A stretch of DNA of 64,000 bases from Nitrospira sp. (GTDB lineage Bacteria; Nitrospirota; Nitrospiria; Nitrospirales; Nitrospiraceae): assembly GCA_016788885.1 (NCBI GenBank), contig JAEURX010000036.1, positions 62,001 to 126,000 on the forward strand, in the 5' to 3' direction. A program made the translations under genes and the position numbers. Every line of letters begins with the position of its first letter. The stretch's first letter is position 1. This document shows positions 1 through 64,000 of the stretch, in pieces. The notes under the pieces are model-generated. The model saw only the letters and a list, made by a program, of their open reading frames with translations. It was not told the origin of the DNA and ran no database searches.

Positions 1-2
1 AA

Positions 3-149
3 CTCAAGTTGTTCGGGACTCAACGGGATTGGCTCGATCACATGATGCCCAGGCAAGAACTCTACGACCTGCTTCAGTATGACGATCAGCAACCATCGAC
101 CGGGAGGCTCCATGAACCAGGTCATACAGGAACACCCAGCAACCAATAG
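3..149 (+). CDS. prpB: 2-methylisocitrate lyase, C-terminal end only (5' end outside window)
   Basis: The reading frame is open from the left edge to a TAG at 147-149, and its product ends with GTQRDWLDHMMPRQELYDLL followed by a short polar tail. From memory, this resembles the C-terminal end of 2-methylisocitrate lyases (PrpB), where a GTQ...MQTR.ELY pattern precedes the last helix. PrpB cleaves 2-methylisocitrate to succinate and pyruvate in the cytoplasm. The frame overlaps the next gene's start by 38 bases, as expected for tightly packed operon partners. Only about 48 residues are visible, so the call rests on that motif plus the citrate-synthase-type neighbour; another isocitrate-lyase/PEP-mutase family member is possible. 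Confidence 0.55.
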   Translation, partial: LKLFGTQRDWLDHMMPRQELYDLLQYDDQQPSTGRLHEPGHTGTPSNQ

Positions 150-1290
150 GTTGGGCCAACTCCCCTACAGCCCTGGACTGGAAGGCGTCATCGCCGGCGA
201 ATCGGCCATCTGCCAGGTGGACGAAGGGGAATCAGGCCTTCGGTATCGAGGGTATGCCATCCGTGATCTCGCGACATGGAGTAGCTTCGAAGAAGTCGCT
301 CACCTGTTGCTGGTTGGGCGTTTGCCGACAGGGTCTGAGTTGCGCACTTTCTCTGATCGGCTGGTGAAGGATCGACAGCTTCCGGACGCAGTACTGCGGT
401 TGATTGAGACCTTGCGCCCTGGGCTGCATCCGATGGACGTGCTGCGAACCGGTTTATCACTCCTGGGGATGAGTGACCCCGACGCGCAAGACGGATCACC
501 GGAAGGAACCCTTCGTCAATCGATCCGACTCTTGGGCCAAGTCCCCTGTCTTGTCGCCGACAGCCACCGGATTATGGCGGGACTGCCGCCCCAGCCACGA
601 GACCATTCCGGCGGGTTTGCGGAACATCTGCTGCGCCTCATCATCGGGCAGATACGAGGCGATGTTGGCGACGCCATGGTACAGACGCTGAACGTGTCTC
701 TGATCCTGTATGCCGAACACGAGTTCAATGCCTCCACCTTTTCCGCCCGAGTCACGGCATCCACCCTCGCAGATTTGTACGGAGCCCTGACGGCGGCAGT
801 AGCCACGCTGAAAGGTCCGCTCCACGGAGGCGCCAATGAAGCGGTAGCTGCCATGCTGCTCGAAATCGACACCCCGGCGCGGGCGGAATCCTGGGTGCGT
901 CAGGCCCTCGCCGAGAAGCGACGAGTGATGGGATTTGGTCATCGCGTGCTGAAACAAGGCGATGCCCGCTCGGTGATCATCCAAGGCCATGCAGAACGAT
1001 TATGCGAGCTGTGCCAGGATCGCCGCTGGTATCAGATCGCGTCGACTATTGACCACATCATGCTGGAGGAAAAAGGGCTTCGCCCGAATCTCGATTTCTA
1101 CACCGCCGTGGCATACCTCTTGATGGGTATTCCACGCGAACTGTCCACACCGCTGTTCGTCTGCTCCCGCCTCACCGGTTGGTGCGCCCATGTCATGGAG
1201 CAGCAGCAGCACAACCGCCTCATCAGACCACGGGCCCGGTACACCGGCCCGTCACTGAGGACGTATGAGCCCCTTCACCGGCGCATCTGA
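112..1290 (+). CDS. prpC: 2-methylcitrate synthase / citrate synthase family
   Basis: A 392-residue citrate-synthase-fold enzyme condensing oxaloacetate with propionyl-CoA or acetyl-CoA. The family's catalytic residues are visible: His203 in AEHEFNAST, His238 in GPLHGGANE, His277 in MGFGHRVLK and Asp328 in RPNLDFY. The length fits the short dimeric form typical of methylcitrate synthases and Gram-positive-type citrate synthases. The ATG at 112 is chosen over one at 79 because GGGAGG lies 4 bases upstream. The preceding PrpB-like tail and the acyl-CoA genes that follow favour a role in propionyl-CoA disposal (methylcitrate cycle). Sequence alone cannot exclude ordinary citrate synthase activity. 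The stop lies 26 bases inside the next gene, suggesting translational coupling. Confidence 0.85.
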   Translation: MNQVIQEHPATNRLGQLPYSPGLEGVIAGESAICQVDEGESGLRYRGYAIRDLATWSSFEEVAHLLLVGRLPTGSELRTFSDRLVKDRQLPDAVLRLIETLRPGLHPMDVLRTGLSLLGMSDPDAQDGSPEGTLRQSIRLLGQVPCLVADSHRIMAGLPPQPRDHSGGFAEHLLRLIIGQIRGDVGDAMVQTLNVSLILYAEHEFNASTFSARVTASTLADLYGALTAAVATLKGPLHGGANEAVAAMLLEIDTPARAESWVRQALAEKRRVMGFGHRVLKQGDARSVIIQGHAERLCELCQDRRWYQIASTIDHIMLEEKGLRPNLDFYTAVAYLLMGIPRELSTPLFVCSRLTGWCAHVMEQQQHNRLIRPRARYTGPSLRTYEPLHRRI

Positions 1291-2986
1291 CAGGATCGAG
1301 CAGGCGCGCGATGCCTCCGGATCGGTTGCAGAACTTCCCTGGGTCTCGTTTGCCGAATTCTTTCGCGCACGCGTGTACGACCCGCACCTCGTGACCAGAA
1401 ACTTCCTCACCTATTGCGACGACGAACGCCGTATCCGCCGGACCTATACCTATGCGGAATTGGGCGCAACCGTCGATCGCCTGGCGAACGTATTACACAG
1501 CACGCTCGGCCTCACGCGCGGAGACCGAGTCGCCACACTGCTCTTCAACGATGACTTGACGGTGCTGACCTACTTTGCGGCCTGGAAATTAGGCATCGCC
1601 GTGGTACCCATCAACCTCGACGAATCGACCGAACGGAAGCGGTATATCCTCGAGCATGCGGACGTCACAGCCGCGTGCTGTTGGCGGGATGTCTACCCCG
1701 AGATCACAGACCTTCAGACGACCCTACCGGCCCTGCGAGAAGTCGTGGCCTTCGGCGACCGTGGACTACTCGACCTCACGCGACAATCGGCAGGCGGCAG
1801 AAGACACGACTCCCTTGCTCCACCTCGTCCCTGTCCCTCGACCTCACAACTCCACGACCCGGCGCTGATCGTGTACACCTCCGGCACCACCGGGCAGCCC
1901 AAAGGGGTGATCCTGACGGTGGCGAATCTGCTGATCGATGCGGATGCCATCGCGGCCTGGCATGGTTTCGACTCCAACGACCGATTGATGTGCGTGCTAC
2001 CGGTTCACCACGTCAACGGAATCGTGGTCACGCTGGTGACACCGCTGTATTGCAAAGGCAGCGTGGTACTGAACCGCAAGTTCAGCACCGACAGTTTTTG
2101 GCGGCGGCTCCACGAGGAAGGCGTCACGTCCGTGAGCGTCGTACCCACGCTGCTCGAGTTTCTCTTGGAGGCCGACGAGGACATGCGCCCCTATCGATTG
2201 GAACGATTCGTCGGGGCGATCTGCGGAGCCGGACCGTTACTGAAAGACACCGCGTTGCGCTTCGAAGACCGATTTGGGTTTCCCATCCACCATGGTTACG
2301 GCCTCTCGGAAACCACCTGCTATTCCTCCTTTCTGCCCACCGATCTCACTCCGGCACAACACCGCCATTGGCTCGCAGACTATGAATTCCCGTCGGTGGG
2401 GGTGGCACTTCGCCACAACGTCATGGCCATCCTCGACGACCAGGGACGGCCCACTCCGGAAGGTATGCGCGGGGAGATCTGTATCCGCGGGCGCACTGTG
2501 TGTGCCGGTTATTTCCGGCGCGAGGACGCCAACGAGGCAGCATTTCAGTGGGGCTGGTTCCGCTCGGGAGATGAAGGCTTGTATCGAGCAGACGAAACGG
2601 GCAGACCGTTCTTCTTCGTCTCAGGACGATTGAAAGAACTCATCATCCGCGGCGGGGTGAACATCTCTCCCTTGGAGATCGACGATGTCTTGAAGGCGCA
2701 TCGCGGCGTGAAGTTCGCCATGGCGATCCCCTTTGAGAACCGCTACTACGGCGAAGAAATCGCGGCCTACATCGTCACGCACCCTGGGGAAAACTCCGTC
2801 ACCGAAGCGGACCTGCTGGCCCATTGCCGCACACGGTTGCCCTTCGCCAAGCAACCCAAAATTGTCCTGTTCGGCGATGAGATCCCCTATACGTCCACCG
2901 GGAAACCCAAACGGCTGGAGTTGAAGGCCAGGCTAGCAACCGCCCTGGCTCAGTATCGAGATCGGCAGTTCAAAGATCGCGCATGA
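1265..2986 (+). CDS. AMP-dependent acyl-CoA synthetase/ligase
   Basis: A 573-residue class I adenylate-forming enzyme that activates a carboxylic acid through an acyl-AMP and transfers it to CoA. The phosphate-binding loop YTSGTTGQPKG is at residues 204-214. The YGLSETT adenine-binding motif, the hinge-region SGRLKELIIRGGVNISP and a C-terminal TSTGKPKR with the catalytic lysine follow in the expected order. The sequence does not look like propionyl-CoA ligase PrpE or acetyl-CoA synthetase; it is closer to fatty-acid/aryl-CoA ligases, and the substrate cannot be read. GAGGA just ahead of ATG 1265 and the overlap with the synthase gene place it in the same operon. Confidence 0.85.
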   Translation: MSPFTGASDRIEQARDASGSVAELPWVSFAEFFRARVYDPHLVTRNFLTYCDDERRIRRTYTYAELGATVDRLANVLHSTLGLTRGDRVATLLFNDDLTVLTYFAAWKLGIAVVPINLDESTERKRYILEHADVTAACCWRDVYPEITDLQTTLPALREVVAFGDRGLLDLTRQSAGGRRHDSLAPPRPCPSTSQLHDPALIVYTSGTTGQPKGVILTVANLLIDADAIAAWHGFDSNDRLMCVLPVHHVNGIVVTLVTPLYCKGSVVLNRKFSTDSFWRRLHEEGVTSVSVVPTLLEFLLEADEDMRPYRLERFVGAICGAGPLLKDTALRFEDRFGFPIHHGYGLSETTCYSSFLPTDLTPAQHRHWLADYEFPSVGVALRHNVMAILDDQGRPTPEGMRGEICIRGRTVCAGYFRREDANEAAFQWGWFRSGDEGLYRADETGRPFFFVSGRLKELIIRGGVNISPLEIDDVLKAHRGVKFAMAIPFENRYYGEEIAAYIVTHPGENSVTEADLLAHCRTRLPFAKQPKIVLFGDEIPYTSTGKPKRLELKARLATALAQYRDRQFKDRA

Positions 2987-3008
2987 CCATCAACGGGTGA
3001 GGCACCAT

Positions 3009-4940
3009 ATGAGCCCCCTCTTCAAAGGATTCGAACAGATCGAAGAAGCCCGTGAACGATTGACGGGCAGCAGTTTTCTGGCCGGCCTGTATGACGGACG
3101 GCCGGACTTCACCCTGCTGCTCACCTCGCCTCAACCACCGGAGGAAAAGGCGGCCGGTGATGCGTACTGCCAGCAGATCGAGACGTTTTTGCGGCACAAC
3201 GTCGATGCTGAAGCCATCGAACGTCAGGCGAAAATTCCCGAATCGGTGATTCAAGGGCTGTTCAATCTTGGTGCATTCGGAATGAAAATTCCGAAGGAGT
3301 ACGGTGGGCAGGGCTTCTCCTACACGAATTACGGTCGCGTCCTGACATTGATCGCCAGCTGGAGCAACATTCTCGCGCTGACCGTGGCTGTGCCGCAATC
3401 CATCGGCATCGCCATGCCGATTCTCCTCTTCGGGCACGAGGATCAGAAACGTAAGTATCTTCCCCTGGTGGCGCGGGAAGCGATTTCGGCCTTCGCCCTC
3501 ACAGAGCCGATGACCGGGTCTGATGCCGCACACGTGCGAACGGAAGCCGTGCTCGACCGGACCGGGAGTCACTTCCTGGTCAACGGTGAAAAGCTCTGGT
3601 GCACCAATGGACCAATCGCCCGCTACATTACGCTCATCGCGCGCGTTCCGGCCCGACGGGTGTCACGGGACGGACGAATAGAGTGGGTGCCCGTCCAGGA
3701 AGGACAGGGAGCAGACGACCGGGTCCACACGGCGTTTATTCTCGACATGTCCGCACCGGGACTGCTGGTACGGCAACGGTGTCAGTTCGAAGGCTGCCGA
3801 GGCATCGAGAATGCCCACATCACGTTGAAGCAAGTGCAGATCCCTGTCGAAAACGTCATCGGCGAAGTCGGCAAGGGATTGAAATATGCACTCACCATTC
3901 TGAATGTGGGACGCGGGGTCAGCATTCCGGCCATTTGCCTCGGCATGGCCAAGCAGGCCTGGCAACCGACCATCGACCGAGCCAATGCCCGCATCACCTT
4001 CCAGAAACCGTTGGCAGAGCGGCAAACTCAGCAGATTCGGCTGGGCGACATGGCCGGGCATCTCTTTGCCATGGAAGCGCTGGCCATGCTGGTCTGGCGA
4101 CTCGCCGATCAACACCGGCACGACATACGGATCGAAGCGGCCGTGGCCAAAGTCTTTTGCTCGGAACATACGATTCGATTTCTCCGGGATGCCCAGATTC
4201 TGTTCGGCGGCATGGGGTACGAAACCGCGGAATCGAAAAACCTGCGCGGCGAACCGGCCTTCGGCATCGAACAACTCGTACGTGATGCCGAGATGTACCG
4301 CATTGGTGAAGGCGCGACAGATATCCTTCGTCCTTTCGTTGTTCGCGAAGGATTGAGCGCGCACCTGGATCGGGCGAAGGCGCTCTATACCGGGGAGCTG
4401 TCCATCCTCGACCAGTCACGACAAGCCATCAAGTTGGCAGGATTCTACCTCCCCTGGTATCTGCGGCAATGGCTGAAGCGGCCGCTGCCGGACAGTCCCG
4501 AGTTCGGGCATCCCCAGGTGGAACTGGTGACACAGTATGTGGAACGGATGAGTCGGCGACTGGCCCGGGATATTTTCCGGGCGATGGTGCGATTCCAAGC
4601 CTCGTTCCAGGAGGAACAGCGGCTCCAGAATCGAATTGAGTCGGTCGGCGAAGACCTGCTTGCCATGCTGGCGACCGTACTGTACGCCGAGGAGCAGACT
4701 CGGTTTGAGGGACGCACAACCGTCTGGGAGTTGGCGGAGTCCTTCTGCGCCGGCGCCAAGCAGCGCGTGACCCAACGCCTCGCTGAATTCCGGCATCACG
4801 GCGACTACTTCACCGCCACAACCGGCACCCATGCGCTGAAAGGATACTATCCGAGTTTATCGTCAGGCATCGTGCACCGTCGCTTGGAAGACTACCGTCA
4901 AAGGAAACAGGCCTCCGATTGCGTGAACAGGCTGCACTGA
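3009..4940 (+). CDS. acyl-CoA dehydrogenase, long form
   Basis: A 643-residue FAD-dependent acyl-CoA dehydrogenase that introduces a 2,3-double bond in an acyl-CoA. The signature FALTEPMTGSDAAHVRTEAV lies in the first third. A C-terminal domain contains YRIGEGATDILRPF, where the glutamate matches the catalytic-base position in long-chain and isovaleryl types. About 200 extra residues after the core resemble the C-terminal extension of VLCAD-like enzymes. ATG 3009 is preferred over GTG 2997 because GTGAGG sits 6 bases ahead of it. Co-transcription with the ligase suggests that an activated acid is dehydrogenated toward propionyl-CoA; the substrate is inferred, not seen. Confidence 0.87.
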   Translation: MSPLFKGFEQIEEARERLTGSSFLAGLYDGRPDFTLLLTSPQPPEEKAAGDAYCQQIETFLRHNVDAEAIERQAKIPESVIQGLFNLGAFGMKIPKEYGGQGFSYTNYGRVLTLIASWSNILALTVAVPQSIGIAMPILLFGHEDQKRKYLPLVAREAISAFALTEPMTGSDAAHVRTEAVLDRTGSHFLVNGEKLWCTNGPIARYITLIARVPARRVSRDGRIEWVPVQEGQGADDRVHTAFILDMSAPGLLVRQRCQFEGCRGIENAHITLKQVQIPVENVIGEVGKGLKYALTILNVGRGVSIPAICLGMAKQAWQPTIDRANARITFQKPLAERQTQQIRLGDMAGHLFAMEALAMLVWRLADQHRHDIRIEAAVAKVFCSEHTIRFLRDAQILFGGMGYETAESKNLRGEPAFGIEQLVRDAEMYRIGEGATDILRPFVVREGLSAHLDRAKALYTGELSILDQSRQAIKLAGFYLPWYLRQWLKRPLPDSPEFGHPQVELVTQYVERMSRRLARDIFRAMVRFQASFQEEQRLQNRIESVGEDLLAMLATVLYAEEQTRFEGRTTVWELAESFCAGAKQRVTQRLAEFRHHGDYFTATTGTHALKGYYPSLSSGIVHRRLEDYRQRKQASDCVNRLH

Positions 4941-4977
4941 CACGAAGGTGCGGCCCACCGCAACAGGAGTGCGCCCG

Positions 4978-5907
4978 TTACCCCTTGGCTAGGCCCAACC
5001 CGGCCACCACCTCCACCTTGAACGGCGGACTGTCCTCTCCCATCAGCAACGTCCGGCAGGGAAAGGGAATCTCGATGTGTTGCGCATCGAAGGCTTTCTT
5101 GAGACGGCGCCGATATTCACGCCCGATCTTCCATTGCTCGGCCGGTTTCGTTTTGATACGCGCGCGAATCGTCACGGCGCTATCGGCAAAATTGTCGACC
5201 CCGACGATCTCAATCGGCTCAAGGATCAGCGCACTGAATTCCTGGTCCTGGCGTAGTCCTTCGCCCACCGCTCGCATCACCTCCACCACCCGATCCGTCT
5301 CCTCCCGATAGGCCACGCCCATGTCCAGCACAAAGGCCGACCAGTCTCTGGTCATGTTGGACAGGGTGGTAATCCCACCGTTGGGGAAAATGTGCACCAC
5401 GCCGGAGAAATCTCGCAATGAGATCGTTCTGAAGGTAATGGTCTCAACCTGCCCGCCCGTCCCGTTGATCACGGCGACATCTCCGAGCCTGATCTGATCT
5501 TCCAGAATGATGAAGAACCCGCTCATCAGATCACGTACCAAGTGTTGCGCGCCGAAGCCGACAGCGAGGCCCAGAATGCCGGCACCGGCCAAAATCGGGG
5601 CAATATCTAATCCGGCCATTTGCAACGATTCAATGATGATGATCGCCCACGTCGCAGACAACGCGATGGTTCTCAGAATTCCCGTCAGCGTAGCCGCCCG
5701 CTTGGAGGCCACTCCTGATTCCTGGTCGACCCTGTCGCTGGCCACAATCATCACCCGCTCCAGCTCGCGCAAACCAAGGCGCACGAACCGGATCGCCACG
5801 TACCCGATCATGAGCACCAAGACGATCCGTAAACTGGCGATGCCCACGCTGGCAGCCATGTTGATCAGCCATGGCCATGCGGTCTCGATCGAAAATTGGG
5901 TCATCAT
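4978..5907 (-). CDS. MscS-family mechanosensitive ion channel
   Basis: A 309-residue small-conductance mechanosensitive channel family protein of the inner membrane that gates on membrane tension to release solutes. A first membrane helix spans residues 13-40. Further hydrophobic helices around residues 90-125 lead into a glycine/alanine-rich pore helix (AGAGILGLAVGFGAQHLVRD). The usual MscS beta domain with a conserved FPNG turn and an alpha/beta C-terminus follow. AAGGAGT lies about 7 bases ahead of the ATG. The gene converges on the acyl-CoA dehydrogenase with only 37 bases between them. It is separated by 189 bases from the lipoprotein gene upstream, so it probably has its own promoter. 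Confidence 0.9.
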   Translation of the reverse strand: MMTQFSIETAWPWLINMAASVGIASLRIVLVLMIGYVAIRFVRLGLRELERVMIVASDRVDQESGVASKRAATLTGILRTIALSATWAIIIIESLQMAGLDIAPILAGAGILGLAVGFGAQHLVRDLMSGFFIILEDQIRLGDVAVINGTGGQVETITFRTISLRDFSGVVHIFPNGGITTLSNMTRDWSAFVLDMGVAYREETDRVVEVMRAVGEGLRQDQEFSALILEPIEIVGVDNFADSAVTIRARIKTKPAEQWKIGREYRRRLKKAFDAQHIEIPFPCRTLLMGEDSPPFKVEVVAGLGLAKG

Positions 5908-6096
5908 CGATGTACTCCTTTCACAGTATCGGTCAGGATCGGACAGGCGGTCCGCCTGCCATCAGGATACTGGCTGGTGCGTCGTCATTCCTTGGATACA
6001 GTCGGCATCAGTAGGATGTCGACCATCGCCGTAATCGTGTCCTGACGACGTAAGTCCGGCGTCGACGTGTCACGGCCAACAGTGCGTCATGCAGGA

Positions 6097-7335
6097 CTAC
6101 TTGGCAATGGTAATCGCCGGAGTTGGAGTTTTTGAAATGTCGGTGACGGTCATTTGAAAGAGTTGCGCCAACACACGGAAGGTGCCGAGATTCCACGGAT
6201 CTAACGCGCCGTCGTCATAGGAAGCCTTGACGATCGAATACCACCGGTCTTCGAACTTCACGGCAAACGCGGCATTGTCCGGCCTGGCGGTGGTTTCACC
6301 GATATCCAAGGTCCGCACGGGATTGAGCACGACGACGCCCGTCCGCTCGTCGGATTCGACCTGGAACTCAGGATCGGCGGCAATGCCGTTGGCCAGAAAT
6401 CGCATGATCTTGTTAAAGCTTCGGATGACCAGAAATCCATGCAGGGGATAGTCTCCGCCGGGACCGTCCGGTCGGATATCGATGAGAATGTAGTTGCGCG
6501 GATACTGCTGCGCCTCCTCATGCAACAACCGGCGTTCCTCATTCGGCAATTGCATGGGATCGTAATTGGTGATCACGGTCCTCCCGGTGACCCGACGTCG
6601 GACGGTCAGGGACGGTTCCTCGCTGGTCCCACCGATGGCGTACCCTCGATCCATCGCGTCAAGAATCTTGTCGAGGCCTCGCACCAGGTCGCCTGAGCCC
6701 GATCGGGTAGAGAGCGGAAGCGCCACCGTCTGTTCGAAACTCAGCGGCGTGACTTGGAGGTCGCGCGAGAGGTTCAAGGCCGAAAGATGCATGACGCGAC
6801 GGCGGAACTCCCGATACTCGTCGGGGAAAAACGGCATATTGCGATAAAACGCGGACTCTCCGTAGCCGCTGGCCTGAATCCCGCTCGCCATCAGGCGAAG
6901 AATGATCGCGGGCTCGACGCCCTGCTGAAACATGAACGTCACACGGCTTTCGTCGAACGGGGTGAGGATGCGGCTGGTAAACTCCTCACCTTGAATCGGA
7001 ACGATCGTCATCGTCGGACGTTCGGCCATGCTGCCGCCGAACGAAAGCCCCAACGAATCCGGCCCCGGAGACACAACGGTATGCGTCAACCCGGCGCTTG
7101 CTTGGAATTCGAACGTCGCCGCCACACTGGACACACCGGTGAAGTGTTGCGGAAGAAAATGCCGTGACCGGGCGATGTTGAGCAGCAACATTTCAGCTTC
7201 AACCCGTCCAACCGCTCGATCATATTCGAGCACGGCTTGGTGCAGCGCAATCGGCGAGAGACAGCCCGCCGACAGAAGAGGGAGCAGCCCCACCAGGAGG
7301 GCACTCAGTGCGGTCCGCAGACATGACGACTGCAT
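6097..7335 (-). CDS. conserved outer-membrane-type lipoprotein, function unknown
   Basis: A 412-residue predicted lipoprotein. The N-terminus is a hydrophobic signal ending in the lipobox LSAGC, and the mature part is rich in charged and beta-prone residues without a motif I recognise. The chosen ATG (7335) has AGGTG 7 bases upstream; an in-frame ATG at 7350 is also possible. The gene follows the TPR-protein gene with about 22 bases between stop and start, so the two are likely co-transcribed and may work together at the cell envelope. A repeated pattern of Arg-rich turns and a GGDYPLHGFLVIRS segment suggests a folded periplasmic domain. I do not assign a function. Confidence 0.75.
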   Translation of the reverse strand: MQSSCLRTALSALLVGLLPLLSAGCLSPIALHQAVLEYDRAVGRVEAEMLLLNIARSRHFLPQHFTGVSSVAATFEFQASAGLTHTVVSPGPDSLGLSFGGSMAERPTMTIVPIQGEEFTSRILTPFDESRVTFMFQQGVEPAIILRLMASGIQASGYGESAFYRNMPFFPDEYREFRRRVMHLSALNLSRDLQVTPLSFEQTVALPLSTRSGSGDLVRGLDKILDAMDRGYAIGGTSEEPSLTVRRRVTGRTVITNYDPMQLPNEERRLLHEEAQQYPRNYILIDIRPDGPGGDYPLHGFLVIRSFNKIMRFLANGIAADPEFQVESDERTGVVVLNPVRTLDIGETTARPDNAAFAVKFEDRWYSIVKASYDDGALDPWNLGTFRVLAQLFQMTVTDISKTPTPAITIAK

Positions 7336-7357
7336 CTCGCACACCTGCATTGATCGC

Positions 7358-8731
7358 CTATGGCTCCAATACCGCAAGGTGTTTCCGCACCGCCTCCACT
7401 TTGTCACGATGATCCGGTTGAGCTTCAGCCAACCCGATGTAACGGCGGTAAGACTGAATCGCTTCGCCACGCTGATTGCGCGCAATGAATGCCTCACCCA
7501 AGTTGTAGTACGCGACAGGATCATTGGGCTGCAACGAGGCCGCCGCGCGAAATGCCGCCAACGCGTCGTCGACCTGCCCCTTGTTCAACAAGGCCACCCC
7601 AAGATTGTTCTGGGCTGCGACACTGTTCGGTGCTGCCTGCAGAGCTGAGCGGTATGCCGCAATCGCCCCGTCGATATCCCCCTGCTTCTGCAACAGCACC
7701 GCCAACGCTTCCTGCGTGGGCGCATGGGAAGGCTGACGCGCCAACATCGCCCGATATTCCGTCAGCGCCCCTGCATCGTCGCCGGCCCGGTCGAGAAGCT
7801 GCCCCACCTCATAATGCAAAGCCCCTTGTCCGGGATCCAACTTCAACACTTCGCGGAATGCCGCCAACGCCCCGTTGAAATCCCCTTTGGCCTTCAGCGC
7901 CAGACCGAGGTTGTAATGGGCGTCCGCATTCTCCGGCTGCAAACGGATGGCGGTGCGACCAGATCCGATCGCGCCGTCCAGTTCCCCCTTCACCAACAGG
8001 GCGGCGCTAAGGTTCAAGCAATACAGAGCGGCCGCCGACCCCGCTTGAAGCCGTAATGCCGCGCGATACTCCCCGATGGCCTCGTCGAGCTGTCCTTTTC
8101 GTTGCAGCACTAAGCCCAGGTTGTTATGGGCTGTGGCATTGTTGGGTTGCAGACGCAGGGTTTCGCGGTATTCCTCGATCGCTCCGTCGGCATCCCCCTT
8201 CGCCTCCAATGCCAACGCGAGATTGTGATGGGGGGCGGCATTGCCTGGCTGAAGCCGGATCGCATGCCGGTAGGCCTCGATCGCCTCATCAACCTTCCCC
8301 TGCTCACTCAACGCCACGCCAAGGTTGTTGTGAATGGCGGCAAACTCCGGTTGCACGCTCAACGCGGCTCGATATTCCCGAATGGCTTCATCGAGAGCCC
8401 CCTGCGCCGCTAGAGAAAGCCCCAGCGCATGGTGAGCCTCCGGAAAATCAGGTCGCTTATGCAGCGCAGCCTGGAATTTCTCCACCGCCTCCACATAGTT
8501 GCCCTTCGCATGGAGGGCCACACCACCGTAGTACAGGCTCTCGGCTTCACCGGTCTGCACTCCTGGTCGCGGCTTTTGCGGGATGATTTGAGGACTGGAC
8601 GAGCGTGCCCGATGCACGGACCGCTTCTTCGTTGCCGGTCGGGCATCGTGGCCCAGCGCCGCCGAGAGCGGAGCGGCAAGACAGAAGGCGGCGAGCACGG
8701 CAATGGAACAACGAGCGAAAAACCAGGTCAT
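7358..8731 (-). CDS. exported TPR-repeat protein
   Basis: A 457-residue protein with an N-terminal signal sequence (hydrophobic stretch about residues 4-26, ending near an Ala-rich site). A Lys/Arg/Pro-rich linker and about ten tetratricopeptide repeats fill residues 65-457. Most repeats follow the pattern A..NLG.AL...G..D.AI..YR.A..L.P. TPR superhelices bind protein partners, so this is probably a periplasmic scaffold. ATG 8731 is chosen; a GTG two codons earlier is possible. It precedes the lipoprotein gene in what looks like a two-gene operon. One repeat (about residues 225-262, with LYCLNLSAALLVKG) departs from the pattern by a short insertion. Confidence 0.85.
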   Translation of the reverse strand: MTWFFARCSIAVLAAFCLAAPLSAALGHDARPATKKRSVHRARSSSPQIIPQKPRPGVQTGEAESLYYGGVALHAKGNYVEAVEKFQAALHKRPDFPEAHHALGLSLAAQGALDEAIREYRAALSVQPEFAAIHNNLGVALSEQGKVDEAIEAYRHAIRLQPGNAAPHHNLALALEAKGDADGAIEEYRETLRLQPNNATAHNNLGLVLQRKGQLDEAIGEYRAALRLQAGSAAALYCLNLSAALLVKGELDGAIGSGRTAIRLQPENADAHYNLGLALKAKGDFNGALAAFREVLKLDPGQGALHYEVGQLLDRAGDDAGALTEYRAMLARQPSHAPTQEALAVLLQKQGDIDGAIAAYRSALQAAPNSVAAQNNLGVALLNKGQVDDALAAFRAAASLQPNDPVAYYNLGEAFIARNQRGEAIQSYRRYIGLAEAQPDHRDKVEAVRKHLAVLEP

Positions 8732-8857
8732 CGTCACCCGTAGACAAGATCAGACGGTGCAGTATCTTGCCGACCGAACACAAACAAATCAAGCCCTGGA
8801 GACCTCATTCCCCTGCTCGATCCGCTGACATGCGCCACAGTTTTCCTCACGCGTCGG

Positions 8858-8887
8858 TAGACACCTCGGGGCCTGTTCGGCTATGAT
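8858..8887 (+). promoter_or_regulatory. candidate sigma-70 promoter for the tRNA gene
   Basis: TAGACA (8858-8863) and TATGAT (8882-8887) are separated by 18 bases, each one mismatch from the -35 and -10 consensus. They end 35 bases before the tRNA, which is a typical distance. Confidence 0.55.
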
Positions 8888-8922
8888 AGCGATTCGTTTC
8901 AGCCAGCCCTCGATACGACCGT

Positions 8923-8998
8923 GGCGGTGTAGCTCAGTTGGCAGAGCAGCGGACTCATAAGCCGCGGGTCACCCGTTCAATCCGGGTCACCGCCACCA
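8923..8998 (+). tRNA. tRNA with CAT anticodon (elongator Met, or Ile2)
   Basis: A 76-base cloverleaf. The acceptor stem GGCGGTG pairs with CACCGCC, D stem GCTC pairs with GAGC, the anticodon loop is CTCATAA, the T arm contains GTTCAATCC, and the CCA end is encoded. The anticodon CAT at 8956-8958 fits elongator tRNA-Met; a lysidine-modified tRNA-Ile2 has the same loop and cannot be excluded by eye. The bottom pair of the anticodon stem is an A-G mismatch (8953/8961), which is unusual. The gene stands alone between the TPR gene (divergent) and the kinase gene. Confidence 0.93.
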
Positions 8999-9223
8999 AA
9001 TTTCTTTCGAAATCGGCCACTCGCTTCACAATCTGCGCACCCCTGCGACAATGCCACCGCACAGGGTCGCGTGATCGCTTGAGTTCTGGTTGGGTTGACT
9101 CAGAATGATCCAAGAGTCACGATCGAGGAGGGATTGACGCAGGATTTTCCGTACGGTCGAGGAGAGGGACCTCCTCCCGCAAGCGCCGAACCAGCGCCAT
9201 CAGGTGTTTGGCCCCATGACGGG

Positions 9224-11100
<1,877 letters not shown>

Positions 11101-11104
<4 letters not shown>

Positions 11105-13026
11105 GCCGAAACCTCCACCGATTCAAAAGGAAGCGTGAACGTAAACGTCGCACCCAAACCTTCACCATCGCTGTAGCCCTGGATGGAACCACCCAACTGC
11201 TTCGCCACCAGTGCGGCACTGTGCAAGCCCAGCCCATGTCCGTCCGGCCTGGTCGTAAAGCCCTGGGTGAAGAGGCGAGGCGCATGTTCCTGCGAAATCC
11301 CGACCCCGGTATCGATCACCTGAAACCGGACGAATCCCGCGCGATCGGAGTCCACTGCGAGACGAAGCGTGAGTCGTCGCACTGGCGCGCCGGACGGGGC
11401 CATCGCATTCGCGGCGTTACTGATCAGATTCACCAACACCTGAATGACTTGATGCCGGTCTGTGATCCCGTCCGGAACGTCTTCGTACTCCTCACGGATT
11501 TCACAGCGGCAGTTCTCCAGCGCGGATCGATTGATGGCCAGCGCCTGCTCCATCAAGTCCTGAAAATGCACCGGTTCACGGATGGCTCCACCGGGACGGG
11601 CGAGATCCACTTGTCGGGAAACGACCTGGCGCACGTGATCCACATTCCGGCTGAGACCACCCAGCTCCCGCTCCACGAACATCGAGTTCTGGTTGACGGT
11701 CTCTGCCAGCATGGAGAGATACGTAGGAATCTGCTTTCCCTGAGGGTCTTGAGACAGGAAGTGAGGTAAATCATGCCTGTGCGACTGCAGCATGGATGCA
11801 ACCAACGCCACGTCGCCGATCGGTGATTGTTTCACCGTGTTCATGACGACTTCGACGGAGACATTGATGCTATTCAGCACATTGCCCACGTTATGCAGCA
11901 CGGCGGAGGCGACATCGGCCATGCCCACCAGGCGCGACGTCTCGATCAACTGTCGGTTCAGTTCCTCCCGCTCATCCTGCACACGTTTACGGCGTTCGAT
12001 TTCAGTCTGAAGTGACTCATTGGTCTGCTCAAGCATCTGGTTTTGTGAAATCACCTTCGTACGGGACCGTTCGAGCTCACCAATCGCCTCGCGCAACTGC
12101 TTGTGGGCACGGTCGACGTCCGTCACATCGTGAAACGAAGCCACGACCCCGCGTAACCCGCCTTGGTCATCAAATATCGGCGTGCTGGTCACCGAGAAAG
12201 TTTGCCACTGCCGATCGTTGCTCCGGAACCCAAGACGACTGCCCTGCTGGGGCGCCTGAGACTTCTGCGCCCGTTCCCAGGGATACTCCTCGCCGGCCAC
12301 CAACGGCTGCCCCTGCTCATGAACCCACGCAAGTCGCGCCAATGGCTTTCCCAGGAGCGAGGTCAAGGCTTGACCCGTCAACCGGCAAAATGTGTCGTTG
12401 GTCAGCACAATCAACCCGGAGCGATCCAGCATCACCACTCCGTCGGTGAGACTGTCGAGTGCTGATTTGACACGGGAAGGAATGACCTGTGAGGGGTCCA
12501 GATGACGCAACGTGCGCTTTAGCAGCATGACATACCCAACAAAGCTGAGGAGGGCGACAGAAGCCACAAATCTTGGCCACGGTCCCAGGAACAGCCTGTC
12601 GCTCACGGAGGAGTCAGTGGTGCGGAAAGACAGCTGCAGAGTGCCCCAGTGTGCATTGGCATTATAGATCGGCACTTGAATATGGCTCAGTGTTGACCGG
12701 TGCCCCTCCGGCTGCACCCAATGCTGTACGTGATCGCCCGCGACAGCCAGCAGCTGCCCGTCCGAAAGCAGCAGGGCCGCCGACAGGATGTCGGCATTGC
12801 GTTGGACCAGCGCCTGCATTGCCGTCTCGATCGCCGGCAGTTGCCCGGAAGAGGCCAGCACCGAATACTGCACCGCGAGATTCTCACAGAGCGCCTGACG
12901 AGACTCAGAGACGTACCTGACCTGATCAGGGAATGATCCCACGAGCGCCTCTACGGCAAACATCGCACCAATGGTCAACGAAACGAGACAGAAGCTGAGA
13001 AAGAGAAGTGGCGACACGCGGCTCAT
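11101..13026 (-). CDS. membrane PAS sensor histidine kinase
   Basis: A 641-residue inner-membrane kinase. Helix 1 is about residues 7-27, a periplasmic sensor domain spans about 28-150, and helix 2 about 152-170. A PAS domain (about 185-305), a coiled coil and a HisKA-like helix follow, with His378 in the less common [11 protein letters not shown] box. The ATPase domain ends with DTGVGIS and [11 protein letters not shown]. Kinases with the HNVGN box are a recognised subgroup; the signal is unknown. Both ends are coupled by 4-base ATGA overlaps, to the giant surface protein upstream and the hybrid kinase downstream. This suggests that it monitors production or attachment of that protein. The partner for phosphotransfer is probably a receiver of the hybrid kinase. 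Confidence 0.92.
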
Positions 13027-16000
13027 GCTGCGCCTTTTTTGGATGAATACGGCGGCTGTTGAGTCACTGACGAGGCCCCCAATACACCGTGAAGACCTTC
13101 GAATTCAGCCTCTTCCGCCTGACGGGTTGCCTCGGTCTCCTGCGACCTGCGAGTCCGCTCCCGCCGGCTCAAGCTGACGACCGGCAACGGATCGAAGGCC
13201 CTCCAGGCGGGAATCGTCGCAAAGCAACTAGCCAAGAGGGCACCGCTCCGGATCGCCCAGGCCACAAATCCCACCGATAGCGCCGTTCCAGTCAGCGCGG
13301 TGACATGCGCCACCAAGGCCTGTTGCTTCTGGTTCTCGCCGATCGCCTCCTGAAGCAACACGGCGAGTTCATCCAGTTTGGTCATGAGGACTTCACTCAC
13401 TGATATCGTCGGCTCAAGACCAGCAGTACGATCAGACGCGACAAACTCGACCGGCACAATCGTGAAGGGATTCCGGATCTCGCCCTCGTCCTGTCGAGCG
13501 GCCAACGCGACTGTGGGGCGTTCATCCCTGTGCGAATTGTCGTCCCTTGGAGGCGCCGCGATGGCCGGTCTGCCCTCGGCGTGCTCGGCGAGAGATCGCG
13601 ACTCCATGGGGAGACCTTTGGCGGGAAGAGTCACACCACTCACGTCCTCCTGCGGAACAGATGGACTCGGCAGTTCGTGAGTCGGAGGAACAGACGCGAT
13701 GACAGGCGGCGGGGTCGTCGGGATCAACGAGGGAGGAAGCAACGGAACGGCGGAAGGGAGTCGCTCCGCCACATTCGTAACGGTGACCGCAATCATTTGC
13801 GTAGCCATGCCACCCTGACTGTCGGTGACACGGACCTGCACCACATAAACATTGTCGCCATTGGCATCCGCGGCGGCTTCGAAATCACGGGGTGCCACAA
13901 AGCTTAGCGCGCCCGTTGCCGCGTTGATCGTAAACAGGGCCTGGTCCGCACCGCCGCTGATGCCGTAGGTCAACGCCTGTGCAGGAATATCCACGTCAGC
14001 TCCGGTCACTACGGTAATCCCGATCACATTTTCGGCAACATTGATCGACGCCGTCGCCCCTCCTCCGTCGCTGATGATCGTCGGCGCATCGTTCACCGCA
14101 GCGATCGTGAGGGTCACGGTCGTGGTGCCGATCGAGCCCCCCGCCCCGTCGCTGACGGTAAACGTGAACGAATCGCTGAGGGTCTCCGACCCATCGTGAA
14201 CATAGGTCACACGGTTGGCCGCAATATCCGCCTGTGTAAACGTCGTGGCGGAAACCCCTGGGGCTGTCGTTAGTTCCAGACGACCATGGGCAGGGCTCGT
14301 CCCGACGGAGAATCTGAGCTGAGCCGCGGAATTGTCGACATCCACCACCGCGAGCTCCGCACTCGTAATCCTGTCGACGCCCCCTTCGGCCACATTGCTC
14401 CCGCTGTTGGTGGCAACCACCGGCGCATCATTGACGGCCGTGACATTGACGGTGAGGGTATTGGGCGTGGGGTCATAGGCGTTGTTGCTATCCCGCACCG
14501 AGAACGTGAACCGGGCATAGCCCGTCCCATTGGCATTGGCCGCCGGCGTGAACACCAGGTTCCCCGCCGCCACGTCGGCCGTCGTGATCACCTGGCCTGC
14601 CGTCACCGCCGTGCCCGACAGGGTCAGCGTCCCGGCCGTCGGCAGCGTCTCGATCCGCACCGCACTGAAGCTGTCGCCCGCGTCCACATCGCTGAACCCA
14701 AAGTTCGCGGTGGTGAAGGTCTGGGTCGTATCCTCGTTGATGGTCACCGTGGCGTTGGTCCCCGCCGGCGCTTCGTTCACGTTGGTCACCGTGATCGTAA
14801 AGGTCTCGTCGTAGGTCAGGCCACCCCGGTCCGTCACCCGCACCGTCACGCTGTGGCTGGTCGCCGCTTCGTAGTTCAACAGGGTTCCGTTGGCCACCGT
14901 GAGGGCGCCGGTCGTCCGGTTGATCGCAAACCGCCCACCGGCGTTGTTGGTGAGCGTATAACTCTTGGTATCCCCGGCGTCCACGTCGCTCCCGGTCACG
15001 GTCCCCACCACGGTCCCGTTCGCCGCGTTCTCCGCCACCGTGCTCGCCGACAGGCTCAGATCCGTCGGAGATTCATTCACATTCGTCACAGTGACGGCTA
15101 AGGCCTGCGTGTCGGTTCCTCCGTTTCCGTCGGAGACCTGCACCGTGACGTTGTAGACATTATTCGCGCCGTTGTCCGTCGGCACTTCATAGTTGGGCGC
15201 AGCGACAAAACTCAATGCGCCCGTGCTGCTGTTGATCGCAAATTTCGTGGCGTCCGCCCCGCCGCTGATCGAATAGGTGAGCGTCTGCCTGGTATCGCCG
15301 TCGGTAGCCCTCACGGTCGTGACCGCAGTGGTATTTTCCGCAACACTGATTGATGCAGTCGTCCCGCCACCGTTGCTGGTGATCGTGGGAGTGGCTTCAT
15401 TCACGTCGGTCAAATTGATGGTAAAGGTCTCGTCGTAGATCAGCCCGCCGCTGTCCGTCACCCGCACCGTCACGTTGTGACTGGTCGCCGCTTCATAATT
15501 GAGCAACGTCCCGTTCGCCACGGTCACGACACCCGTGCTGTTGTTGATGGCGAAGCGACCGCCGGCACTGTCCGTCAAGGAGTACGTCTTGGTATCTCCG
15601 GTGTCGACATCGCTGCCGCTGACGATGCCCACCACCGTGCCGTTCGCGGCGTTCTCCGCCACGGTATTCGCCGAGAGGCTGAGATCCGTCGGCGCGTCGT
15701 TGATGGGCGTCACGCTCACGTCGATCGTATCGGTGGCACTGGAGAATGCCGTCGTCCCCCCGTTACTCGCCGTGGTGACTTTGGCGCCCACCGCCCCGCT
15801 CGTCTGGTCCCACGCCCGCACCGTCAGCGCTGCCGTACTTGTCCCGTTATAATCGGCGTTCGGAGAGAAGTAGAGGCGCGTGCTCCCGTTATCGGCGAGC
15901 AGCAGCGCCGAGGTGTCGCTCACCGTTCCCACCGCCGTCCACGTCGAGCCCCCGTTCGTCGTGTAGTACCACGTCCCGTTTGTCTCATTGCTCCCCATGA

Positions 16001-19000
16001 TCGCGATGCCCTTCGCCGCCCCGCTGTCCACGTCCGTGATCCCACCCGTGAACGCACTCACCAGGGAACCTACAGCCCCACTGGGCGCACCCGCATCCTC
16101 CGTCACAGTCACACTCAATGCCGTGTCCGCCAACACCGGCGCATCATTCGCTGGCGTAATATCGACCGTCATCACAGCCGCAGCCCCGATTTCCGTATTC
16201 CGTTCGTAGGACACCAGTTGGAGGTTATCGAAGTTAGTCTGCATGACGACCCCCACCAGTCGTATCTGCAGCGCCTGGCCATTCAATGCCGGGAATCCAG
16301 CGCCGCTGACCTGCAACGTCGCTTGCACCAAAGAGCCCTGGACTTCGGTTACCTGGCTCTGGTCGATGAAGCCCAACCGTGTGCCGCCGGCCCACAGTTC
16401 AACGCTGTACTCGCTCACCGGCTGATCAAGCCGCCACCCGATACTCAGACTAAGCGAGTAATCGTTCGTCGAGTTGAAAGTGGTCCCCAAGGTCTGCGCC
16501 AGGTACGTGCCATCCTGCTCGACATAGAATGTATTGTCATGGTCGACGCTGAACTGCCTTGCACCCACGTTCTGCACGCCGGCGGCAAACCCTGAAACCG
16601 TGTGCAGTGTCCATCCGGTCGCACCTTGCTGCCACGTCCCTTCAGACATGACGTCTGCTTCAGCGTTAGGGTTGGCAATCGTAATCGATGTGCCCTGAAG
16701 CGGCGCAAAGCTGAATTGCGCATAATCATTGTGCTGGTTCCCAACCCCTGGGACACCGTACCCGTCATACCCGCTTTGCTCTGAGACCGGTACATAGCGC
16801 AGATTCCCCCCATCGATGGCGGCTTTCGTGATGATCTGGCTCACCACAACCGACTTCCAGTCCCCATCCACCAATGTTTGCAGAGTGCCCGCCACCGGTA
16901 GCGACTGGATCTGCACTGCGCTGTTTGCCGTCATAGCCGAATCCACATCCGACACGTTGAACTGACCCCACGTGAGCACAAGCGGCGTGTCTTCGACACC
17001 GGTGGCTGAACCACCAGTAGAGATCGGCGCATCGTTGACGGCTGTGACATTGATGGTGAGGGTATTGGGCGCGGAATCGTAGGCGTTGGCGCTATCCCTG
17101 ACCGAGAAGGTGACAGTGGCATAGCCGGCTCCAGTGGCGTTGGCCGCCGGCGTAAACAACAGATTGCCCGCACTGATATCCGCCGCCGTCACGACTTGCC
17201 CGGCCGTGACGGAGACCCCGGATAGGGTCAGCGTCCCCGCGCCCGGCACCGTGTCGATCCGCACGGCACTGAGACTCTCACCGGCATCCACATCGCTGAA
17301 CCCAAAGTCGGCGGTTGTCAGCGTACGCGCCGTGTCTTCAGTGACCGTGATCGTGGCATCGGTCCCCGTCGGCGCTTCATTGACATTGGTCAGGTTGATC
17401 GTGAAGATTTCGTCGTAGGTCAGCCCCCCGCTATCCGTCACTCGCGCGGTCACGTTATGGCTGGTGGCGCTCTCGTAGTTCAGCAGCGCACCGTTGGCTA
17501 CAGTAAGCACGCCCGTGCTGCTGTTGATCGCGAAGCGGCCCCCGGCGGTATCCGTCAAACTGTAGGCCTTCGTATCGCCACTGTCTGGATCGGTGCCGCT
17601 GATCGTCCCCACCACGGTTCCATTCGCAGCATTCTCTGCCACGGTGCTCGCCGACAAACTCAGATCCGCCGGGGCATCGTTGACCGCGGTCACCGTCAAT
17701 GCAGCGGTATCACTCATCGTGCTGTAGGCAGTCGCGCCACCACCTGTGCCGGTCCCTGCAACCTGTATATTGTCGACATGCAGGCGGCCCATGGAGTCAC
17801 TTCCGCTGACGATAAAGCGAATCTGCGTATTGGCATTGGCATAGGCACTGATGTCGGCTTTGTAACTCTGTGCCTTCCCATCCGTCGCATCGATCGCAAA
17901 GGTCTGAAGCGTCGCCCAGGTCTTCCCGTCATACACCTCAACAGACACCGCGCCTTTGGTGCCGCCGCCATGTTGACGGATGTAGTCGAACGACAGCGTG
18001 GCGGAGGTGACCGAGCTCAGATCGACCTGTCGGCTCGCGCCACGAGAGAGGAAATCGGTTTCAATCTGCAAGGAATTGTCGGTCAGCCCGGCATAACTAT
18101 TCACCATGACCATGCCGCCGCCCGTCCCGTCAGCTTCTCCCAGTTCCTGCCAGGAGCCGCCCCACTTGACCGTTCCATCATTATTTGAATAGGACACCGT
18201 TGTGAACTGGTCCAGCACGGTTGAGGTGGTGATCAGACTGCCGGTGCCGCCGTTGATGCCGCTCGTCTGATCCCAGGCGTGAAAGGTAATGGCATCACTC
18301 ATGGTGCCGTTGTAGTCGGCATTGGCCTGAAAATAGATCCGAGCGGTGCCGTCTCCGGCGAGGAGTCGCGCACTCGCGTCGCTGACGGCTCCCAACGTGC
18401 TCCATGTGGCACCGTCGTTCGTGCTAAACCACCAGGTGCCGTTACTCGTATTCGCACCGGTAATAGCAATGCCGAGCTTGGCACCGGCATCCCCATCCGT
18501 CACATTGTCGACCTGTCCGGAGGGGCTGGCGAAATCCACGAGCGACGAGACCAACGTTCCGACCGCGCCCGACGGAGCCCCGGCATCTTCGTTGAGCGCG
18601 GTGAGCGTAGGACTTTTCGACGCATCCAGAACCGGTGCGCCTAACAACCCGACCCAGTTCATCTGGGTTTGATCATCGATCGCAATCCTGGTTTCGATGG
18701 CGCCGGCCTTGACCTCCAGAACCCAGTCGCCGCCGAGGGAAGCATAGCCCGTCAGATCATCGCTCGCCTCCACATCTGCTCCGGTGAGTTCAGCGAGCCG
18801 AGCAACCGCCTCCTGGCCCACTTCACCCTCGGCAAAATTGCACCCGTACACGAGAATGTCCGCCTGCTCCGAGAGAGACTGCTGAATTGTCGCGAACGCA
18901 TCCGCGTAACGAGTCGACATTGATTCGGCGTTCAACGTGCCGGTGCCCAATTGCAGTGTTCCTGCGTCACCGTGCGAAATGAGATGAATGGCGTCGATGC

Positions 19001-19436
19001 CCGATCGTCCGGCCAACGACTCGGCGATCTGCTCGACCCCGTCTCGAGAGGCATCCAACACCACAACATCCACATTGGGCCCCATACCCGCAACCAGGGT
19101 TTGATAGTCCGGAACCGTGGGATCGACGAAGACCACTTCTGTCGCAGACTCACCGGGACTGTAAGAAGCCATTGCGCTGAGAAGTTCCTGAGACGCCTGT
19201 TGCTCAGGCGTCGTACGATCGACAGCCCCCTCCGACGAGACCGCCGTCTCAGCCTGGTCCTGTGCCACTTGCTCGGATTTGACCTCGGCCGCGGTCGCCG
19301 CCGCCGCCGCATCAAACATCAACCGTTGCTCGAGGGATAGGAGAGATTGCTTGAAGGCAGACGGAGCCGCGAGGGGCGATGGCCGCTGTGACGGTTCATC
19401 CTCCCTGCGGAGATACTTTTTGAAAAAATTGAACAT
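13023..19436 (-). CDS. giant cadherin-repeat surface protein with LEPR-type leader and DUF4347 domain
   Basis: A 2137-residue predicted secreted adhesin. The N-terminus has no ordinary signal peptide. It carries a basic stretch (FFKKYLRRED) and then LEQRLMFDA at 35-43, which resembles the LEPR-XLL motif of large exported proteins. A DUF4347 domain (about 100-240) follows, with an ISHG His155 and a YGCN Cys199 arranged like a caspase/CHAT-type dyad. Residues about 260-1885 are beta-sandwich repeats: cadherin-like units (SLSA.TVAENAANGTVVG...) and tandem-95-like units (NEAP.GT.ATITVTEDT...). A Pro-rich linker, a coiled coil and two hydrophobic segments (VGFVAWAIRSGALLAS; FATIPAWRAFDPLPVV) close the protein. 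It is coupled to two kinase genes and lies downstream of export genes. Calcium-binding DVD/DVN motifs between repeats support an extracellular role; the ligand is unknown. Confidence 0.9.
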   Translation of the reverse strand: MFNFFKKYLRREDEPSQRPSPLAAPSAFKQSLLSLEQRLMFDAAAAATAAEVKSEQVAQDQAETAVSSEGAVDRTTPEQQASQELLSAMASYSPGESATEVVFVDPTVPDYQTLVAGMGPNVDVVVLDASRDGVEQIAESLAGRSGIDAIHLISHGDAGTLQLGTGTLNAESMSTRYADAFATIQQSLSEQADILVYGCNFAEGEVGQEAVARLAELTGADVEASDDLTGYASLGGDWVLEVKAGAIETRIAIDDQTQMNWVGLLGAPVLDASKSPTLTALNEDAGAPSGAVGTLVSSLVDFASPSGQVDNVTDGDAGAKLGIAITGANTSNGTWWFSTNDGATWSTLGAVSDASARLLAGDGTARIYFQANADYNGTMSDAITFHAWDQTSGINGGTGSLITTSTVLDQFTTVSYSNNDGTVKWGGSWQELGEADGTGGGMVMVNSYAGLTDNSLQIETDFLSRGASRQVDLSSVTSATLSFDYIRQHGGGTKGAVSVEVYDGKTWATLQTFAIDATDGKAQSYKADISAYANANTQIRFIVSGSDSMGRLHVDNIQVAGTGTGGGATAYSTMSDTAALTVTAVNDAPADLSLSASTVAENAANGTVVGTISGTDPDSGDTKAYSLTDTAGGRFAINSSTGVLTVANGALLNYESATSHNVTARVTDSGGLTYDEIFTINLTNVNEAPTGTDATITVTEDTARTLTTADFGFSDVDAGESLSAVRIDTVPGAGTLTLSGVSVTAGQVVTAADISAGNLLFTPAANATGAGYATVTFSVRDSANAYDSAPNTLTINVTAVNDAPISTGGSATGVEDTPLVLTWGQFNVSDVDSAMTANSAVQIQSLPVAGTLQTLVDGDWKSVVVSQIITKAAIDGGNLRYVPVSEQSGYDGYGVPGVGNQHNDYAQFSFAPLQGTSITIANPNAEADVMSEGTWQQGATGWTLHTVSGFAAGVQNVGARQFSVDHDNTFYVEQDGTYLAQTLGTTFNSTNDYSLSLSIGWRLDQPVSEYSVELWAGGTRLGFIDQSQVTEVQGSLVQATLQVSGAGFPALNGQALQIRLVGVVMQTNFDNLQLVSYERNTEIGAAAVMTVDITPANDAPVLADTALSVTVTEDAGAPSGAVGSLVSAFTGGITDVDSGAAKGIAIMGSNETNGTWYYTTNGGSTWTAVGTVSDTSALLLADNGSTRLYFSPNADYNGTSTAALTVRAWDQTSGAVGAKVTTASNGGTTAFSSATDTIDVSVTPINDAPTDLSLSANTVAENAANGTVVGIVSGSDVDTGDTKTYSLTDSAGGRFAINNSTGVVTVANGTLLNYEAATSHNVTVRVTDSGGLIYDETFTINLTDVNEATPTITSNGGGTTASISVAENTTAVTTVRATDGDTRQTLTYSISGGADATKFAINSSTGALSFVAAPNYEVPTDNGANNVYNVTVQVSDGNGGTDTQALAVTVTNVNESPTDLSLSASTVAENAANGTVVGTVTGSDVDAGDTKSYTLTNNAGGRFAINRTTGALTVANGTLLNYEAATSHSVTVRVTDRGGLTYDETFTITVTNVNEAPAGTNATVTINEDTTQTFTTANFGFSDVDAGDSFSAVRIETLPTAGTLTLSGTAVTAGQVITTADVAAGNLVFTPAANANGTGYARFTFSVRDSNNAYDPTPNTLTVNVTAVNDAPVVATNSGSNVAEGGVDRITSAELAVVDVDNSAAQLRFSVGTSPAHGRLELTTAPGVSATTFTQADIAANRVTYVHDGSETLSDSFTFTVSDGAGGSIGTTTVTLTIAAVNDAPTIISDGGGATASINVAENVIGITVVTGADVDIPAQALTYGISGGADQALFTINAATGALSFVAPRDFEAAADANGDNVYVVQVRVTDSQGGMATQMIAVTVTNVAERLPSAVPLLPPSLIPTTPPPVIASVPPTHELPSPSVPQEDVSGVTLPAKGLPMESRSLAEHAEGRPAIAAPPRDDNSHRDERPTVALAARQDEGEIRNPFTIVPVEFVASDRTAGLEPTISVSEVLMTKLDELAVLLQEAIGENQKQQALVAHVTALTGTALSVGFVAWAIRSGALLASCFATIPAWRAFDPLPVVSLSRRERTRRSQETEATRQAEEAEFEGLHGVLGASSVTQQPPYSSKKGAA
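14755..15075 (-). repeat. cadherin-unit DNA repeat, copy C
   Basis: One of three long in-frame direct repeats inside the giant gene, each encoding a cadherin unit with the pattern VAENAANGTVVG, GGRFAIN, NYE.ATSH and DE.FTI. It is closely similar at the DNA level to 15385-15700 and 17365-17690. Boundaries are approximate. Confidence 0.8.
15385..15700 (-). repeat. cadherin-unit DNA repeat, copy B
   Basis: This is the second of the three cadherin-unit direct repeats in the giant surface-protein gene. Long runs match the other copies base for base, for example around the AENAANGTVVG codons near 15630-15665. Boundaries are approximate. Confidence 0.8.
17365..17690 (-). repeat. cadherin-unit DNA repeat, copy A
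   Basis: This is the third cadherin-unit copy, nearest the N-terminus (about residues 582-690). It is followed, in transcription order, by a tandem-95-like unit (about 17040-17365) that itself recurs at about 14430-14755, so the A-unit and its partner look duplicated together. Confidence 0.8.
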
Positions 19437-19666
19437 ACCGCTGCCTTAGTCTCGTGAAGACACAAGATCCCACATCTTTCTCGGTCGAACAGGGGGCAGC
19501 CTGAAGGGCTGCAGCAAGGAGACGTCCGATTGATCCGGGGTTGAAACTGCTCAGGCAGTAACGACCAATGACGGTGACGAATGGACAGCGGCCGCCATCA
19601 GGGGGAAAGGGTGGATCGTCGCGGCGAAATCGATCCTCGCTCGGCACACGACTCCGGCGATCGTGA

Positions 19667-21805
19667 TCAGAGACCACTCTCGCGAATGATGACCGCCACG
19701 ACTCGGTCCCATACTCGAGCGACCAGGCTCTGGGGTTTTCCGGAGACGTGGAGCAGTCCGGTCACGACTTGGTCCGCCCGCACAACCTCATCCAGGACTT
19801 CAAGTTCAACGCGGTAGACCGATTGCTCCGCCTGTAGTCGACCATGCGAATCTTTTCGTACCGGCACGGCGCCACCATAGATCGAAGCCAGGTAGGGCAC
19901 GGAAACGTCCTGCTCGTCCACATCCCGAATTTCGGTGACCCGGGCGCGAGAGGCCTGACGCGTCACATCGTTTGGAATGAAACGCGCTTCCTGCCCGACC
20001 GCCAACGCGTCCACATCTTCAACGGGTGCAAGGGCCGCAATCATGGCCGTGCGGGAATTCACCACGTACGCGACCGCCAGCTTCTCGTTGATCCACCGGC
20101 CGGGATACAGCGAATCGGCCTGGTCAACCACCACACCATCAATGGGTGCCTGCAGCACGAGGCGCTGCTGCTTCTCCGCAACCCCGTCCAACTCAACAAG
20201 TTTCGATCGCAACGACTCGGCGAGGACCTGACCTTGAATACGATCCTCTTCGTAGCCAGCCTGACGTTGAAGCCTGAAATCCAAGAGCTCCACCTGAGTC
20301 CGCGTCAACTGGGCATCCTTGGCCAATTTCGGATTTTCGAGGACGACCAACGTGTCTCCGGCTCGCACCGACTGCCCCGCATGCACCGACACCGACACGA
20401 TCCGTCCCGGTCCGGGGGGATAGACCGTCGCGTACGACCCGGCCTGTAACACCGCGGGAATGGCCACGCGACTGGCCCAGGGAAGACAGGCCAGTAACAG
20501 CATCGTGCCCAAGACACTCATCGTCACCGCAAAACGACCGGTGCGGGCAAATGCGGCACGACGACTCCACCAGGCCTTGATTTCCCGCCAGACAGGCAGG
20601 CAAATGAAAAACAGGATCTCGACCAGAAACAGCAGGATCCCCAGAATCTTGAAAAAATAGTGATAGACCGTCAGGGCAATCCCGGTGAACAGGACAAGGC
20701 GATACAGCCAGATGCTCCAGGCATAGCCGACCAGCACTTGTCTGCTGGAGGGCCCAACGGCTTCAGGCGGAGGCACACCCGGCGAAAAGAGCAGCTCCCG
20801 CATCCGCCACTGGCCGAAGGCAAAGGCTCGATCCTGAAGATTAGGAATCCCAAGCCAGTCTGCGAGAAGGTAATATCCATCAAACCTCATCAAGGGGTTG
20901 AGGTTAATGGCGAGGCTCATCACCCAACTTGTCGTCGCCACGACGAACACAACACTTCGGAGCAGTCCGTCCGGCAGGAACCCCCACAACAACGTCGCAA
21001 CCGCAGCGAGTCCAAGTTCGGCAACCACTCCGGCCGCAGCGATCCACAGCCGCTTCCGCCTCGAGTTGAGCCGATACGCATCACTGATGTCCGAATAGAG
21101 CACCGGCATCATCACCATCAAGGCCACACCAATCGTGGGCACTCGACACCCGAACCGGGTCGCCGTATACGCATGCCCCAATTCATGCACCACCTTGACG
21201 GCGCAGAAGACCGCGCCATACATCAGAGCTCCCTGCCAGTTGAAAAAATGCAGGAAGGTTGAACTGAAGGTGTCCCACTGCTGCCCCACCAGAAAAAGGC
21301 CGATGGCGCCAATCACTCCAAACACCCATGCCGCCATGGGTGTATAGAACGGCGCCACCATGGGCAGGGTGGCCTGTAGAAAACTGTGCGGGCGTACTAG
21401 GGGAATTTTGATGAACAGATAGTGATGCAGGAGCCACTGCCACCACACATGATGGCGTGCCGCTTCCTGCTCGACGAAGTCTTTGACTTGCCCGCTGGCC
21501 GATTGCTCCGTGAGGTTGTTCGCGTACAAAAACCTCACCAGGTCTTCGACATCCTCCGCACCAATGCGCGACGTGGTATCACGCCTGGTCACGGCGACGA
21601 GTTGCTCCACGGTTCCGGACGACCAGCGCTGCAAGAGCTGGTATACCAGCCACTCGATCTGAAAGTACTTGTTGCGGACGGGATCGACGATCGTCCAGGT
21701 CGGCACCCCTTCCGGCGTGGGCGCGCCTCGGACAAACTGCAGATTCCTTCTCAGCGGAGGCAGCTTGCGTGCTTGTGGTGGAGACACTGGCGCCGGGCCG
21801 GCCAT
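19667..21805 (-). CDS. M50-type membrane metalloprotease fused to HlyD-like adaptor
   Basis: A 712-residue membrane protein. After a soluble N-terminal region, several helices from about residue 145 include a zinc-protease motif HELGH at 207-211 and a later NPLMRFDGYY whose Asp matches the third zinc ligand of site-2-type (M50) proteases. After about residue 440 the chain becomes a HlyD-like adaptor with a lipoyl-type hairpin (SVHAGQSVRAGDTLVVLENP) and a beta-barrel. Such M50-HlyD fusions belong with periplasmic adaptors in export operons. It starts 3 bases after the GAF-HlyD gene and lies 230 bases ahead of the giant surface-protein gene. Its likely job is export or processing of that protein. 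I see no ABC ATPase that would take this place. Confidence 0.88.
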   Translation of the reverse strand: MAGPAPVSPPQARKLPPLRRNLQFVRGAPTPEGVPTWTIVDPVRNKYFQIEWLVYQLLQRWSSGTVEQLVAVTRRDTTSRIGAEDVEDLVRFLYANNLTEQSASGQVKDFVEQEAARHHVWWQWLLHHYLFIKIPLVRPHSFLQATLPMVAPFYTPMAAWVFGVIGAIGLFLVGQQWDTFSSTFLHFFNWQGALMYGAVFCAVKVVHELGHAYTATRFGCRVPTIGVALMVMMPVLYSDISDAYRLNSRRKRLWIAAAGVVAELGLAAVATLLWGFLPDGLLRSVVFVVATTSWVMSLAINLNPLMRFDGYYLLADWLGIPNLQDRAFAFGQWRMRELLFSPGVPPPEAVGPSSRQVLVGYAWSIWLYRLVLFTGIALTVYHYFFKILGILLFLVEILFFICLPVWREIKAWWSRRAAFARTGRFAVTMSVLGTMLLLACLPWASRVAIPAVLQAGSYATVYPPGPGRIVSVSVHAGQSVRAGDTLVVLENPKLAKDAQLTRTQVELLDFRLQRQAGYEEDRIQGQVLAESLRSKLVELDGVAEKQQRLVLQAPIDGVVVDQADSLYPGRWINEKLAVAYVVNSRTAMIAALAPVEDVDALAVGQEARFIPNDVTRQASRARVTEIRDVDEQDVSVPYLASIYGGAVPVRKDSHGRLQAEQSVYRVELEVLDEVVRADQVVTGLLHVSGKPQSLVARVWDRVVAVIIRESGL

Positions 21806-21808
21806 CGG

Positions 21809-23173
21809 CTACACTCCGATCAGTTGGCGCAACGCCGTGAACGGACGGCGGAACAACAGAAATGCCAGCGGGCCACGCTCACCATACACCTTCGCCGACC
21901 CTTGCCAGCCAATCCGAATGCGGGGATCGGCAGTCGCCAATTCGGCCGTCACCCGATAGGCCAACACATCCCCAGGCAACACCTCCGCATGGTAACTGGC
22001 CCGGCTCACGGTCGCCGCGAACGATTCGAGCGGAAGCGCATCGAAAAAGGCCACGGCATCGGCCCCTTCCTTCAATAGCAGTGCGTCACTGACGGGCAAA
22101 TCGATTCGCAGCTCTATGTGCCGCGGATCGGCAATTTCCATAATCCGCTCCCCGACGGCAACGGGTTTCCCGATCCAGTCGGCCTTGTCGGTATACAGGA
22201 GCAGTCCGGCCTGCGGCGCGCGGACCTCAACCTGATCGAGCATCTCTCGCGCGTAGGCTAATTCCGTCTCTTTCAACGCCGCTTCTGCGGCTTTGAGGGG
22301 GGCCTCGGCTTTTCGTTGTGGATCGGCAAACCCGCCCTGAATCGCCTGGGCATGTTCGGCCTCCGCCACGGCCAATTGTTTTTCCGCGACCTGGAACTGA
22401 TTCCGAAGATTCGTGTCCTCATAGCGGAACAGTGGCCGAGCTTGCGCGACCACCGTATTCGGTGGCACCAGGACCTCGGCGATCACACCATCCATCGGCG
22501 CGCTCACAATCGTGGGCTCATTTGCCATCACCTTCACCGGCGCGACCGTGGAGACCCGGACCGGCACACAGAGTGCGGCCACAATCGCCGCGCCGATCAA
22601 CCAGGCCGACGGTGTCTTGATCTTCGCCGGCCAGATCCGGCTTCGCTGCGCGACCGCTTTCCACGCATAGGCGAAACTTCCGGCGAGCCGATGCAGGATC
22701 GCCACGTCGTTTTCTTCCCACGAACTCTCACGCTCGAACCACCAGATACCCAGCACCGTATCGTCCGGATGCTGCAGGGGGCACCACAAGACATGGCCAC
22801 GCACATATTCACGCCATCCTTCGCGGCAGGTTTCGGGGCAGGTCTCCTCTGTGAGAATTTTTGGTTCATTGCCAGGCTGCTCTTGCCTCAACGCGTGCGT
22901 CATCTGCTCCAGCCAGCGGATGACCGGTGCCTCGCGTTCAACGATGGCCACGCTGGACGCACAGACCACTCGATAGGCGTCGGAGTCTCCGCCGGCAGGA
23001 CTCAGGAGATAGGCCTGATCGTAGGGCACCAGCCGACGGGTCTCATTGACGGAGAGAAACTGCAGTTCCGGGATGGTCTTCGCCACGCGGATCTGCCCCT
23101 CCAGGTGGGTGAGGGTCGCCAGATGGACCAGCGTCGCGAGTTCCTGAGCGCTTGGAGCCGTGGAGGTCGCCAT
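21809..23173 (-). CDS. GAF-domain HlyD-family periplasmic adaptor
   Basis: A 454-residue protein with an unusual order: a GAF-like sensory domain in the cytoplasmic N-terminal part (about 1-180), one membrane helix (about 193-210), and a HlyD-type adaptor. The adaptor has a barrel-sandwich hairpin (SAPMDGVIAEVLVPPNTVV), a helical hairpin rich in Ala/Glu and a beta-barrel. HlyD adaptors bridge an inner-membrane transporter to a TolC-type channel. The GAF domain suggests that assembly or activity responds to a cytoplasmic ligand. It is the third gene of the export operon, 4 bases after the smaller adaptor's stop and 3 bases before the M50-HlyD gene. Confidence 0.88.
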   Translation of the reverse strand: MATSTAPSAQELATLVHLATLTHLEGQIRVAKTIPELQFLSVNETRRLVPYDQAYLLSPAGGDSDAYRVVCASSVAIVEREAPVIRWLEQMTHALRQEQPGNEPKILTEETCPETCREGWREYVRGHVLWCPLQHPDDTVLGIWWFERESSWEENDVAILHRLAGSFAYAWKAVAQRSRIWPAKIKTPSAWLIGAAIVAALCVPVRVSTVAPVKVMANEPTIVSAPMDGVIAEVLVPPNTVVAQARPLFRYEDTNLRNQFQVAEKQLAVAEAEHAQAIQGGFADPQRKAEAPLKAAEAALKETELAYAREMLDQVEVRAPQAGLLLYTDKADWIGKPVAVGERIMEIADPRHIELRIDLPVSDALLLKEGADAVAFFDALPLESFAATVSRASYHAEVLPGDVLAYRVTAELATADPRIRIGWQGSAKVYGERGPLAFLLFRRPFTALRQLIGV

Positions 23174-23177
23174 GGTC

Positions 23178-23963
23178 TTACGGTTGTCCCGATGCGAACT
23201 GGGCCGTGCCGCTCATTCCTGCGAGCACATCAGCCGGAAGCGATCCGAAGCTGCCGACCACTTTGACCGTCTGGCTTGCAGGATCGACATTCGCCCCGAT
23301 TTCTTTCACCTTGGCCGGATATTCCCGGTGTGTTTCGTCGACCGTGAACGTGAACGCCGATTTCCGCTTCAGCCACGACAAGGTAGATGAAGGCAACACC
23401 AGTTCGATCTCAAGGCTCGAGTCATCGAGGACACTGAGCAGCTTGTCATTGGGAAAGACATTTTCATGTTCGTTGACCATCACCGCCACGACACGGCCGG
23501 AGAATGGCGCCGCGATATGACAACTGCGCACATTGATCTCTGCCAGGCGGATGGCCGCAACGGCTTTTTTTGCCTCGGCTTCAGAGATTTCGAGTTCCAA
23601 CGTACTGACGGCGTTGAGCTTGGTGAGCTCTTTGTTGTTCCGAACAGTTTTGTCTTTGGCTTCGTGCTCGGCCATGGCACCCGCCAGTTCCGCGCGGTAC
23701 TTGTCGCAGTCGATTTCGACCAGGGTCGCCCCCTTGTCGAACCGTTGCCCCTCCCGCACCGGCACCTGACTGACCCGGCCCTGAATCTGCGAGTAGAGCA
23801 CCGCCTGCGTACTGGCTTTGACGATGCCGCGCAACGCCCCGTTCACACCCCGCAACACCATCGCCGATCGCTCATCTTTCGGCCAACTCACCTGGGGGGC
23901 GAAGAGCTCCATCCAGAAGACCATCAGCCCGACACTTGCATTAATTGGCCATCGGTATCGCAT
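23178..23963 (-). CDS. HlyD/RND-type periplasmic adaptor subunit
   Basis: A 261-residue adaptor with an N-terminal hydrophobic segment (about 8-24) acting as signal or anchor. A lipoyl-like half (YSQIQGRVSQVPVREGQRFD), a coiled-coil hairpin (about 90-140), the second lipoyl half (IAAPFSGRVVAVMVNEHENV) and a beta-barrel follow. It is short for an RND-type adaptor and lacks most of the membrane-proximal domain. Its start overlaps the TolC-like gene's end by 23 bases, showing close coupling. It probably joins the outer-membrane channel to the GAF-HlyD and M50-HlyD proteins, so three adaptor-like proteins would serve one export route. Confidence 0.87.
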   Translation of the reverse strand: MRYRWPINASVGLMVFWMELFAPQVSWPKDERSAMVLRGVNGALRGIVKASTQAVLYSQIQGRVSQVPVREGQRFDKGATLVEIDCDKYRAELAGAMAEHEAKDKTVRNNKELTKLNAVSTLELEISEAEAKKAVAAIRLAEINVRSCHIAAPFSGRVVAVMVNEHENVFPNDKLLSVLDDSSLEIELVLPSSTLSWLKRKSAFTFTVDETHREYPAKVKEIGANVDPASQTVKVVGSFGSLPADVLAGMSGTAQFASGQP

Positions 23964-25476
23964 GGAGTTCCGGTCTCCTTCCTGTCTCGGACACCGCGCG
24001 CGTGGCAGGCGCCCACTGTTTCCGCAATGCGTCGGCGAGTTCCGTCACCGTCTGACCGTCAAGGCCGGTCGGCGCGGCATCCTCCCCCATCGACGCCATC
24101 AAGGTGGCGTAGGCCGATTCGACTCCCGACTGCGCGCTGTCCATCCGCACCTCAGCCAACACATCATTCACCCGTTCACGAATGAGGGTCAGGTCGGTGG
24201 TGCTCTTCGTGAGCCACAAATTCTTGGTATGGTCGGTGATCGCCAATTGCGTTTCGTGGTAACTCTTCGCCGTGAAGTATTCTTGACTCGCGTGGGCGAA
24301 CTGCAACGCACCGACATGGACCTCCGTCAGAATCGTCAGGGTCAACGCCGTGCTTTGGGCATCCAGCACCTGACGATGCGCCTCCACCGCCTTCAATTTG
24401 GCCGGCATGCGAAAGGCCGAGACTAAGTTCCAACTGACCTGTGATGCGTATCCGAGCCAATTTTGATAAAGGAAGAAGCTGTTGCTGCTGTAATACCCGC
24501 CGAGGCTCAGCTTCAAATTGGGAAACAGTTCCAGAAACACCGCTCGCGCTTCCTTGGCATTGATTCGCTTTTGATAGTCGATGGACCGCAGTTCGGCGCG
24601 ATAGAGCAGCGCCTGCTCTTCCATTCGCTCGGTGTTGAGATTCACCACCGGCAGCGTGCTCGTCCGCTGCGGCACTTCCAGTTCATATTCAGTCCCCGGC
24701 GGCAAGCCCATCATGGAAGCGAGCTGAACTCGTGCCGTACTGAGCTCGCGATAGAGGCGTTGAACCTCGCGCTGAATATTGAGCAAGTCGCGACGATAGT
24801 TCAGCGGCGTCAAGGGCGTCTGGAGCTTCTTGTCGACGATCTGCTGCGCCCGCTCCAACGCCGTGTTGACCGATTCATCGAGAAACTTCACCCGAGCGAG
24901 TACCCGTTCCGCACTGATGGCTCGCCAGTAGGCGCTGCGGACATCCTGGACGAGTCGAACAGCAATACGTCGCCGTTCCTCCTCGGCAATCATCACGTTG
25001 TCCGCCGCCTGTTGGGCACGAACGAATGACAGGCCGAAGTCCAGCACATCCCAACTGAGCGCGAGATTCCCCGACACCACGTTTTTGTCGGATGAGGTAA
25101 AGGGTTCGAGGACAGGGCGACCGTCAAGCAACGATTGTGCACCGCCGCCGCTATACGAGTTGCGGCCATCGAACCCCGCATTGGCGGACAACTGAGGCAG
25201 CAACGTGTAGTGAGCCACGTTCAATTGCTGATGCGCCAACTGCGCCTGCATGGCTTTGACCTTGGCATCCAGGTTGTATTTCAGCGCCCGGGCAATCGCT
25301 TCATAGAGGTCGATCGGCCCGGACAGGGGTTCCTGGAGAGCGGACACGGTTTCAAGGTCCTTGGCGACACGAGTTTGCACATCGTCCTGGGTCAGGACAT
25401 AGGGTTTGACCATGCATCCTGAGATGAACAGAACCGTCCCCAACAGACCAGCTATGCGAAAGATTCCTCGTGTCAT
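23941..25476 (-). CDS. TolC-like outer-membrane efflux lipoprotein
   Basis: A 511-residue protein with a lipoprotein signal ending in FISGC, then the helix-rich repeat of TolC-type channels. Two related halves carry long Ala/Gln/Leu/Arg helices (QAQLAHQQLNVAHYTLLPQL; and later FLELFPNLKLSLGGYYSS). TolC-type trimers form the outer-membrane exit duct of type I secretion and efflux systems. The ATG at 25476 gives a signal of normal length; an upstream in-frame ATG at 25518 lacks a ribosome site and would put about 35 residues before the lipobox. As the first gene of the operon it precedes three adaptor-type genes and the giant surface-protein gene. Confidence 0.88.
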   Translation of the reverse strand: MTRGIFRIAGLLGTVLFISGCMVKPYVLTQDDVQTRVAKDLETVSALQEPLSGPIDLYEAIARALKYNLDAKVKAMQAQLAHQQLNVAHYTLLPQLSANAGFDGRNSYSGGGAQSLLDGRPVLEPFTSSDKNVVSGNLALSWDVLDFGLSFVRAQQAADNVMIAEEERRRIAVRLVQDVRSAYWRAISAERVLARVKFLDESVNTALERAQQIVDKKLQTPLTPLNYRRDLLNIQREVQRLYRELSTARVQLASMMGLPPGTEYELEVPQRTSTLPVVNLNTERMEEQALLYRAELRSIDYQKRINAKEARAVFLELFPNLKLSLGGYYSSNSFFLYQNWLGYASQVSWNLVSAFRMPAKLKAVEAHRQVLDAQSTALTLTILTEVHVGALQFAHASQEYFTAKSYHETQLAITDHTKNLWLTKSTTDLTLIRERVNDVLAEVRMDSAQSGVESAYATLMASMGEDAAPTGLDGQTVTELADALRKQWAPATRAVSETGRRPELHAIPMAN

Positions 25477-26158
25477 CGCTTCAGGACTCGGCACACCTTC
25501 CGTGCAGATGCTCTCCATGGGGAGACACGTCTGAGCCTCAGTTCACCTTTTCTGTAGAAATATCGGCTGAATAGATCGAGAACTTGACGCAACAGGGGGG
25601 ATCGGACTCTCGCCGGGAAGAAGGGACGACGCGACTGGCAGGCCGAACGGGTCAGCCCTGGGTAGGCGGCAACGCCTACCCAAACCTATGAGAGCAGCTT
25701 ACGTTGCCGAAACGGGCCATTGGCACAGACAGCCCGAGCCCGCGACTCCTGCGGTTCACCACCGCCACATAATTCTTCAATGTATCGCGTGGTTGCCATG
25801 CAGAGAGCCGCACTTCATGTCCGAATTCGATCCCGGCTCGAGCAGCCCTTCTTCCATCCATGGCTATTCCCGTTCTGGCGTCCGATCTTGCGGCATTGGA
25901 TGGGTAACTACTTCGGAGAAGCATGAAACTGAGAACGGCATCATGTAATTGAGTGTTCAGCACTTGGAGGGTGATGCCGGCAGATCGCACAGCGCAGGCA
26001 AGCCACTCACGAGGCAATAGGTGGCCGGACATGACAAAGCCAGCGGTCGACACCGCCGCCAAATAATGCCGTTCGTCCTTCAAAGAATCTCGCAGCTTAC
26101 GCCACAAGGGAAGCGCACGATGGGTCTATGGGAGAGTCGCGAGCCTTTCTTTCGAAAT
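25477..26158. other. gap upstream of the export operon, no supported gene
   Basis: About 680 bases that should hold the promoter of the TolC-led operon. Frames on both strands are open in places (a 143-codon minus-strand frame at 25676-26107 is the longest), but none has a convincing ribosome site, composition or family signature. I see no tRNA or clear hairpin. It could contain gene remnants. Confidence 0.4.
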
Positions 26159-26914
26159 TTAACGAACAGCCAGATGGCTCATATCAATTTTGACGCTGAT
26201 CGCCCCACCAAGCTCACCTTCTCTGCCGCCCTCTTTGGAATATCCTGAAATATCCCGTTCGCCTTTTGGTTCCCCATGGCAACTCAAACAGGCCTTTTCG
26301 TAATAAAGCGGGAGCATAACTCGCACGCTGTTTCCTCCGTCTATCGTGCTGACGACTGCTTCCTTCTCTCGTTGGACCGATGCCTGGCTCAGTTCCTTCA
26401 TATGTTCCGCCTCAAAACTGTCGGGTTTATTGCTCGTATTGCGGAGCAGGTGTTCAGGAGCCGTCTGCTTCAAATAGACACCGGACCATTTCTGAAATCG
26501 TGAAGCGGCTTCCGTGCTGAACGTGGCAGGAATAAGCCCCTTATACTTCAACCCCTTCATATTGAGCACAGGCTGATAACTCTCCACGGTCTTTTTACTC
26601 TCCATCAACAACCGTTCCAACAATCGTTTCGCCGAGGCCGGCACATTCGCGTTGGCGAGATCGTCCAGGTTATGTCCCGTACGCTCCTTAAAAATGGCTG
26701 TGGTCTGGGCGGCAAACAGATCCTGCGTAAAGGCCGTCTGCGCGCTTGAGGGGTCGTTGATGAGGGTCTGATTGCGTCCGATCGCAACTCGACCGGAATC
26801 AAGCAGAATGGCCAACAGTCGCGCGGTTTCCGACAAATCAGAATCGGTGTTGTCCGCAGCCACACTCTGTGGCACGCACCACAAAACAACAAAACACAAT
26901 ACGTATATGCGCAT
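26159..26914 (-). CDS. periplasmic c-type heme protein, Tll0287-like (DUF3365)
   Basis: A 251-residue exported protein with a signal peptide (about 1-20, cut after SVAA) and a Tll0287-like/DUF3365 domain. The single heme-binding motif CLSCH lies near the C-terminus, followed by G..GERDISGYSKEGGREGE..GAISV, which is characteristic of this family. In other proteins the domain sits in front of sensor kinases; here it is free-standing. ATG 26914 is selected because AAAGG precedes it and it gives a correct signal peptide. The role is probably redox or small-ligand sensing, or minor electron transfer, in the periplasm. No partner kinase is adjacent. Confidence 0.85.
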   Translation of the reverse strand: MRIYVLCFVVLWCVPQSVAADNTDSDLSETARLLAILLDSGRVAIGRNQTLINDPSSAQTAFTQDLFAAQTTAIFKERTGHNLDDLANANVPASAKRLLERLLMESKKTVESYQPVLNMKGLKYKGLIPATFSTEAASRFQKWSGVYLKQTAPEHLLRNTSNKPDSFEAEHMKELSQASVQREKEAVVSTIDGGNSVRVMLPLYYEKACLSCHGEPKGERDISGYSKEGGREGELGGAISVKIDMSHLAVR

Positions 26915-27546
26915 AGTGCCTTTCTTACGCCGTATAAGGCCCATTCGGGTAACCAGCCGGATCATAGAATCACCATTTCTTAACTCGGCAACAGGCAAAA
27001 GAGCGATACACATCCATCGCATGGCGTGCAGAATCACCCTCAGCCATCATGCGACGTCAGTCACTTCTTCATCAGTCGCCCCCGCAGCAAGGCGTGGACT
27101 GAATCAGTTGCTGTTCGCCTTCGCAGAATATTGTGCAAAGAAAAACGGATTGGTACTCGCGGACATGATATTGATATTGCACAGCCAGAACAATAGTGGA
27201 GCCGCACGGAATTTTTCGCTGATGGGAGACCTGTCTTCGCTCAGCTTGGGCAAATTACTCGACTGGTACTTGCCAGATACCTACTTGCAGCGTCCTCCGA
27301 TAGGGCGAGCCTTAACGAGCGGAGCATCTGCCGAATATGGGGATGGACCGTTGAGCGGTGAGTCCGCACAATGAATGCTGCTGTACAGAAGGCGGCGCCT
27401 CGCGAGAACACGAGAGCGGTGATCGGCCGCACGTCGTATCCTTGGAGAGCACATGTGCGGCACGACCACGAATGTGAAACGTTCCGAGCGGGAGCGAACA
27501 ATCCGTGCATGCTTCCGCTTAGCCGTGTGTCACGCCCAGAGTTACC
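26915..27546. other. gap with no supported gene
   Basis: About 630 bases between the heme-protein start and the small Cys-rich gene's stop. Open frames on both strands conflict with each other, and none shows a ribosome site with recognisable sequence. It includes a 23-base overlap of AT-rich sequence near 27130-27180. The heme protein's promoter must lie at its left end. Confidence 0.4.
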
Positions 27547-27729
27547 TCACCCGCAACAACCGCTCTCAAACTGCCGACGTTGATAGGCGAAGACCAGACA
27601 ACGAATACAAATTTCCCGCGTCGTCTTCGCCTGCTCGTCGCACAACGGTGTCCGCCGCATCACGAATTGCCCGCAGTCCGCACAACAACCGGCTGTCGCA
27701 GCCTCAATGTCAGAACAGACAGTGCTCAT
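27547..27729 (-). CDS. small Cys-rich protein (60 residues), zinc-ribbon-like
   Basis: A 60-residue protein with two CxxC pairs (CADC at 16-19 and CIRC at 41-44) plus Cys5, Cys15, Cys30 and a terminal CC, suggesting a small metal-binding fold. A strong AGGAGG lies 10 bases ahead of the ATG, which supports expression despite the size. It overlaps the end of the preceding 81-residue gene by 20 bases and follows the LexA-like gene in the same direction, so all three are probably one autoregulated operon. No function can be assigned. Confidence 0.6.
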   Translation of the reverse strand: MSTVCSDIEAATAGCCADCGQFVMRRTPLCDEQAKTTREICIRCLVFAYQRRQFESGCCG

Positions 27730-27955
27730 GGCGTTCAATCCTCCTGTTTTCCCGAACGGGATGCGCCGCGGGAACAACCGGCTTGATGCCTCCCCAGATG
27801 GCTCGCAGCCTGGAGCCACCACTCCACCCCAGGCCCGTCATCCCTTTGGTGAGTTTCAACTCCCGCTGCAATGCACCGATACGGCCGTTCAAGCGGACAA
27901 TCATGCGCTCGAGTTCGTCAACCCGTTCCACCATCATCTGTTGCTGGTTGCTCAT
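27710..27955 (-). CDS. small coiled-coil protein
   Basis: An 81-residue protein beginning with a Gln/Glu/Arg heptad helix (VERVDELERMIVRLNGRIGA, about 8-27) and ending in a Gly/Pro/His/Arg tail. AAGGAGG lies just upstream: 4 bases before ATG 27958 and 7 before ATG 27955, so the second Met is preferred. It begins about 15 bases after the LexA-like gene stops, indicating an operon. It may assist the repressor or bind nucleic acid through the basic tail; this is speculation. Confidence 0.6.
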   Translation of the reverse strand: MSNQQQMMVERVDELERMIVRLNGRIGALQRELKLTKGMTGLGWSGGSRLRAIWGGIKPVVPAAHPVRENRRIERHEHCLF

Positions 27956-27972
27956 CATCCTGCCTCCTTGAA

Positions 27973-28524
27973 TTACGCGTTGTCGCAGTGGCGAATCACA
28001 CCGACGAGGATGCCTTCAATGGAAAATTCGTCTGCTGAGGTAATGACCAAAGGACGCATCGCGGCATTGGCGGGATGAAGTTCAATGGTGTCACCGCGCT
28101 TGAAATAAGTCTTGATCGTCGCCTCACGGTTGACCAATGCCACCACCGTCTGCCCGTTCCGCGCAGCGGCTTGCTTTCGGACGACCACCACATCACCGGG
28201 AAGAATGCCGTCCTCGATCATCGACTCCCCTTTGACACGCAAGGCGAACGTCTCACCGGGCCGTATCATGCTGGGGGGAACATCGACCCACTCCGACTGA
28301 GCGATCGGCTCAATGGGGAACCCCGCCGCTACCACCCCCGCCATGGGAACTTCCGTCCGTATCGCTAACTGCGTCAGCGCCACTTGAACCGCACCACTAA
28401 TCCGGCGCATGCCGGACTCATAGCGGGCCACCGACACTCGGGTCGTGCGTAAGGCTTGGGCCAACTCTTCCTGAGTTAGCCCAAGCCGTTCCCGACATTG
28501 CTTGAATTCGCTCGCCGTCATCAT
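27973..28524 (-). CDS. LexA-like repressor: XRE helix-turn-helix plus S24 self-cleavage domain
   Basis: A 183-residue regulator with an N-terminal XRE/HTH_3 domain (about 7-55, LGLTQEELAQALRTTRVSV) in place of the winged helix of LexA. A LexA/UmuD-type S24 domain follows with an Ala67-Gly68 cleavage site, nucleophile Ser101 in VKGESMIEDG and Lys138 in ATIKTY. It should repress genes until RecA-stimulated self-cleavage. The coding start at 28524 abuts a perfect 17-base palindrome, and no ribosome site precedes it, so a leaderless or very short leader transcript is likely. The next two genes are small. The TTG at 28560 is a possible alternative start. Confidence 0.9.
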   Translation of the reverse strand: MMTASEFKQCRERLGLTQEELAQALRTTRVSVARYESGMRRISGAVQVALTQLAIRTEVPMAGVVAAGFPIEPIAQSEWVDVPPSMIRPGETFALRVKGESMIEDGILPGDVVVVRKQAAARNGQTVVALVNREATIKTYFKRGDTIELHPANAAMRPLVITSADEFSIEGILVGVIRHCDNA

Positions 28525-28540
28525 GTAACCAATGGTTACA
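28524..28540. promoter_or_regulatory. perfect 17-base palindrome, probable repressor operator
   Basis: TGTAACCA and its exact reverse complement TGGTTACA flank one central base. It lies immediately upstream of the LexA-like gene's ATG and ends on the A of that codon. TTGACA on the minus strand at 28560-28555 and TTTAAT at 28550-28545 could be promoter elements. A repressor bound here would block its own transcription. Confidence 0.75.
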
Positions 28541-29035
28541 CAAATTAAATCTTCTGTCAATGGCCTATCCGCTCTTCGTTCTTGACTATTCCCTCACCGC
28601 TTTCCAGAGCGGATTTTGCGGCGGGATTCGTCATTATTTTCACGAAAGCGAGTTTCTTCTGTGCATAAGTCAAGAGCCATTTGGGGAAGGACAGCAAATA
28701 AACATGAATTCACAGGTGACTGTCGGAAATCATGACGCGTTGTACAAATATGAATGCTAATACATACACTTCAAATGACGACCACAATATATTGTGGTCT
28801 CAGGAAGGTCTCGCTCTATGCCCAACAAATAGGCAAGTTGGTGCGTGGCGTGGACTACAGGCACTATTCGCGTTCGCTGGAAAGACTATCAACAGAGATA
28901 TCCACAGATTTTGGGGAGAGGATTTTTTCGCAGAAACTCGGTTTTCTTGATTGAAACCTCTCCCCCATTCCAATAGAATCGCGCCGCGAATTCTTCTGAC
29001 CGGGACACCGATTGTATTCGTTCTGGAGCGCGATC
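28541..29035. other. AT-rich divergent control region between repressor and TraT-like genes
   Basis: About 500 bases, clearly more AT-rich than flanking genes. It contains a perfect 20-base palindrome (28780-28799) and several short direct A/T tracts. No open frame has a convincing ribosome site. It must hold the promoter of the TraT-like pair, and its composition hints at a transferred or regulatory segment. Confidence 0.5.
28780..28799. promoter_or_regulatory. perfect 20-base palindrome
   Basis: GACCACAATA is followed directly by its reverse complement TATTGTGGTC. A 20-base uninterrupted palindrome is unlikely by chance in 64 kb. It could be an operator or a cruciform site. Confidence 0.6.
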
Positions 29036-29755
29036 ATGGGAAAAGGCTCCTTCGTCGGTCTTCTGGTCGGCCTACTCCTCGCAACCGGCTGCACAGCCAA
29101 TGTTCGGGATACGGACTTGCTGGCCAGTAACAGCGTTCTCCTCCCGCCTTCGGTGGCACGCTCGATCCTCCTGCAAGTCCGTAATGCATCAGACAACCAG
29201 GCTGTGTCCCTTGATGACCTCGGGAGTCGCCTCACCGCCAAAGGCTATCAGGTGGTGCAGGATCCACGGGGGGCCGCCTATGTGGTGCAGACAAACATCG
29301 TCTACTGCAACCAGACAAAAGTGGATGTCCCCGTCGAGGAGATGGTGGCCGGTGGGTATGGGTCTGGTTTTGGGAGTTCCCTCATGGCAGGCCTGCAAGG
29401 ACTAGCCGGGATGGCAAGTATGGCAGGCCCCCAAGGGGCTCTTGCCGGAGGCGCAGCCAGCATGGGGCTTAGTGCCGCCCACGGGATCGGCAGTGCCGTG
29501 GGAAACATGTTCGGCGGCCCGTCGCGGCCCGATGCCAACGAGAACATTACCTACGCCTGCATCGCGGATCTTCAAATCACCGACCTCGATCAAACAGGCG
29601 GGACGATGCCCATCTCACAGCCCGGCGCACCACTGCCCCGCGGGGTCTACCAGACCAGGCTGGCCGCCAGCGTGTATCAGAAAACACTGGATGAACAAGA
29701 AGCGACGCCGTTGGTGCAACAACGGCTCAGTGCCGCAGTGGCGGGGCATTTCTGA
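29036..29755 (+). CDS. TraT-like outer-membrane lipoprotein, copy 1
   Basis: A 239-residue lipoprotein: signal peptide, lipobox LLATGC, then SVLLPPSVARSILLQVRNAS and LTAKGYQVVQDP..A.YVVQTN, which match the N-terminal half of TraT/complement-resistance proteins. These are outer-membrane proteins that block surface exclusion or complement. A Gly/Met-rich hydrophobic insert (about 110-165) matches the pore-like segment of the family. The ATG at 29036 has GGAG 8 bases ahead and fits the lipobox position. It is followed 23 bases later by a paralogue. Outside conjugative plasmids, TraT-like proteins are of unknown role. Confidence 0.82.
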   Translation: MGKGSFVGLLVGLLLATGCTANVRDTDLLASNSVLLPPSVARSILLQVRNASDNQAVSLDDLGSRLTAKGYQVVQDPRGAAYVVQTNIVYCNQTKVDVPVEEMVAGGYGSGFGSSLMAGLQGLAGMASMAGPQGALAGGAASMGLSAAHGIGSAVGNMFGGPSRPDANENITYACIADLQITDLDQTGGTMPISQPGAPLPRGVYQTRLAASVYQKTLDEQEATPLVQQRLSAAVAGHF

Positions 29756-29778
29756 TTGAGCCGGGCAGGTGATTCGAC

Positions 29779-30516
29779 ATGAAGACGACCCGATCCATTG
29801 ACGCACCCCTCGTTCTCCTACTCGGTTGGCTCATGCTGACCGGGTGCAGCAATGTGGTGCGATCCGGCCTGGTCAACGATCGGTCGATCTTGCTGCCGCC
29901 GAGTGTGGCACGGACCATTTACGTCCAAATTCGAAATACGTCAGAAAACCAACTCGTGACACCCACGGCTATTCCCGTCAGGCTGACCACCAAGGGCTAT
30001 CAGATCGTACAAGACCCGTCATCGGCCGCCTACTGGCTGCAAACGCAAATTGTGTATTGTCACAAAGCGGGAGATGGAGTCAGGCCTGAAGCCGTGGCCA
30101 AGGCCGGTTTCGGTGCGGGAATCGGCAGTGGAGGCGCTCCGCTGGACGGGACAGGGGGCCTCGATCAGGATCTCACGGGAGCGTTGTTCGCGGGAATGCC
30201 CGGGAGCGACATGAATGCGCAGGCCCTACGCGCCATGGCAATGGGCAATGGAGGGTCGCCGGACCTCAACGCGCTCATGCGCATGGCAGCAAGAGCACAA
30301 GGCGGCTATCCGGGCATGGCTCCACCGCCGTCGAGCGAAGGTAGCCTCTATCTCTGTGTTGCGGACGTGTTGGTCACGGATCGCGGGAACGCCGAACAGC
30401 CGCGCACCTTCACCATGCGGTCCGTCGCCCATGTGCTCCAGAAAACCTTGAAGATTGAGGAAGCCACTCCAATCATGCGGGACAAGTTCGTCGCCAGCAT
30501 GACCGGTGCGTTTTAG
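29779..30516 (+). CDS. TraT-like outer-membrane lipoprotein, copy 2
   Basis: A 245-residue paralogue of the preceding protein. It shares the lipobox LMLTGC, ILLPPSVARTIYVQIRNTSE and the LTTKGYQIVQDPSSAAYWLQTQI stretch, and the end of the family domain (VLQKTLKIEEATPIMRDKF). The central Gly/Met-rich region differs in length and composition, so the pair diverged after duplication. It converges on the molybdate-transporter ATPase gene with 58 bases between. Operon with copy 1 is likely from spacing. A job in the outer membrane is predicted, but the ligand is unknown. Confidence 0.82.
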   Translation: MKTTRSIDAPLVLLLGWLMLTGCSNVVRSGLVNDRSILLPPSVARTIYVQIRNTSENQLVTPTAIPVRLTTKGYQIVQDPSSAAYWLQTQIVYCHKAGDGVRPEAVAKAGFGAGIGSGGAPLDGTGGLDQDLTGALFAGMPGSDMNAQALRAMAMGNGGSPDLNALMRMAARAQGGYPGMAPPPSSEGSLYLCVADVLVTDRGNAEQPRTFTMRSVAHVLQKTLKIEEATPIMRDKFVASMTGAF

Positions 30517-30574
30517 TCAGTGAGGATTGGGATGACGCCGAACGGCGAGTGGCACCGCCAGTAATGTTCCCGCA

Positions 30575-31669
30575 CTAGACCTCCTGCCTCGACACCAAAT
30601 GAACGGCTCCGGCCTTGATCGCCGCCGTGACGACGACCCCGGTAGCAAGCTGAAACTCCTCTGCGGTCGACCGTGTCACCATGGCCACGAGGGGAAATCC
30701 ACAATCCAGCGTGACCCGTGCCAGCGCGCCCAGCATGGTGACTGCCTGCACCGTGCCCGTCAGGTGATTACGCGCACTGCTGCCGGAGGCGCGCCCTTGT
30801 TCCAACACAACATCCTCGGCCCGGATACAGGCGAACACGTCGGGACCGGCCGATTCACCTTCGACCGCCGTGAGTGTCGTCCCATTCACGCTCACCTGCA
30901 CCATGCCGCCTGCCGATCCCACCACCCGCCCTTTGACCACCGTCTCCACCCCCACGACATGCGCGACATCCGCATTTTGCGGACGACTGAACACGTCGAT
31001 CGGCGCGCCGACTTGGAGCACGCTCCCGGCGCTGATGACGGCCATGACGTCGCCAAGCGTGAGGGCTTCCGTCCAGTCGTGCGTGACGATGATCGACGGC
31101 AGCGCGAGTTGCTTCAACAGCCCTCGCAATTCGTCTCTGAGGTGCACCCGCGTCGGCGCATCCAAGGCGGACAGCGGTTCATCCAGCAACAGCAGCAGCG
31201 GACGAGGGGCGACCGCACGCGCCAGCGCCACACGCTGTTGTTGTCCACCGGACAATTCACGCGGCTTCGCCGCCTCCATCCCGCGCAGCTGGAACAATTC
31301 CACCATTTCGTCGACCCGTTTGTGACGATCCGAGGCCGAGAGATGGCCGAGTCCATAGGCAATGTTTCCGGCCACCGTGTAGCAGGGAAAGAGCGCGTAG
31401 TCCTGCGCCATGTAGCCGATGTGACGATCCTGCGGCGGTACCCTCACGCCTGAGGCGGTATCGAGCCAGGTGCGCGACACGAATTGTATGGTGCCCTCTT
31501 CCGGCCATTCCAATCCGGCCACCGAACGAAGGATCGTCGTCTTTCCTGACCCGGACGGACCGAAGAGAATCAAAACAGTCGACGCCTCCACGGGATACCG
31601 AATCCCCACCCGGATCGGCGCACGCCCGGGGAATGTTTTAACGAGGTGAATCCCTATTTCCGCGGCCAT
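30575..31669 (-). CDS. modC: molybdate ABC transporter ATPase with Mop domain, set 1
   Basis: A 364-residue ABC ATPase powering molybdate (or tungstate) import. Walker A GPSGSGKTT, signature LSGGQQQR, Walker B LLLLLDEP and switch histidine THD are all present. A C-terminal Mop/TOBE domain (about 290-360, SARNHLTGTVQAVTMLGALAR) is the regulatory domain typical of ModC. The ATG at 31669 overlaps the permease gene by 16 bases. A nearly identical second set lies at 33267-35020. The two sets seem to have arisen by duplication and then diverged, particularly in the Mop domain. Confidence 0.93.
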   Translation of the reverse strand: MAAEIGIHLVKTFPGRAPIRVGIRYPVEASTVLILFGPSGSGKTTILRSVAGLEWPEEGTIQFVSRTWLDTASGVRVPPQDRHIGYMAQDYALFPCYTVAGNIAYGLGHLSASDRHKRVDEMVELFQLRGMEAAKPRELSGGQQQRVALARAVAPRPLLLLLDEPLSALDAPTRVHLRDELRGLLKQLALPSIIVTHDWTEALTLGDVMAVISAGSVLQVGAPIDVFSRPQNADVAHVVGVETVVKGRVVGSAGGMVQVSVNGTTLTAVEGESAGPDVFACIRAEDVVLEQGRASGSSARNHLTGTVQAVTMLGALARVTLDCGFPLVAMVTRSTAEEFQLATGVVVTAAIKAGAVHLVSRQEV

Positions 31670-32328
31670 GCTGCCCACACATTTCGGTTCAGCGCGTATA
31701 CCCCCAGCAGCACGGCATAGGACACCACCAGAAGAAACAAGGCCGTCTGGGCCGCGCCGACATAGTTCAACGCTTGCACCTCATCATAAATGTCTATCGA
31801 GACCGTACGGGTGGAGCCTTCGAGATTGCCGCCGATCATCAGCACCACGCCGAACTCCCCCATCGTATGAGCGAAACTTAATACCGCGCCGGTCACCAGC
31901 CCGGCTGTGGACAGCGGCACAATCAGTTTGAAGAAGGTCTTGAGTTTCGACACCCCCAACGTCCAGGATGCTTCGATCACCCGCCGATCGACCTGATCAA
32001 ACGCCGCCGCAAATGGCTGCACGGCAAAGGGCAGACTATAGAGAATCGACGCCAGGAGCAAACCTTCGAACGTGAACGGGAGGGGATGACCGACCAGGTT
32101 TGTATAGAGCCGGCCGAACGGACTGTGGGGGCCGATGGCGATAAGGATGTAAAAACCCAGGACGGTCGGAGGAAGCACCAGCGGCAAGGCGACGACTGAC
32201 TCGATCAGAAATTTCCATCGCCAACGGGAAAAACTGAGCCAATACGCGATGGGAAGGCCGATACACAACAACGCCAACGCCGTGAGACCGGCCAGTTTGC
32301 AGGTGACCCAAATCGCGACCCAGTTCAC
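31654..32328 (-). CDS. modB: molybdate ABC transporter permease, set 1
   Basis: A 224-residue inner-membrane permease with about five or six helices and the EAA-type loop (VSKLKTFFKLIVPLSTAGLV), where ModC docks, followed by the SFAHTMGEFGVVLMIGG segment. Its stop overlaps the ATPase gene. The chosen GTG 32328 gives the same N-terminus as the set 2 protein (NWVAIWVT vs NWIAIWVT). An in-frame TTG further upstream (32397) is possible but is not preceded by a suitable site. It lies downstream of Mop genes in one operon. Confidence 0.9.
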   Translation of the reverse strand: MNWVAIWVTCKLAGLTALALLCIGLPIAYWLSFSRWRWKFLIESVVALPLVLPPTVLGFYILIAIGPHSPFGRLYTNLVGHPLPFTFEGLLLASILYSLPFAVQPFAAAFDQVDRRVIEASWTLGVSKLKTFFKLIVPLSTAGLVTGAVLSFAHTMGEFGVVLMIGGNLEGSTRTVSIDIYDEVQALNYVGAAQTALFLLVVSYAVLLGVYALNRNVWAAWPRK

Positions 32329-32410
32329 TCGCCAACCAGCCTCTCGGAGATCGTTCCCGACCGGCCCCATACTAGGGAGGCCGGTCGGGAAGATCAACTC
32401 CCTTCGAGGC

Positions 32411-32614
32411 CTACTTCCCGATCATGACCTCGGTCGCTTTCACCGCCACGGTGACGGTGTCGTTCACCTTCAGGCCCATGCCCTTGACGGAACCTTCCGT
32501 GATGGCGGCCACAAAATCAAGATTGCCCACCTTCACCGTGATTTCGGCCATCGCAGTCCCCTCGGTGATACGGGTGATCGTGCCCTGAAATTGGTTACGT
32601 GCACTGAGTTTCAT
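32411..32614 (-). CDS. molybdate-binding Mop protein (molbindin), copy 1
   Basis: A 67-residue single-domain Mop protein: SARNQFQGTITRI, VKVGN..FVAAIT and VKATEVMIGK, the same fold as the C-terminus of ModC. Free Mop proteins store or buffer molybdate in the cytoplasm. AAGGAGG is just ahead of two consecutive ATGs; the second (32614) has the better spacing. It stands between the HTH-Mop regulator and the ModB gene. A paralogue is at 35089-35292, 80-90% identical by eye. Confidence 0.9.
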   Translation of the reverse strand: MKLSARNQFQGTITRITEGTAMAEITVKVGNLDFVAAITEGSVKGMGLKVNDTVTVAVKATEVMIGK

Positions 32615-32624
32615 CATGTCCTCC

Positions 32625-33023
32625 TTAGTGCTTCACCACCATGACCTCGGTCGCTTTGACGAGGGCGACGGCGGAGTCCCCGATCCGCAGCCCCAGTTCT
32701 TCAAGCGCATCCCGTGTGATCACGGCCGTGATGATGTGTGGTCCGATGTCGATATCGACTTGTGCCATAATGGCATCTCGTTTGATCGCCGTGACTCGCC
32801 CGATCAGCTTGTTGCGGCCGCTCACGTCTTCCGTGCCGGACTTTTTGGTACCAAGCCACTCGTCGAGTAACGCCCGTTTAAAGCGGTACCGTCCGCCGAT
32901 TTTCGGTGCCTGAATTTTTCCATCCCAGATGTACCGGTAAAACGTCGGGAGCGTGAGCCGCACATAACGGGCTGCTTCTCTGGCCGTGAACACGTCCCCT
33001 TTTCCTCGTGGCTGTTTAGGCAT
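32625..33023 (-). CDS. HTH-Mop fusion regulator, ModE analogue
   Basis: A 132-residue cytoplasmic regulator. The N-terminal excisionase/MerR-like helix-turn-helix (about 10-60, FTAREAARYVRLTLPTFYRY) precedes a Mop domain (about 65-132, GRNKLIGRVTAI...IITAVITRDAL). ModE also joins a DNA-binding domain to Mop domains, but its HTH is of another type, so this appears to be an analogue built from an excisionase-like HTH. It should sense cytoplasmic molybdate and control the transport genes. The ATG at 33023 follows GAAGGA by 10 bases and overlaps a short leader ORF. Direct targets are unknown. Confidence 0.85.
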   Translation of the reverse strand: MPKQPRGKGDVFTAREAARYVRLTLPTFYRYIWDGKIQAPKIGGRYRFKRALLDEWLGTKKSGTEDVSGRNKLIGRVTAIKRDAIMAQVDIDIGPHIITAVITRDALEELGLRIGDSAVALVKATEVMVVKH

Positions 33024-33081
33024 ACTGGGATGTCCTTCGTTCAGCCTGACCACCACTCGGAAGTCGTGATCGGCTGATCAT
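33016..33081 (-). CDS. 21-codon leader ORF with strong ribosome site
   Basis: On the minus strand AAAGGAGGTG stands 5 bases ahead of an ATG at 33081, opening a 21-codon frame whose TAA (33018-33016) lies just past the regulator's ATG. The regulator's own ribosome site is weaker, so the leader could couple translation of the HTH-Mop gene. The encoded peptide is rich in Arg and Ser and has no recognisable motif. Confidence 0.4.
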   Translation of the reverse strand: MISRSRLPSGGQAERRTSQYA

Positions 33082-33266
33082 GTCCTCACCTCCTTTCATC
33101 CTGGCACCACAATCCAAAGAAGGTACCTGCGATCCACGCGTACCCTAGCAAGATCGATTGAGAATTGGAGGTGAGTGTTGTGAGAATTTATCGATAGTGA
33201 CGGTATGCAGACACCGCTGGTGGAAGGTGCTGCAGCCATGTTCCTTCTCCGAAACGTCTCAACGAA

Positions 33267-34361
33267 TCACAGGTCCTGGCGAGAAACCAGGTGCACCGCA
33301 CCGGCCTTGATCACCGCAAGCACCGATTGACCGGGAATCAATTGCAGGTCTTCCACGGAAGAACGCGTTACCATGGCGACCAGCTGAAAACCACAATTCA
33401 GTGTCACTCGCGCCAACGCCCCCAACATGACAACAGCCGTCACCGTTCCGGCCAGCTGATTCCGCGCGCTGCTCACGGAGAGAGGACCGCGTTCCAAGGC
33501 GATGTCCTCCGCCCGGATACAGACGTACACATCAGGACCGCAGGCATCTCCCTCGATGGCATTCACCACAACACCGCTCACCTCCACACGGAACATCCCG
33601 GCAGCCGCCCACACCACCCGTCCCTTGACGACCGTTTCCACACCCACGACGAGTGCAACTTCGGCATTCCGGGGACGGCTGAACACCTCCAACGGCGGAC
33701 CGGTTTGCAGGACCTCGCCGCCGCTCACCACCGCCATCAGATCTCCGAGGGTCAACGCCTCGGCCCAGTCATGCGTGACGATGATGGATGGCAAGGCCAA
33801 CTGCTTGAGTAGACGGCGCAGTTCGTCGCGAAGATAGGTTCTGGTCGGCACATCCAGGGCAGACAACGGTTCGTCCAGCAACAGCAGGAGAGGGCGTGGG
33901 GCCACGGCTCGAGCCAGCGCCACACGTTGTTGCTGGCCGCCGGACAGGTGTTGTGGCTTCGCGTGTTCCAGCCCACGCAATTGAAAGAGATCCAGAACTT
34001 CGGTCACCCGTGCCTTGCGTTCGTGCGACGACAGATGAGCAAGTCCGTACTCCACATTCCCCGCCACCGTGTGTGTAGGAAACAGGGCATAGTCCTGAGA
34101 CATGTATCCGACATGCCGATCTTGAGGAGACACGCGAATACCCGATCCCGTATCCAGCCAGGTACGCGACACGAATCGAATCCGCCCCTCTTCCGGCCAC
34201 TCCAGACCGGCCACGGATCGAAGAATCGTGCTCTTGCCGGCACCGGAGGGTCCGAACAGAATCAAGACGGTCGAGGCTTCGACGGGATAGCGAAACCGCG
34301 CACGGATGGGCACGCGGCCGGAGTAGGTCTTGACGATGTCGAGCGCTAATTCTGCGGCCAT
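33267..34361 (-). CDS. modC: molybdate ABC transporter ATPase with Mop domain, set 2
   Basis: A 364-residue ABC ATPase closely similar to set 1: GPSGAGKST, LSGGQQQR, LLLLLDEP and THD, with a Mop domain at the C-terminus (SARNQLAGTVTAVVMLGALARV). Differences cluster in the helical domain and the Mop domain, where the anion or metal specificity could differ (molybdate versus tungstate; inferred). The ATG at 34361 overlaps the permease stop by 16 bases, the same overlap as in set 1. It ends the operon that starts with ModA at 36515. Confidence 0.93.
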   Translation of the reverse strand: MAAELALDIVKTYSGRVPIRARFRYPVEASTVLILFGPSGAGKSTILRSVAGLEWPEEGRIRFVSRTWLDTGSGIRVSPQDRHVGYMSQDYALFPTHTVAGNVEYGLAHLSSHERKARVTEVLDLFQLRGLEHAKPQHLSGGQQQRVALARAVAPRPLLLLLDEPLSALDVPTRTYLRDELRRLLKQLALPSIIVTHDWAEALTLGDLMAVVSGGEVLQTGPPLEVFSRPRNAEVALVVGVETVVKGRVVWAAAGMFRVEVSGVVVNAIEGDACGPDVYVCIRAEDIALERGPLSVSSARNQLAGTVTAVVMLGALARVTLNCGFQLVAMVTRSSVEDLQLIPGQSVLAVIKAGAVHLVSRQDL

Positions 34362-35020
34362 GCTGCCCACACATTTCGATTGACCGCATAGACCAGCAGC
34401 AACACGGCGTACGAGACGACAAACAGAAACAAGGCCGTCTCGGCGGCGCCGGCATAATTCAACGCCTGCACTTCGTCGTAGATGTCGATGGAGACCGTCC
34501 GTGTCGTGCCCTCCAGGTTGCCTCCCACCATCAACACCACCCCGAACTCCCCCATCGTGTGAGCGAAGCTGAGCACGACGCCGGTCACCAGACCCGCGGT
34601 GGACATGGGCAGAATCAACTTGAAGAAGGTTGTGAGTTTGGACACGCCGAGTGTCCAGGAGGCTTCAATGAGTCGTCGATCAACCTGCTCAAACGCCGCC
34701 GCAAAGGGTTGAACCGCGAACGGCAAACTGTACAAAACGGAGGCCAGCAGGAGACCTTCGAAGGTAAATGGAAGCGGGTGGCCGACGAGATCGGCATACA
34801 GGCGGCCGAACGGACTATGGGGACCAATCGCCGACAGGATATAAAACCCGAGCACGGTCGGTGGCAGCACCAGCGGGAGGGCTACCACCGACTCCACCAT
34901 GAACTTCCACCGCCACCGAGAAAAACTCACCCAGTAGGCGATGGGCAACCCGACCAGCAGCAGAATGAGCGCGGTGAGACCAGCCAATTTTACGGTCACC
35001 CAAATCGCAATCCAGTTCAC
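34346..35020 (-). CDS. modB: molybdate ABC transporter permease, set 2
   Basis: A 224-residue permease almost identical in layout to the set 1 permease: helices, EAA-type loop (VSKLTTFFKLILPMSTAGLV) and SFAHTMGEFGVVLMVGG. GTG 35020 is taken as the start, with GGAACGG upstream. Substitutions relative to set 1 are mostly conservative (LIL/LAL, VVL/AVL). It lies 68 bases after the Mop gene and overlaps the ATPase gene. Confidence 0.92.
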   Translation of the reverse strand: MNWIAIWVTVKLAGLTALILLLVGLPIAYWVSFSRWRWKFMVESVVALPLVLPPTVLGFYILSAIGPHSPFGRLYADLVGHPLPFTFEGLLLASVLYSLPFAVQPFAAAFEQVDRRLIEASWTLGVSKLTTFFKLILPMSTAGLVTGVVLSFAHTMGEFGVVLMVGGNLEGTTRTVSIDIYDEVQALNYAGAAETALFLFVVSYAVLLLVYAVNRNVWAAWPQN

Positions 35021-35088
35021 GCGTCCGTTCCAATATTTATCGGCGCCATGACATGAACACGGCGATCGGGTCAGGTCCCCGCCGAGTC

Positions 35089-35292
35089 TTATTTTCCGAT
35101 CATGACCTCCGTGGCCTTTACAGCCACGATGACTGAATCATTGGTCTTCAACCCCATCTGCTTGACGGACCCCTCGGTGATGGCGGCCACAAATTCAAGG
35201 TTTCCGACCTTGACCGTCACCTCGGCCATCGCCTGACCTTCCGTGATCTGTGTCACTGTCCCCTGAAATTGATTTCTCGCGCTCAGTTTCAT
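35089..35292 (-). CDS. molybdate-binding Mop protein (molbindin), copy 2
   Basis: A 67-residue Mop domain protein with an excellent AAGGAG site 8 bases ahead of the ATG. It shares SARNQFQGTVTQI, VKVGN.EFVAAITEGSVK and VKATEVMIGK with copy 1. Changes such as GMGLKVND to QMGLKTND sit near the anion-binding face. It is placed between the lipoprotein and ModB genes, mirroring the position of copy 1 in set 1. Confidence 0.9.
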   Translation of the reverse strand: MKLSARNQFQGTVTQITEGQAMAEVTVKVGNLEFVAAITEGSVKQMGLKTNDSVIVAVKATEVMIGK

Positions 35293-35344
35293 CGCCGTGC
35301 TCCTTTCCCATTAAGATGACGCGCCTCAACTCAATCGCCCTTCA

Positions 35345-35737
35345 TCATTTGGTACGTCCCTGCACCTTCCCCTCAGGTTCGTTCTTGAGATCGGCGCCGC
35401 CAGGCTTGCATTCGAATTGAATCCCCCAGCGCCTACCCCGTGATTCGTCTTCCGTGCCTTCGATGATACCCATCCCCGCGCTGGTATATCCTTTCACTTC
35501 TCCCTCGCGGAGCATACGCCACCCTTTCCCGCACTTGGCTTGAATCTCGTCCAGTGCGGGTTTTCGGTAAGGCGACCCCATCGGACCACCGCGATCTTCC
35601 TTGTAACTGTACGTCATGACCCCGCCGTGGTCCGATTCCTGGCTCATCATGACCGCTTCTGAGCAACCAGCGACAACGGTCAGACAGACCGCACAGACAA
35701 AGAGGGATCGGCGATCAACTCGGCAACGTGAATCCAT
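35345..35737 (-). CDS. small lipoprotein in the molybdate operon
   Basis: A 130-residue lipoprotein: signal with lipobox VVAGC at about 21-25, then a hydrophilic chain containing YRKPALDEIQAKCGKGW, G.GIIEGTEDESRGRRWG and a Lys/Gly-rich tail. Its start overlaps the ModA gene's end by 23 bases, so the protein is translated with ModA. It has no family I recognise. It may help deliver or hold the ligand at the membrane, by analogy with accessory lipoproteins in other transporters. GGAG is upstream of the ATG. Confidence 0.65.
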   Translation of the reverse strand: MDSRCRVDRRSLFVCAVCLTVVAGCSEAVMMSQESDHGGVMTYSYKEDRGGPMGSPYRKPALDEIQAKCGKGWRMLREGEVKGYTSAGMGIIEGTEDESRGRRWGIQFECKPGGADLKNEPEGKVQGRTK

Positions 35738-36515
35738 ACCGGATCATAATCTCCTGTCCGCGTTCGCCTTTGATGAATTCCAGAAATTGTTTCGCCACAT
35801 CCTGGTTCTTCGATTGCTTCATAATCACCGCGCCCTGCTCAAGCGGGGCATGGTGATCCGCTGGGATCTCCCAGTAGGTGCCGGCGCTTTTCATGGCAGG
35901 AGCCATAGCCAGCGACAGGGCAATGATGCCCACATCGCAGGCGCCGGATTCGATAAACTGGGCGGCCTGGGAAATATTCTCTCCGAGCACCAGCCGATCT
36001 TTCACATCGCCATAGACCTGCTCGTGCTCCATGGCTGCCACGGCCGCCCGGCCGTAGGGCGCATGTTTTGGATTGGCGATGGCAATCTTTTTGATCACCG
36101 GTTCGCGCAGCACTGTGAGTCCCTTGGTCACGTCAAGAGGAGAGTTCTTGGGCGCCCATACCACCACCCGCCCAACCGCATACCGATAGAGCGACCCCGG
36201 CACGGTCAAACCCGCCTCCTCTAATTTTCTGGGGTAGCCGATGTCGGCTGAAAAATAGAGATCAAACGGCGCTCCCTGCTGCAATTGCGCAAAGAAGTTG
36301 CCCGACGAACCCAGGGACAACTTCACCTTGTTTCCGCTTTGCTTCTCGTACTCCTCAATCACTTCCTTGATGGCGAAATTGAGATCAGAGGCGGCCGCAA
36401 TGGTCACCTCGCCGGCTTGGGCAACAGTCGGCGCCATCGGCAGCACGAGCACAAGCGCAATCGCGAGCATGCAGCTCATCGCCCACAAGGGTCGCATATA
36501 TTTCCAGATTGACAC
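35715..36515 (-). CDS. modA: molybdate ABC transporter substrate-binding protein
   Basis: A 266-residue periplasmic binding protein. The start is GTG 36515, with AAAGGAG 7 bases upstream and a signal peptide through TVAQAGE. The ModA core has VTIAAASDLNFAIKEV, the anion-binding SLGSSGNFFAQLQQGAPFDLYFSAD loop, and a C-terminal GACDVGIIALSL with PADHHAPLEQGAVI. ModA presents molybdate or tungstate to the ModB permease. It is the first gene of set 2, followed by the lipoprotein, Mop, ModB and ModC. It has no partner of its own in set 1, which may share it. Confidence 0.92.
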   Translation of the reverse strand: MSIWKYMRPLWAMSCMLAIALVLVLPMAPTVAQAGEVTIAAASDLNFAIKEVIEEYEKQSGNKVKLSLGSSGNFFAQLQQGAPFDLYFSADIGYPRKLEEAGLTVPGSLYRYAVGRVVVWAPKNSPLDVTKGLTVLREPVIKKIAIANPKHAPYGRAAVAAMEHEQVYGDVKDRLVLGENISQAAQFIESGACDVGIIALSLAMAPAMKSAGTYWEIPADHHAPLEQGAVIMKQSKNQDVAKQFLEFIKGERGQEIMIRYGFTLPS

Positions 36516-36577
36516 GGGTGAGCTCCTTTCATTCCAGCACATGTGACACATCGCATGGGAACGCGATACGCGGGCCC

Positions 36578-36934
36578 TTATCGTGCGCTTGCCAGAGATT
36601 GATGGTCAAGATACAACAAGCCGCACAACACCGGAGGACAATCCTTTCCCGCGGGCTTGATCCAGGCTTCATAACGGCCGATATGAATGTCAATGCTCAT
36701 GCCGGAGGCCCAGGACGCACCGTGATTATCCTCCTGCTCCACCAGCACTGAGACACGAGCAGTCCCGACGAGCAGCGAGAGCAAACTTCCGTCTAGATCC
36801 CCATCTACTTCTGCAATGTTGGCTTTCAACCAGACGCGGGCATCCTGGCAGGAGCAACGCACCTCATTCTCAGAATCCTCGTTCGGCACTTCGTTCAGAT
36901 ACAACGCACGATTAGGCCCGTCGTGACTCATCAT
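36578..36934 (-). CDS. hypothetical protein in the molybdate locus
   Basis: A 118-residue protein with an acidic N-terminal half, a core CQDARVWLKANIAEVDGDLD and LVGTARVSVLVEQEDN, and a Cys-containing C-terminus (KPAGKDCPPVLCGLLY). The ATG pair at 36934/36931 lacks an obvious ribosome site, so the start is uncertain. It lies between the porin and ModA genes in the same direction. I recognise no family. Confidence 0.5.
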   Translation of the reverse strand: MMSHDGPNRALYLNEVPNEDSENEVRCSCQDARVWLKANIAEVDGDLDGSLLSLLVGTARVSVLVEQEDNHGASWASGMSIDIHIGRYEAWIKPAGKDCPPVLCGLLYLDHQSLASAR

Positions 36935-37001
36935 GAGGAGATCTCGCGGTTGGCGAGAGCCCCGGCAGGACATCATGGCCAAGGCTCTCGCGTCATGCTC
37001 G

Positions 37002-38732
37002 TCAGAAGAAGATTTGATATTGGACCCGGATCGCATGTTCGATCAGGGTTCCCTTCGTCACATCGAGCGGCACGGTTCCTGATCCCGGAGGCAGCGGCGC
37101 GCTACGGCCGATGGCATACCCGCCGGTTTCAAACTGCGTATTGCTGTAGGTCAACATGATTTGATGGTCATAGGTTCCGTTCAAGAACCAATTCAATGAC
37201 GCATCGGTCTGTCTGATCAAGTCACCAGCTGAATTCGTATCCGGGTCCCAGTAGGAAAACCGTCCCGCCAGCTCCAAGGTCCGAGGAATCAAATAGTAAC
37301 CGGATTGCACATAAAATCCGGTGGCATTCCCGAAGTTGTTGGGTGCCGTGGCCGTACACGCCACGTTCATACACGGCAACCCTTTATCGTGCCGGTTGAC
37401 ATTTTTGTAATAGAATTCTCCCTGCAATGAGAAGCCCCGATACTTGAACACACCGTCGACCGCCCAGGTGGAATAATCGACAATCCCAAGACCTAATTGT
37501 CGTCCGTTGCCAAAGGCTGCCAGCTGACGCCGGATATTCAAATTCGCGAGATCCAGACCGACAAACGCGTTGTCGGAACTCGTATTGATACCAGGGTTAT
37601 AGGAATATCCACCGCCGATGGCCAATTGTGGCCGTTCGGAATACGCCAGGTCGCCTTCTCCATAGCCCGGCCTTCCCAAGATATTCCAATTCAAGCGAGC
37701 GACGTAGAGAAGACGGTCGACATCGAAACGTGTATTGGCATTCAGGTTGCGCTGGTTCACCGGACAGTTCGAGGGTGAAGGGAATGGATTGCCTCCGGTC
37801 TGTCCACCCGGACAGCCGATGGTCGCCTCTTCTGACGCAAACGATCCGAGTCGATTGAAACTCGGGCCGGCGCCGTTGAAGATTCCGAAATAGTAGTTGA
37901 TCGGAAACAACTCTTCGTCGTTCATGATCGTGATACCGATATCCCGCCGATCCAATCCGCTGGCGGTAAAGGCATCTTGAACTAACGATCGATCCGCAAA
38001 CTGCATCGACGCGGTCGAATTGATCTGCGACCGATTGAAATAGACTTTATATTGTCCCAACTGCACGTTCGCCCATTTAAAATGCGTGGACGTGAAATTC
38101 ATGTCCAACAGCGAAAGCGCTCCAGGAGTCTGCGCATTTTCGGCGGTCTCTGAGCGAAATTGAATGTAGTATTTAAAGTCCGGATCAAATAAGTGGCCCA
38201 TGAAGTAAAACCGCAAGCGGCGCACATTGAACGATGTGGCGTTATTCTCTGAACGATTGGCCCGATAGTCTCCGAATACGCCGAGCAACTCCGGGAAGTT
38301 TTTCGCTTCTCCAGGATCTCGCCACGCATCGTTTCTGATCCGCTCAGTGAACCGAAGTTGACTCCTGAATCGAATCTTCAGAAAAAACGCGTTGTCGTTA
38401 AACGACAGGTTGAACCCGCGGTCATACCAGCCTTTAAAACTCGGCGCCAACAACTGTGCGCGTTCCTCTGAATCCTGAACGACCTTGCTGTACTCATCCT
38501 GCGTAATCAGACCACCCTTCACCGACCGTTCGAGCAGCAGTCGCATGGCAGGGTCCATCCCCTCGACAAAGACGTACTTCCCTTCCTTCTCGATCAACTT
38601 GCCGGACTCAGCGGCGCCGGCAGCGGCCGAGAAGCCGATGACCAACCCCACCATAAGCATCACTGGGAGCAAGGCTCTCTTAGAGCCGGCTGCCGCGGAC
38701 CGAAGACATACAGATCTCCATACTGCATTCAT
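37002..38732 (-). CDS. phosphate/oxyanion-selective porin (OprO/OprP-like), copy 1
   Basis: A 576-residue outer-membrane beta-barrel of the OprO/OprP family: signal peptide (about 20-40, cut after AGAA), a short helical segment (GGLITQDEYSKVVQDSEERA), then repeating amphipathic strands rich in Tyr/Phe/Arg and a C-terminal VQYQIFF that ends in Phe, as outer-membrane proteins do. Such porins carry anions across the outer membrane. GAGGAG lies 8 bases ahead of the ATG at 38732. It follows a lipoprotein and ModA-like gene, so it may supply molybdate or a related oxyanion to the inner-membrane systems. A second copy is at 44631-46271. Confidence 0.88.
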   Translation of the reverse strand: MNAVWRSVCLRSAAAGSKRALLPVMLMVGLVIGFSAAAGAAESGKLIEKEGKYVFVEGMDPAMRLLLERSVKGGLITQDEYSKVVQDSEERAQLLAPSFKGWYDRGFNLSFNDNAFFLKIRFRSQLRFTERIRNDAWRDPGEAKNFPELLGVFGDYRANRSENNATSFNVRRLRFYFMGHLFDPDFKYYIQFRSETAENAQTPGALSLLDMNFTSTHFKWANVQLGQYKVYFNRSQINSTASMQFADRSLVQDAFTASGLDRRDIGITIMNDEELFPINYYFGIFNGAGPSFNRLGSFASEEATIGCPGGQTGGNPFPSPSNCPVNQRNLNANTRFDVDRLLYVARLNWNILGRPGYGEGDLAYSERPQLAIGGGYSYNPGINTSSDNAFVGLDLANLNIRRQLAAFGNGRQLGLGIVDYSTWAVDGVFKYRGFSLQGEFYYKNVNRHDKGLPCMNVACTATAPNNFGNATGFYVQSGYYLIPRTLELAGRFSYWDPDTNSAGDLIRQTDASLNWFLNGTYDHQIMLTYSNTQFETGGYAIGRSAPLPPGSGTVPLDVTKGTLIEHAIRVQYQIFF

Positions 38733-38815
38733 GAATGCATCTCCTCTTCGTACTCTACGAATCACTACCGAGTTATTAGATCTGCCAGACCATGGGGATC
38801 CTCACCCGCAGCCGT

Positions 38816-39493
38816 TTACCGTGGTGCCATGCCGCTGGATTGTGCAGATTTGAGAAATTGGCGAAACTCCACGCCCCTGACGCCCTTGTCGTCGGTCAAC
38901 CAGAAGCGGCCTGGTTCGAAATAGAGGATGTATTCCCCGGGGTTGGGGGGAGTGAGCGGATAGTTGTAATCGTAGTTGTCCGATTTTCTGATGGGAATCT
39001 GGTTATGGAAATAATCGACGTTGAGATACAGATAGGGATCACGAACGGCCACCCACCCGCCGACCACATTCCGGCTGTAGCGTGGATTGTTGCCGGGCCC
39101 GCGCACTTCGAAGTGCGCCCGCTCCGCCGGGCCCACGTGTTGAAGTGCCTCCGCAAGGTACGGCGCCAGAGCCTGAATCTCGTCTTCCCGGAACAACGGC
39201 TTCGGCGGAACCTCTTCCGCGAACCATCGCAAGGGCAAGCGTTGCTGCTCACGAATCGAGAATCCCCTAAGCACACTGGCCAAATCCGCGGCGGTGAGTT
39301 GAGCCGGATGCGTGTACGAGCGAGCCTCTACTTCGTGTTGCACCGTGACAACTACGCGCTCATCCTCATGCACCGTCTTCGTGGTGTAGGGCAACCGCGC
39401 GCACCCCGTCACCATGAGTCCTGCCGCCAGAACCAGAACGGACCCCAGCCGTCCCTGGCGGCGCCAACTAATTGCGATGTTCCCGTGCCTCAT
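38816..39493 (-). CDS. lipoprotein of the porin/ModA-like cassette, copy 1
   Basis: A 225-residue lipoprotein with lipobox MVTGC. Its core contains THPAQLTAADLASVLRGF, PLRWFAEEVPPKPLFREDEI and LAPYLAEALQHVGP, followed by a YLYLNVDYF strand and a C-terminal FEPGRFWLTDDKG segment. It is clearly related to the lipoprotein at 47132-47863. Both lie with a ModA-like gene and a porin gene, so the trio seems to be a functional cassette. AAGGAGG lies 4 bases ahead of the ATG. The family is unknown to me. Confidence 0.8.
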   Translation of the reverse strand: MRHGNIAISWRRQGRLGSVLVLAAGLMVTGCARLPYTTKTVHEDERVVVTVQHEVEARSYTHPAQLTAADLASVLRGFSIREQQRLPLRWFAEEVPPKPLFREDEIQALAPYLAEALQHVGPAERAHFEVRGPGNNPRYSRNVVGGWVAVRDPYLYLNVDYFHNQIPIRKSDNYDYNYPLTPPNPGEYILYFEPGRFWLTDDKGVRGVEFRQFLKSAQSSGMAPR

Positions 39494-39577
39494 CACTCCT
39501 CCTTGCAACATGTCTCGAAAAATCATGAGTAGATATAATAAGTAAATGTATACTTGCTCTCATGGCAAAAAAACTCA

Positions 39578-40417
39578 CTACCTTTTTCCGGCGGGAATGG
39601 TATACCCGGCTTGCCGCACGATGGCTTGACCATCGGGGCCCTGAATGTAGGAGAGGAACTCCTCACAGAGCGTCCGGTTCGGGCAGTATCGCTCCATTGC
39701 CATGGAATGCACCGTCGGTTGGTATCCCTTCTCGACCACTCCGGCGACCCGCAAACGCTGTTGCTGCCTGACCGCCTCGTGCCCGTAGATGATGCCCACA
39801 TCCGCCTGACCGCTTAAGACATGGTCAATGACCCCACGGGAATCCGTGGCCACATCCAGACGTCCCTTAAGTGATTCCTGAAGCTGCGAAGCCCGAAGCA
39901 CCTCGTCCGTCTGGGCTCCGAGCCGCGTTCGCGACCGGTCAGCCACAGCCACGCGCGCGCCCTCTCGGCTGATCGCGTCGAGCGACCCCGGCGCCTCCAC
40001 CAACGATTCCGGTACCACGAGCACCAGCTGATCGGCGGCATAGGGCCGCCTTCCGTCCGGCAACACGTAATACTTCCCTTCAAGACGCGTGATCAGCTCA
40101 TCCCCTCCGGGCGCGACGACATTAATGGGACCGCTTCCGACGAAGTAGCGCCCCACCATGCTGTTCTCCATGCCGGCGATGGTTTGCCGGAGACTCAATC
40201 CCGAATCAAAGAACAACCGCACCTTGACCCCGGCATGACTACGTTCAAAACCCTCCCCCAACCGTTCCAGAACTTCTCTCAAACTCGGGGAAGCAGCAAT
40301 GACGAATGTTTCATCGGCGGACGCGGGAACAGCGTGCACGCCACCCCCGCACATGAGGAACCCAACCAGGGCGAGCACCGTCCTGACAACCGTCCGAGCA
40401 TACGCATAGTAACTCAT
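39578..40417 (-). CDS. ModA-like substrate-binding protein, cassette copy 1
   Basis: A 279-residue exported binding protein: signal sequence (about 8-33) cut after PASADE, then ETFVIAASPSLREVLERLG, FFDSGLSLRQTIA, ADVGIIYGHEAV and SMAMERYCPNRTLCEEFLSYI. The fold matches ModA/molybdate-type binding proteins, but the anion loop differs (SGLSLRQ instead of SSGNFF), so another oxyanion is possible. GAGGA sits 5 bases ahead of the ATG. It is followed by the cassette lipoprotein and porin. No permease of its own is adjacent. Confidence 0.82.
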   Translation of the reverse strand: MSYYAYARTVVRTVLALVGFLMCGGGVHAVPASADETFVIAASPSLREVLERLGEGFERSHAGVKVRLFFDSGLSLRQTIAGMENSMVGRYFVGSGPINVVAPGGDELITRLEGKYYVLPDGRRPYAADQLVLVVPESLVEAPGSLDAISREGARVAVADRSRTRLGAQTDEVLRASQLQESLKGRLDVATDSRGVIDHVLSGQADVGIIYGHEAVRQQQRLRVAGVVEKGYQPTVHSMAMERYCPNRTLCEEFLSYIQGPDGQAIVRQAGYTIPAGKR

Positions 40418-40481
40418 GAATATCCTCGCCGTATAAAATGATGCCTGTTCACATGGATGCATGATGTCCCAACACCCTCGC

Positions 40482-41675
40482 TTACCCGACCCGCAAGCTC
40501 CGCACCTTGCCGGTCTCCGTCATGTCATAGCCGCCCAACGCTTCGACTTCGGTTCTGAACTGACGGCTGGCAATCGCGTCGAGCAGATGTGAAAGCCCGG
40601 GGTGACTGGAGAGATATCGCTTCGGCAGGACCAGATCGTAACGGGCCTGTTGCAAGGGAACGAAATCGAGGCCGAAGATCTGCGCCGCGGATCGCACACC
40701 GATGCCGGCATCGCCTTGCCCGTCTGCAATATGCCGAGCCACCTCGAAATGCGAGCTGACCCCCATGTTGTAGCCCTTCACCGCATTGCCATCGATTCCC
40801 AATGCCTGCAGACGCTGGTCCAGCAACATCCTGGCTGCAGCGCCCTCTTCTCGATTGACCAGCGTCACATTGGCCTTAGCCAGATCCTCTATTCCCCGGA
40901 TCCGTTTGGGGTTTCCCCCACGCACAATGAGTCCCTCTTCCCACGCCGCAAAGGTCACGACAATATAATCGTCGCCCTGCAGGTGCCGCCGGAGATAGGG
41001 CAGATTCGACTCTCCTGTTTTCGCATCCAAAATATGCAGCCCCGCCATATGGACTTCTTTTCGCTTGAGCGCCTCCAGCGCCGCCGCACTCCCCATCGAC
41101 CACCCCACGACCGTCGAGGTGTCCTTGTGGCGATGGAGATATTCGCTGGCCAGATTAATGGCCGGATCACAACCGGCCACCGCGATTTCCCGCTCGACGA
41201 TCTGGCGCTCGCGCAGCAACCGGACGAGCACACGTCGATCGGATTTGGTCGAACGCGACCCCGCCCCGGCCTTGCCGATGATGAGACCATCCGCAGGCAC
41301 GGTGTAATTGAGAATTTCCCCCAGCGCTGCAACGGGACGAACGACAAAGCGATCTTCGATCTTGGCAACCTTGACTCTGGTGCGGGGCTGAACCTCAGAA
41401 ACGGCCAACCCTGGCCAGACCCAATCTCCTTCGATCAACTCACCGGTGGTCTTGAGACTGAAGAGATCTTCGACGTGACAGCCCAACACACTGGCCAGCC
41501 GCAGCGCCACCGCAGTGGTCGGGAGATATTGATCCGCCTCGATGGCGCAGACAGCTTGGCGGGTAATCAGGGCTCCGTCGGCGAGTTGGCCCTGAGAGAG
41601 GCCTTTTGCCATACGCAACGCGCGAAGCGAGTTCACCACATTGGAAGCCGGTTCTGCTTTGCTTTTTTCACTCAT
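40482..41675 (-). CDS. one-component regulator: XRE helix-turn-helix plus periplasmic-binding-like domain
   Basis: A 397-residue cytoplasmic regulator. An XRE domain (about 15-75, RMAKGLSQGQLADGALITRQ) is followed by a linker (about 80-140) and a PBP_like domain (about 150-385) that resembles molybdate/oxyanion-binding proteins and contains VGWSMGSAAALEAL, ILDAKTGESNLPYL and QGDAGIGVRSAAQIFG. The arrangement is that of a ligand-responsive repressor or activator. ATG 41675 follows GAGGCGC. It opens the block of ModA-like, lipoprotein, porin and mod genes on the minus strand, so it probably controls them. Confidence 0.85.
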   Translation of the reverse strand: MSEKSKAEPASNVVNSLRALRMAKGLSQGQLADGALITRQAVCAIEADQYLPTTAVALRLASVLGCHVEDLFSLKTTGELIEGDWVWPGLAVSEVQPRTRVKVAKIEDRFVVRPVAALGEILNYTVPADGLIIGKAGAGSRSTKSDRRVLVRLLRERQIVEREIAVAGCDPAINLASEYLHRHKDTSTVVGWSMGSAAALEALKRKEVHMAGLHILDAKTGESNLPYLRRHLQGDDYIVVTFAAWEEGLIVRGGNPKRIRGIEDLAKANVTLVNREEGAAARMLLDQRLQALGIDGNAVKGYNMGVSSHFEVARHIADGQGDAGIGVRSAAQIFGLDFVPLQQARYDLVLPKRYLSSHPGLSHLLDAIASRQFRTEVEALGGYDMTETGKVRSLRVG

Positions 41676-41687
41676 AGCGCCTCGGGG

Positions 41688-41715
41688 AATATCATGATAG
41701 ATTAAATTGTGTCAA
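41688..41715 (-). promoter_or_regulatory. candidate promoter and operator of the XRE-PBP gene
   Basis: On the minus strand TTGACA (41715-41710) and GATATT (41693-41688) are 16 bases apart. The -10 element overlaps a perfect 10-base palindrome TATCATGATA (41690-41699), a likely autoregulatory site. The surroundings are AT-rich. Confidence 0.5.
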
Positions 41716-41866
41716 CTATTATGATTATATAATTATCCACAATACTTGACAGGCAAGACCTACGGAACCGACCCGATACCCAGCAGGTATTTCTCTGGCT
41801 TCCCGCTGCAATCCGGCGCATCCACGTGATCCTTCCATGGAAAACCGGCAGGAAAAGCGACGGCAT

Positions 41867-42262
41867 TTATGGCGCGGCGAGTTTGCCCGCCGGTGCTGTG
41901 GCTTGCCAACCGGTAATTGTGCCGTCAAGCTCCTGGTAATATCTCACGGTCACTTCCCCCAATCGCACCTCCTGTTCGGAGATATGAAACTGAACGGCGG
42001 CTCGCTTACGAAGCACCGTGTGGTAAGAGGAGGCAGGCGGAGCGGATGCTAGCGCCAGGGGCAGCTCTTGCCCTCCTTCTCCGTCGCGTGACGGACAATA
42101 GGCTCCCCGACAACCCTCGACCTCCCCGAGCACAATGACTCCCGCTTCGTGCAAATCGGGTGTCGACGCGGTTCCCGGATACGTCATAGGTTTCGAGAGG
42201 CCACAACCGCCTACGGTTATCAGGGCCGCAACAGCAACCGATCCTAGCACCTTCGCATTCAT
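41867..42262 (-). CDS. small lipoprotein, function unknown
   Basis: A 131-residue lipoprotein with lipobox TVGGC (about 16-20), a Cys-containing segment (EVEGCRGAYCPSRDGE), and a C-terminal half with AAVQFHISEQEVRLGEVTVRYYQELDG. AAAGGAAG lies upstream of the ATG. It stands alone, divergent from the XRE-PBP regulator's flank and facing a long gap. No family is recognised. Confidence 0.6.
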   Translation of the reverse strand: MNAKVLGSVAVAALITVGGCGLSKPMTYPGTASTPDLHEAGVIVLGEVEGCRGAYCPSRDGEGGQELPLALASAPPASSYHTVLRKRAAVQFHISEQEVRLGEVTVRYYQELDGTITGWQATAPAGKLAAP

Positions 42263-42839
42263 TCGGACGCTTCCTTTCTAAGGTGTACGATAGATCCAAT
42301 GAGCAATGATCGCATCATGTGCGCGCGCTGTAGAGACACCTCGAGCGTTGCGCCACAAGCGGGCCGATTGATCATGACGTATTGAGCGCGCATGCAGTCG
42401 GTTGGTCATCTATCCTGTTCCTCACTGCACTGTCAACGACTGCACCACCGCGCCGAGCCGGCCCGGAAAGAGCGGCGTTCTTCCCAAGACGAGAGGCGCG
42501 GACAGTCATGAGATAGGGGGAACGGCGGCGGCGCGGGGAGTTCGACGGGCGCCGATCATGAACCACGATTGGCAAAGCCCGAGGCGTAGCGGTGAATCTG
42601 CTTCTACCGCAGTCTGGTGGACGGAGAGGGCACCACATGGAATCACGAGGCCCCGATCCGTCCGCCAATTCTTCTCCTCTCACCATTGCGCCCACAGCGC
42701 CGCTCCTGCCTCGCCTGGCTGAACGCGTCGATCATACCGACATGACACCGATCGCTTACTCACCGGAACACGACTTTCCGCACCCCTGAAACCGGTAGGC
42801 GCACCTCGCCAAAATCCGACATACCTTTAAAGCTTCGCT
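42263..42839. other. gap with no supported gene
   Basis: About 580 bases between a lipoprotein start and the monooxygenase pseudogene. Conflicting open frames of 60-107 codons lie on both strands, but none has a ribosome site and a recognisable product. Given the decayed genes around it, eroded sequence is likely. Confidence 0.45.
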
Positions 42840-42842
42840 CGA

Positions 42843-43421
42843 TCACTGGACCCCATGCTGAATGAGTCGATGCCCCTCACGCGCCGCCCATCCGGCGGTC
42901 TCTTCATTGTAGGTGCCGATATACACGGGGGATGGGGCTGTTGAACCGGTTTGGGTTGCACATCGAACGATCCGCCGCTCACTCGAATTTCTCCGGGTGC
43001 CCAGCATTACAACATGGTAGCGAGGTCTCGCTGAAACTCCGCGCGCCCGGCATCGGAATCGATCTGGAACGCGCCTTCGAGTAGTCCCGATTGCCTCCTC
43101 GCGACACGCCGAAATTGATCCGCCCCCATTCATCACATCCAGCGTGGCGAGTTCTTCCGCGAGCCGGACAGGGTGATGAAGGGGGAGCAACAGCACGGAA
43201 AATCCAATGCGAATGCGCTGCGTATGCGCCGCAAGTTGGGCCGCTGCGATGAGAGGCGAGAAACAGAACCGGCCACTACTGTCATGGGGACGCTGAAAAT
43301 GTTCTTCGTTGAACCAGAGTGACTCGAACCCCGCGGTTTCAGCCATCTGCGCGAACACCGGCCATTGCGTCGGCAGAAGCGATTCAAATTCGGCCGCGCA
43401 TCCGGACAGTCTAAACCTCAT
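42843..43421 (-). pseudogene. luciferase-like (LLM) monooxygenase pseudogene
   Basis: From ATG 43421 (with AAAGGGG upstream) the first 100 residues are a good LLM flavin-dependent oxidoreductase N-terminus: PVFAQMAETAGFESLWFNEEHF, RIRIGFSVLLLPLHHPVRLAEE and LATLDVMNGG. The expected GGRINFGVSRGGNRDYSKA then continues in a second frame and AFQIDSDAGRAEFQRDL in a third, so at least two frameshifts occurred between 43140 and 43030. The fragment VYIGTYNEETAGWAAREGHRL at the end is again in the first frame. It stops well short of the usual 330-350 residues. Confidence 0.8.
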
Positions 43422-43593
43422 GCTATGTCCCCTTTGCCGTTGCGGTTCAGTGCAGCGGCATAAACCTACGCGGCCCTGAGCCGGCACACCTTGACCACTG
43501 CGGGAGCAGATACTAATGCGCATCAACTATTCGGGTGAGGCTTAAGACCCACACGAGTGGAGGCTGCTGAATGACGGCGCGCCTGGCATCCGC

Positions 43594-44211
43594 CTACAAC
43601 ACGGGCTCGGCGTCGATGAAGAACTCCCGCACGTCCGAGGCACGACCTCTGGCCAGACGGGTGAGTCGAGGAAGATTGATCAAGGTGATCAGACGGCCTT
43701 GGGTCAACAGAAGTTTCTCCGACTGGAAGGCGCTCAGCAGGCGGGCCAGCGTCTCGGGTGTGATTCCGGTCATTTCGGCGATTTCTTCCCGTTTGAGGCT
43801 CATGCCTATTTGAATGCCGTCCTCCCCGCGCGAGCCGAATCGCCTGCCCAACTCCAATAGAGTGGCCGCCAACCGCTCCCGGGCATTCTTGAAGGTGAAG
43901 GAGTCGAGCTGCGCGAGATTGGAGCGGACTTCGCTACTGAGCAACTCGATGAGTTTGAGGGCCAATGTGCTGTCGCGCCGCACCAAGTCCAGGTAGGCGT
44001 TTCTCTCGATCAAGCAAATCTTGCACGATTCAAGCGTCTCGCACGTCGTTTGATGGATGGAGTTTTGCGCAAAAGCATGTTTTTCGATGATCTCTCCTGC
44101 TTCAAGGATTTGTACGATCAGTCGTTGTCCTCGATAGGAGGAGCGGGTCAATTTCACCTTGCCGGCACACAGCATATACAAACCGATACTGAGATGGCCT
44201 TCGTAAAACAC
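43594..44211 (-). CDS. Crp/Fnr-family transcriptional regulator, N-terminus disrupted
   Basis: A 205-codon frame with most of a cyclic-nucleotide-binding-like domain (EGHLSIGLYMLCAGKVKLTR) and a Crp-type winged helix at about 135-190 (SLKREEIAEMTGITPETLARL). Its first in-frame start (GTG 44211) lies inside the sensor domain, and the frame stays open upstream as LDGHQLEAFHRIRIPLSYKP with no ATG, GTG or TTG. The missing N-terminus seems to be in another frame at 44243-44398. Crp/Fnr proteins here usually respond to redox or ligands. It stands next to the second porin cassette, which it may have controlled. Confidence 0.75.
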   Translation of the reverse strand: MFYEGHLSIGLYMLCAGKVKLTRSSYRGQRLIVQILEAGEIIEKHAFAQNSIHQTTCETLESCKICLIERNAYLDLVRRDSTLALKLIELLSSEVRSNLAQLDSFTFKNARERLAATLLELGRRFGSRGEDGIQIGMSLKREEIAEMTGITPETLARLLSAFQSEKLLLTQGRLITLINLPRLTRLARGRASDVREFFIDAEPVL

Positions 44212-44242
44212 GGCCTGGTTGGGTTTATAGGAGAGTGGAATT

Positions 44243-44398
44243 CTAATGCGATGGAACGCTTCTAGTTGATGCCCATCGAGGTCGAAAATGCCCCCGTGAC
44301 CGGTTTGTTTCTGCGCTGTACAGCAGGATGAAATGCGGTCGACTGGTCAGTTCATGATACGTCTCCATCTGCTCAGAAATAAGTGGTACTTCTCTCAT
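44243..44398 (-). pseudogene. N-terminal fragment of the Crp/Fnr gene in a shifted frame
   Basis: An ATG at 44398 opens a frame (MREVPLISEQMETYHELTSR...) that could be the first 35-40 residues of the adjacent Crp/Fnr protein. The frames differ by one base; the switch is needed near the C5 run 44291-44295 or the A4 run 44285-44288. This may be a real frameshift mutation, a sequencing error or programmed shifting. Confidence 0.5.
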
Positions 44399-44415
44399 TC
44401 CGCACGGATGAACAT

Positions 44416-44446
44416 CATAATACATTTACAATATATAAGTATTATG
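44416..44446. promoter_or_regulatory. inverted repeat beside the Crp/Fnr start, possible operator
   Basis: CATAATAC (44416-44423) and GTATTATG (44439-44446) are exact inverted copies separated by 15 bases in an AT-rich stretch. They overlap the likely start region of the Crp/Fnr gene and lie about 50 bases upstream of the porin promoter, so they could bind a regulator controlling both directions. Confidence 0.5.
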
Positions 44447-44496
44447 GAAACAAGATGGCCGTATGGACGCATGGAATTTCGGATCCCATATTATTG

Positions 44497-44524
44497 TTGA
44501 CAAACTTATTAAAGATAATATAAT
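44497..44524 (+). promoter_or_regulatory. consensus sigma-70 promoter for porin cassette 2
   Basis: TTGACA (44497-44502) and TATAAT (44519-44524) are perfect consensus boxes with a 16-base spacer, about 107 bases upstream of the porin ATG. This suggests strong basal expression, possibly held down by a repressor. Confidence 0.7.
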
Positions 44525-44630
44525 TTATTTCTCATCGGATTACAGATAATTAAATTATTGCCATCGCCAATGCGCAACAGCTCAACAATTCATCGGTAGC
44601 GCCTACTGTTAGATAATGAGGAGAATTCTT

Positions 44631-46271
44631 ATGCAGCGACAAGCACTTGGGATTGCCGGCCTCCTAGCCGGCTTACTGGTAGGCCTGTCCTCCATGCCGG
44701 CCCAGGCAGTCGAGGAAGGCCAGTTCATCAGGAAGGACGGAAAATGGGAATACTACTCCGGAGAAGATCCGGGACTAAAGTATCTGTATCTCAAAGGCAT
44801 CATCACCCAGGAGGAATACGACAAAGGCATCAGGGTGCTGGAGAAGCGCGAACAGGTTTCGAAACCGAATTACACGATCGACGTCAATAACGGGTTAAAC
44901 TTTCGGGTGGGCGATAAGTTCTTCCTGAAACTGAGACTTCTGACCCAGGTTCGTTACACACACAGCGCATATAACGAAGCGTGGGGAACCGTCGGCGACT
45001 CGCGGAATCCGGAAGTTCTTGGAGGACAGGTCGAGTATCGTGCGATCCGGAAGCAAAGCGACTCCAACCAATTCAGCGTGCCACGTGCCAGACTTCAGTT
45101 TCTCGGCTATGCCTTCGACCCGGACTTTCGCTACAACATCTCCTGGGCCTTTGACCAGACAACGTGGAATCAGGAAGGGGGCAGCGGCAGAGCCGGCCTG
45201 CTCGACGCCTATGTCTCCTCCTGGCATATTCCCTGGTTGACGATCCAGGCAGGCCAGCAACGCGTCTGGTTCAACCGTGCAACCATCAGTTCGATGGCAA
45301 CCTCTACCTTTGCCGACAACCTGATCGTCCAGAACGCGTTTGCCGCCAACCAACAAAACGCACGAGACATCGGTCTCAGCATCTCGAGCGATGAAGACCA
45401 GTACAAATTCAACTATGCGGTCGGGATTTGGGGAGGCGTCGGAGCCAATCTGGCGAGGGAAGGCACATCGGTCAGTCAAAACGTGCTGCCACAAACGGGT
45501 ACACCCGGGGCGCCTAACGCCACCACGACCAGAACCTACAACTACGACACGCGGTTCATGACCGGCGAGATGATGTACACCGTGCGATTGCTATACAAAA
45601 TCGCGGGGAACCCCGGCTATGGACAGGGAGACATTCTCAGTTCTCGCACCCTCCAGTCCGCCATCGCCTTCGGCTATGCCTACAACCCGGCGCAAAATTA
45701 CTTAAGTTCTATCCGCTCAGACATTGTCGATCGTGCTTATCGCCAAGCGATCACCAAGGCGTATAACGGCAGACTCCTGGCCGGCGGCATCTATGACTTC
45801 CAGACCTATGAAGTCGACTTTATTGCCAAGTACCAAGGCTGGTCGCTGCAGGCGGAAGGCTACTATCGGCATCAGCGCGTGCGAAATGCCAATAGCGGGA
45901 CCAGCCCGTTCGACCTGAACACGATTCCCCAGGCACAATTCCTCGGCACGCCGGTCAATCTCGGGCAAGCCTACGGCTGGTACGTACAGGTGGGGAAATA
46001 CATCATCCCGCGTAAACTCGAATTGGCGGTGCGATATGGGTTCATGGATCCGTCCACGCAGCAGGTGAACGATCTGGTCAAAGAATTCGGCGCCGCCATC
46101 AACTACAGCTTCGACGGCACGTACAACAACCGGCTCGTCATCGACTACTCGAACATCACCCTGGGTAGCGGCGGCCGAGCACCGGACCGGTTTCCGTTTG
46201 AGACTCAACCGGGATTCGGACGCGATCTCGTCGAAAACCGGATCAATGTGCAATACCAGTTCTACTTCTAG
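44631..46271 (+). CDS. phosphate/oxyanion-selective porin (OprO/OprP-like), copy 2
   Basis: A 546-residue outer-membrane porin related to the one at 37002-38732: signal peptide (about 1-27, cut after AQAV), an N-terminal helical segment (GIITQEEYDKGIRVLEKREQ), a barrel with Tyr/Phe/Arg-rich strands and a terminal VQYQFYF. ATG 44631 is chosen, with GAGGAG 7 bases upstream; an ATG at 44616 lies inside that ribosome site. It starts the operon porin, ModA-like protein, lipoprotein. Transport of an oxyanion is inferred from the neighbours. Confidence 0.88.
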   Translation: MQRQALGIAGLLAGLLVGLSSMPAQAVEEGQFIRKDGKWEYYSGEDPGLKYLYLKGIITQEEYDKGIRVLEKREQVSKPNYTIDVNNGLNFRVGDKFFLKLRLLTQVRYTHSAYNEAWGTVGDSRNPEVLGGQVEYRAIRKQSDSNQFSVPRARLQFLGYAFDPDFRYNISWAFDQTTWNQEGGSGRAGLLDAYVSSWHIPWLTIQAGQQRVWFNRATISSMATSTFADNLIVQNAFAANQQNARDIGLSISSDEDQYKFNYAVGIWGGVGANLAREGTSVSQNVLPQTGTPGAPNATTTRTYNYDTRFMTGEMMYTVRLLYKIAGNPGYGQGDILSSRTLQSAIAFGYAYNPAQNYLSSIRSDIVDRAYRQAITKAYNGRLLAGGIYDFQTYEVDFIAKYQGWSLQAEGYYRHQRVRNANSGTSPFDLNTIPQAQFLGTPVNLGQAYGWYVQVGKYIIPRKLELAVRYGFMDPSTQQVNDLVKEFGAAINYSFDGTYNNRLVIDYSNITLGSGGRAPDRFPFETQPGFGRDLVENRINVQYQFYF

Positions 46272-46310
46272 ATTCATGACGTCGATCATCGCACGAACGT
46301 GGAGGATAGC

Positions 46311-47135
46311 ATGAGCAGAACATTTCAGATGAAAGCCATTGTGGCTGCCGTAAGTCTACTGATCGGCCTGAGTTGGAACGTCCAGCCGACACAGGCACAA
46401 GCGGACACCATTACCATCGCCGCCGCTAACAGCCTGAAGGATGCCCTTCGCAAAGTGCTGCCGCTGTTCGAAGCGGAACACCGCAGCACCACTGTGCGCG
46501 TGATTTACGGTCCATCCCAAACACTCCGCAGCCAGATCGAACAGGGCGCCCCGGTCGACATCTTTCTTCCGTCGCTCTTTGAGGAAATCGACCAATTGGA
46601 GGCCAAAGGGTTAATCATTCAAGGGACCAAACGCGCTTTCGCGGCGACTTCGCTGGTCCTGATTACCGGGACGACCCTGCCCGCCCCCATCAGTTCGATT
46701 CAAGATCTGCAAACCACCCCGATTCGCCGCATTGCCGTCGGCGACCCCAAGACCTCTTCCGTCGGAAAAGTCGCCGCGCAATTTTTGAAATTCAGCAAAC
46801 TGGAACCCAAGCTGAAATCACAATACATCCTGGGCGAACACTCGCGAGCCGTGCTCGACCTGGTTGCCAAGGGTGAGGCTGAAATCGGCGTGGTCTACCG
46901 TACCGATGCGATCTCGAATTCGGGCGTCCGTATCCTCGACACTGCGCCGGTCGGCTCTCACACACCGGTGCGCTACGGCGTCGCCGCCGCATGGACGGCG
47001 CAAAACATTTCTGCAGCCGGCGATTTCATTGAATTTTTACTCAGTCCCACGATTCAAACCATGTTGCAGGAGTTCGGGTTCGATCGCGTCTCCCCCGAAG
47101 TCGGCTTCGCTCAACGAGAAGAGGTGAAACCATGA
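46311..47135 (+). CDS. ModA-like substrate-binding protein, cassette copy 2
   Basis: A 274-residue exported binding protein: signal peptide (about 8-28, cut after TQAQA), then DTITIAAANSLKDALRKVLP, VIYGPSQTLRSQIEQGAPVD and KGEAEIGVVYRTDAISNSGV. It is a ModA-type protein and the loop SQTLRSQIEQG matches the anion site layout better than cassette copy 1. GGAGG is 5 bases ahead of the ATG. It follows the porin by 39 bases and overlaps the lipoprotein gene by 4 bases (ATGA). It has no adjacent permease, so it probably feeds one of the ModBC sets. Confidence 0.87.
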   Translation: MSRTFQMKAIVAAVSLLIGLSWNVQPTQAQADTITIAAANSLKDALRKVLPLFEAEHRSTTVRVIYGPSQTLRSQIEQGAPVDIFLPSLFEEIDQLEAKGLIIQGTKRAFAATSLVLITGTTLPAPISSIQDLQTTPIRRIAVGDPKTSSVGKVAAQFLKFSKLEPKLKSQYILGEHSRAVLDLVAKGEAEIGVVYRTDAISNSGVRILDTAPVGSHTPVRYGVAAAWTAQNISAAGDFIEFLLSPTIQTMLQEFGFDRVSPEVGFAQREEVKP

Positions 47136-47863
47136 ACGCCATCCGAACCCCACAGCGAATCGCGATCCGTCGCGCCAGCCTCATCCTCGCCTTCATCGGC
47201 GTGATCGTCGCGGCCGGTTGCGCGGCACACCCCCAGACACCACCCAAGACGGTCTATCAGTCGGGATTGAACCACGTACGAATCGAAAAGGACCCCGCGT
47301 CAACCACGAACACTCACCCGGCCTCGTTGACCGCAACGGAAGTCGGTACGTTGTTACGAGGCGTACGTGTCTGGGAGCGACGGAACCTCCTGCATCGCCT
47401 CTTCGTCGGACAGGCTGACAAAACCAGGGCCTTCCGCGACGGTGAAATTGCCATGCTGGCGCCGGCCCTGGCGAAAGCCTTGGCCCAGGCATCACCTTCC
47501 GATCGGGTCTACTTCCATCTCAGCCATGCCACCGAACATGGCGAAGAGGAGACGACCACGGGATGGTTGTCCATCCAGGATGCGACGTTGCACCTCGCCT
47601 TGCGCGAAGCCCACGACCGGCACGGGCCAGGACCCGATATCAGCAAGTATGACCGGCAAATGCCGAATGTCCCGGAACGGTCTCCGGCGTTCGACGCCAC
47701 ATTCGAGCCGGAAGAATACCTGGTGAAGGTCCGGTCAGGCGGAGGACTGTTCGCACCGGATCAAGAAGAAGAACTTCTCATTCGGTACAGAGACGCGCTG
47801 TCGGCCATGCCTGCGCAACCTGGCTTGGAGCGAGACAACAAACCCGTCCCGGAACGGCACTGA
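47132..47863 (+). CDS. lipoprotein of the porin/ModA-like cassette, copy 2
   Basis: A 243-residue lipoprotein with lipobox VAAGC, paralogous to 38816-39493: it shares THPASLTATEVGTLLRGVRV, the LFVGQADKTRAFRDGEI stretch and LAPALAKALAQASP.DRVYF. Its ATG is part of an ATGA overlap with the ModA-like gene, so translation is coupled. The C-terminus differs (FEPEEYLVKVRSGGG). The recurrence with a porin and binding protein twice in this window suggests an accessory role in outer-membrane anion uptake. Confidence 0.82.
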   Translation: MNAIRTPQRIAIRRASLILAFIGVIVAAGCAAHPQTPPKTVYQSGLNHVRIEKDPASTTNTHPASLTATEVGTLLRGVRVWERRNLLHRLFVGQADKTRAFRDGEIAMLAPALAKALAQASPSDRVYFHLSHATEHGEEETTTGWLSIQDATLHLALREAHDRHGPGPDISKYDRQMPNVPERSPAFDATFEPEEYLVKVRSGGGLFAPDQEEELLIRYRDALSAMPAQPGLERDNKPVPERH

Positions 47864-47888
47864 TCGGTTGAGAAAGAAGCGCATAACC

Positions 47889-48141
47889 ATGGCAATCCTA
47901 GTCGTCGGCGGTGATTCGGTCGGTGCCATCATAGAACGAGCCTCCGCCGGCGGCCACGGATGCGTCGAATAGTGGAGCGGGCGTACAACCAGGGACGTCA
48001 CGAGATCGATTCCCAAAGATACGGAGGCCGCTCGACCTGATGCACTGGCTCGGCAACAATGAGCAAAGAACCAGGTCAGGCAATTAGGGTGCCTGGTCAA
48101 GAACCGTCGAAGCAGCGGGGGTCGAACGATGAGGCGGTCAA
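47889..48141 (+). pseudogene. DUF2325-family pseudogene
   Basis: ATG 47889 opens MAILVVGGDSVGAI, the hallmark start of DUF2325 proteins. After 27 codons a TAG (47970-47972) replaces the expected His, and the same frame continues as WSGRTTRDVTRSIPKDTEA, also typical. A TGA follows at 48060-48062 and the frame goes on with QVRQLGCLVKNRRSS. Two in-frame stops and a likely internal deletion make it nonfunctional. Confidence 0.75.
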
Positions 48142-48229
48142 ACACCATCGTCGGATCGCATCACCGGCGACGCGCTGACTGGCACCCAGTCTGTCACTAT
48201 GGTACCGTAGGCGTTCACACGAGGCCTGC

Positions 48230-49816
48230 ATGCGCTGGCTCCATGACCGCTCGATCGGACAGAAATTTTTCCTCTCTTTCGGAGTCATTCTCAGCCTCCT
48301 GGCGTTGAGCCTCACGGCGCTCCTGGTCTATCTCAGCCGCATCAACAGTTATGTCGACCGGCATAAGCGCATCACCGTGCCGGCCATCGTGACGGCGGCG
48401 GAGATGCAGCGCTCCGCCTATGACATGAACCTCACCCTTCACCTCTTTCTCGAACAGGTGACGAAGACCGGCGCGGAGGACACGCTCGCCCGCTTGACCA
48501 TGTATACTGACGGGATCCGTCAGTCCCTTCAGCTCTACCGCTCCACCCATGCGGCACGGACCCATCCGATTCTCCTGGGCATGCTCGACCAACACCAGCG
48601 TCTGGATCTGGCAGACCAGGAAGACCGGGCCGTTGCGGAGATCGATCACGCCCTCCAAGAGTTGAACGGCCTGTGGAGCGCGGCTCTCGCGCAACCTCAG
48701 GCCACCACGACCCCCCAATCGCCGACCACCAGGGCCGATGCCCTCATTGCGAATCTCACGCACAACCTCGATCAGTTAGTCGCCGCCCATCGCGACATCG
48801 ACGTCGAAATGAAACTCGAAGGAGATCGCTTGCTCCAACAAGCCCGGATGATCGCACTGGGGTTGGTCGCCGTCCTCGGGCTCGTCATCGGCGTAATCTA
48901 CGTTTCGGTCAACCGCCGGATTGCAAAACCGCTCCAGCGTCTCTCAATCACCGCGGACCGGGTGGCCCATCATGACCTGACGGCGCAATTCGAATCCTGG
49001 CCCGCCCGTGACGAAGTCGGCATCTTGGCGGCCTCGCTGTCCTCGATGGTCACAAGCCTGCGTGAACAAACGGCCGCCACCGCTCGAAAAACGAAGGAGC
49101 TGGAAGCCTTTACCTATTCCGTGGCACACGACCTCAAAGGCCCGCTACGGGAGATCGAAGGCTTCTCCTCATTGCTCGAAAAACGATTCCTCGAAGGGGG
49201 CGATGCCGAAACCCGCCACCACATCGATGTCATCCGCCGTTCGTCGCTGCGCCTCACCCATATGATCGACGCGCTGCTCAAATATTCGCGCTTGGAGCAA
49301 CAGGACCTGCCACGGCAACGGTTTAATGTGCTGGAGATGATCACGACGCTCATTACCGACCGCTTCAGCGGAGTGCAGGGGCCAAAGCCGAAAATTCAGG
49401 TCGCTCTCCCGTTCGCCGATCTGTATGGCGAGCCGGTCAGCATCCGTCAGGCGATCGCCAACCTGCTCGACAATGCCGCAAAATTTTCACGCCGGACACC
49501 GGTGCCGACGATTACCATCGGCGGCAGCAGGGTCGACCACGAACGGATTCTTTGGGTGCAGGACAACGGCATCGGCTTTGATCCTGCACAGACCGACAAG
49601 ATCTTCGGCCTGTTCGAACGGCTGCACAGCCCGCAGGACTATGAGGGCACGGGCGTGGGGCTGGCGATCGTCAAGCTCGTGATGGACAAACATGATGGGC
49701 GCGTGTGGGCAGAATCCACACCGGGCACAGGCAGTAAATTTTCGCTGGCATTTCCCGAACGGGCCGAGATCGTACTGGAACGGGCATCAACCGCCTCCCA
49801 CCTGTCGTCCGCCTGA
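48230..49816 (+). CDS. sensor histidine kinase, Tar/HAMP type
   Basis: A 528-residue inner-membrane kinase. Helix 1 about residues 13-35, a helical periplasmic sensor (about 36-205), helix 2 about 208-226, HAMP (about 227-285), phospho-acceptor His300 in SVAHDLKGPLRE, and an ATPase domain with LLDNAAKF, QDNGIGFD and EGTGVGLAIV. The kinase class with HDLKGPLRE often works with a response regulator. The gene for a sigma-54 activator starts 5 bases after the stop, so it is the probable partner. The signal is unknown. Confidence 0.92.
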   Translation: MRWLHDRSIGQKFFLSFGVILSLLALSLTALLVYLSRINSYVDRHKRITVPAIVTAAEMQRSAYDMNLTLHLFLEQVTKTGAEDTLARLTMYTDGIRQSLQLYRSTHAARTHPILLGMLDQHQRLDLADQEDRAVAEIDHALQELNGLWSAALAQPQATTTPQSPTTRADALIANLTHNLDQLVAAHRDIDVEMKLEGDRLLQQARMIALGLVAVLGLVIGVIYVSVNRRIAKPLQRLSITADRVAHHDLTAQFESWPARDEVGILAASLSSMVTSLREQTAATARKTKELEAFTYSVAHDLKGPLREIEGFSSLLEKRFLEGGDAETRHHIDVIRRSSLRLTHMIDALLKYSRLEQQDLPRQRFNVLEMITTLITDRFSGVQGPKPKIQVALPFADLYGEPVSIRQAIANLLDNAAKFSRRTPVPTITIGGSRVDHERILWVQDNGIGFDPAQTDKIFGLFERLHSPQDYEGTGVGLAIVKLVMDKHDGRVWAESTPGTGSKFSLAFPERAEIVLERASTASHLSSA

Positions 49817-49820
49817 CACC

Positions 49821-51179
49821 ATGAGCACAGAACTCATCCGCAGCCTCATCATCGATGACGAAGAATTCGTCCGATTGGTTGTCGAACAGGCCCTCCGCGA
49901 AGAAGGATGCGACACCCGGACAGCCAGTGGCGGGCAGGAAGGCCTCGATCTGCTTCGCACCGGCGACTTCGACTGCGTCATCACCGATCTGCGAATGCCC
50001 GGCGTCGACGGGCGCGCCGTGTTGCGCTGGGTGAAGGACCATCAACCGGACGTCGATGTGATCGTCTTGACGGGTCATGGTGACGTGAAAGACGCGGTGG
50101 CAGCCATCAAGGACGGAGCCTGGGATTTCCTGATCAAGGACACGCCCTTCGACGGCACGGCCGTCAAGGCGGCTCTGGCGAAACTGCGCACGGTGCGCGA
50201 CCTTCGCCGTGAAAACCTGGCGGCGCGGCACGGCGGCTATCGCCAAGAGGCCGTGATGAAGGGAACCAGTCCGGCCTGGCAGCGGCTGGAGACGCAGATC
50301 GCTCAGGTGGCGCCGTCGCAAGCACCGGTTCTCATCCAAGGCGAAACCGGGGCAGGAAAGGAAGTGGTCGCGCGCCTCCTGCACGCACAGAGCCGCCGGT
50401 CGGCCGGCCCCTGCATCGCCATCAATTGCGGCGCCGTGAGTCGCGAGTTACTGGAGAGTGAATTATTCGGTTACGAGAAGGGCGCCTTTACGGGCGCCAC
50501 GACGGCGAAACCAGGCCTCATCGCCGCAGCCGAAGGCGGGTCGCTGTTCCTGGATGAAGTGGGAGAAATGCCGGGCCCCATGCAGGTCAGTCTGCTGCGC
50601 TTTCTCGACCGGAACGAGTACCGTCCCGTGGGAAGCACGCGGACGCATCGGGCCGATGTCCGCATCATCTGCGCGACAAACCGGGACCTGCAGGAACTGG
50701 TCTTCCAGGGCAGGTTTCGCGATGACCTGCTGTATCGCATCAATACGGTCACCCTGCACGTGCCACCGCTCCGGGAACGACCGGAGGATATTCCCGCACT
50801 GGTCGGCCATATTCTGCACAACCTTCGCCTCCCCGGAACGTCGGCCAGAACCGCGACGCCTGAAGGCCTGGCCCACCTGACCTCATACCGATGGCCAGGC
50901 AATGTGCGCGAACTGCGCAATGTCATCGAGCGCCTCGTGCTGATGAGCCCACATACCGGCCCCATCACTCGCGAAGAGATTGTGCAGGTACTTCCCCGCT
51001 CATCTTCTGTTGTCGCTTCGGAAGATTACACACAATTGCCGCTCGAGGAGATCGAACGTCTGCACATTGAGCGCGTCCTCCAAGCCTGCGGCGGGAACAA
51101 GACCAAGGCGGCTCACACACTGCAGATCGATTACAAGACCTTGTTGACCAAGCTGAAGAAATACGATTCCGGTCACTGA
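49821..51179 (+). CDS. NtrC-type sigma-54-dependent response regulator
   Basis: A 452-residue activator: receiver (Asp12/Asp13, phospho-acceptor Asp56 in VITDLRMPG, Thr84, Lys106), AAA+ domain with Walker A GETGAGKE (174-181), sigma-54 contact loop GAFTGA (221-226) and FLDEVGEMP, and a Fis-type helix-turn-helix at about 415-450. It drives sigma-54 promoters when phosphorylated. ATG 49821 is chosen because it begins right after the kinase stop and starts the receiver correctly; longer upstream frames would read through the kinase gene. The target genes are not evident here. Confidence 0.93.
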   Translation: MSTELIRSLIIDDEEFVRLVVEQALREEGCDTRTASGGQEGLDLLRTGDFDCVITDLRMPGVDGRAVLRWVKDHQPDVDVIVLTGHGDVKDAVAAIKDGAWDFLIKDTPFDGTAVKAALAKLRTVRDLRRENLAARHGGYRQEAVMKGTSPAWQRLETQIAQVAPSQAPVLIQGETGAGKEVVARLLHAQSRRSAGPCIAINCGAVSRELLESELFGYEKGAFTGATTAKPGLIAAAEGGSLFLDEVGEMPGPMQVSLLRFLDRNEYRPVGSTRTHRADVRIICATNRDLQELVFQGRFRDDLLYRINTVTLHVPPLRERPEDIPALVGHILHNLRLPGTSARTATPEGLAHLTSYRWPGNVRELRNVIERLVLMSPHTGPITREEIVQVLPRSSSVVASEDYTQLPLEEIERLHIERVLQACGGNKTKAAHTLQIDYKTLLTKLKKYDSGH

Positions 51180-51290
51180 GCGTCGAACGATCGGGCAGCG
51201 CGGTCACTGCATCGAAGGAGCGCGAGGCGGCCGAACACTGTTCGCGACGGCTCGATCCGTGCCGTCACTGCATTCAAAGGAGCACTGAAT

Positions 51291-51893
51291 ATGACAGGGC
51301 CTGGATCATCGGGCGAACGGCAGGCACAGGCACGATTCGGGACATCCGATCGCGCAACGGCGTTTTATGAACATCACGTCCTGGCGTTTCTCAATCAACC
51401 GATGCGGGAATTCATCGCCCGCATGGAGATGATGTATATCGCGACCGCGGACGCGCGGGGCCATTGCGATTGTTCCTTCCGTGCCGGCGCGCCGGGCTTT
51501 GTGCAGGTGTTGGATGACAAGACGTTGGCCTATCCGGAATACAGGGGAAATGGGGTGCTGGCCAGCGTGGGGAATATCCTGGACAATCCTCACATCGGCA
51601 TGATCTTTCTGGACTACTACCAGACGACCGTCGGGCTCCACGTGAACGGAACCGCGCGCGTCACCGATGCACAAGACATCGAGGCTCTACCCAACATCAC
51701 GCCTGCAATGAGAGACGCCGCTCACAACAGGGGCGGCCGACAGCCGAAGGCATGGATTGTCGTCGGGGTGGAAGAGGCGTACATCCACTGCTCCAAACAT
51801 GTGCCCCTTCTCGCGAGACGCGACAAACAGATCGTCTGGGGCACCGACGACGAACGGCTCAAGGGCGGGAACTTCTTCAAGGTCACGCCCTAA
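51291..51893 (+). CDS. PPOX-like flavin-binding (pyridoxamine-phosphate-oxidase family) protein
   Basis: A 200-residue split-barrel protein: MEMMYIATADARGHCDCSFR, APGFVQVLDDKTLAYPEYRGN and NPHIGMIFLDYY..TVGLHVNG match the PPOX/FMN-binding family. A C-terminal KAWIVVGVEEAYIHCSKHVP segment resembles the PPOX class that handles aldehydes or cofactors. AAAGGAGC lies 7 bases ahead of the ATG. The upstream 110 bases contain a duplicated ribosome-site-like element. The true substrate cannot be given. Confidence 0.82.
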   Translation: MTGPGSSGERQAQARFGTSDRATAFYEHHVLAFLNQPMREFIARMEMMYIATADARGHCDCSFRAGAPGFVQVLDDKTLAYPEYRGNGVLASVGNILDNPHIGMIFLDYYQTTVGLHVNGTARVTDAQDIEALPNITPAMRDAAHNRGGRQPKAWIVVGVEEAYIHCSKHVPLLARRDKQIVWGTDDERLKGGNFFKVTP

Positions 51894-51925
51894 CCCTGCT
51901 CCCGCTCATTGAGGGCCGCCTGGTA

Positions 51926-51945
51926 GACGGCGACCGTCATTTTTT
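51926..51945 (+). terminator. candidate intrinsic terminator after the PPOX-like gene
   Basis: GACGG (51926-51930), a three-base loop and CCGTC (51934-51938) form a GC-rich hairpin followed by a run of six T (51940-51945). It overlaps the Tex gene stop codon on the opposite strand. Confidence 0.5.
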
Positions 51946-54336
51946 CTGCTGGGCGCGGGCCATGGCCAAGGCAAAGGCGCTGGTCGGTTGAGGCTCACGG
52001 GAAGCAGGCCGCGAGGCATCCCCAGGACGGCGATCCCCTGTCTGGCGCGCCGCTCCTGCACGCATGGCAGGTTGTCCGGCAACCTCAGCCCCATCATCCA
52101 TGCGCATGGTCAGCGAAATACGCTGTCGGGCCACATCGACGGACAACACCTTCACTTTGACGATCTGCCCCGGCTTCACGACTTCATGCGGATCCTTCAC
52201 GAACTTATTGGCCAACGCCGACACATGCACGAGGCCGTCCTGGTGCACGCCGATATCGACGAAGGCTCCGAACGCCGCAACATTGGTCACCACGCCTTCG
52301 AGCACCATTCCAGGCTGCAAGTCGGCCAACGACTCCACGCCTTCGCGGAAGGTCGCTGTCTTGAATTCCGGACGAGGGTCGCGGCCTGGCTTTTCCAATT
52401 CCGCAAGAATATCCCGCACCGTGGGTAAGCCGAATGTCTCGTTGGTAAAGTCCGCCGGTGAGAGCTCTTTCAACACAGCCGGTTTCCCCATGACTTCGGC
52501 CATTCCTTTATTCAAATGTGCCAGCATACGCTCGACCACCGGATAGGCTTCCGGATGGACGGCGGAACGGTCCAATGGATTGTCGCCGTTATTGACACGC
52601 AAGAATCCGGCGGCCTGCTCGAAGGTCTTCTCGCCCAAGCGCGGAACCTTACGAATCATCATGCGATTGGGGAACGGGCCATGCGCATCTCGATACTCCA
52701 CGATGTTTTGCGCCAGCACTCGATTCAATCCGGACACTCGTGCCAGGAGCGGCGCCGACGCGGTGTTCACATCCACCCCGACCGCATTCACACAATCTTC
52801 GACGGTCGCGTCAAGCGATCGCGCCAGCGCCCGCTGGTTCACGTCATGTTGATACTGTCCTACCCCGATGGATTTAGGGTCGATCTTGACCAACTCGGCC
52901 AGCGGATCCTGCAATCGGCGCGCAATCGACACAGCACCGCGCAAACTGACATCCAGGGTCGGAAACTCCGCGGCCGCGAATGCCGAGGCTGAGTAAACAG
53001 AAGCTCCCGCTTCGCTCACGACGATTTTTGCCACTTTCTGTTCAGGCTTCCGTTCGGCCACCAATTTGATGACTTCCACGGCCAGCTTGTCCGTCTCACG
53101 ACTCGCTGTGCCATTACCGATCGACATCAATTCCACTCCATGCCGGATGACCAGGTCTACGAGGGTGGCAAGCGCTCCCTGCCAGTCATTGCGAGGTTGG
53201 TGCGGATAGATCGTGGTGGTCTCGAGGAGTTTGCCTGTGGCGTCTACCACGGCCACTTTGCAGCCGGTGCGAATACCCGGGTCGAGGCCCAGCACCGCTT
53301 TCGGACCGGCCGGTGCGGCAAGCAGAAGTTCATGAAGATTGCGACCGAAAATCTTGATCGCCTCCGCTTCGGCCGCCTCGCGCACCTGCAGCAGCAACTC
53401 GGTGCTCAGATGCAGATGCACCTTCACTCGCCAGGCCCAGTAACAGACATCGTTGAGCCATTTGTCGGCGCGCCGTCCGCGGTTTTCAATACCGAAGTGA
53501 GCGGCAATGAGCGCGGCGCAGGGATGCGGCACCTGAGCATCAAGCGTCTCCCCCAGACCAAGGTCCAATTTCAGCACACCTAGCGTACGGCCACGGAACA
53601 TCGCCAGGGCGCGATGCGAGGGAATCGTGCGAATCGTTTCCGAATAAGCATAATAGTCGCGAAACTTCTCTTCTTCCGCCGTTTCTTTCCCGGGGAGGAC
53701 CGTTGACGTGACGATTCCTTCGTTCCACAATTTGGCGCGCAGTGCGGCGAGCAAATCGGCAGTTTCGGCAAAACGCTCGACCAGGATATCGCGGGCACCT
53801 TCTAAGGCCGCCTTTGCATCGGGTACATTGACGGCCTCGACACCTTCCGCCGCGGCCACCACCCTCACATATTTGACGGCCTCCTGTTCGGGGTCGAGTG
53901 TCGGATCGGCCAACAGCGCGTCGGCCAGCGGCTCCAGTCCAGCCTCGCGCGCAATCTGCGCCTTGGTGCGGCGTTTAGGCTTGAACGGCAGATAAATATC
54001 CTCCACCGCCTGTTTCGTCGCTGCCTGTTCGATTGCGCGACGCAGTTCATCCGTCAGTTTGCCCTGTTCCTCGATCGAGGCCAGAATCGTCTGCCGCCGC
54101 TCTTCCAGCTCACGCAGATACAGAAGCCGTTCTTCCAATGTACGCAGATGCGTGTCGTCCAGATTATTGGTGGCCTCCTTGCGATACCGCGCAATGAAGG
54201 GCACCGTCGCTCCGCCGTCGAGCAGCGTCACCGCGGCCGATACTTGCGGTGAGGTGACGCCGATTTCTTGTGCGAGCAGATTGACGATACGTTGCTGGGC
54301 TTCGGCTGAAATGGTCGGCGTCGTGGAGGCAGTCAT
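51937..54336 (-). CDS. tex: Tex-family RNA-binding transcription accessory protein
   Basis: A 799-residue Tex protein, close to the family's usual length: N-terminal helical region ([20 protein letters not shown]), a YqgF/RuvC-like domain ([20 protein letters not shown]), a helix-hairpin-helix region ([20 protein letters not shown]) and a C-terminal S1 domain ([20 protein letters not shown]). Tex is a cytoplasmic nucleic-acid-binding factor that affects transcription and translation. It is convergent with the PPOX-like gene and divergent from kup, separated from the latter by 314 bases. Confidence 0.95.
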
Positions 54337-54562
54337 GGGCGTCTAACAGGCTTTCCGAAAGCGAGGCGTGGCCGGATGACATCCAACCGGTCGCAGAGGC
54401 TTTCTTGTCAGATGAAGTGGACGACTTCGGGCGGCGCGATGGCGATACCCTTTGCGTTGAACCGTCGGAACTTAGCAGAAGATTCGAAGAACTTCCAGGC
54501 TTGATCACGCCCCCTGCCGGTCGCTAGAGACCATCCGTGATCCTATCGACGCGCTGAGCGCG

Positions 54563-54591
54563 CCGACATTCTCCTTTGAACATGCTATAGT
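54563..54591 (+). promoter_or_regulatory. candidate promoter for kup
   Basis: CCGACA (54563-54568) and TATAGT (54586-54591) are 17 bases apart, each with four or five consensus matches, and a TGC precedes the -10. The ATG of kup is about 60 bases downstream. I see no riboswitch. Confidence 0.45.
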
Positions 54592-54650
54592 CGCCCTCGC
54601 CACCGGACAGCCACCTTACAGACCGATCCTCGGCACCGGGTGGCTCATGC

Positions 54651-56534
54651 ATGCCGAAACACCTGGACAATCCTCCGGCTTCCGCATCCCTTACCGTAGC
54701 CGCCATGGGGGTAGTCTACGGGGACATCGGCACCAGTCCTCTGTATGCTCTGCGCGAGTGTTTTCATGAATCACACGGCCTATCGGTCACGCCTGACAAC
54801 GTGCTGGGTATCCTCTCCTTGATCGTCTGGTCGCTCGTGCTCGTCGTCACGATGAAGTATCTTCTGTTCGTGATGAAGGCCGACAATGACGGCGAAGGCG
54901 GCATGCTGGCACTCATGGCGCTCAGCCAGCGATCTCATCCAGTGAACCTCCGCAAAGGGCTGAGCCTGGTCGTCTCGCTGGGGTTAGTGGGCGTCGCCTT
55001 TCTGTACAGCGATGGCATCATCACACCGGCTATTTCCGTCCTCAGCGCCGTAGAGGGGCTCACACTGGCGACCGATGTGTTAACGCCATACGTCTTACCC
55101 GTCACGGTCGGACTGGTCGCGCTGCTCTTCACCATCCAACGCCATGGCTCCGGGAAATTGGGGAGTATTTTCGGTCCCATCATGCTGGTCTGGTTCGTCG
55201 CGCTGGCCCTACTGGGTCTGCACAGTGTAATCCAAACTCCCGCGGTGTTGCTCGCAGTCAATCCCCTGTATGCCGCCGGATTTCTGAATCACCATGCAGG
55301 CATCGGCTTCTTAGTACTGGGCAGTGTGTTTCTGGTTCTCACAGGGGCTGAGGCGCTCTACGCGGACATGGGCCATTTCGGACGTCGCCCGATACAAGTC
55401 GGCTGGTTCGCCGTGGCCCTGCCGGCTCTGCTGCTGCAGTACTTCGGCCAGGGCGCGCTCCTGATGCGGAACCCGGCGGCTCTCGCCAACCCCTTTTATC
55501 ATCTGGCTCCGGAGTGGATGCTCTATCCGTTGATAGCGCTGGCGACCTTGGCCACCATCATCGCGTCTCAAGCCATGTTGTCCGGCGCCTTTTCATTAAC
55601 CCTACAAGCGGTGCAACTCGGTTATCTTCCGCCGCTCCGGATTACGCACACCTCCGCGGAGCAGCATGGGCAAATCTATTTCGCCCTCCTGAACTGCCTG
55701 ATGTTTGTCGGCACGGTCGGGCTGATTCTTTCCTTCGGCTCCTCCACCAACCTGGCTGCGGCCTATGGCATTGCAGTCTCAGGCTCTATGATCATTACAA
55801 CCTTGCTCATGTACCGCGTGACCCGGCATCACTTGGGGTGGAGCGCGCCGCCGGCGGTCATGGCCGTGGGGGTATTCCTCTTCATCGACCTCGCGTTTTT
55901 TCTCGCGAACGCTCAAAAGATCCCGCATGGCGGATGGTTTCCATTGCTGCTCGGCGCGGCGATTTTCACCGTGATGAGCACCTGGGCACGAGGTCGTGCC
56001 ATCGTCGCCGAACACCTCCGTGTGCAGTTTCCTCCGCTGCGCCAATTTGTCAGCGATGTTCTATCAAAGGTGGAATGCCGGACCGCAGGTCGCGCCGTGT
56101 TTCTCTCACAACAACCGGACATCACCCCGCCGGCCCTGCTACAGAATGTCCGGCACAACAAGACATTGCACGAGTACGTGTATGTGCTCACTGTGCGCAC
56201 CGAACATGTCCCGTTTGTTCCGGCAGGGGCGCCGCTGGAGATCACGCCAATCCAAGAACAGCTATTTCAAGTGGTCGCCCGATGCGGCTTCATGGAAACG
56301 CCTGACATTCCGCGCGTCCTGACGCAGCTTGCCACGCATGGCCATGCGCTGCCGGTACAAGACACCACGTTCTTCCTCAGCCGGATTACGTTTTTAGCGA
56401 CCCCGAAGCCGGGCATGGCGATCTGGCGGGAGCAACTGTTTGTGGTGCTGTCGCGCAATACCCAGCGCGCCAGTTCGTACTTCCATCTGCCGTCCGAACA
56501 GGTAGTTGAAATCGGGCTGGTGCTCGAGATTTGA
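54651..56534 (+). CDS. kup: Kup-type potassium uptake transporter
   Basis: A 627-residue Kup/HAK transporter: N-terminal VAAMGVVYGDIGTSPLYAL, the family hallmark, about twelve membrane helices, the KADNDGEGGMLALMAL loop and a cytoplasmic C-terminal domain (about 470-627). It imports K+ with protons. The ATG has a weak ribosome site (GGTGG), and a promoter-like sequence lies upstream. Its neighbours are unrelated. Confidence 0.95.
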   Translation: MPKHLDNPPASASLTVAAMGVVYGDIGTSPLYALRECFHESHGLSVTPDNVLGILSLIVWSLVLVVTMKYLLFVMKADNDGEGGMLALMALSQRSHPVNLRKGLSLVVSLGLVGVAFLYSDGIITPAISVLSAVEGLTLATDVLTPYVLPVTVGLVALLFTIQRHGSGKLGSIFGPIMLVWFVALALLGLHSVIQTPAVLLAVNPLYAAGFLNHHAGIGFLVLGSVFLVLTGAEALYADMGHFGRRPIQVGWFAVALPALLLQYFGQGALLMRNPAALANPFYHLAPEWMLYPLIALATLATIIASQAMLSGAFSLTLQAVQLGYLPPLRITHTSAEQHGQIYFALLNCLMFVGTVGLILSFGSSTNLAAAYGIAVSGSMIITTLLMYRVTRHHLGWSAPPAVMAVGVFLFIDLAFFLANAQKIPHGGWFPLLLGAAIFTVMSTWARGRAIVAEHLRVQFPPLRQFVSDVLSKVECRTAGRAVFLSQQPDITPPALLQNVRHNKTLHEYVYVLTVRTEHVPFVPAGAPLEITPIQEQLFQVVARCGFMETPDIPRVLTQLATHGHALPVQDTTFFLSRITFLATPKPGMAIWREQLFVVLSRNTQRASSYFHLPSEQVVEIGLVLEI

Positions 56535-56944
56535 TCGCATCATTGAATGGAAAGTTCCGGCCGCTGGCAGTGAGTTGAAAAAGGGTTGCTGTATCACTTT
56601 AGATAACAGCGCTCAGCTCTTCAGATACGACATTTCGTTTTGCGCCTCTTTCTCAAAAATGCAGGTATTTCACATCCTCGCACAAAATAACTAAAGACCG
56701 CTCACTTCGTTTCCGGTATAGCATTTGCTGCTGATTATTTGATCCAGAGCCTCGGCTGCGCATTATGATTCGCGCTTTTTGACTCAGGTACGGTGGGCTC
56801 GAAGTATACCGCATCGGGCACACCTCACAATGTTCAGAGCATGGGAAACGGAGTATGATGCGCCTCAAGCATCTCCATGGTAAGCAGGGTTTCGTACGCG
56901 ACACTTAAATGGGCCAGGTCTTGCGATCTCCATCGGAGACTTGC
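56535..56944. other. AT-rich gap before the effector-like cluster
   Basis: About 410 bases, more AT-rich than kup and the next gene. No frame has both a ribosome site and a recognisable product. It probably contains the promoter of the TRAFs-binding-type gene and may mark the edge of an acquired segment. Confidence 0.5.
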
Positions 56945-58930
56945 ATGAAACCACACGCCTTTGTCGCCATGCCGTTCGGCGTGAAAACAGACCGTGAAGG
57001 AAACGAGATCGATTTCAACCGGGTCTATGCAGAGCTGATCAAACCTGCTCTGGAAGCAGCTGACCTCGAACCCTTCCGGGCCGACCAGGAAATACGTGCC
57101 GGCGACATTCGCACCGACATGTTCCAAGAGCTCCTAATCGCCGACCTCGTGGTGGCCGACCTCACGTTGGACAATCCCAATGTCTGGTATGAATTAGGCG
57201 TGCGTCATGCCCTACGAGCCCGCTGCGTTGTCCTGATCTGCGGTGGGCGAGTGACGACTGCGTTCGATCTCTACACGGATCGCAAACTCCGCTACAGCAT
57301 TAAGAACCAAGGACCAGATCCCGCGACAGTGGAACAGGACCAAAAAAACCTAACCACTATCATCAGGGCCACGAGGGAATCGTGGCATGGCCGCAAGATA
57401 AGCCCCGTCTATCAACTCATGCCAAATCTCCAGGAGCCGGACTGGAAGTCGCTCCGCATCGGTAACGTGCAGGAATTCTGGCAACAACATGAGGCATGGG
57501 AAGACCGCATCACGCTGGCGAGAAAAGCCGGACAGATCGGTGACGTGTTGGTCCTGGCGGATGAGGCGCCGATCGCGGCGTTTCGCGCCGAAGCGTGGAT
57601 CAAAGCTGGAGAAACGTTGCGTAAAGCCGAACGATTCGGCTTTGCGTTGGAACAGCTCGAACGAGGCTTGGCGGTCGAACCGCACCATCCTACAGGTTTG
57701 CGCGAGTTGGGTATCTGCCTGCAACGCCTGGCTGTGGCCGGTCGGTCTGGCCATTCATCGGACCGTGCGCGCGCACACTACCAAAAAACCTTGGAGCTCT
57801 ATCCGCGAGACCCCGAAACCTGGGCCTTGCTCGGTCGAGTCGATAAGGATGCCTGGATCGCCGCCTGGCGTCGCCCCGGCAGCAGCCCGAAGCAGATGCA
57901 AGAAGAAGCGGCCTACGAAGATGCCCTCCTGCGTGGCGCCATCGACAGCTATGCGACCGCCTATCGCAGTAACCCCGGTCATTACTATTCAGGCATCAAC
58001 GCGCTGACCTTGATGCACCTCTATCGCCACCTTACTATCAACGATCCGCGCTACGACGGTGAAATGGATACCATGGCCGGGGCTGTCCGATTTGCCGCTG
58101 AGTCCGAGCTGAACGAAGAACAGCGCTTCTGGTCCCACATGACCTTGGGCGATCTGGAGGTGCTGGTCGGTACGCCGGAGTCGGCACAAGCCGCCTATAA
58201 GGAAGCCATTGCGAAAAATGATAGAGATTGGTTTGCGCTCAATTCCAGTCGCCTCCAGCTGCAACTGCTCAAAGACCTGGGCTTCCGTCCGGAAAACGTC
58301 GATGCCGCCATCGCCACCTTCGACCGCGCATTGCAAAAGCTCAGACGGCCTGAAGACCATTGGCAGCCAGGCCAGGTGTTGCTGTTCAGCGGTCACATGA
58401 TCGACGCGCCAGATCGCCCTAACAAGCGTTTTCCAGCGGAGAAAGAGTCGGTCGCGGCCACGAAAATCGCCGAAGCATTAGATCAACTGGGCGCCGGACC
58501 TGAAGACCTCGCCTTGGCCCAAGGCGCCAGCGGCGGGGACTTGTTATTTCTGGAGGCCTGTCGACAACGAAACGTGCGGGTGCAACTCTTGCTGCCGCTC
58601 CCGGAGCCGGAATTCATCCAGCGCTCGATCCTGCCTTCTGTCGATGGCGCAAAATGGCGGGATCGATTTTATTCACTCAAGGCCAACCTTGAAAACGAGC
58701 CTCGCATCATGCCGGACGAACTCGGGCCTCTACCCGACGGCGTGAATCCGTTCGAACGCTGCAATCTGTGGCTGCTCTACACCGCCCTGTCCTATGGGAT
58801 CAACAAGGTGCGATTCATCTGCCTGTGGGACGGCGGAGGCGGCGACGGACCTGGGGGCACCGCGCACATGTATGAAGAAGTGAAGCGGAGGACGGGACAG
58901 GTGACGTGGATCGATAGCAGGACGCTCTAG
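56945..58930 (+). CDS. TRAFs-binding/TPR protein with nucleoside-hydrolase-like N-terminal domain
   Basis: A 661-residue soluble protein. Residues 5-11 (FVAMPFG) and the ADLVVADLT...NPNVWYELGVRHA segment (about 70-92) form a Rossmann-like domain similar to nucleoside deoxyribosyltransferase/TIR-type folds. The middle is a TPR-rich helical region (about 190-470). The C-terminal part holds ALAQGASGGDLLFLEACRQR and a second Rossmann-like unit. The arrangement matches bacterial TRAFs-binding-domain proteins, whose eukaryotic relatives include the central region of ASK-type MAP3 kinases. GGAG lies 7 bases ahead of ATG 56945. Its neighbours are a patatin and a TIR protein. Confidence 0.8.
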   Translation: MKPHAFVAMPFGVKTDREGNEIDFNRVYAELIKPALEAADLEPFRADQEIRAGDIRTDMFQELLIADLVVADLTLDNPNVWYELGVRHALRARCVVLICGGRVTTAFDLYTDRKLRYSIKNQGPDPATVEQDQKNLTTIIRATRESWHGRKISPVYQLMPNLQEPDWKSLRIGNVQEFWQQHEAWEDRITLARKAGQIGDVLVLADEAPIAAFRAEAWIKAGETLRKAERFGFALEQLERGLAVEPHHPTGLRELGICLQRLAVAGRSGHSSDRARAHYQKTLELYPRDPETWALLGRVDKDAWIAAWRRPGSSPKQMQEEAAYEDALLRGAIDSYATAYRSNPGHYYSGINALTLMHLYRHLTINDPRYDGEMDTMAGAVRFAAESELNEEQRFWSHMTLGDLEVLVGTPESAQAAYKEAIAKNDRDWFALNSSRLQLQLLKDLGFRPENVDAAIATFDRALQKLRRPEDHWQPGQVLLFSGHMIDAPDRPNKRFPAEKESVAATKIAEALDQLGAGPEDLALAQGASGGDLLFLEACRQRNVRVQLLLPLPEPEFIQRSILPSVDGAKWRDRFYSLKANLENEPRIMPDELGPLPDGVNPFERCNLWLLYTALSYGINKVRFICLWDGGGGDGPGGTAHMYEEVKRRTGQVTWIDSRTL

Positions 58931-59188
58931 GATGCACTACCGGAGCGGTGAATTCAGCAGAGCCTATTCTGAAACCAAAGCCTCAAATCGCAGCAGCGAA
59001 GAGGCAGTTCGGTCACGATAGTGAACGCACTAAGACGATGAAACCTTTCCGCTAACAAGTCCGACACTGTGCTCGGGCTTGTCGATTTTGGCGGATGCGT
59101 GAGAGCGGCACCCGACGCCCTCATGGATGCGGAAAATAAATAGAGGACGAGCAGGGGTTATTCATTCTTGCAAGCGCGAGGAGGCAAA

Positions 59189-60367
59189 ATGAATGAGCAA
59201 TTGCTGGCAGGCCTGCAGCCTACCGGCCCCAAAAAAATCCTTGCCTGCGACGGCGGGGGAATCCTCGGACTAATGACGGTGGAAATTCTTGCCAAGCTGG
59301 AGGGAGACCTTCGCGCGAAACTCGCCAAACCAGATCTCGTCTTGGCTGACTGGTTCGACTTCGTCTGCGGGACCAGCACCGGCGCCATCATCGCCGCCAG
59401 CATTTCGGCCGGCATGTCCATGGAACAAATCCGTGCGTTTTACGTCGACAGCGGTGAGCAGATGTTCGACAAGGCATTCGTCTTAAAGCGGCTTCGTTAT
59501 AGCTACAACGATGAGCCGTTGGCTGCAAAACTGCGCGCAGAACTCAACCGGGCGCTGGGGTATCCCGACGGCGCGCCCCCTGCCACGCTCGGCGATGCGG
59601 GCTTGCGAACTCTGCTCATGATGGTATTACGCAACCACAGCACCGATTCGCCCTGGCCGATCTGGAACCATCCTGAGGCCAAGTACAACCAGCGCGATCG
59701 GAAGGACTGCAATCTCAACTTGCCGCTCTGGCAGTTGGTGCGCGCCAGCACCGCAGCCCCCACATTCTTCCCGCCTGAGGTTGTCACGTTCGCCCCAGGC
59801 ACGCCAAGCGAATACCAGTTCGTCTTCGTCGACGGCGGCGTGACCACGTACAACAACCCGGCATTCTTGGCTTTCCAGATGGCGACGGCAGCCCCATACC
59901 GACTCAATTGGCCCACGGGAACGGACAAGCTCTTAATAGTTTCCGTCGGAACCGGCTGTGCCGCCAACGCGCGCCTCAATCTGCAAGCAGATGACCTCTG
60001 GCTAGGTGATCACGTGAAGAATGTCCCGCGTGCCCTCATGAATGCGGCCTGCGCCGGCTGGGACATGGCCTGCCGCATGTTGGGTGATTGCCGTTTTGGC
60101 GCGCCGCTCGATCGCGAAATTGGAGACATGGTGCTAGCTCCCGGCACGACCCCTTTAAATTGGACCGGTGCGAAACAATTCACTTATGTTCGGTATGATC
60201 CGGACGTGAGCCCAACAGGCTTGAAAACCCTAGGGGTGGTGAATATTCAGGCCGAGGCCGTGCAGGCCATGGATTCGGTTGAACACATCCGAGACATCCA
60301 GCGTGTTGGGGCCACGTACGCCAAGCAGAGCGTGAGCACAGACCATCTGCATCCCTTCTTAGTCTGA
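59189..60367 (+). CDS. patatin-like phospholipase
   Basis: A 392-residue soluble enzyme with the patatin fold. The oxyanion glycine motif DGGGILG is at 21-27, the nucleophile Ser63 in GTSTG (61-65) and the catalytic Asp215 in DGG (215-217). Patatins cleave acyl chains of membrane lipids, and several act as effectors of bacterial antiphage signalling systems. GAGGAGG lies 4 bases ahead of ATG 59189. The gene lies between a TRAFs-binding/TPR gene (258 bases upstream) and a TIR gene (27 bases downstream). The cluster lacks a CD-NTase, so the trigger is unclear. Confidence 0.9.
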   Translation: MNEQLLAGLQPTGPKKILACDGGGILGLMTVEILAKLEGDLRAKLAKPDLVLADWFDFVCGTSTGAIIAASISAGMSMEQIRAFYVDSGEQMFDKAFVLKRLRYSYNDEPLAAKLRAELNRALGYPDGAPPATLGDAGLRTLLMMVLRNHSTDSPWPIWNHPEAKYNQRDRKDCNLNLPLWQLVRASTAAPTFFPPEVVTFAPGTPSEYQFVFVDGGVTTYNNPAFLAFQMATAAPYRLNWPTGTDKLLIVSVGTGCAANARLNLQADDLWLGDHVKNVPRALMNAACAGWDMACRMLGDCRFGAPLDREIGDMVLAPGTTPLNWTGAKQFTYVRYDPDVSPTGLKTLGVVNIQAEAVQAMDSVEHIRDIQRVGATYAKQSVSTDHLHPFLV

Positions 60368-60394
60368 GAAGTCTAATCGTGGAGCAATACAGAC

Positions 60395-61483
60395 ATGGAA
60401 CCCGTCAATTTATTCTACAGCTATGCCCACGAGGATGAATCACTGCGAGACGAACTGGCCGGCCATCTGAAGATCATGGAACGGCGCAACGTCATTCGCT
60501 CGTGGCATGACCGACGTATTGTCCCGGGACAGAAGTGGGATACAGAGATCGATACCCAGCTAGAGAGTGCAGAGCTTGTGTTACTCCTGATCAGCGCAGA
60601 CTTCATTAACTCCGACTACATCTGGGGATATGAACTTGAGGTAGCCTTGAAGCGCCACCAAGACGGACAAGCGAGCGTGGTGCCAGTTATGCTCCGCTCA
60701 GTGGATATCACCGACGCACCTTTCGCGGCCTTGCAAGGCTTGCCGTCAGACCTGCGACCCGTGACGTCTTGGCCCAATCGAGATGAAGCGTGGACGGATG
60801 TCGCCAAAGGTATCCGGAATACCGTAGGAAAGATTCAGGCTGGATCGATTCATGTTGCCCTATCGACTCCCATTCAGAAGACATCTGTGGGAGACATAAC
60901 AGGCAGGTCGACCGGCCTTATCACAAAAGCAGGCTCGCAGAGTCTCTCGGAACGCGGTTCCGACCCAATCGTGGATCGAATCATCACAGGATTCTCAGAT
61001 CGGATTACAGAGGCGGCTATAGCTCGTGGGGCTCACGATATTGATTCTGGCAAGGCCAAACAAAATGCGCTCTCATTAATCAATGCTACAAATCAAAAGC
61101 GTATCCTCTGGGTCGATGACCGTCCCGACAACAATCGATTTGAAACCGCCGCTTTGGCCAAACTCCAAATCGAGGTCGTAGCTGTAACCAGCACAAAGGG
61201 TGCGCTCGCACGCCTGGACAAAGACCCAGAACCGTTCGACTTGGTGCTGTCAGACTGGCAACGACCGGAGCTTCATCTTGATACGGTAAGCGCAGGGATT
61301 CATCTACTTCGTCAATTACGAAAACGCCACCTCACTGTACCGGTCGTGTTCTATCACGGAAGTTTCGATGAACGGGAACGAGTATTGCGGCGGCAGCAAG
61401 CCGTGCATGAAGGCGCATTCGGCGAAGCCGTCATGCCGGATGAATTGTTCAGCTTGATCGCCGCCGCACTTGGAGTGGAGTGA
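60395..61483 (+). CDS. TIR domain protein with degenerate receiver domain
   Basis: A 362-residue fusion. Residues 5-140 are a TIR domain (LFYSYAHEDESLRDELAGHL; Glu80 in YIWGYELE at the position of the catalytic glutamate), then a linker (about 140-230), and a response-regulator-like receiver (about 235-362). The receiver keeps Asp241/Asp242 and Asp287 but lacks the conserved lysine before the terminal MP. TIR domains in bacterial defence often hydrolyse NAD+. With the receiver it may be regulated by a partner's phosphorylation or structure. It ends only 15 bases before the convergent trmL gene. Confidence 0.86.
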   Translation: MEPVNLFYSYAHEDESLRDELAGHLKIMERRNVIRSWHDRRIVPGQKWDTEIDTQLESAELVLLLISADFINSDYIWGYELEVALKRHQDGQASVVPVMLRSVDITDAPFAALQGLPSDLRPVTSWPNRDEAWTDVAKGIRNTVGKIQAGSIHVALSTPIQKTSVGDITGRSTGLITKAGSQSLSERGSDPIVDRIITGFSDRITEAAIARGAHDIDSGKAKQNALSLINATNQKRILWVDDRPDNNRFETAALAKLQIEVVAVTSTKGALARLDKDPEPFDLVLSDWQRPELHLDTVSAGIHLLRQLRKRHLTVPVVFYHGSFDERERVLRRQQAVHEGAFGEAVMPDELFSLIAAALGVE

Positions 61484-61498
61484 CCTGCACCACATTTC

Positions 61499-61963
61499 TT
61501 AGACACCGTGCCCGAATTCCACCTGCCGCCAGGCTTCGTAAAGCACCACCGCCACCGAATTAGACAAGTTCAAGCTACGGCTACCGGACACCATCGGCAC
61601 GCGAATACGTTGCTGATCGCAGACGCTCCCGAGAATCTCGGCCGGCAGGCCACGGCTTTCCGGACCGAACACAAACACATCCCCCTCAGCGTAGCGCACG
61701 AGATCGTATCGCTGCCTGCCCTTGGTGGAGACGGCGAACAGCCTCCGGTCAGCGAAGCGTTCGAGACAGATCTCCCAGGTTTCATGCACCGTGAGCGTGG
61801 CGAATTCGTGGTAGTCGAGCCCCGCCCGCAAGAGTTGCTTGTCTTCCAGCGTAAAGCCCAGCGGCTTCACGAGATGCAATCGAGCCCCGGTATTGGCACA
61901 GAGCCTGATGATGTTGCCGGTGTTCGGAGGAATTTCCGGTTGGTACAAGATGACATCAAACAT
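61499..61963 (-). CDS. trmL: tRNA (cytidine/uridine-34 2'-O)-methyltransferase
   Basis: A 154-residue SPOUT methyltransferase: MFDVILYQPEIPPNTGNIIRL at the start, VFGPESRGLP and the knot-forming SGSRSLNLSNSVAVVLYEA, matching TrmL. It methylates the wobble nucleotide of leucine tRNAs using S-adenosylmethionine. It is convergent with the TIR gene, and starts about 98 bases from the bacterioferritin-like gene that lies upstream. Confidence 0.95.
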   Translation of the reverse strand: MFDVILYQPEIPPNTGNIIRLCANTGARLHLVKPLGFTLEDKQLLRAGLDYHEFATLTVHETWEICLERFADRRLFAVSTKGRQRYDLVRYAEGDVFVFGPESRGLPAEILGSVCDQQRIRVPMVSGSRSLNLSNSVAVVLYEAWRQVEFGHGV

Positions 61964-62061
61964 GATGGCAGGAGGATCGATTGAGGTGCGATCAGCAGAA
62001 GCGACTGGAAGGGGTAGCCGACCGGTCGCCCAGACGAACCACCCTTCCAGCCATTCGGTGA

Positions 62062-62520
62062 TCAGGAACGGAAGGCCTGCACATCACCCGATTTGCGCAG
62101 CATCTTATTCACTTCATCGAGATGCAGTTCCTCACCCACGATCATCTCTCGAGCAAACTCTTCCAATAAGACGGACTTGCCCTCCGCCAGCTTCAGCAGT
62201 TCGTAATAGGAGGCCACGGCCGCTTTCTCATGCTCCAGGCTCTCTCGCAGAATATCGCCGACATCGTGTTGTTCCGTTTCCAGCAATGTCCCGATTTTCA
62301 GCGAAGGATGTCCGCCCAGCAACGTCACCAGTTCCCCGGCTTTGTGCGCATGGGCCAGGCTCTCATCCGCATTGCCCTTCAGCCACGACACGATCGGAAT
62401 CCGGTTGTACCCATAGATCATGAGCGCATAGTGCGTGTACCGCACGACCCCGGCCAACTCCAGCTCCATGATCCGGTTGAGAATTGCTACGGCGCGCTGC
62501 GTGTCTTGTTCGTTCATCAT
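62062..62520 (-). CDS. bacterioferritin-like diiron protein
   Basis: A 152-residue four-helix ferritin-like protein with iron-ligand patterns ELELAGVVRYTHY, ESLAHAHKAGE and EELHLDEVNKML, and a buried helix DILRESLEHEKAAVASYYEL. The length is that of bacterioferritins. A heme-binding Met was not confirmed by eye. It stores iron or protects against it. GGAG lies 5 bases ahead of the two ATGs. It stands downstream of ychF on the minus strand with 54 bases between. Confidence 0.88.
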   Translation of the reverse strand: MMNEQDTQRAVAILNRIMELELAGVVRYTHYALMIYGYNRIPIVSWLKGNADESLAHAHKAGELVTLLGGHPSLKIGTLLETEQHDVGDILRESLEHEKAAVASYYELLKLAEGKSVLLEEFAREMIVGEELHLDEVNKMLRKSGDVQAFRS

Positions 62521-62574
62521 CGGTCTCCAAATCAGACAAACATTCCTGCCTCAGAACATGGTCTTCACACCGGG

Positions 62575-63666
62575 CTATACGTTGAAACGGAAGTGCATCA
62601 CATCGCCGTCCCGGACGACGTATTCCTTCCCTTCCAACCGCATCTTGCCTTTTTCCTTCGCCCCCGTCTCGCCCTTGCAGGCGATATAGTCGTCATACCC
62701 GATCACTTCCGCGCGAATAAACCCCTTTTCAAAATCACCATGAATCACACCGGCAGCCTGTGGCGCGGTGTCGCCGATATGAATGGTCCAGGCGCGCACT
62801 TCTTTCACGCCTGCCGTAAAGTACGTTTGAAGCCCGAGCAGTTGATAGGCCGCGCGGATCAGGCGATTCAACCCCGGCTCCTTCATCCCGATGTCGGCCA
62901 GGAACTCCTGTTTTTCTTCGTCTGACAACACCGCGATTTCAGATTCCAGGGCCGCGCAAATCGCTACCACCGGCGCCCCTTCTCGTGCGGCAAATTCTTC
63001 CACGCGGGTCAGCAGCGGATTGTTGGTGAAGCCCTTTTCCGACACATTGGCCACGTACATCACCGGTTTCATCGTCAGCAGGCAGAGCGGCTTCAACAAG
63101 GCCCGCTGCGCCGGATCCAGCTTCATCGTCCGCGCCGGTTTGCCCTCATTCAGACAAGCCGCCACCTGTATGAGTAGATCGCCAAGCTTTGCCGCATCTT
63201 TGTCTCCCGAGCGGACAAGTTTCACATTCCGCTCTTGCGCCTTTTCGACTGTGGTGAGGTCGGCCAGCGCGAGCTCCGTCACGATGGTCGCAATATCGGA
63301 AATCGGATCGACCTTGCCGGCCACATGCACGACATTGTCGTCTTCGAAACAGCGGACCACGTTCACGATCCCGTCGGTTTCACGAATGTTCGCAAGAAAC
63401 TGGTTGCCCAGCCCTTCCCCTTTCGAGGCTCCGGCCACCAACCCGGCGATATCCACGAACTCGGTCGTGGCGTACTGCATCCGTTGCGGCTTGACGATAT
63501 CGGCCAGCGCCTGCATCCGCCCATCCGGCACTTCGACGATGCCGATATTCGGCTCGATCGTGCAGAACGGATAATTTTCGGCTGCAATCCCCGATTTGGT
63601 CAGCGCATTAAAGAGGGTGGACTTGCCCACATTCGGCAGCCCGACGATTCCACATTTCACACTCAT
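62575..63666 (-). CDS. ychF: redox-regulated ATPase/GTPase YchF
   Basis: A 363-residue Obg-family GTPase, the usual YchF length: P-loop [15 protein letters not shown], switch region [16 protein letters not shown], a helical domain, and a C-terminal TGS domain (about 275-360, [14 protein letters not shown]...[12 protein letters not shown]). YchF is an ATP-binding member of the Obg family associated with ribosomes. AGGAAGGG lies upstream of ATG 63666; longer frames do not contain another plausible start. Its gene is divergent from a partial gene at the window end. Confidence 0.95.
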
Positions 63667-63884
63667 GACGATCCCTTCCTGATCATGGCTCTGTTGATTC
63701 GGTCCGCCGTCCCTACGCCCTCTGATGGAGATGAATGCGTGAACCGAAGAGGCGCATTCTACGTGTTCAAGGCTGGCGCGGTCCACTCCCATTCGCTCCA
63801 GTGGAAGCGGCCAGGCCGCCGCCTGACATTCGAGGTCTCAGTTGTCTTCGTGGAAATGAGGGGAAGCTGAAGGAGAATATCGCC

Positions 63885-64000
63885 ATGCCGGAACGTGACG
63901 TAGAGATCACGGGCATGGTGTTGCTGAACATGCAGCCGGCTGAGGCCGGAGCTTACGTGAACAGTGTCTTGCTTAGCCCTTTCCCTCCGAGGCGCCAACC
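63885..64000 (+). CDS. partial gene of unknown function, 3' end outside window
   Basis: AAGGAG lies 10 bases before an ATG at 63885, and the frame (MPERDVEITGMVLLNMQPAE...) stays open to the window edge, about 38 codons. Nothing in it identifies a family. The divergent space to ychF (218 bases) would hold both promoters. Confidence 0.5.
   Translation, partial: MPERDVEITGMVLLNMQPAEAGAYVNSVLLSPFPPRRQ

Follow-up and report, generated by a model that had tools for sequence, protein, structure and literature searches.

The window, by which we mean the whole stretch of 64,000 nucleotides that was analysed, carries two cassettes, each composed of a porin gene, a gene for a ModA-like binding protein and a lipoprotein gene. 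They lie on opposite strands, at 37002-40462 on the minus strand (cassette 1) and at 44616-47863 on the plus strand (cassette 2), and the open reading frames and coordinates agree with those of the original prediction. As it had also stated, the gene order differs: cassette 1 reads ModA-like protein, lipoprotein, porin, and cassette 2 reads porin, ModA-like protein, lipoprotein. The features of the two cassettes are the following.

37002..38765, minus strand: PORIN1, porin of cassette 1, Porin_O_P family (Pfam PF07396, 52.3 bits, cut-off 20.9)
38816..39526, minus strand: LIPO1, lipoprotein of cassette 1, unknown family (lipobox VTGC; 28 % to LIPO2)
39578..40462, minus strand: ModA1x, divergent ModA-like protein of cassette 1 (TIGR01256, 70.6 bits, cut-off 62.5)
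44497..44524, plus strand: promoter-like site of cassette 2, sigma-70 type, TTGACA-16-TATAAT (12/12 consensus positions)
44616..46271, plus strand: PORIN2, predicted porin of cassette 2 (homology to PORIN1)
46299..47135, plus strand: ModA2x, ModA-like protein of cassette 2 (TIGR01256, 150.9 bits, cut-off 62.5)
47132..47863, plus strand: LIPO2, lipoprotein of cassette 2 (lipobox AAGC; related to LIPO1)

All three pairs of proteins are related between the cassettes. The porins matched each other at 37 % over 554 columns (E 7e-112), the ModA-like proteins at 26 % (E 7e-24) and the lipoproteins, in which a lipobox is present, at 28 % (E 3e-15). The window lipoproteins matched no Pfam or NCBIfam model, and they had rightly been described as related and of unknown family. 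The porin subfamily has only two copies in the genome, both in the window. PORIN2 had no significant match of its own to Porin_O_P or any other Pfam porin model and is predicted to be a porin through its homology to PORIN1, for which the only matching NCBIfam model was ExtI, far under the cut-off. The structure prediction of the porin was poor (pLDDT 45) and the porin profile gave no sequence match to any solved chain.

Upstream of PORIN2, the -35 region ATTGTTGACAA(T/A) is conserved in relatives. A palindrome found there was considered as a regulator site (operator) and rejected; it overlaps the conserved -35 box and is therefore regarded as a promoter element. Downstream of cassette 2 we identified a histidine kinase gene followed by a gene for a sigma-54 response regulator. 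No sulfate or sulfonate transporter genes adjoin cassette 2 in the window, and no remnant of Sbp, Sbp2 or SsuA was detected between the cassette and the histidine kinase. The CysTW permease genes and a CysA-like ATPase of the same genome are located on another contig, on which no recognised lipoprotein or related porin was present within the 20 kb examined.

Molybdate operon and ModA-type proteins

Regarding cassette 1, the neighbouring genes on the minus strand form a continuous run, in the order XRE/PBP_like regulator, ModA1x, LIPO1, PORIN1, small ORF, true ModA, small lipoprotein, Mop, ModB and ModC. A second set of molybdate-related genes lies on the same strand. Outside the cassette itself, these features are:

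40482..41675, minus strand: XREPBP, regulator with an XRE HTH and a PBP_like domain (PF12727, 205 bits; PF01381, 39.8 bits)
36578..37036, minus strand: small ORF between PORIN1 and modA, partly conserved (a similar ORF in the related loci L044, L051 and L055)
35715..36551, minus strand: true ModA, Azotobacter type (TIGR01256, 210.5 bits, cut-off 62.5)
35345..35737, minus strand: small conserved lipoprotein of the molybdate operon (about 50-75 % identity in relatives)
35089..35292, minus strand: Mop, molybdate-binding TOBE domain (PF03459, 61.5 bits)
34346..35020, minus strand: ModB permease (TIGR02141, 225.8 bits, cut-off 182.6)
33267..34370, minus strand: ModC-like ATPase with a TOBE domain (PF00005 and PF03459)
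30575..33056, minus strand: second set, HTH_17-TOBE regulator, Mop, ModB and ModC (gene calls; HTH_17 and TOBE domains)

From the regulator to the first ModC the gaps do not exceed 69 bp and several genes overlap. The ModC-like ATPase scored 233 bits with TIGR02142, below the cut-off of 285, and contains ABC_tran and TOBE domains; the ModB of the second set is also over the curated cut-off. XREPBP also resembles the C-terminal portion of a molybdopterin biosynthesis model from NCBIfam (NF011068, 206 bits, under the cut-off), and its position next to molybdate operons is conserved in relatives. The original prediction overlooked the third, true ModA, which lies with ModB and ModC immediately behind cassette 1, and its statement that the unit has no permease of its own fails here: modA, the small lipoprotein gene, mop, modB and modC follow in the same direction, none of the gaps being longer than 69 bp. 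With these genes behind it, cassette 1 forms the front part of a molybdate ABC operon that has its own permease, and molybdate transport is predicted from the sequence.

The ModA model had four matches in the genome, of which three lie in the window. The closest solved relatives of the true ModA are the molybdate-binding proteins 7t4z, 9wgd and 1atg. Compared with E. coli ModA, this protein carries Y in place of A125 and A in place of Y170, which is the arrangement of Azotobacter ModA. In E. coli ModA, S12, S39 and Y170 provide ligand side chains. All three are kept in ModA2x and in nearly all of its orthologues, and every solved relative of ModA2x at E 0.01 or better is a molybdate-binding protein. 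Having kept these residues, ModA2x seems capable of binding a tetrahedral oxyanion. ModA1x of the window keeps S12 and Y170 and has G at the S39 position; among its orthologues S39 is mostly replaced by G, and the Y170 position is F in 17/24 sequences. With these changes at ligand positions, ModA1x looks altered.

Conservation and linkage in relatives

A contig search with a PORIN2-only alignment gave named matches that include Candidatus Nitrospira defluvii. We surveyed the surroundings of PORIN2 in 47 distinct loci, the window included. A ModA-like gene came next after PORIN2 in 46/46 loci, a lipoprotein gene was at most two genes away in 43/46, a divergent XREPBP gene at most three genes away in 36/39, and ModA was found upstream of PORIN2 in 36/39, all of these being linkage counts biased upward, as the loci of relatives were mostly retrieved by porin or lipoprotein. 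The anticipated recurrence outside the window was thus found, with the cassettes conserved across the genus and the family, and because of this recurrence the pairing is not a matter of chance.

The comparison of ModB with the porin is free of this bias, as it joins two separate searches. A related porin was located within 5 kb upstream on the same strand for 49 of the 57 ModB genes (54 genomes of the order Nitrospirales). The eight ModB genes lacking such a porin include one at a contig start (G070) and one with a different porin next to modA (G282). A second family of the order has a porin ahead of modABC and lacks the lipoprotein there; the one porin of this family that was read with Pfam is of the Alginate_exp type. 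In one genus, a porin-modABC operon is divergent from porin-Sbp-CysTWA or porin-SsuABC, with the porin directly ahead. Three relatives possess a third LIPO1-porin pair, which stands beside a two-partner-secretion adhesin and has no modABC. An XREPBP gene is present near this adhesin-linked pair in two of the three.

For the region downstream of cassette 2, we considered 44 loci with at least four genes. Sulfate ABC transporter genes were present in 14 of them, sulfonate-type ABC genes in 10 and a lone sulfate-binding protein in 7, so that one of the three followed cassette 2 in 31/44 loci; in the other 13 a kinase gene came directly or after one gene. The identities of Sbp, CysT, CysW and the SsuA-family protein were confirmed by curated models in representative loci. 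For cassette 2, no permease is adjacent in the window, but relatives often have CysTWA or SsuBC-type genes next. A unit for outer-membrane and periplasmic oxyanion capture that works without its own permease would agree with cassette 2 of this genome and of 12 other loci in which no permease is adjacent. Nevertheless, we consider it very improbable: ModABC follows cassette 1, where the idea is already refuted, in most relatives cassette 2 leads on to a transporter or a sulfate-binding protein, and CysTW is encoded elsewhere in the genome.

Both cassettes might serve molybdate or tungstate, in which case cassette 2 would be a second, high-affinity molybdate entry sharing ModBC, and the proximity of sulfate genes would reflect competition between look-alike anions. 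ModA2x is over the TIGR01256 cut-off, its solved relatives are molybdate-binding and its S12, S39 and Y170 persist in nearly all orthologues, while ModBC is close by and XREPBP is divergent from PORIN2 in 36/39 loci. However, the genes that follow cassette 2 in the 31/44 loci are for sulfate or sulfonate uptake and not for molybdate, and in the genus mentioned above a porin alone stands ahead of Sbp-CysTWA or SsuABC. We regard a molybdate role of cassette 2 as a serious rival, possible if somewhat doubtful.

The lipoprotein family

The lipoprotein family has seven copies in the genome and occurs in 109/295 genomes of the phylum, nearly all of them from the same class. A lipobox-like motif was recognised in 143/146 family members, and a few of 84 members gave scattered Pfam matches, mostly of SHOCT or coiled-coil types; the core of the family was matched by no model of Pfam or NCBIfam. 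The structure model of LIPO1 was confident, with a mean pLDDT of 86. Comparison with the PDB produced no clear match (Foldseek best E 0.38; best Z 3.6), which does not show that the fold is new.

Five of the seven paralogues have a porin-like barrel gene close by, one each at the molybdate, sulfur and urea-type ABC loci and at two phosphate loci (Pit and PstS); the porin-like genes of the urea and Pit contexts have no Pfam match and were assigned as barrels from reading the sequence. The remaining two have no porin neighbour, one being near TatC/RND genes and the other near MiaB. The proposed co-occurrence of the lipoprotein with porin and ModA-like genes extends beyond the window for the LIPO1 and LIPO2 types. 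The lipoprotein is not restricted to ModA-like genes, as its other paralogues accompany different porins and transporters or have neither beside them. In the phylogenetic tree, LIPO1 orthologues form one clade (SH-aLRT 99) and so do LIPO2 orthologues (SH-aLRT 100). Each of the groups LIPO1, LIPO2, urea and Pit can be separated from the rest of the tree at a single branch, which does not hold for the PstS group.

The lipoprotein is probably a partner of the porin and is met again with further nutrient porins. It may instead be a general envelope factor, acting for example in assembly or stability of outer-membrane barrels and unrelated to the anion. This would explain why it accompanies unrelated barrel types and substrates, urea included, and why two of the paralogues lack any porin or transporter in their vicinity, and no anion-binding domain was recognised in it. 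On the other hand, most operon types have their own lipoprotein clade, which is more like a matched partner. We consider a general envelope role quite conceivable, if short of probable. More tentatively, and with considerable doubt, we suggest that the lipoproteins are a new family of porin partners that bring each porin, specific for its substrate, into line with the binding protein that serves it in the periplasm, which would give Nitrospira one matched chain each for molybdate, phosphate, urea and anions of sulfur. The family supplies a concrete candidate for a porin partner. If the suggestion is true, matched chains of porin, lipoprotein, binding protein and transporter would amount to a general strategy for guiding scarce nutrients across the envelope, from the outer membrane through to the inner one.

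Proposed oxyanion uptake at the locus and known systems

The gene content, gene order and conservation of the cassettes and their association with molybdate and sulfur transporter genes are direct observations. They are best explained by two divergent operons for oxyanion uptake, each encoding its outer-membrane stage together with periplasmic capture, an explanation that we consider likely. The cassettes look like dedicated doors for scarce nutrient anions and not like a permease-less system. Of the original interpretation, the recurring working unit with outer-membrane entry and periplasmic oxyanion capture is retained, and the absence of a permease is dropped.

The scheme that we infer concerns which substrates are taken up, how they are handed over and what the lipoprotein does. 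In cassette 1, PORIN1 would admit molybdate, which ModA1x, the true ModA or both would hold until ModBC pumps it inward. Mop is probably a cytoplasmic molybdate-binding protein, and the XRE/PBP_like protein probably a molybdate-sensing regulator. In cassette 2, PORIN2 would admit a sulfur oxyanion for a CysTWA (sulfate) or SsuABC-like (sulfonate-type) transporter, the types whose genes follow the cassette in relatives. The lipoprotein may sit at the inner face of the outer membrane, where it would aid either the function of the porin or the hand-over to the binding protein. Several observations count against such a scheme. The ligand side chains of ModA2x would fit molybdate better than sulfate, ModA1x is changed at one or two ligand positions, some lipoprotein paralogues have no porin and one LIPO1-porin pair is linked to an adhesin.

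The crossing of the outer membrane by molybdate and sulfate is usually left to unspecific porins. A phrase search of the literature, with most subscription journals outside its coverage, did not turn up any paper that names a porin for molybdate or sulfate. Paper searches on Nitrospira with molybdate and porin, and on TunR, gave no result either. The nitrite oxidoreductase of Nitrospira is a molybdenum enzyme, and a dedicated entry of molybdate through the outer membrane would therefore bear on nitrification.

With known ModABC and Mop systems, the operon of cassette 1 shares ModA and ModB proteins that are over the curated models, as well as a ModC-like ATPase with a TOBE domain and Mop in the same run. 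It differs from modABC of E. coli by the additional porin, second ModA-like protein and lipoprotein, none of which is found beside the E. coli genes. The phosphate-selective porin OprP works with phosphate uptake in a chain of porin, binding protein and ABC transporter. PORIN1 belongs to the Pfam family of OprP and OprO (Porin_O_P) and likewise adjoins an oxyanion ABC uptake operon; unlike OprP and OprO, the porins of the window are linked to molybdate and sulfur genes and not to phosphate genes.

For the ExtI porin of Geobacter, associated with selenite and tellurite, a mutant phenotype implicates the porin in oxyanion passage, which suggests that a porin annotated as Porin_O_P can matter for another oxyanion (PMC5877670). 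ExtI is encoded in a cytochrome cluster and not with an ABC transporter as here (PMC5877670). A porin for short-chain amides and urea is suggested for Nitrospira in passages of PMC7078480 and PMC6311188. It would likewise be specific for a nutrient, and in the loci examined here a porin-like gene by urea-type ABC genes has a lipoprotein paralogue beside it; the porin differs in its substrate, and the passages on it in these two papers do not mention a lipoprotein partner (PMC7078480, PMC6311188). Many relatives have genes for the sulfate ABC transporter CysPTWA or the sulfonate ABC transporter SsuABC after cassette 2; in the genome of the window these are not adjacent to it.

Region between the cassettes and the promoter-like site of cassette 2

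The fragment lying between cassettes 1 and 2 and the gene that adjoins it are:

42843-43526, luciferase-like monooxygenase fragment
43594-44211, CRP-type gene

A longer copy of the monooxygenase fragment was found in the compared locus L054 (4287-5354), and the divergent promoter region looks to have been split by insertion of the fragment. At 44497-44524 we identified a perfect promoter-like site, TTGACA-16-TATAAT, the -35 region of which is kept 5′ of the cassette 2 porin gene, PORIN2, in many relatives. The histidine kinase and sigma-54 response regulator genes at 48230-51179 adjoin cassette 2 in many relatives too, and may regulate it.

Other loci in the window

Directly downstream of the first molybdate transporter set lies:

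30575-33056, second modB-mop-modC set with HTH_17-TOBE regulator

Among the relatives read, L053 and L055 contain this second set and most others lack it.

Genes for a TPR-S protein, a patatin-like phospholipase and a TIR protein (ThsB-like according to PADLOC) occupy 56909-61483, a candidate defence island, and are missing from the corresponding place in the relative L056. The 2137-aa protein encoded at 13023-19436, which combines DUF4347 with cadherin-like repeats, is likely a secreted surface protein.

Lipoprotein-porin pairs elsewhere

Porin-like genes adjoin paralogues of the cassette lipoproteins in loci L009, L010 and L011, in the contexts of a urea-type ABC transporter, Pit with a Rieske/molybdopterin enzyme, and PstS. 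A third pair of LIPO1 (the cassette 1 lipoprotein) and porin, without modABC, adjoins a two-partner-secretion adhesin of ~1400 aa in L110, L111 and L112.
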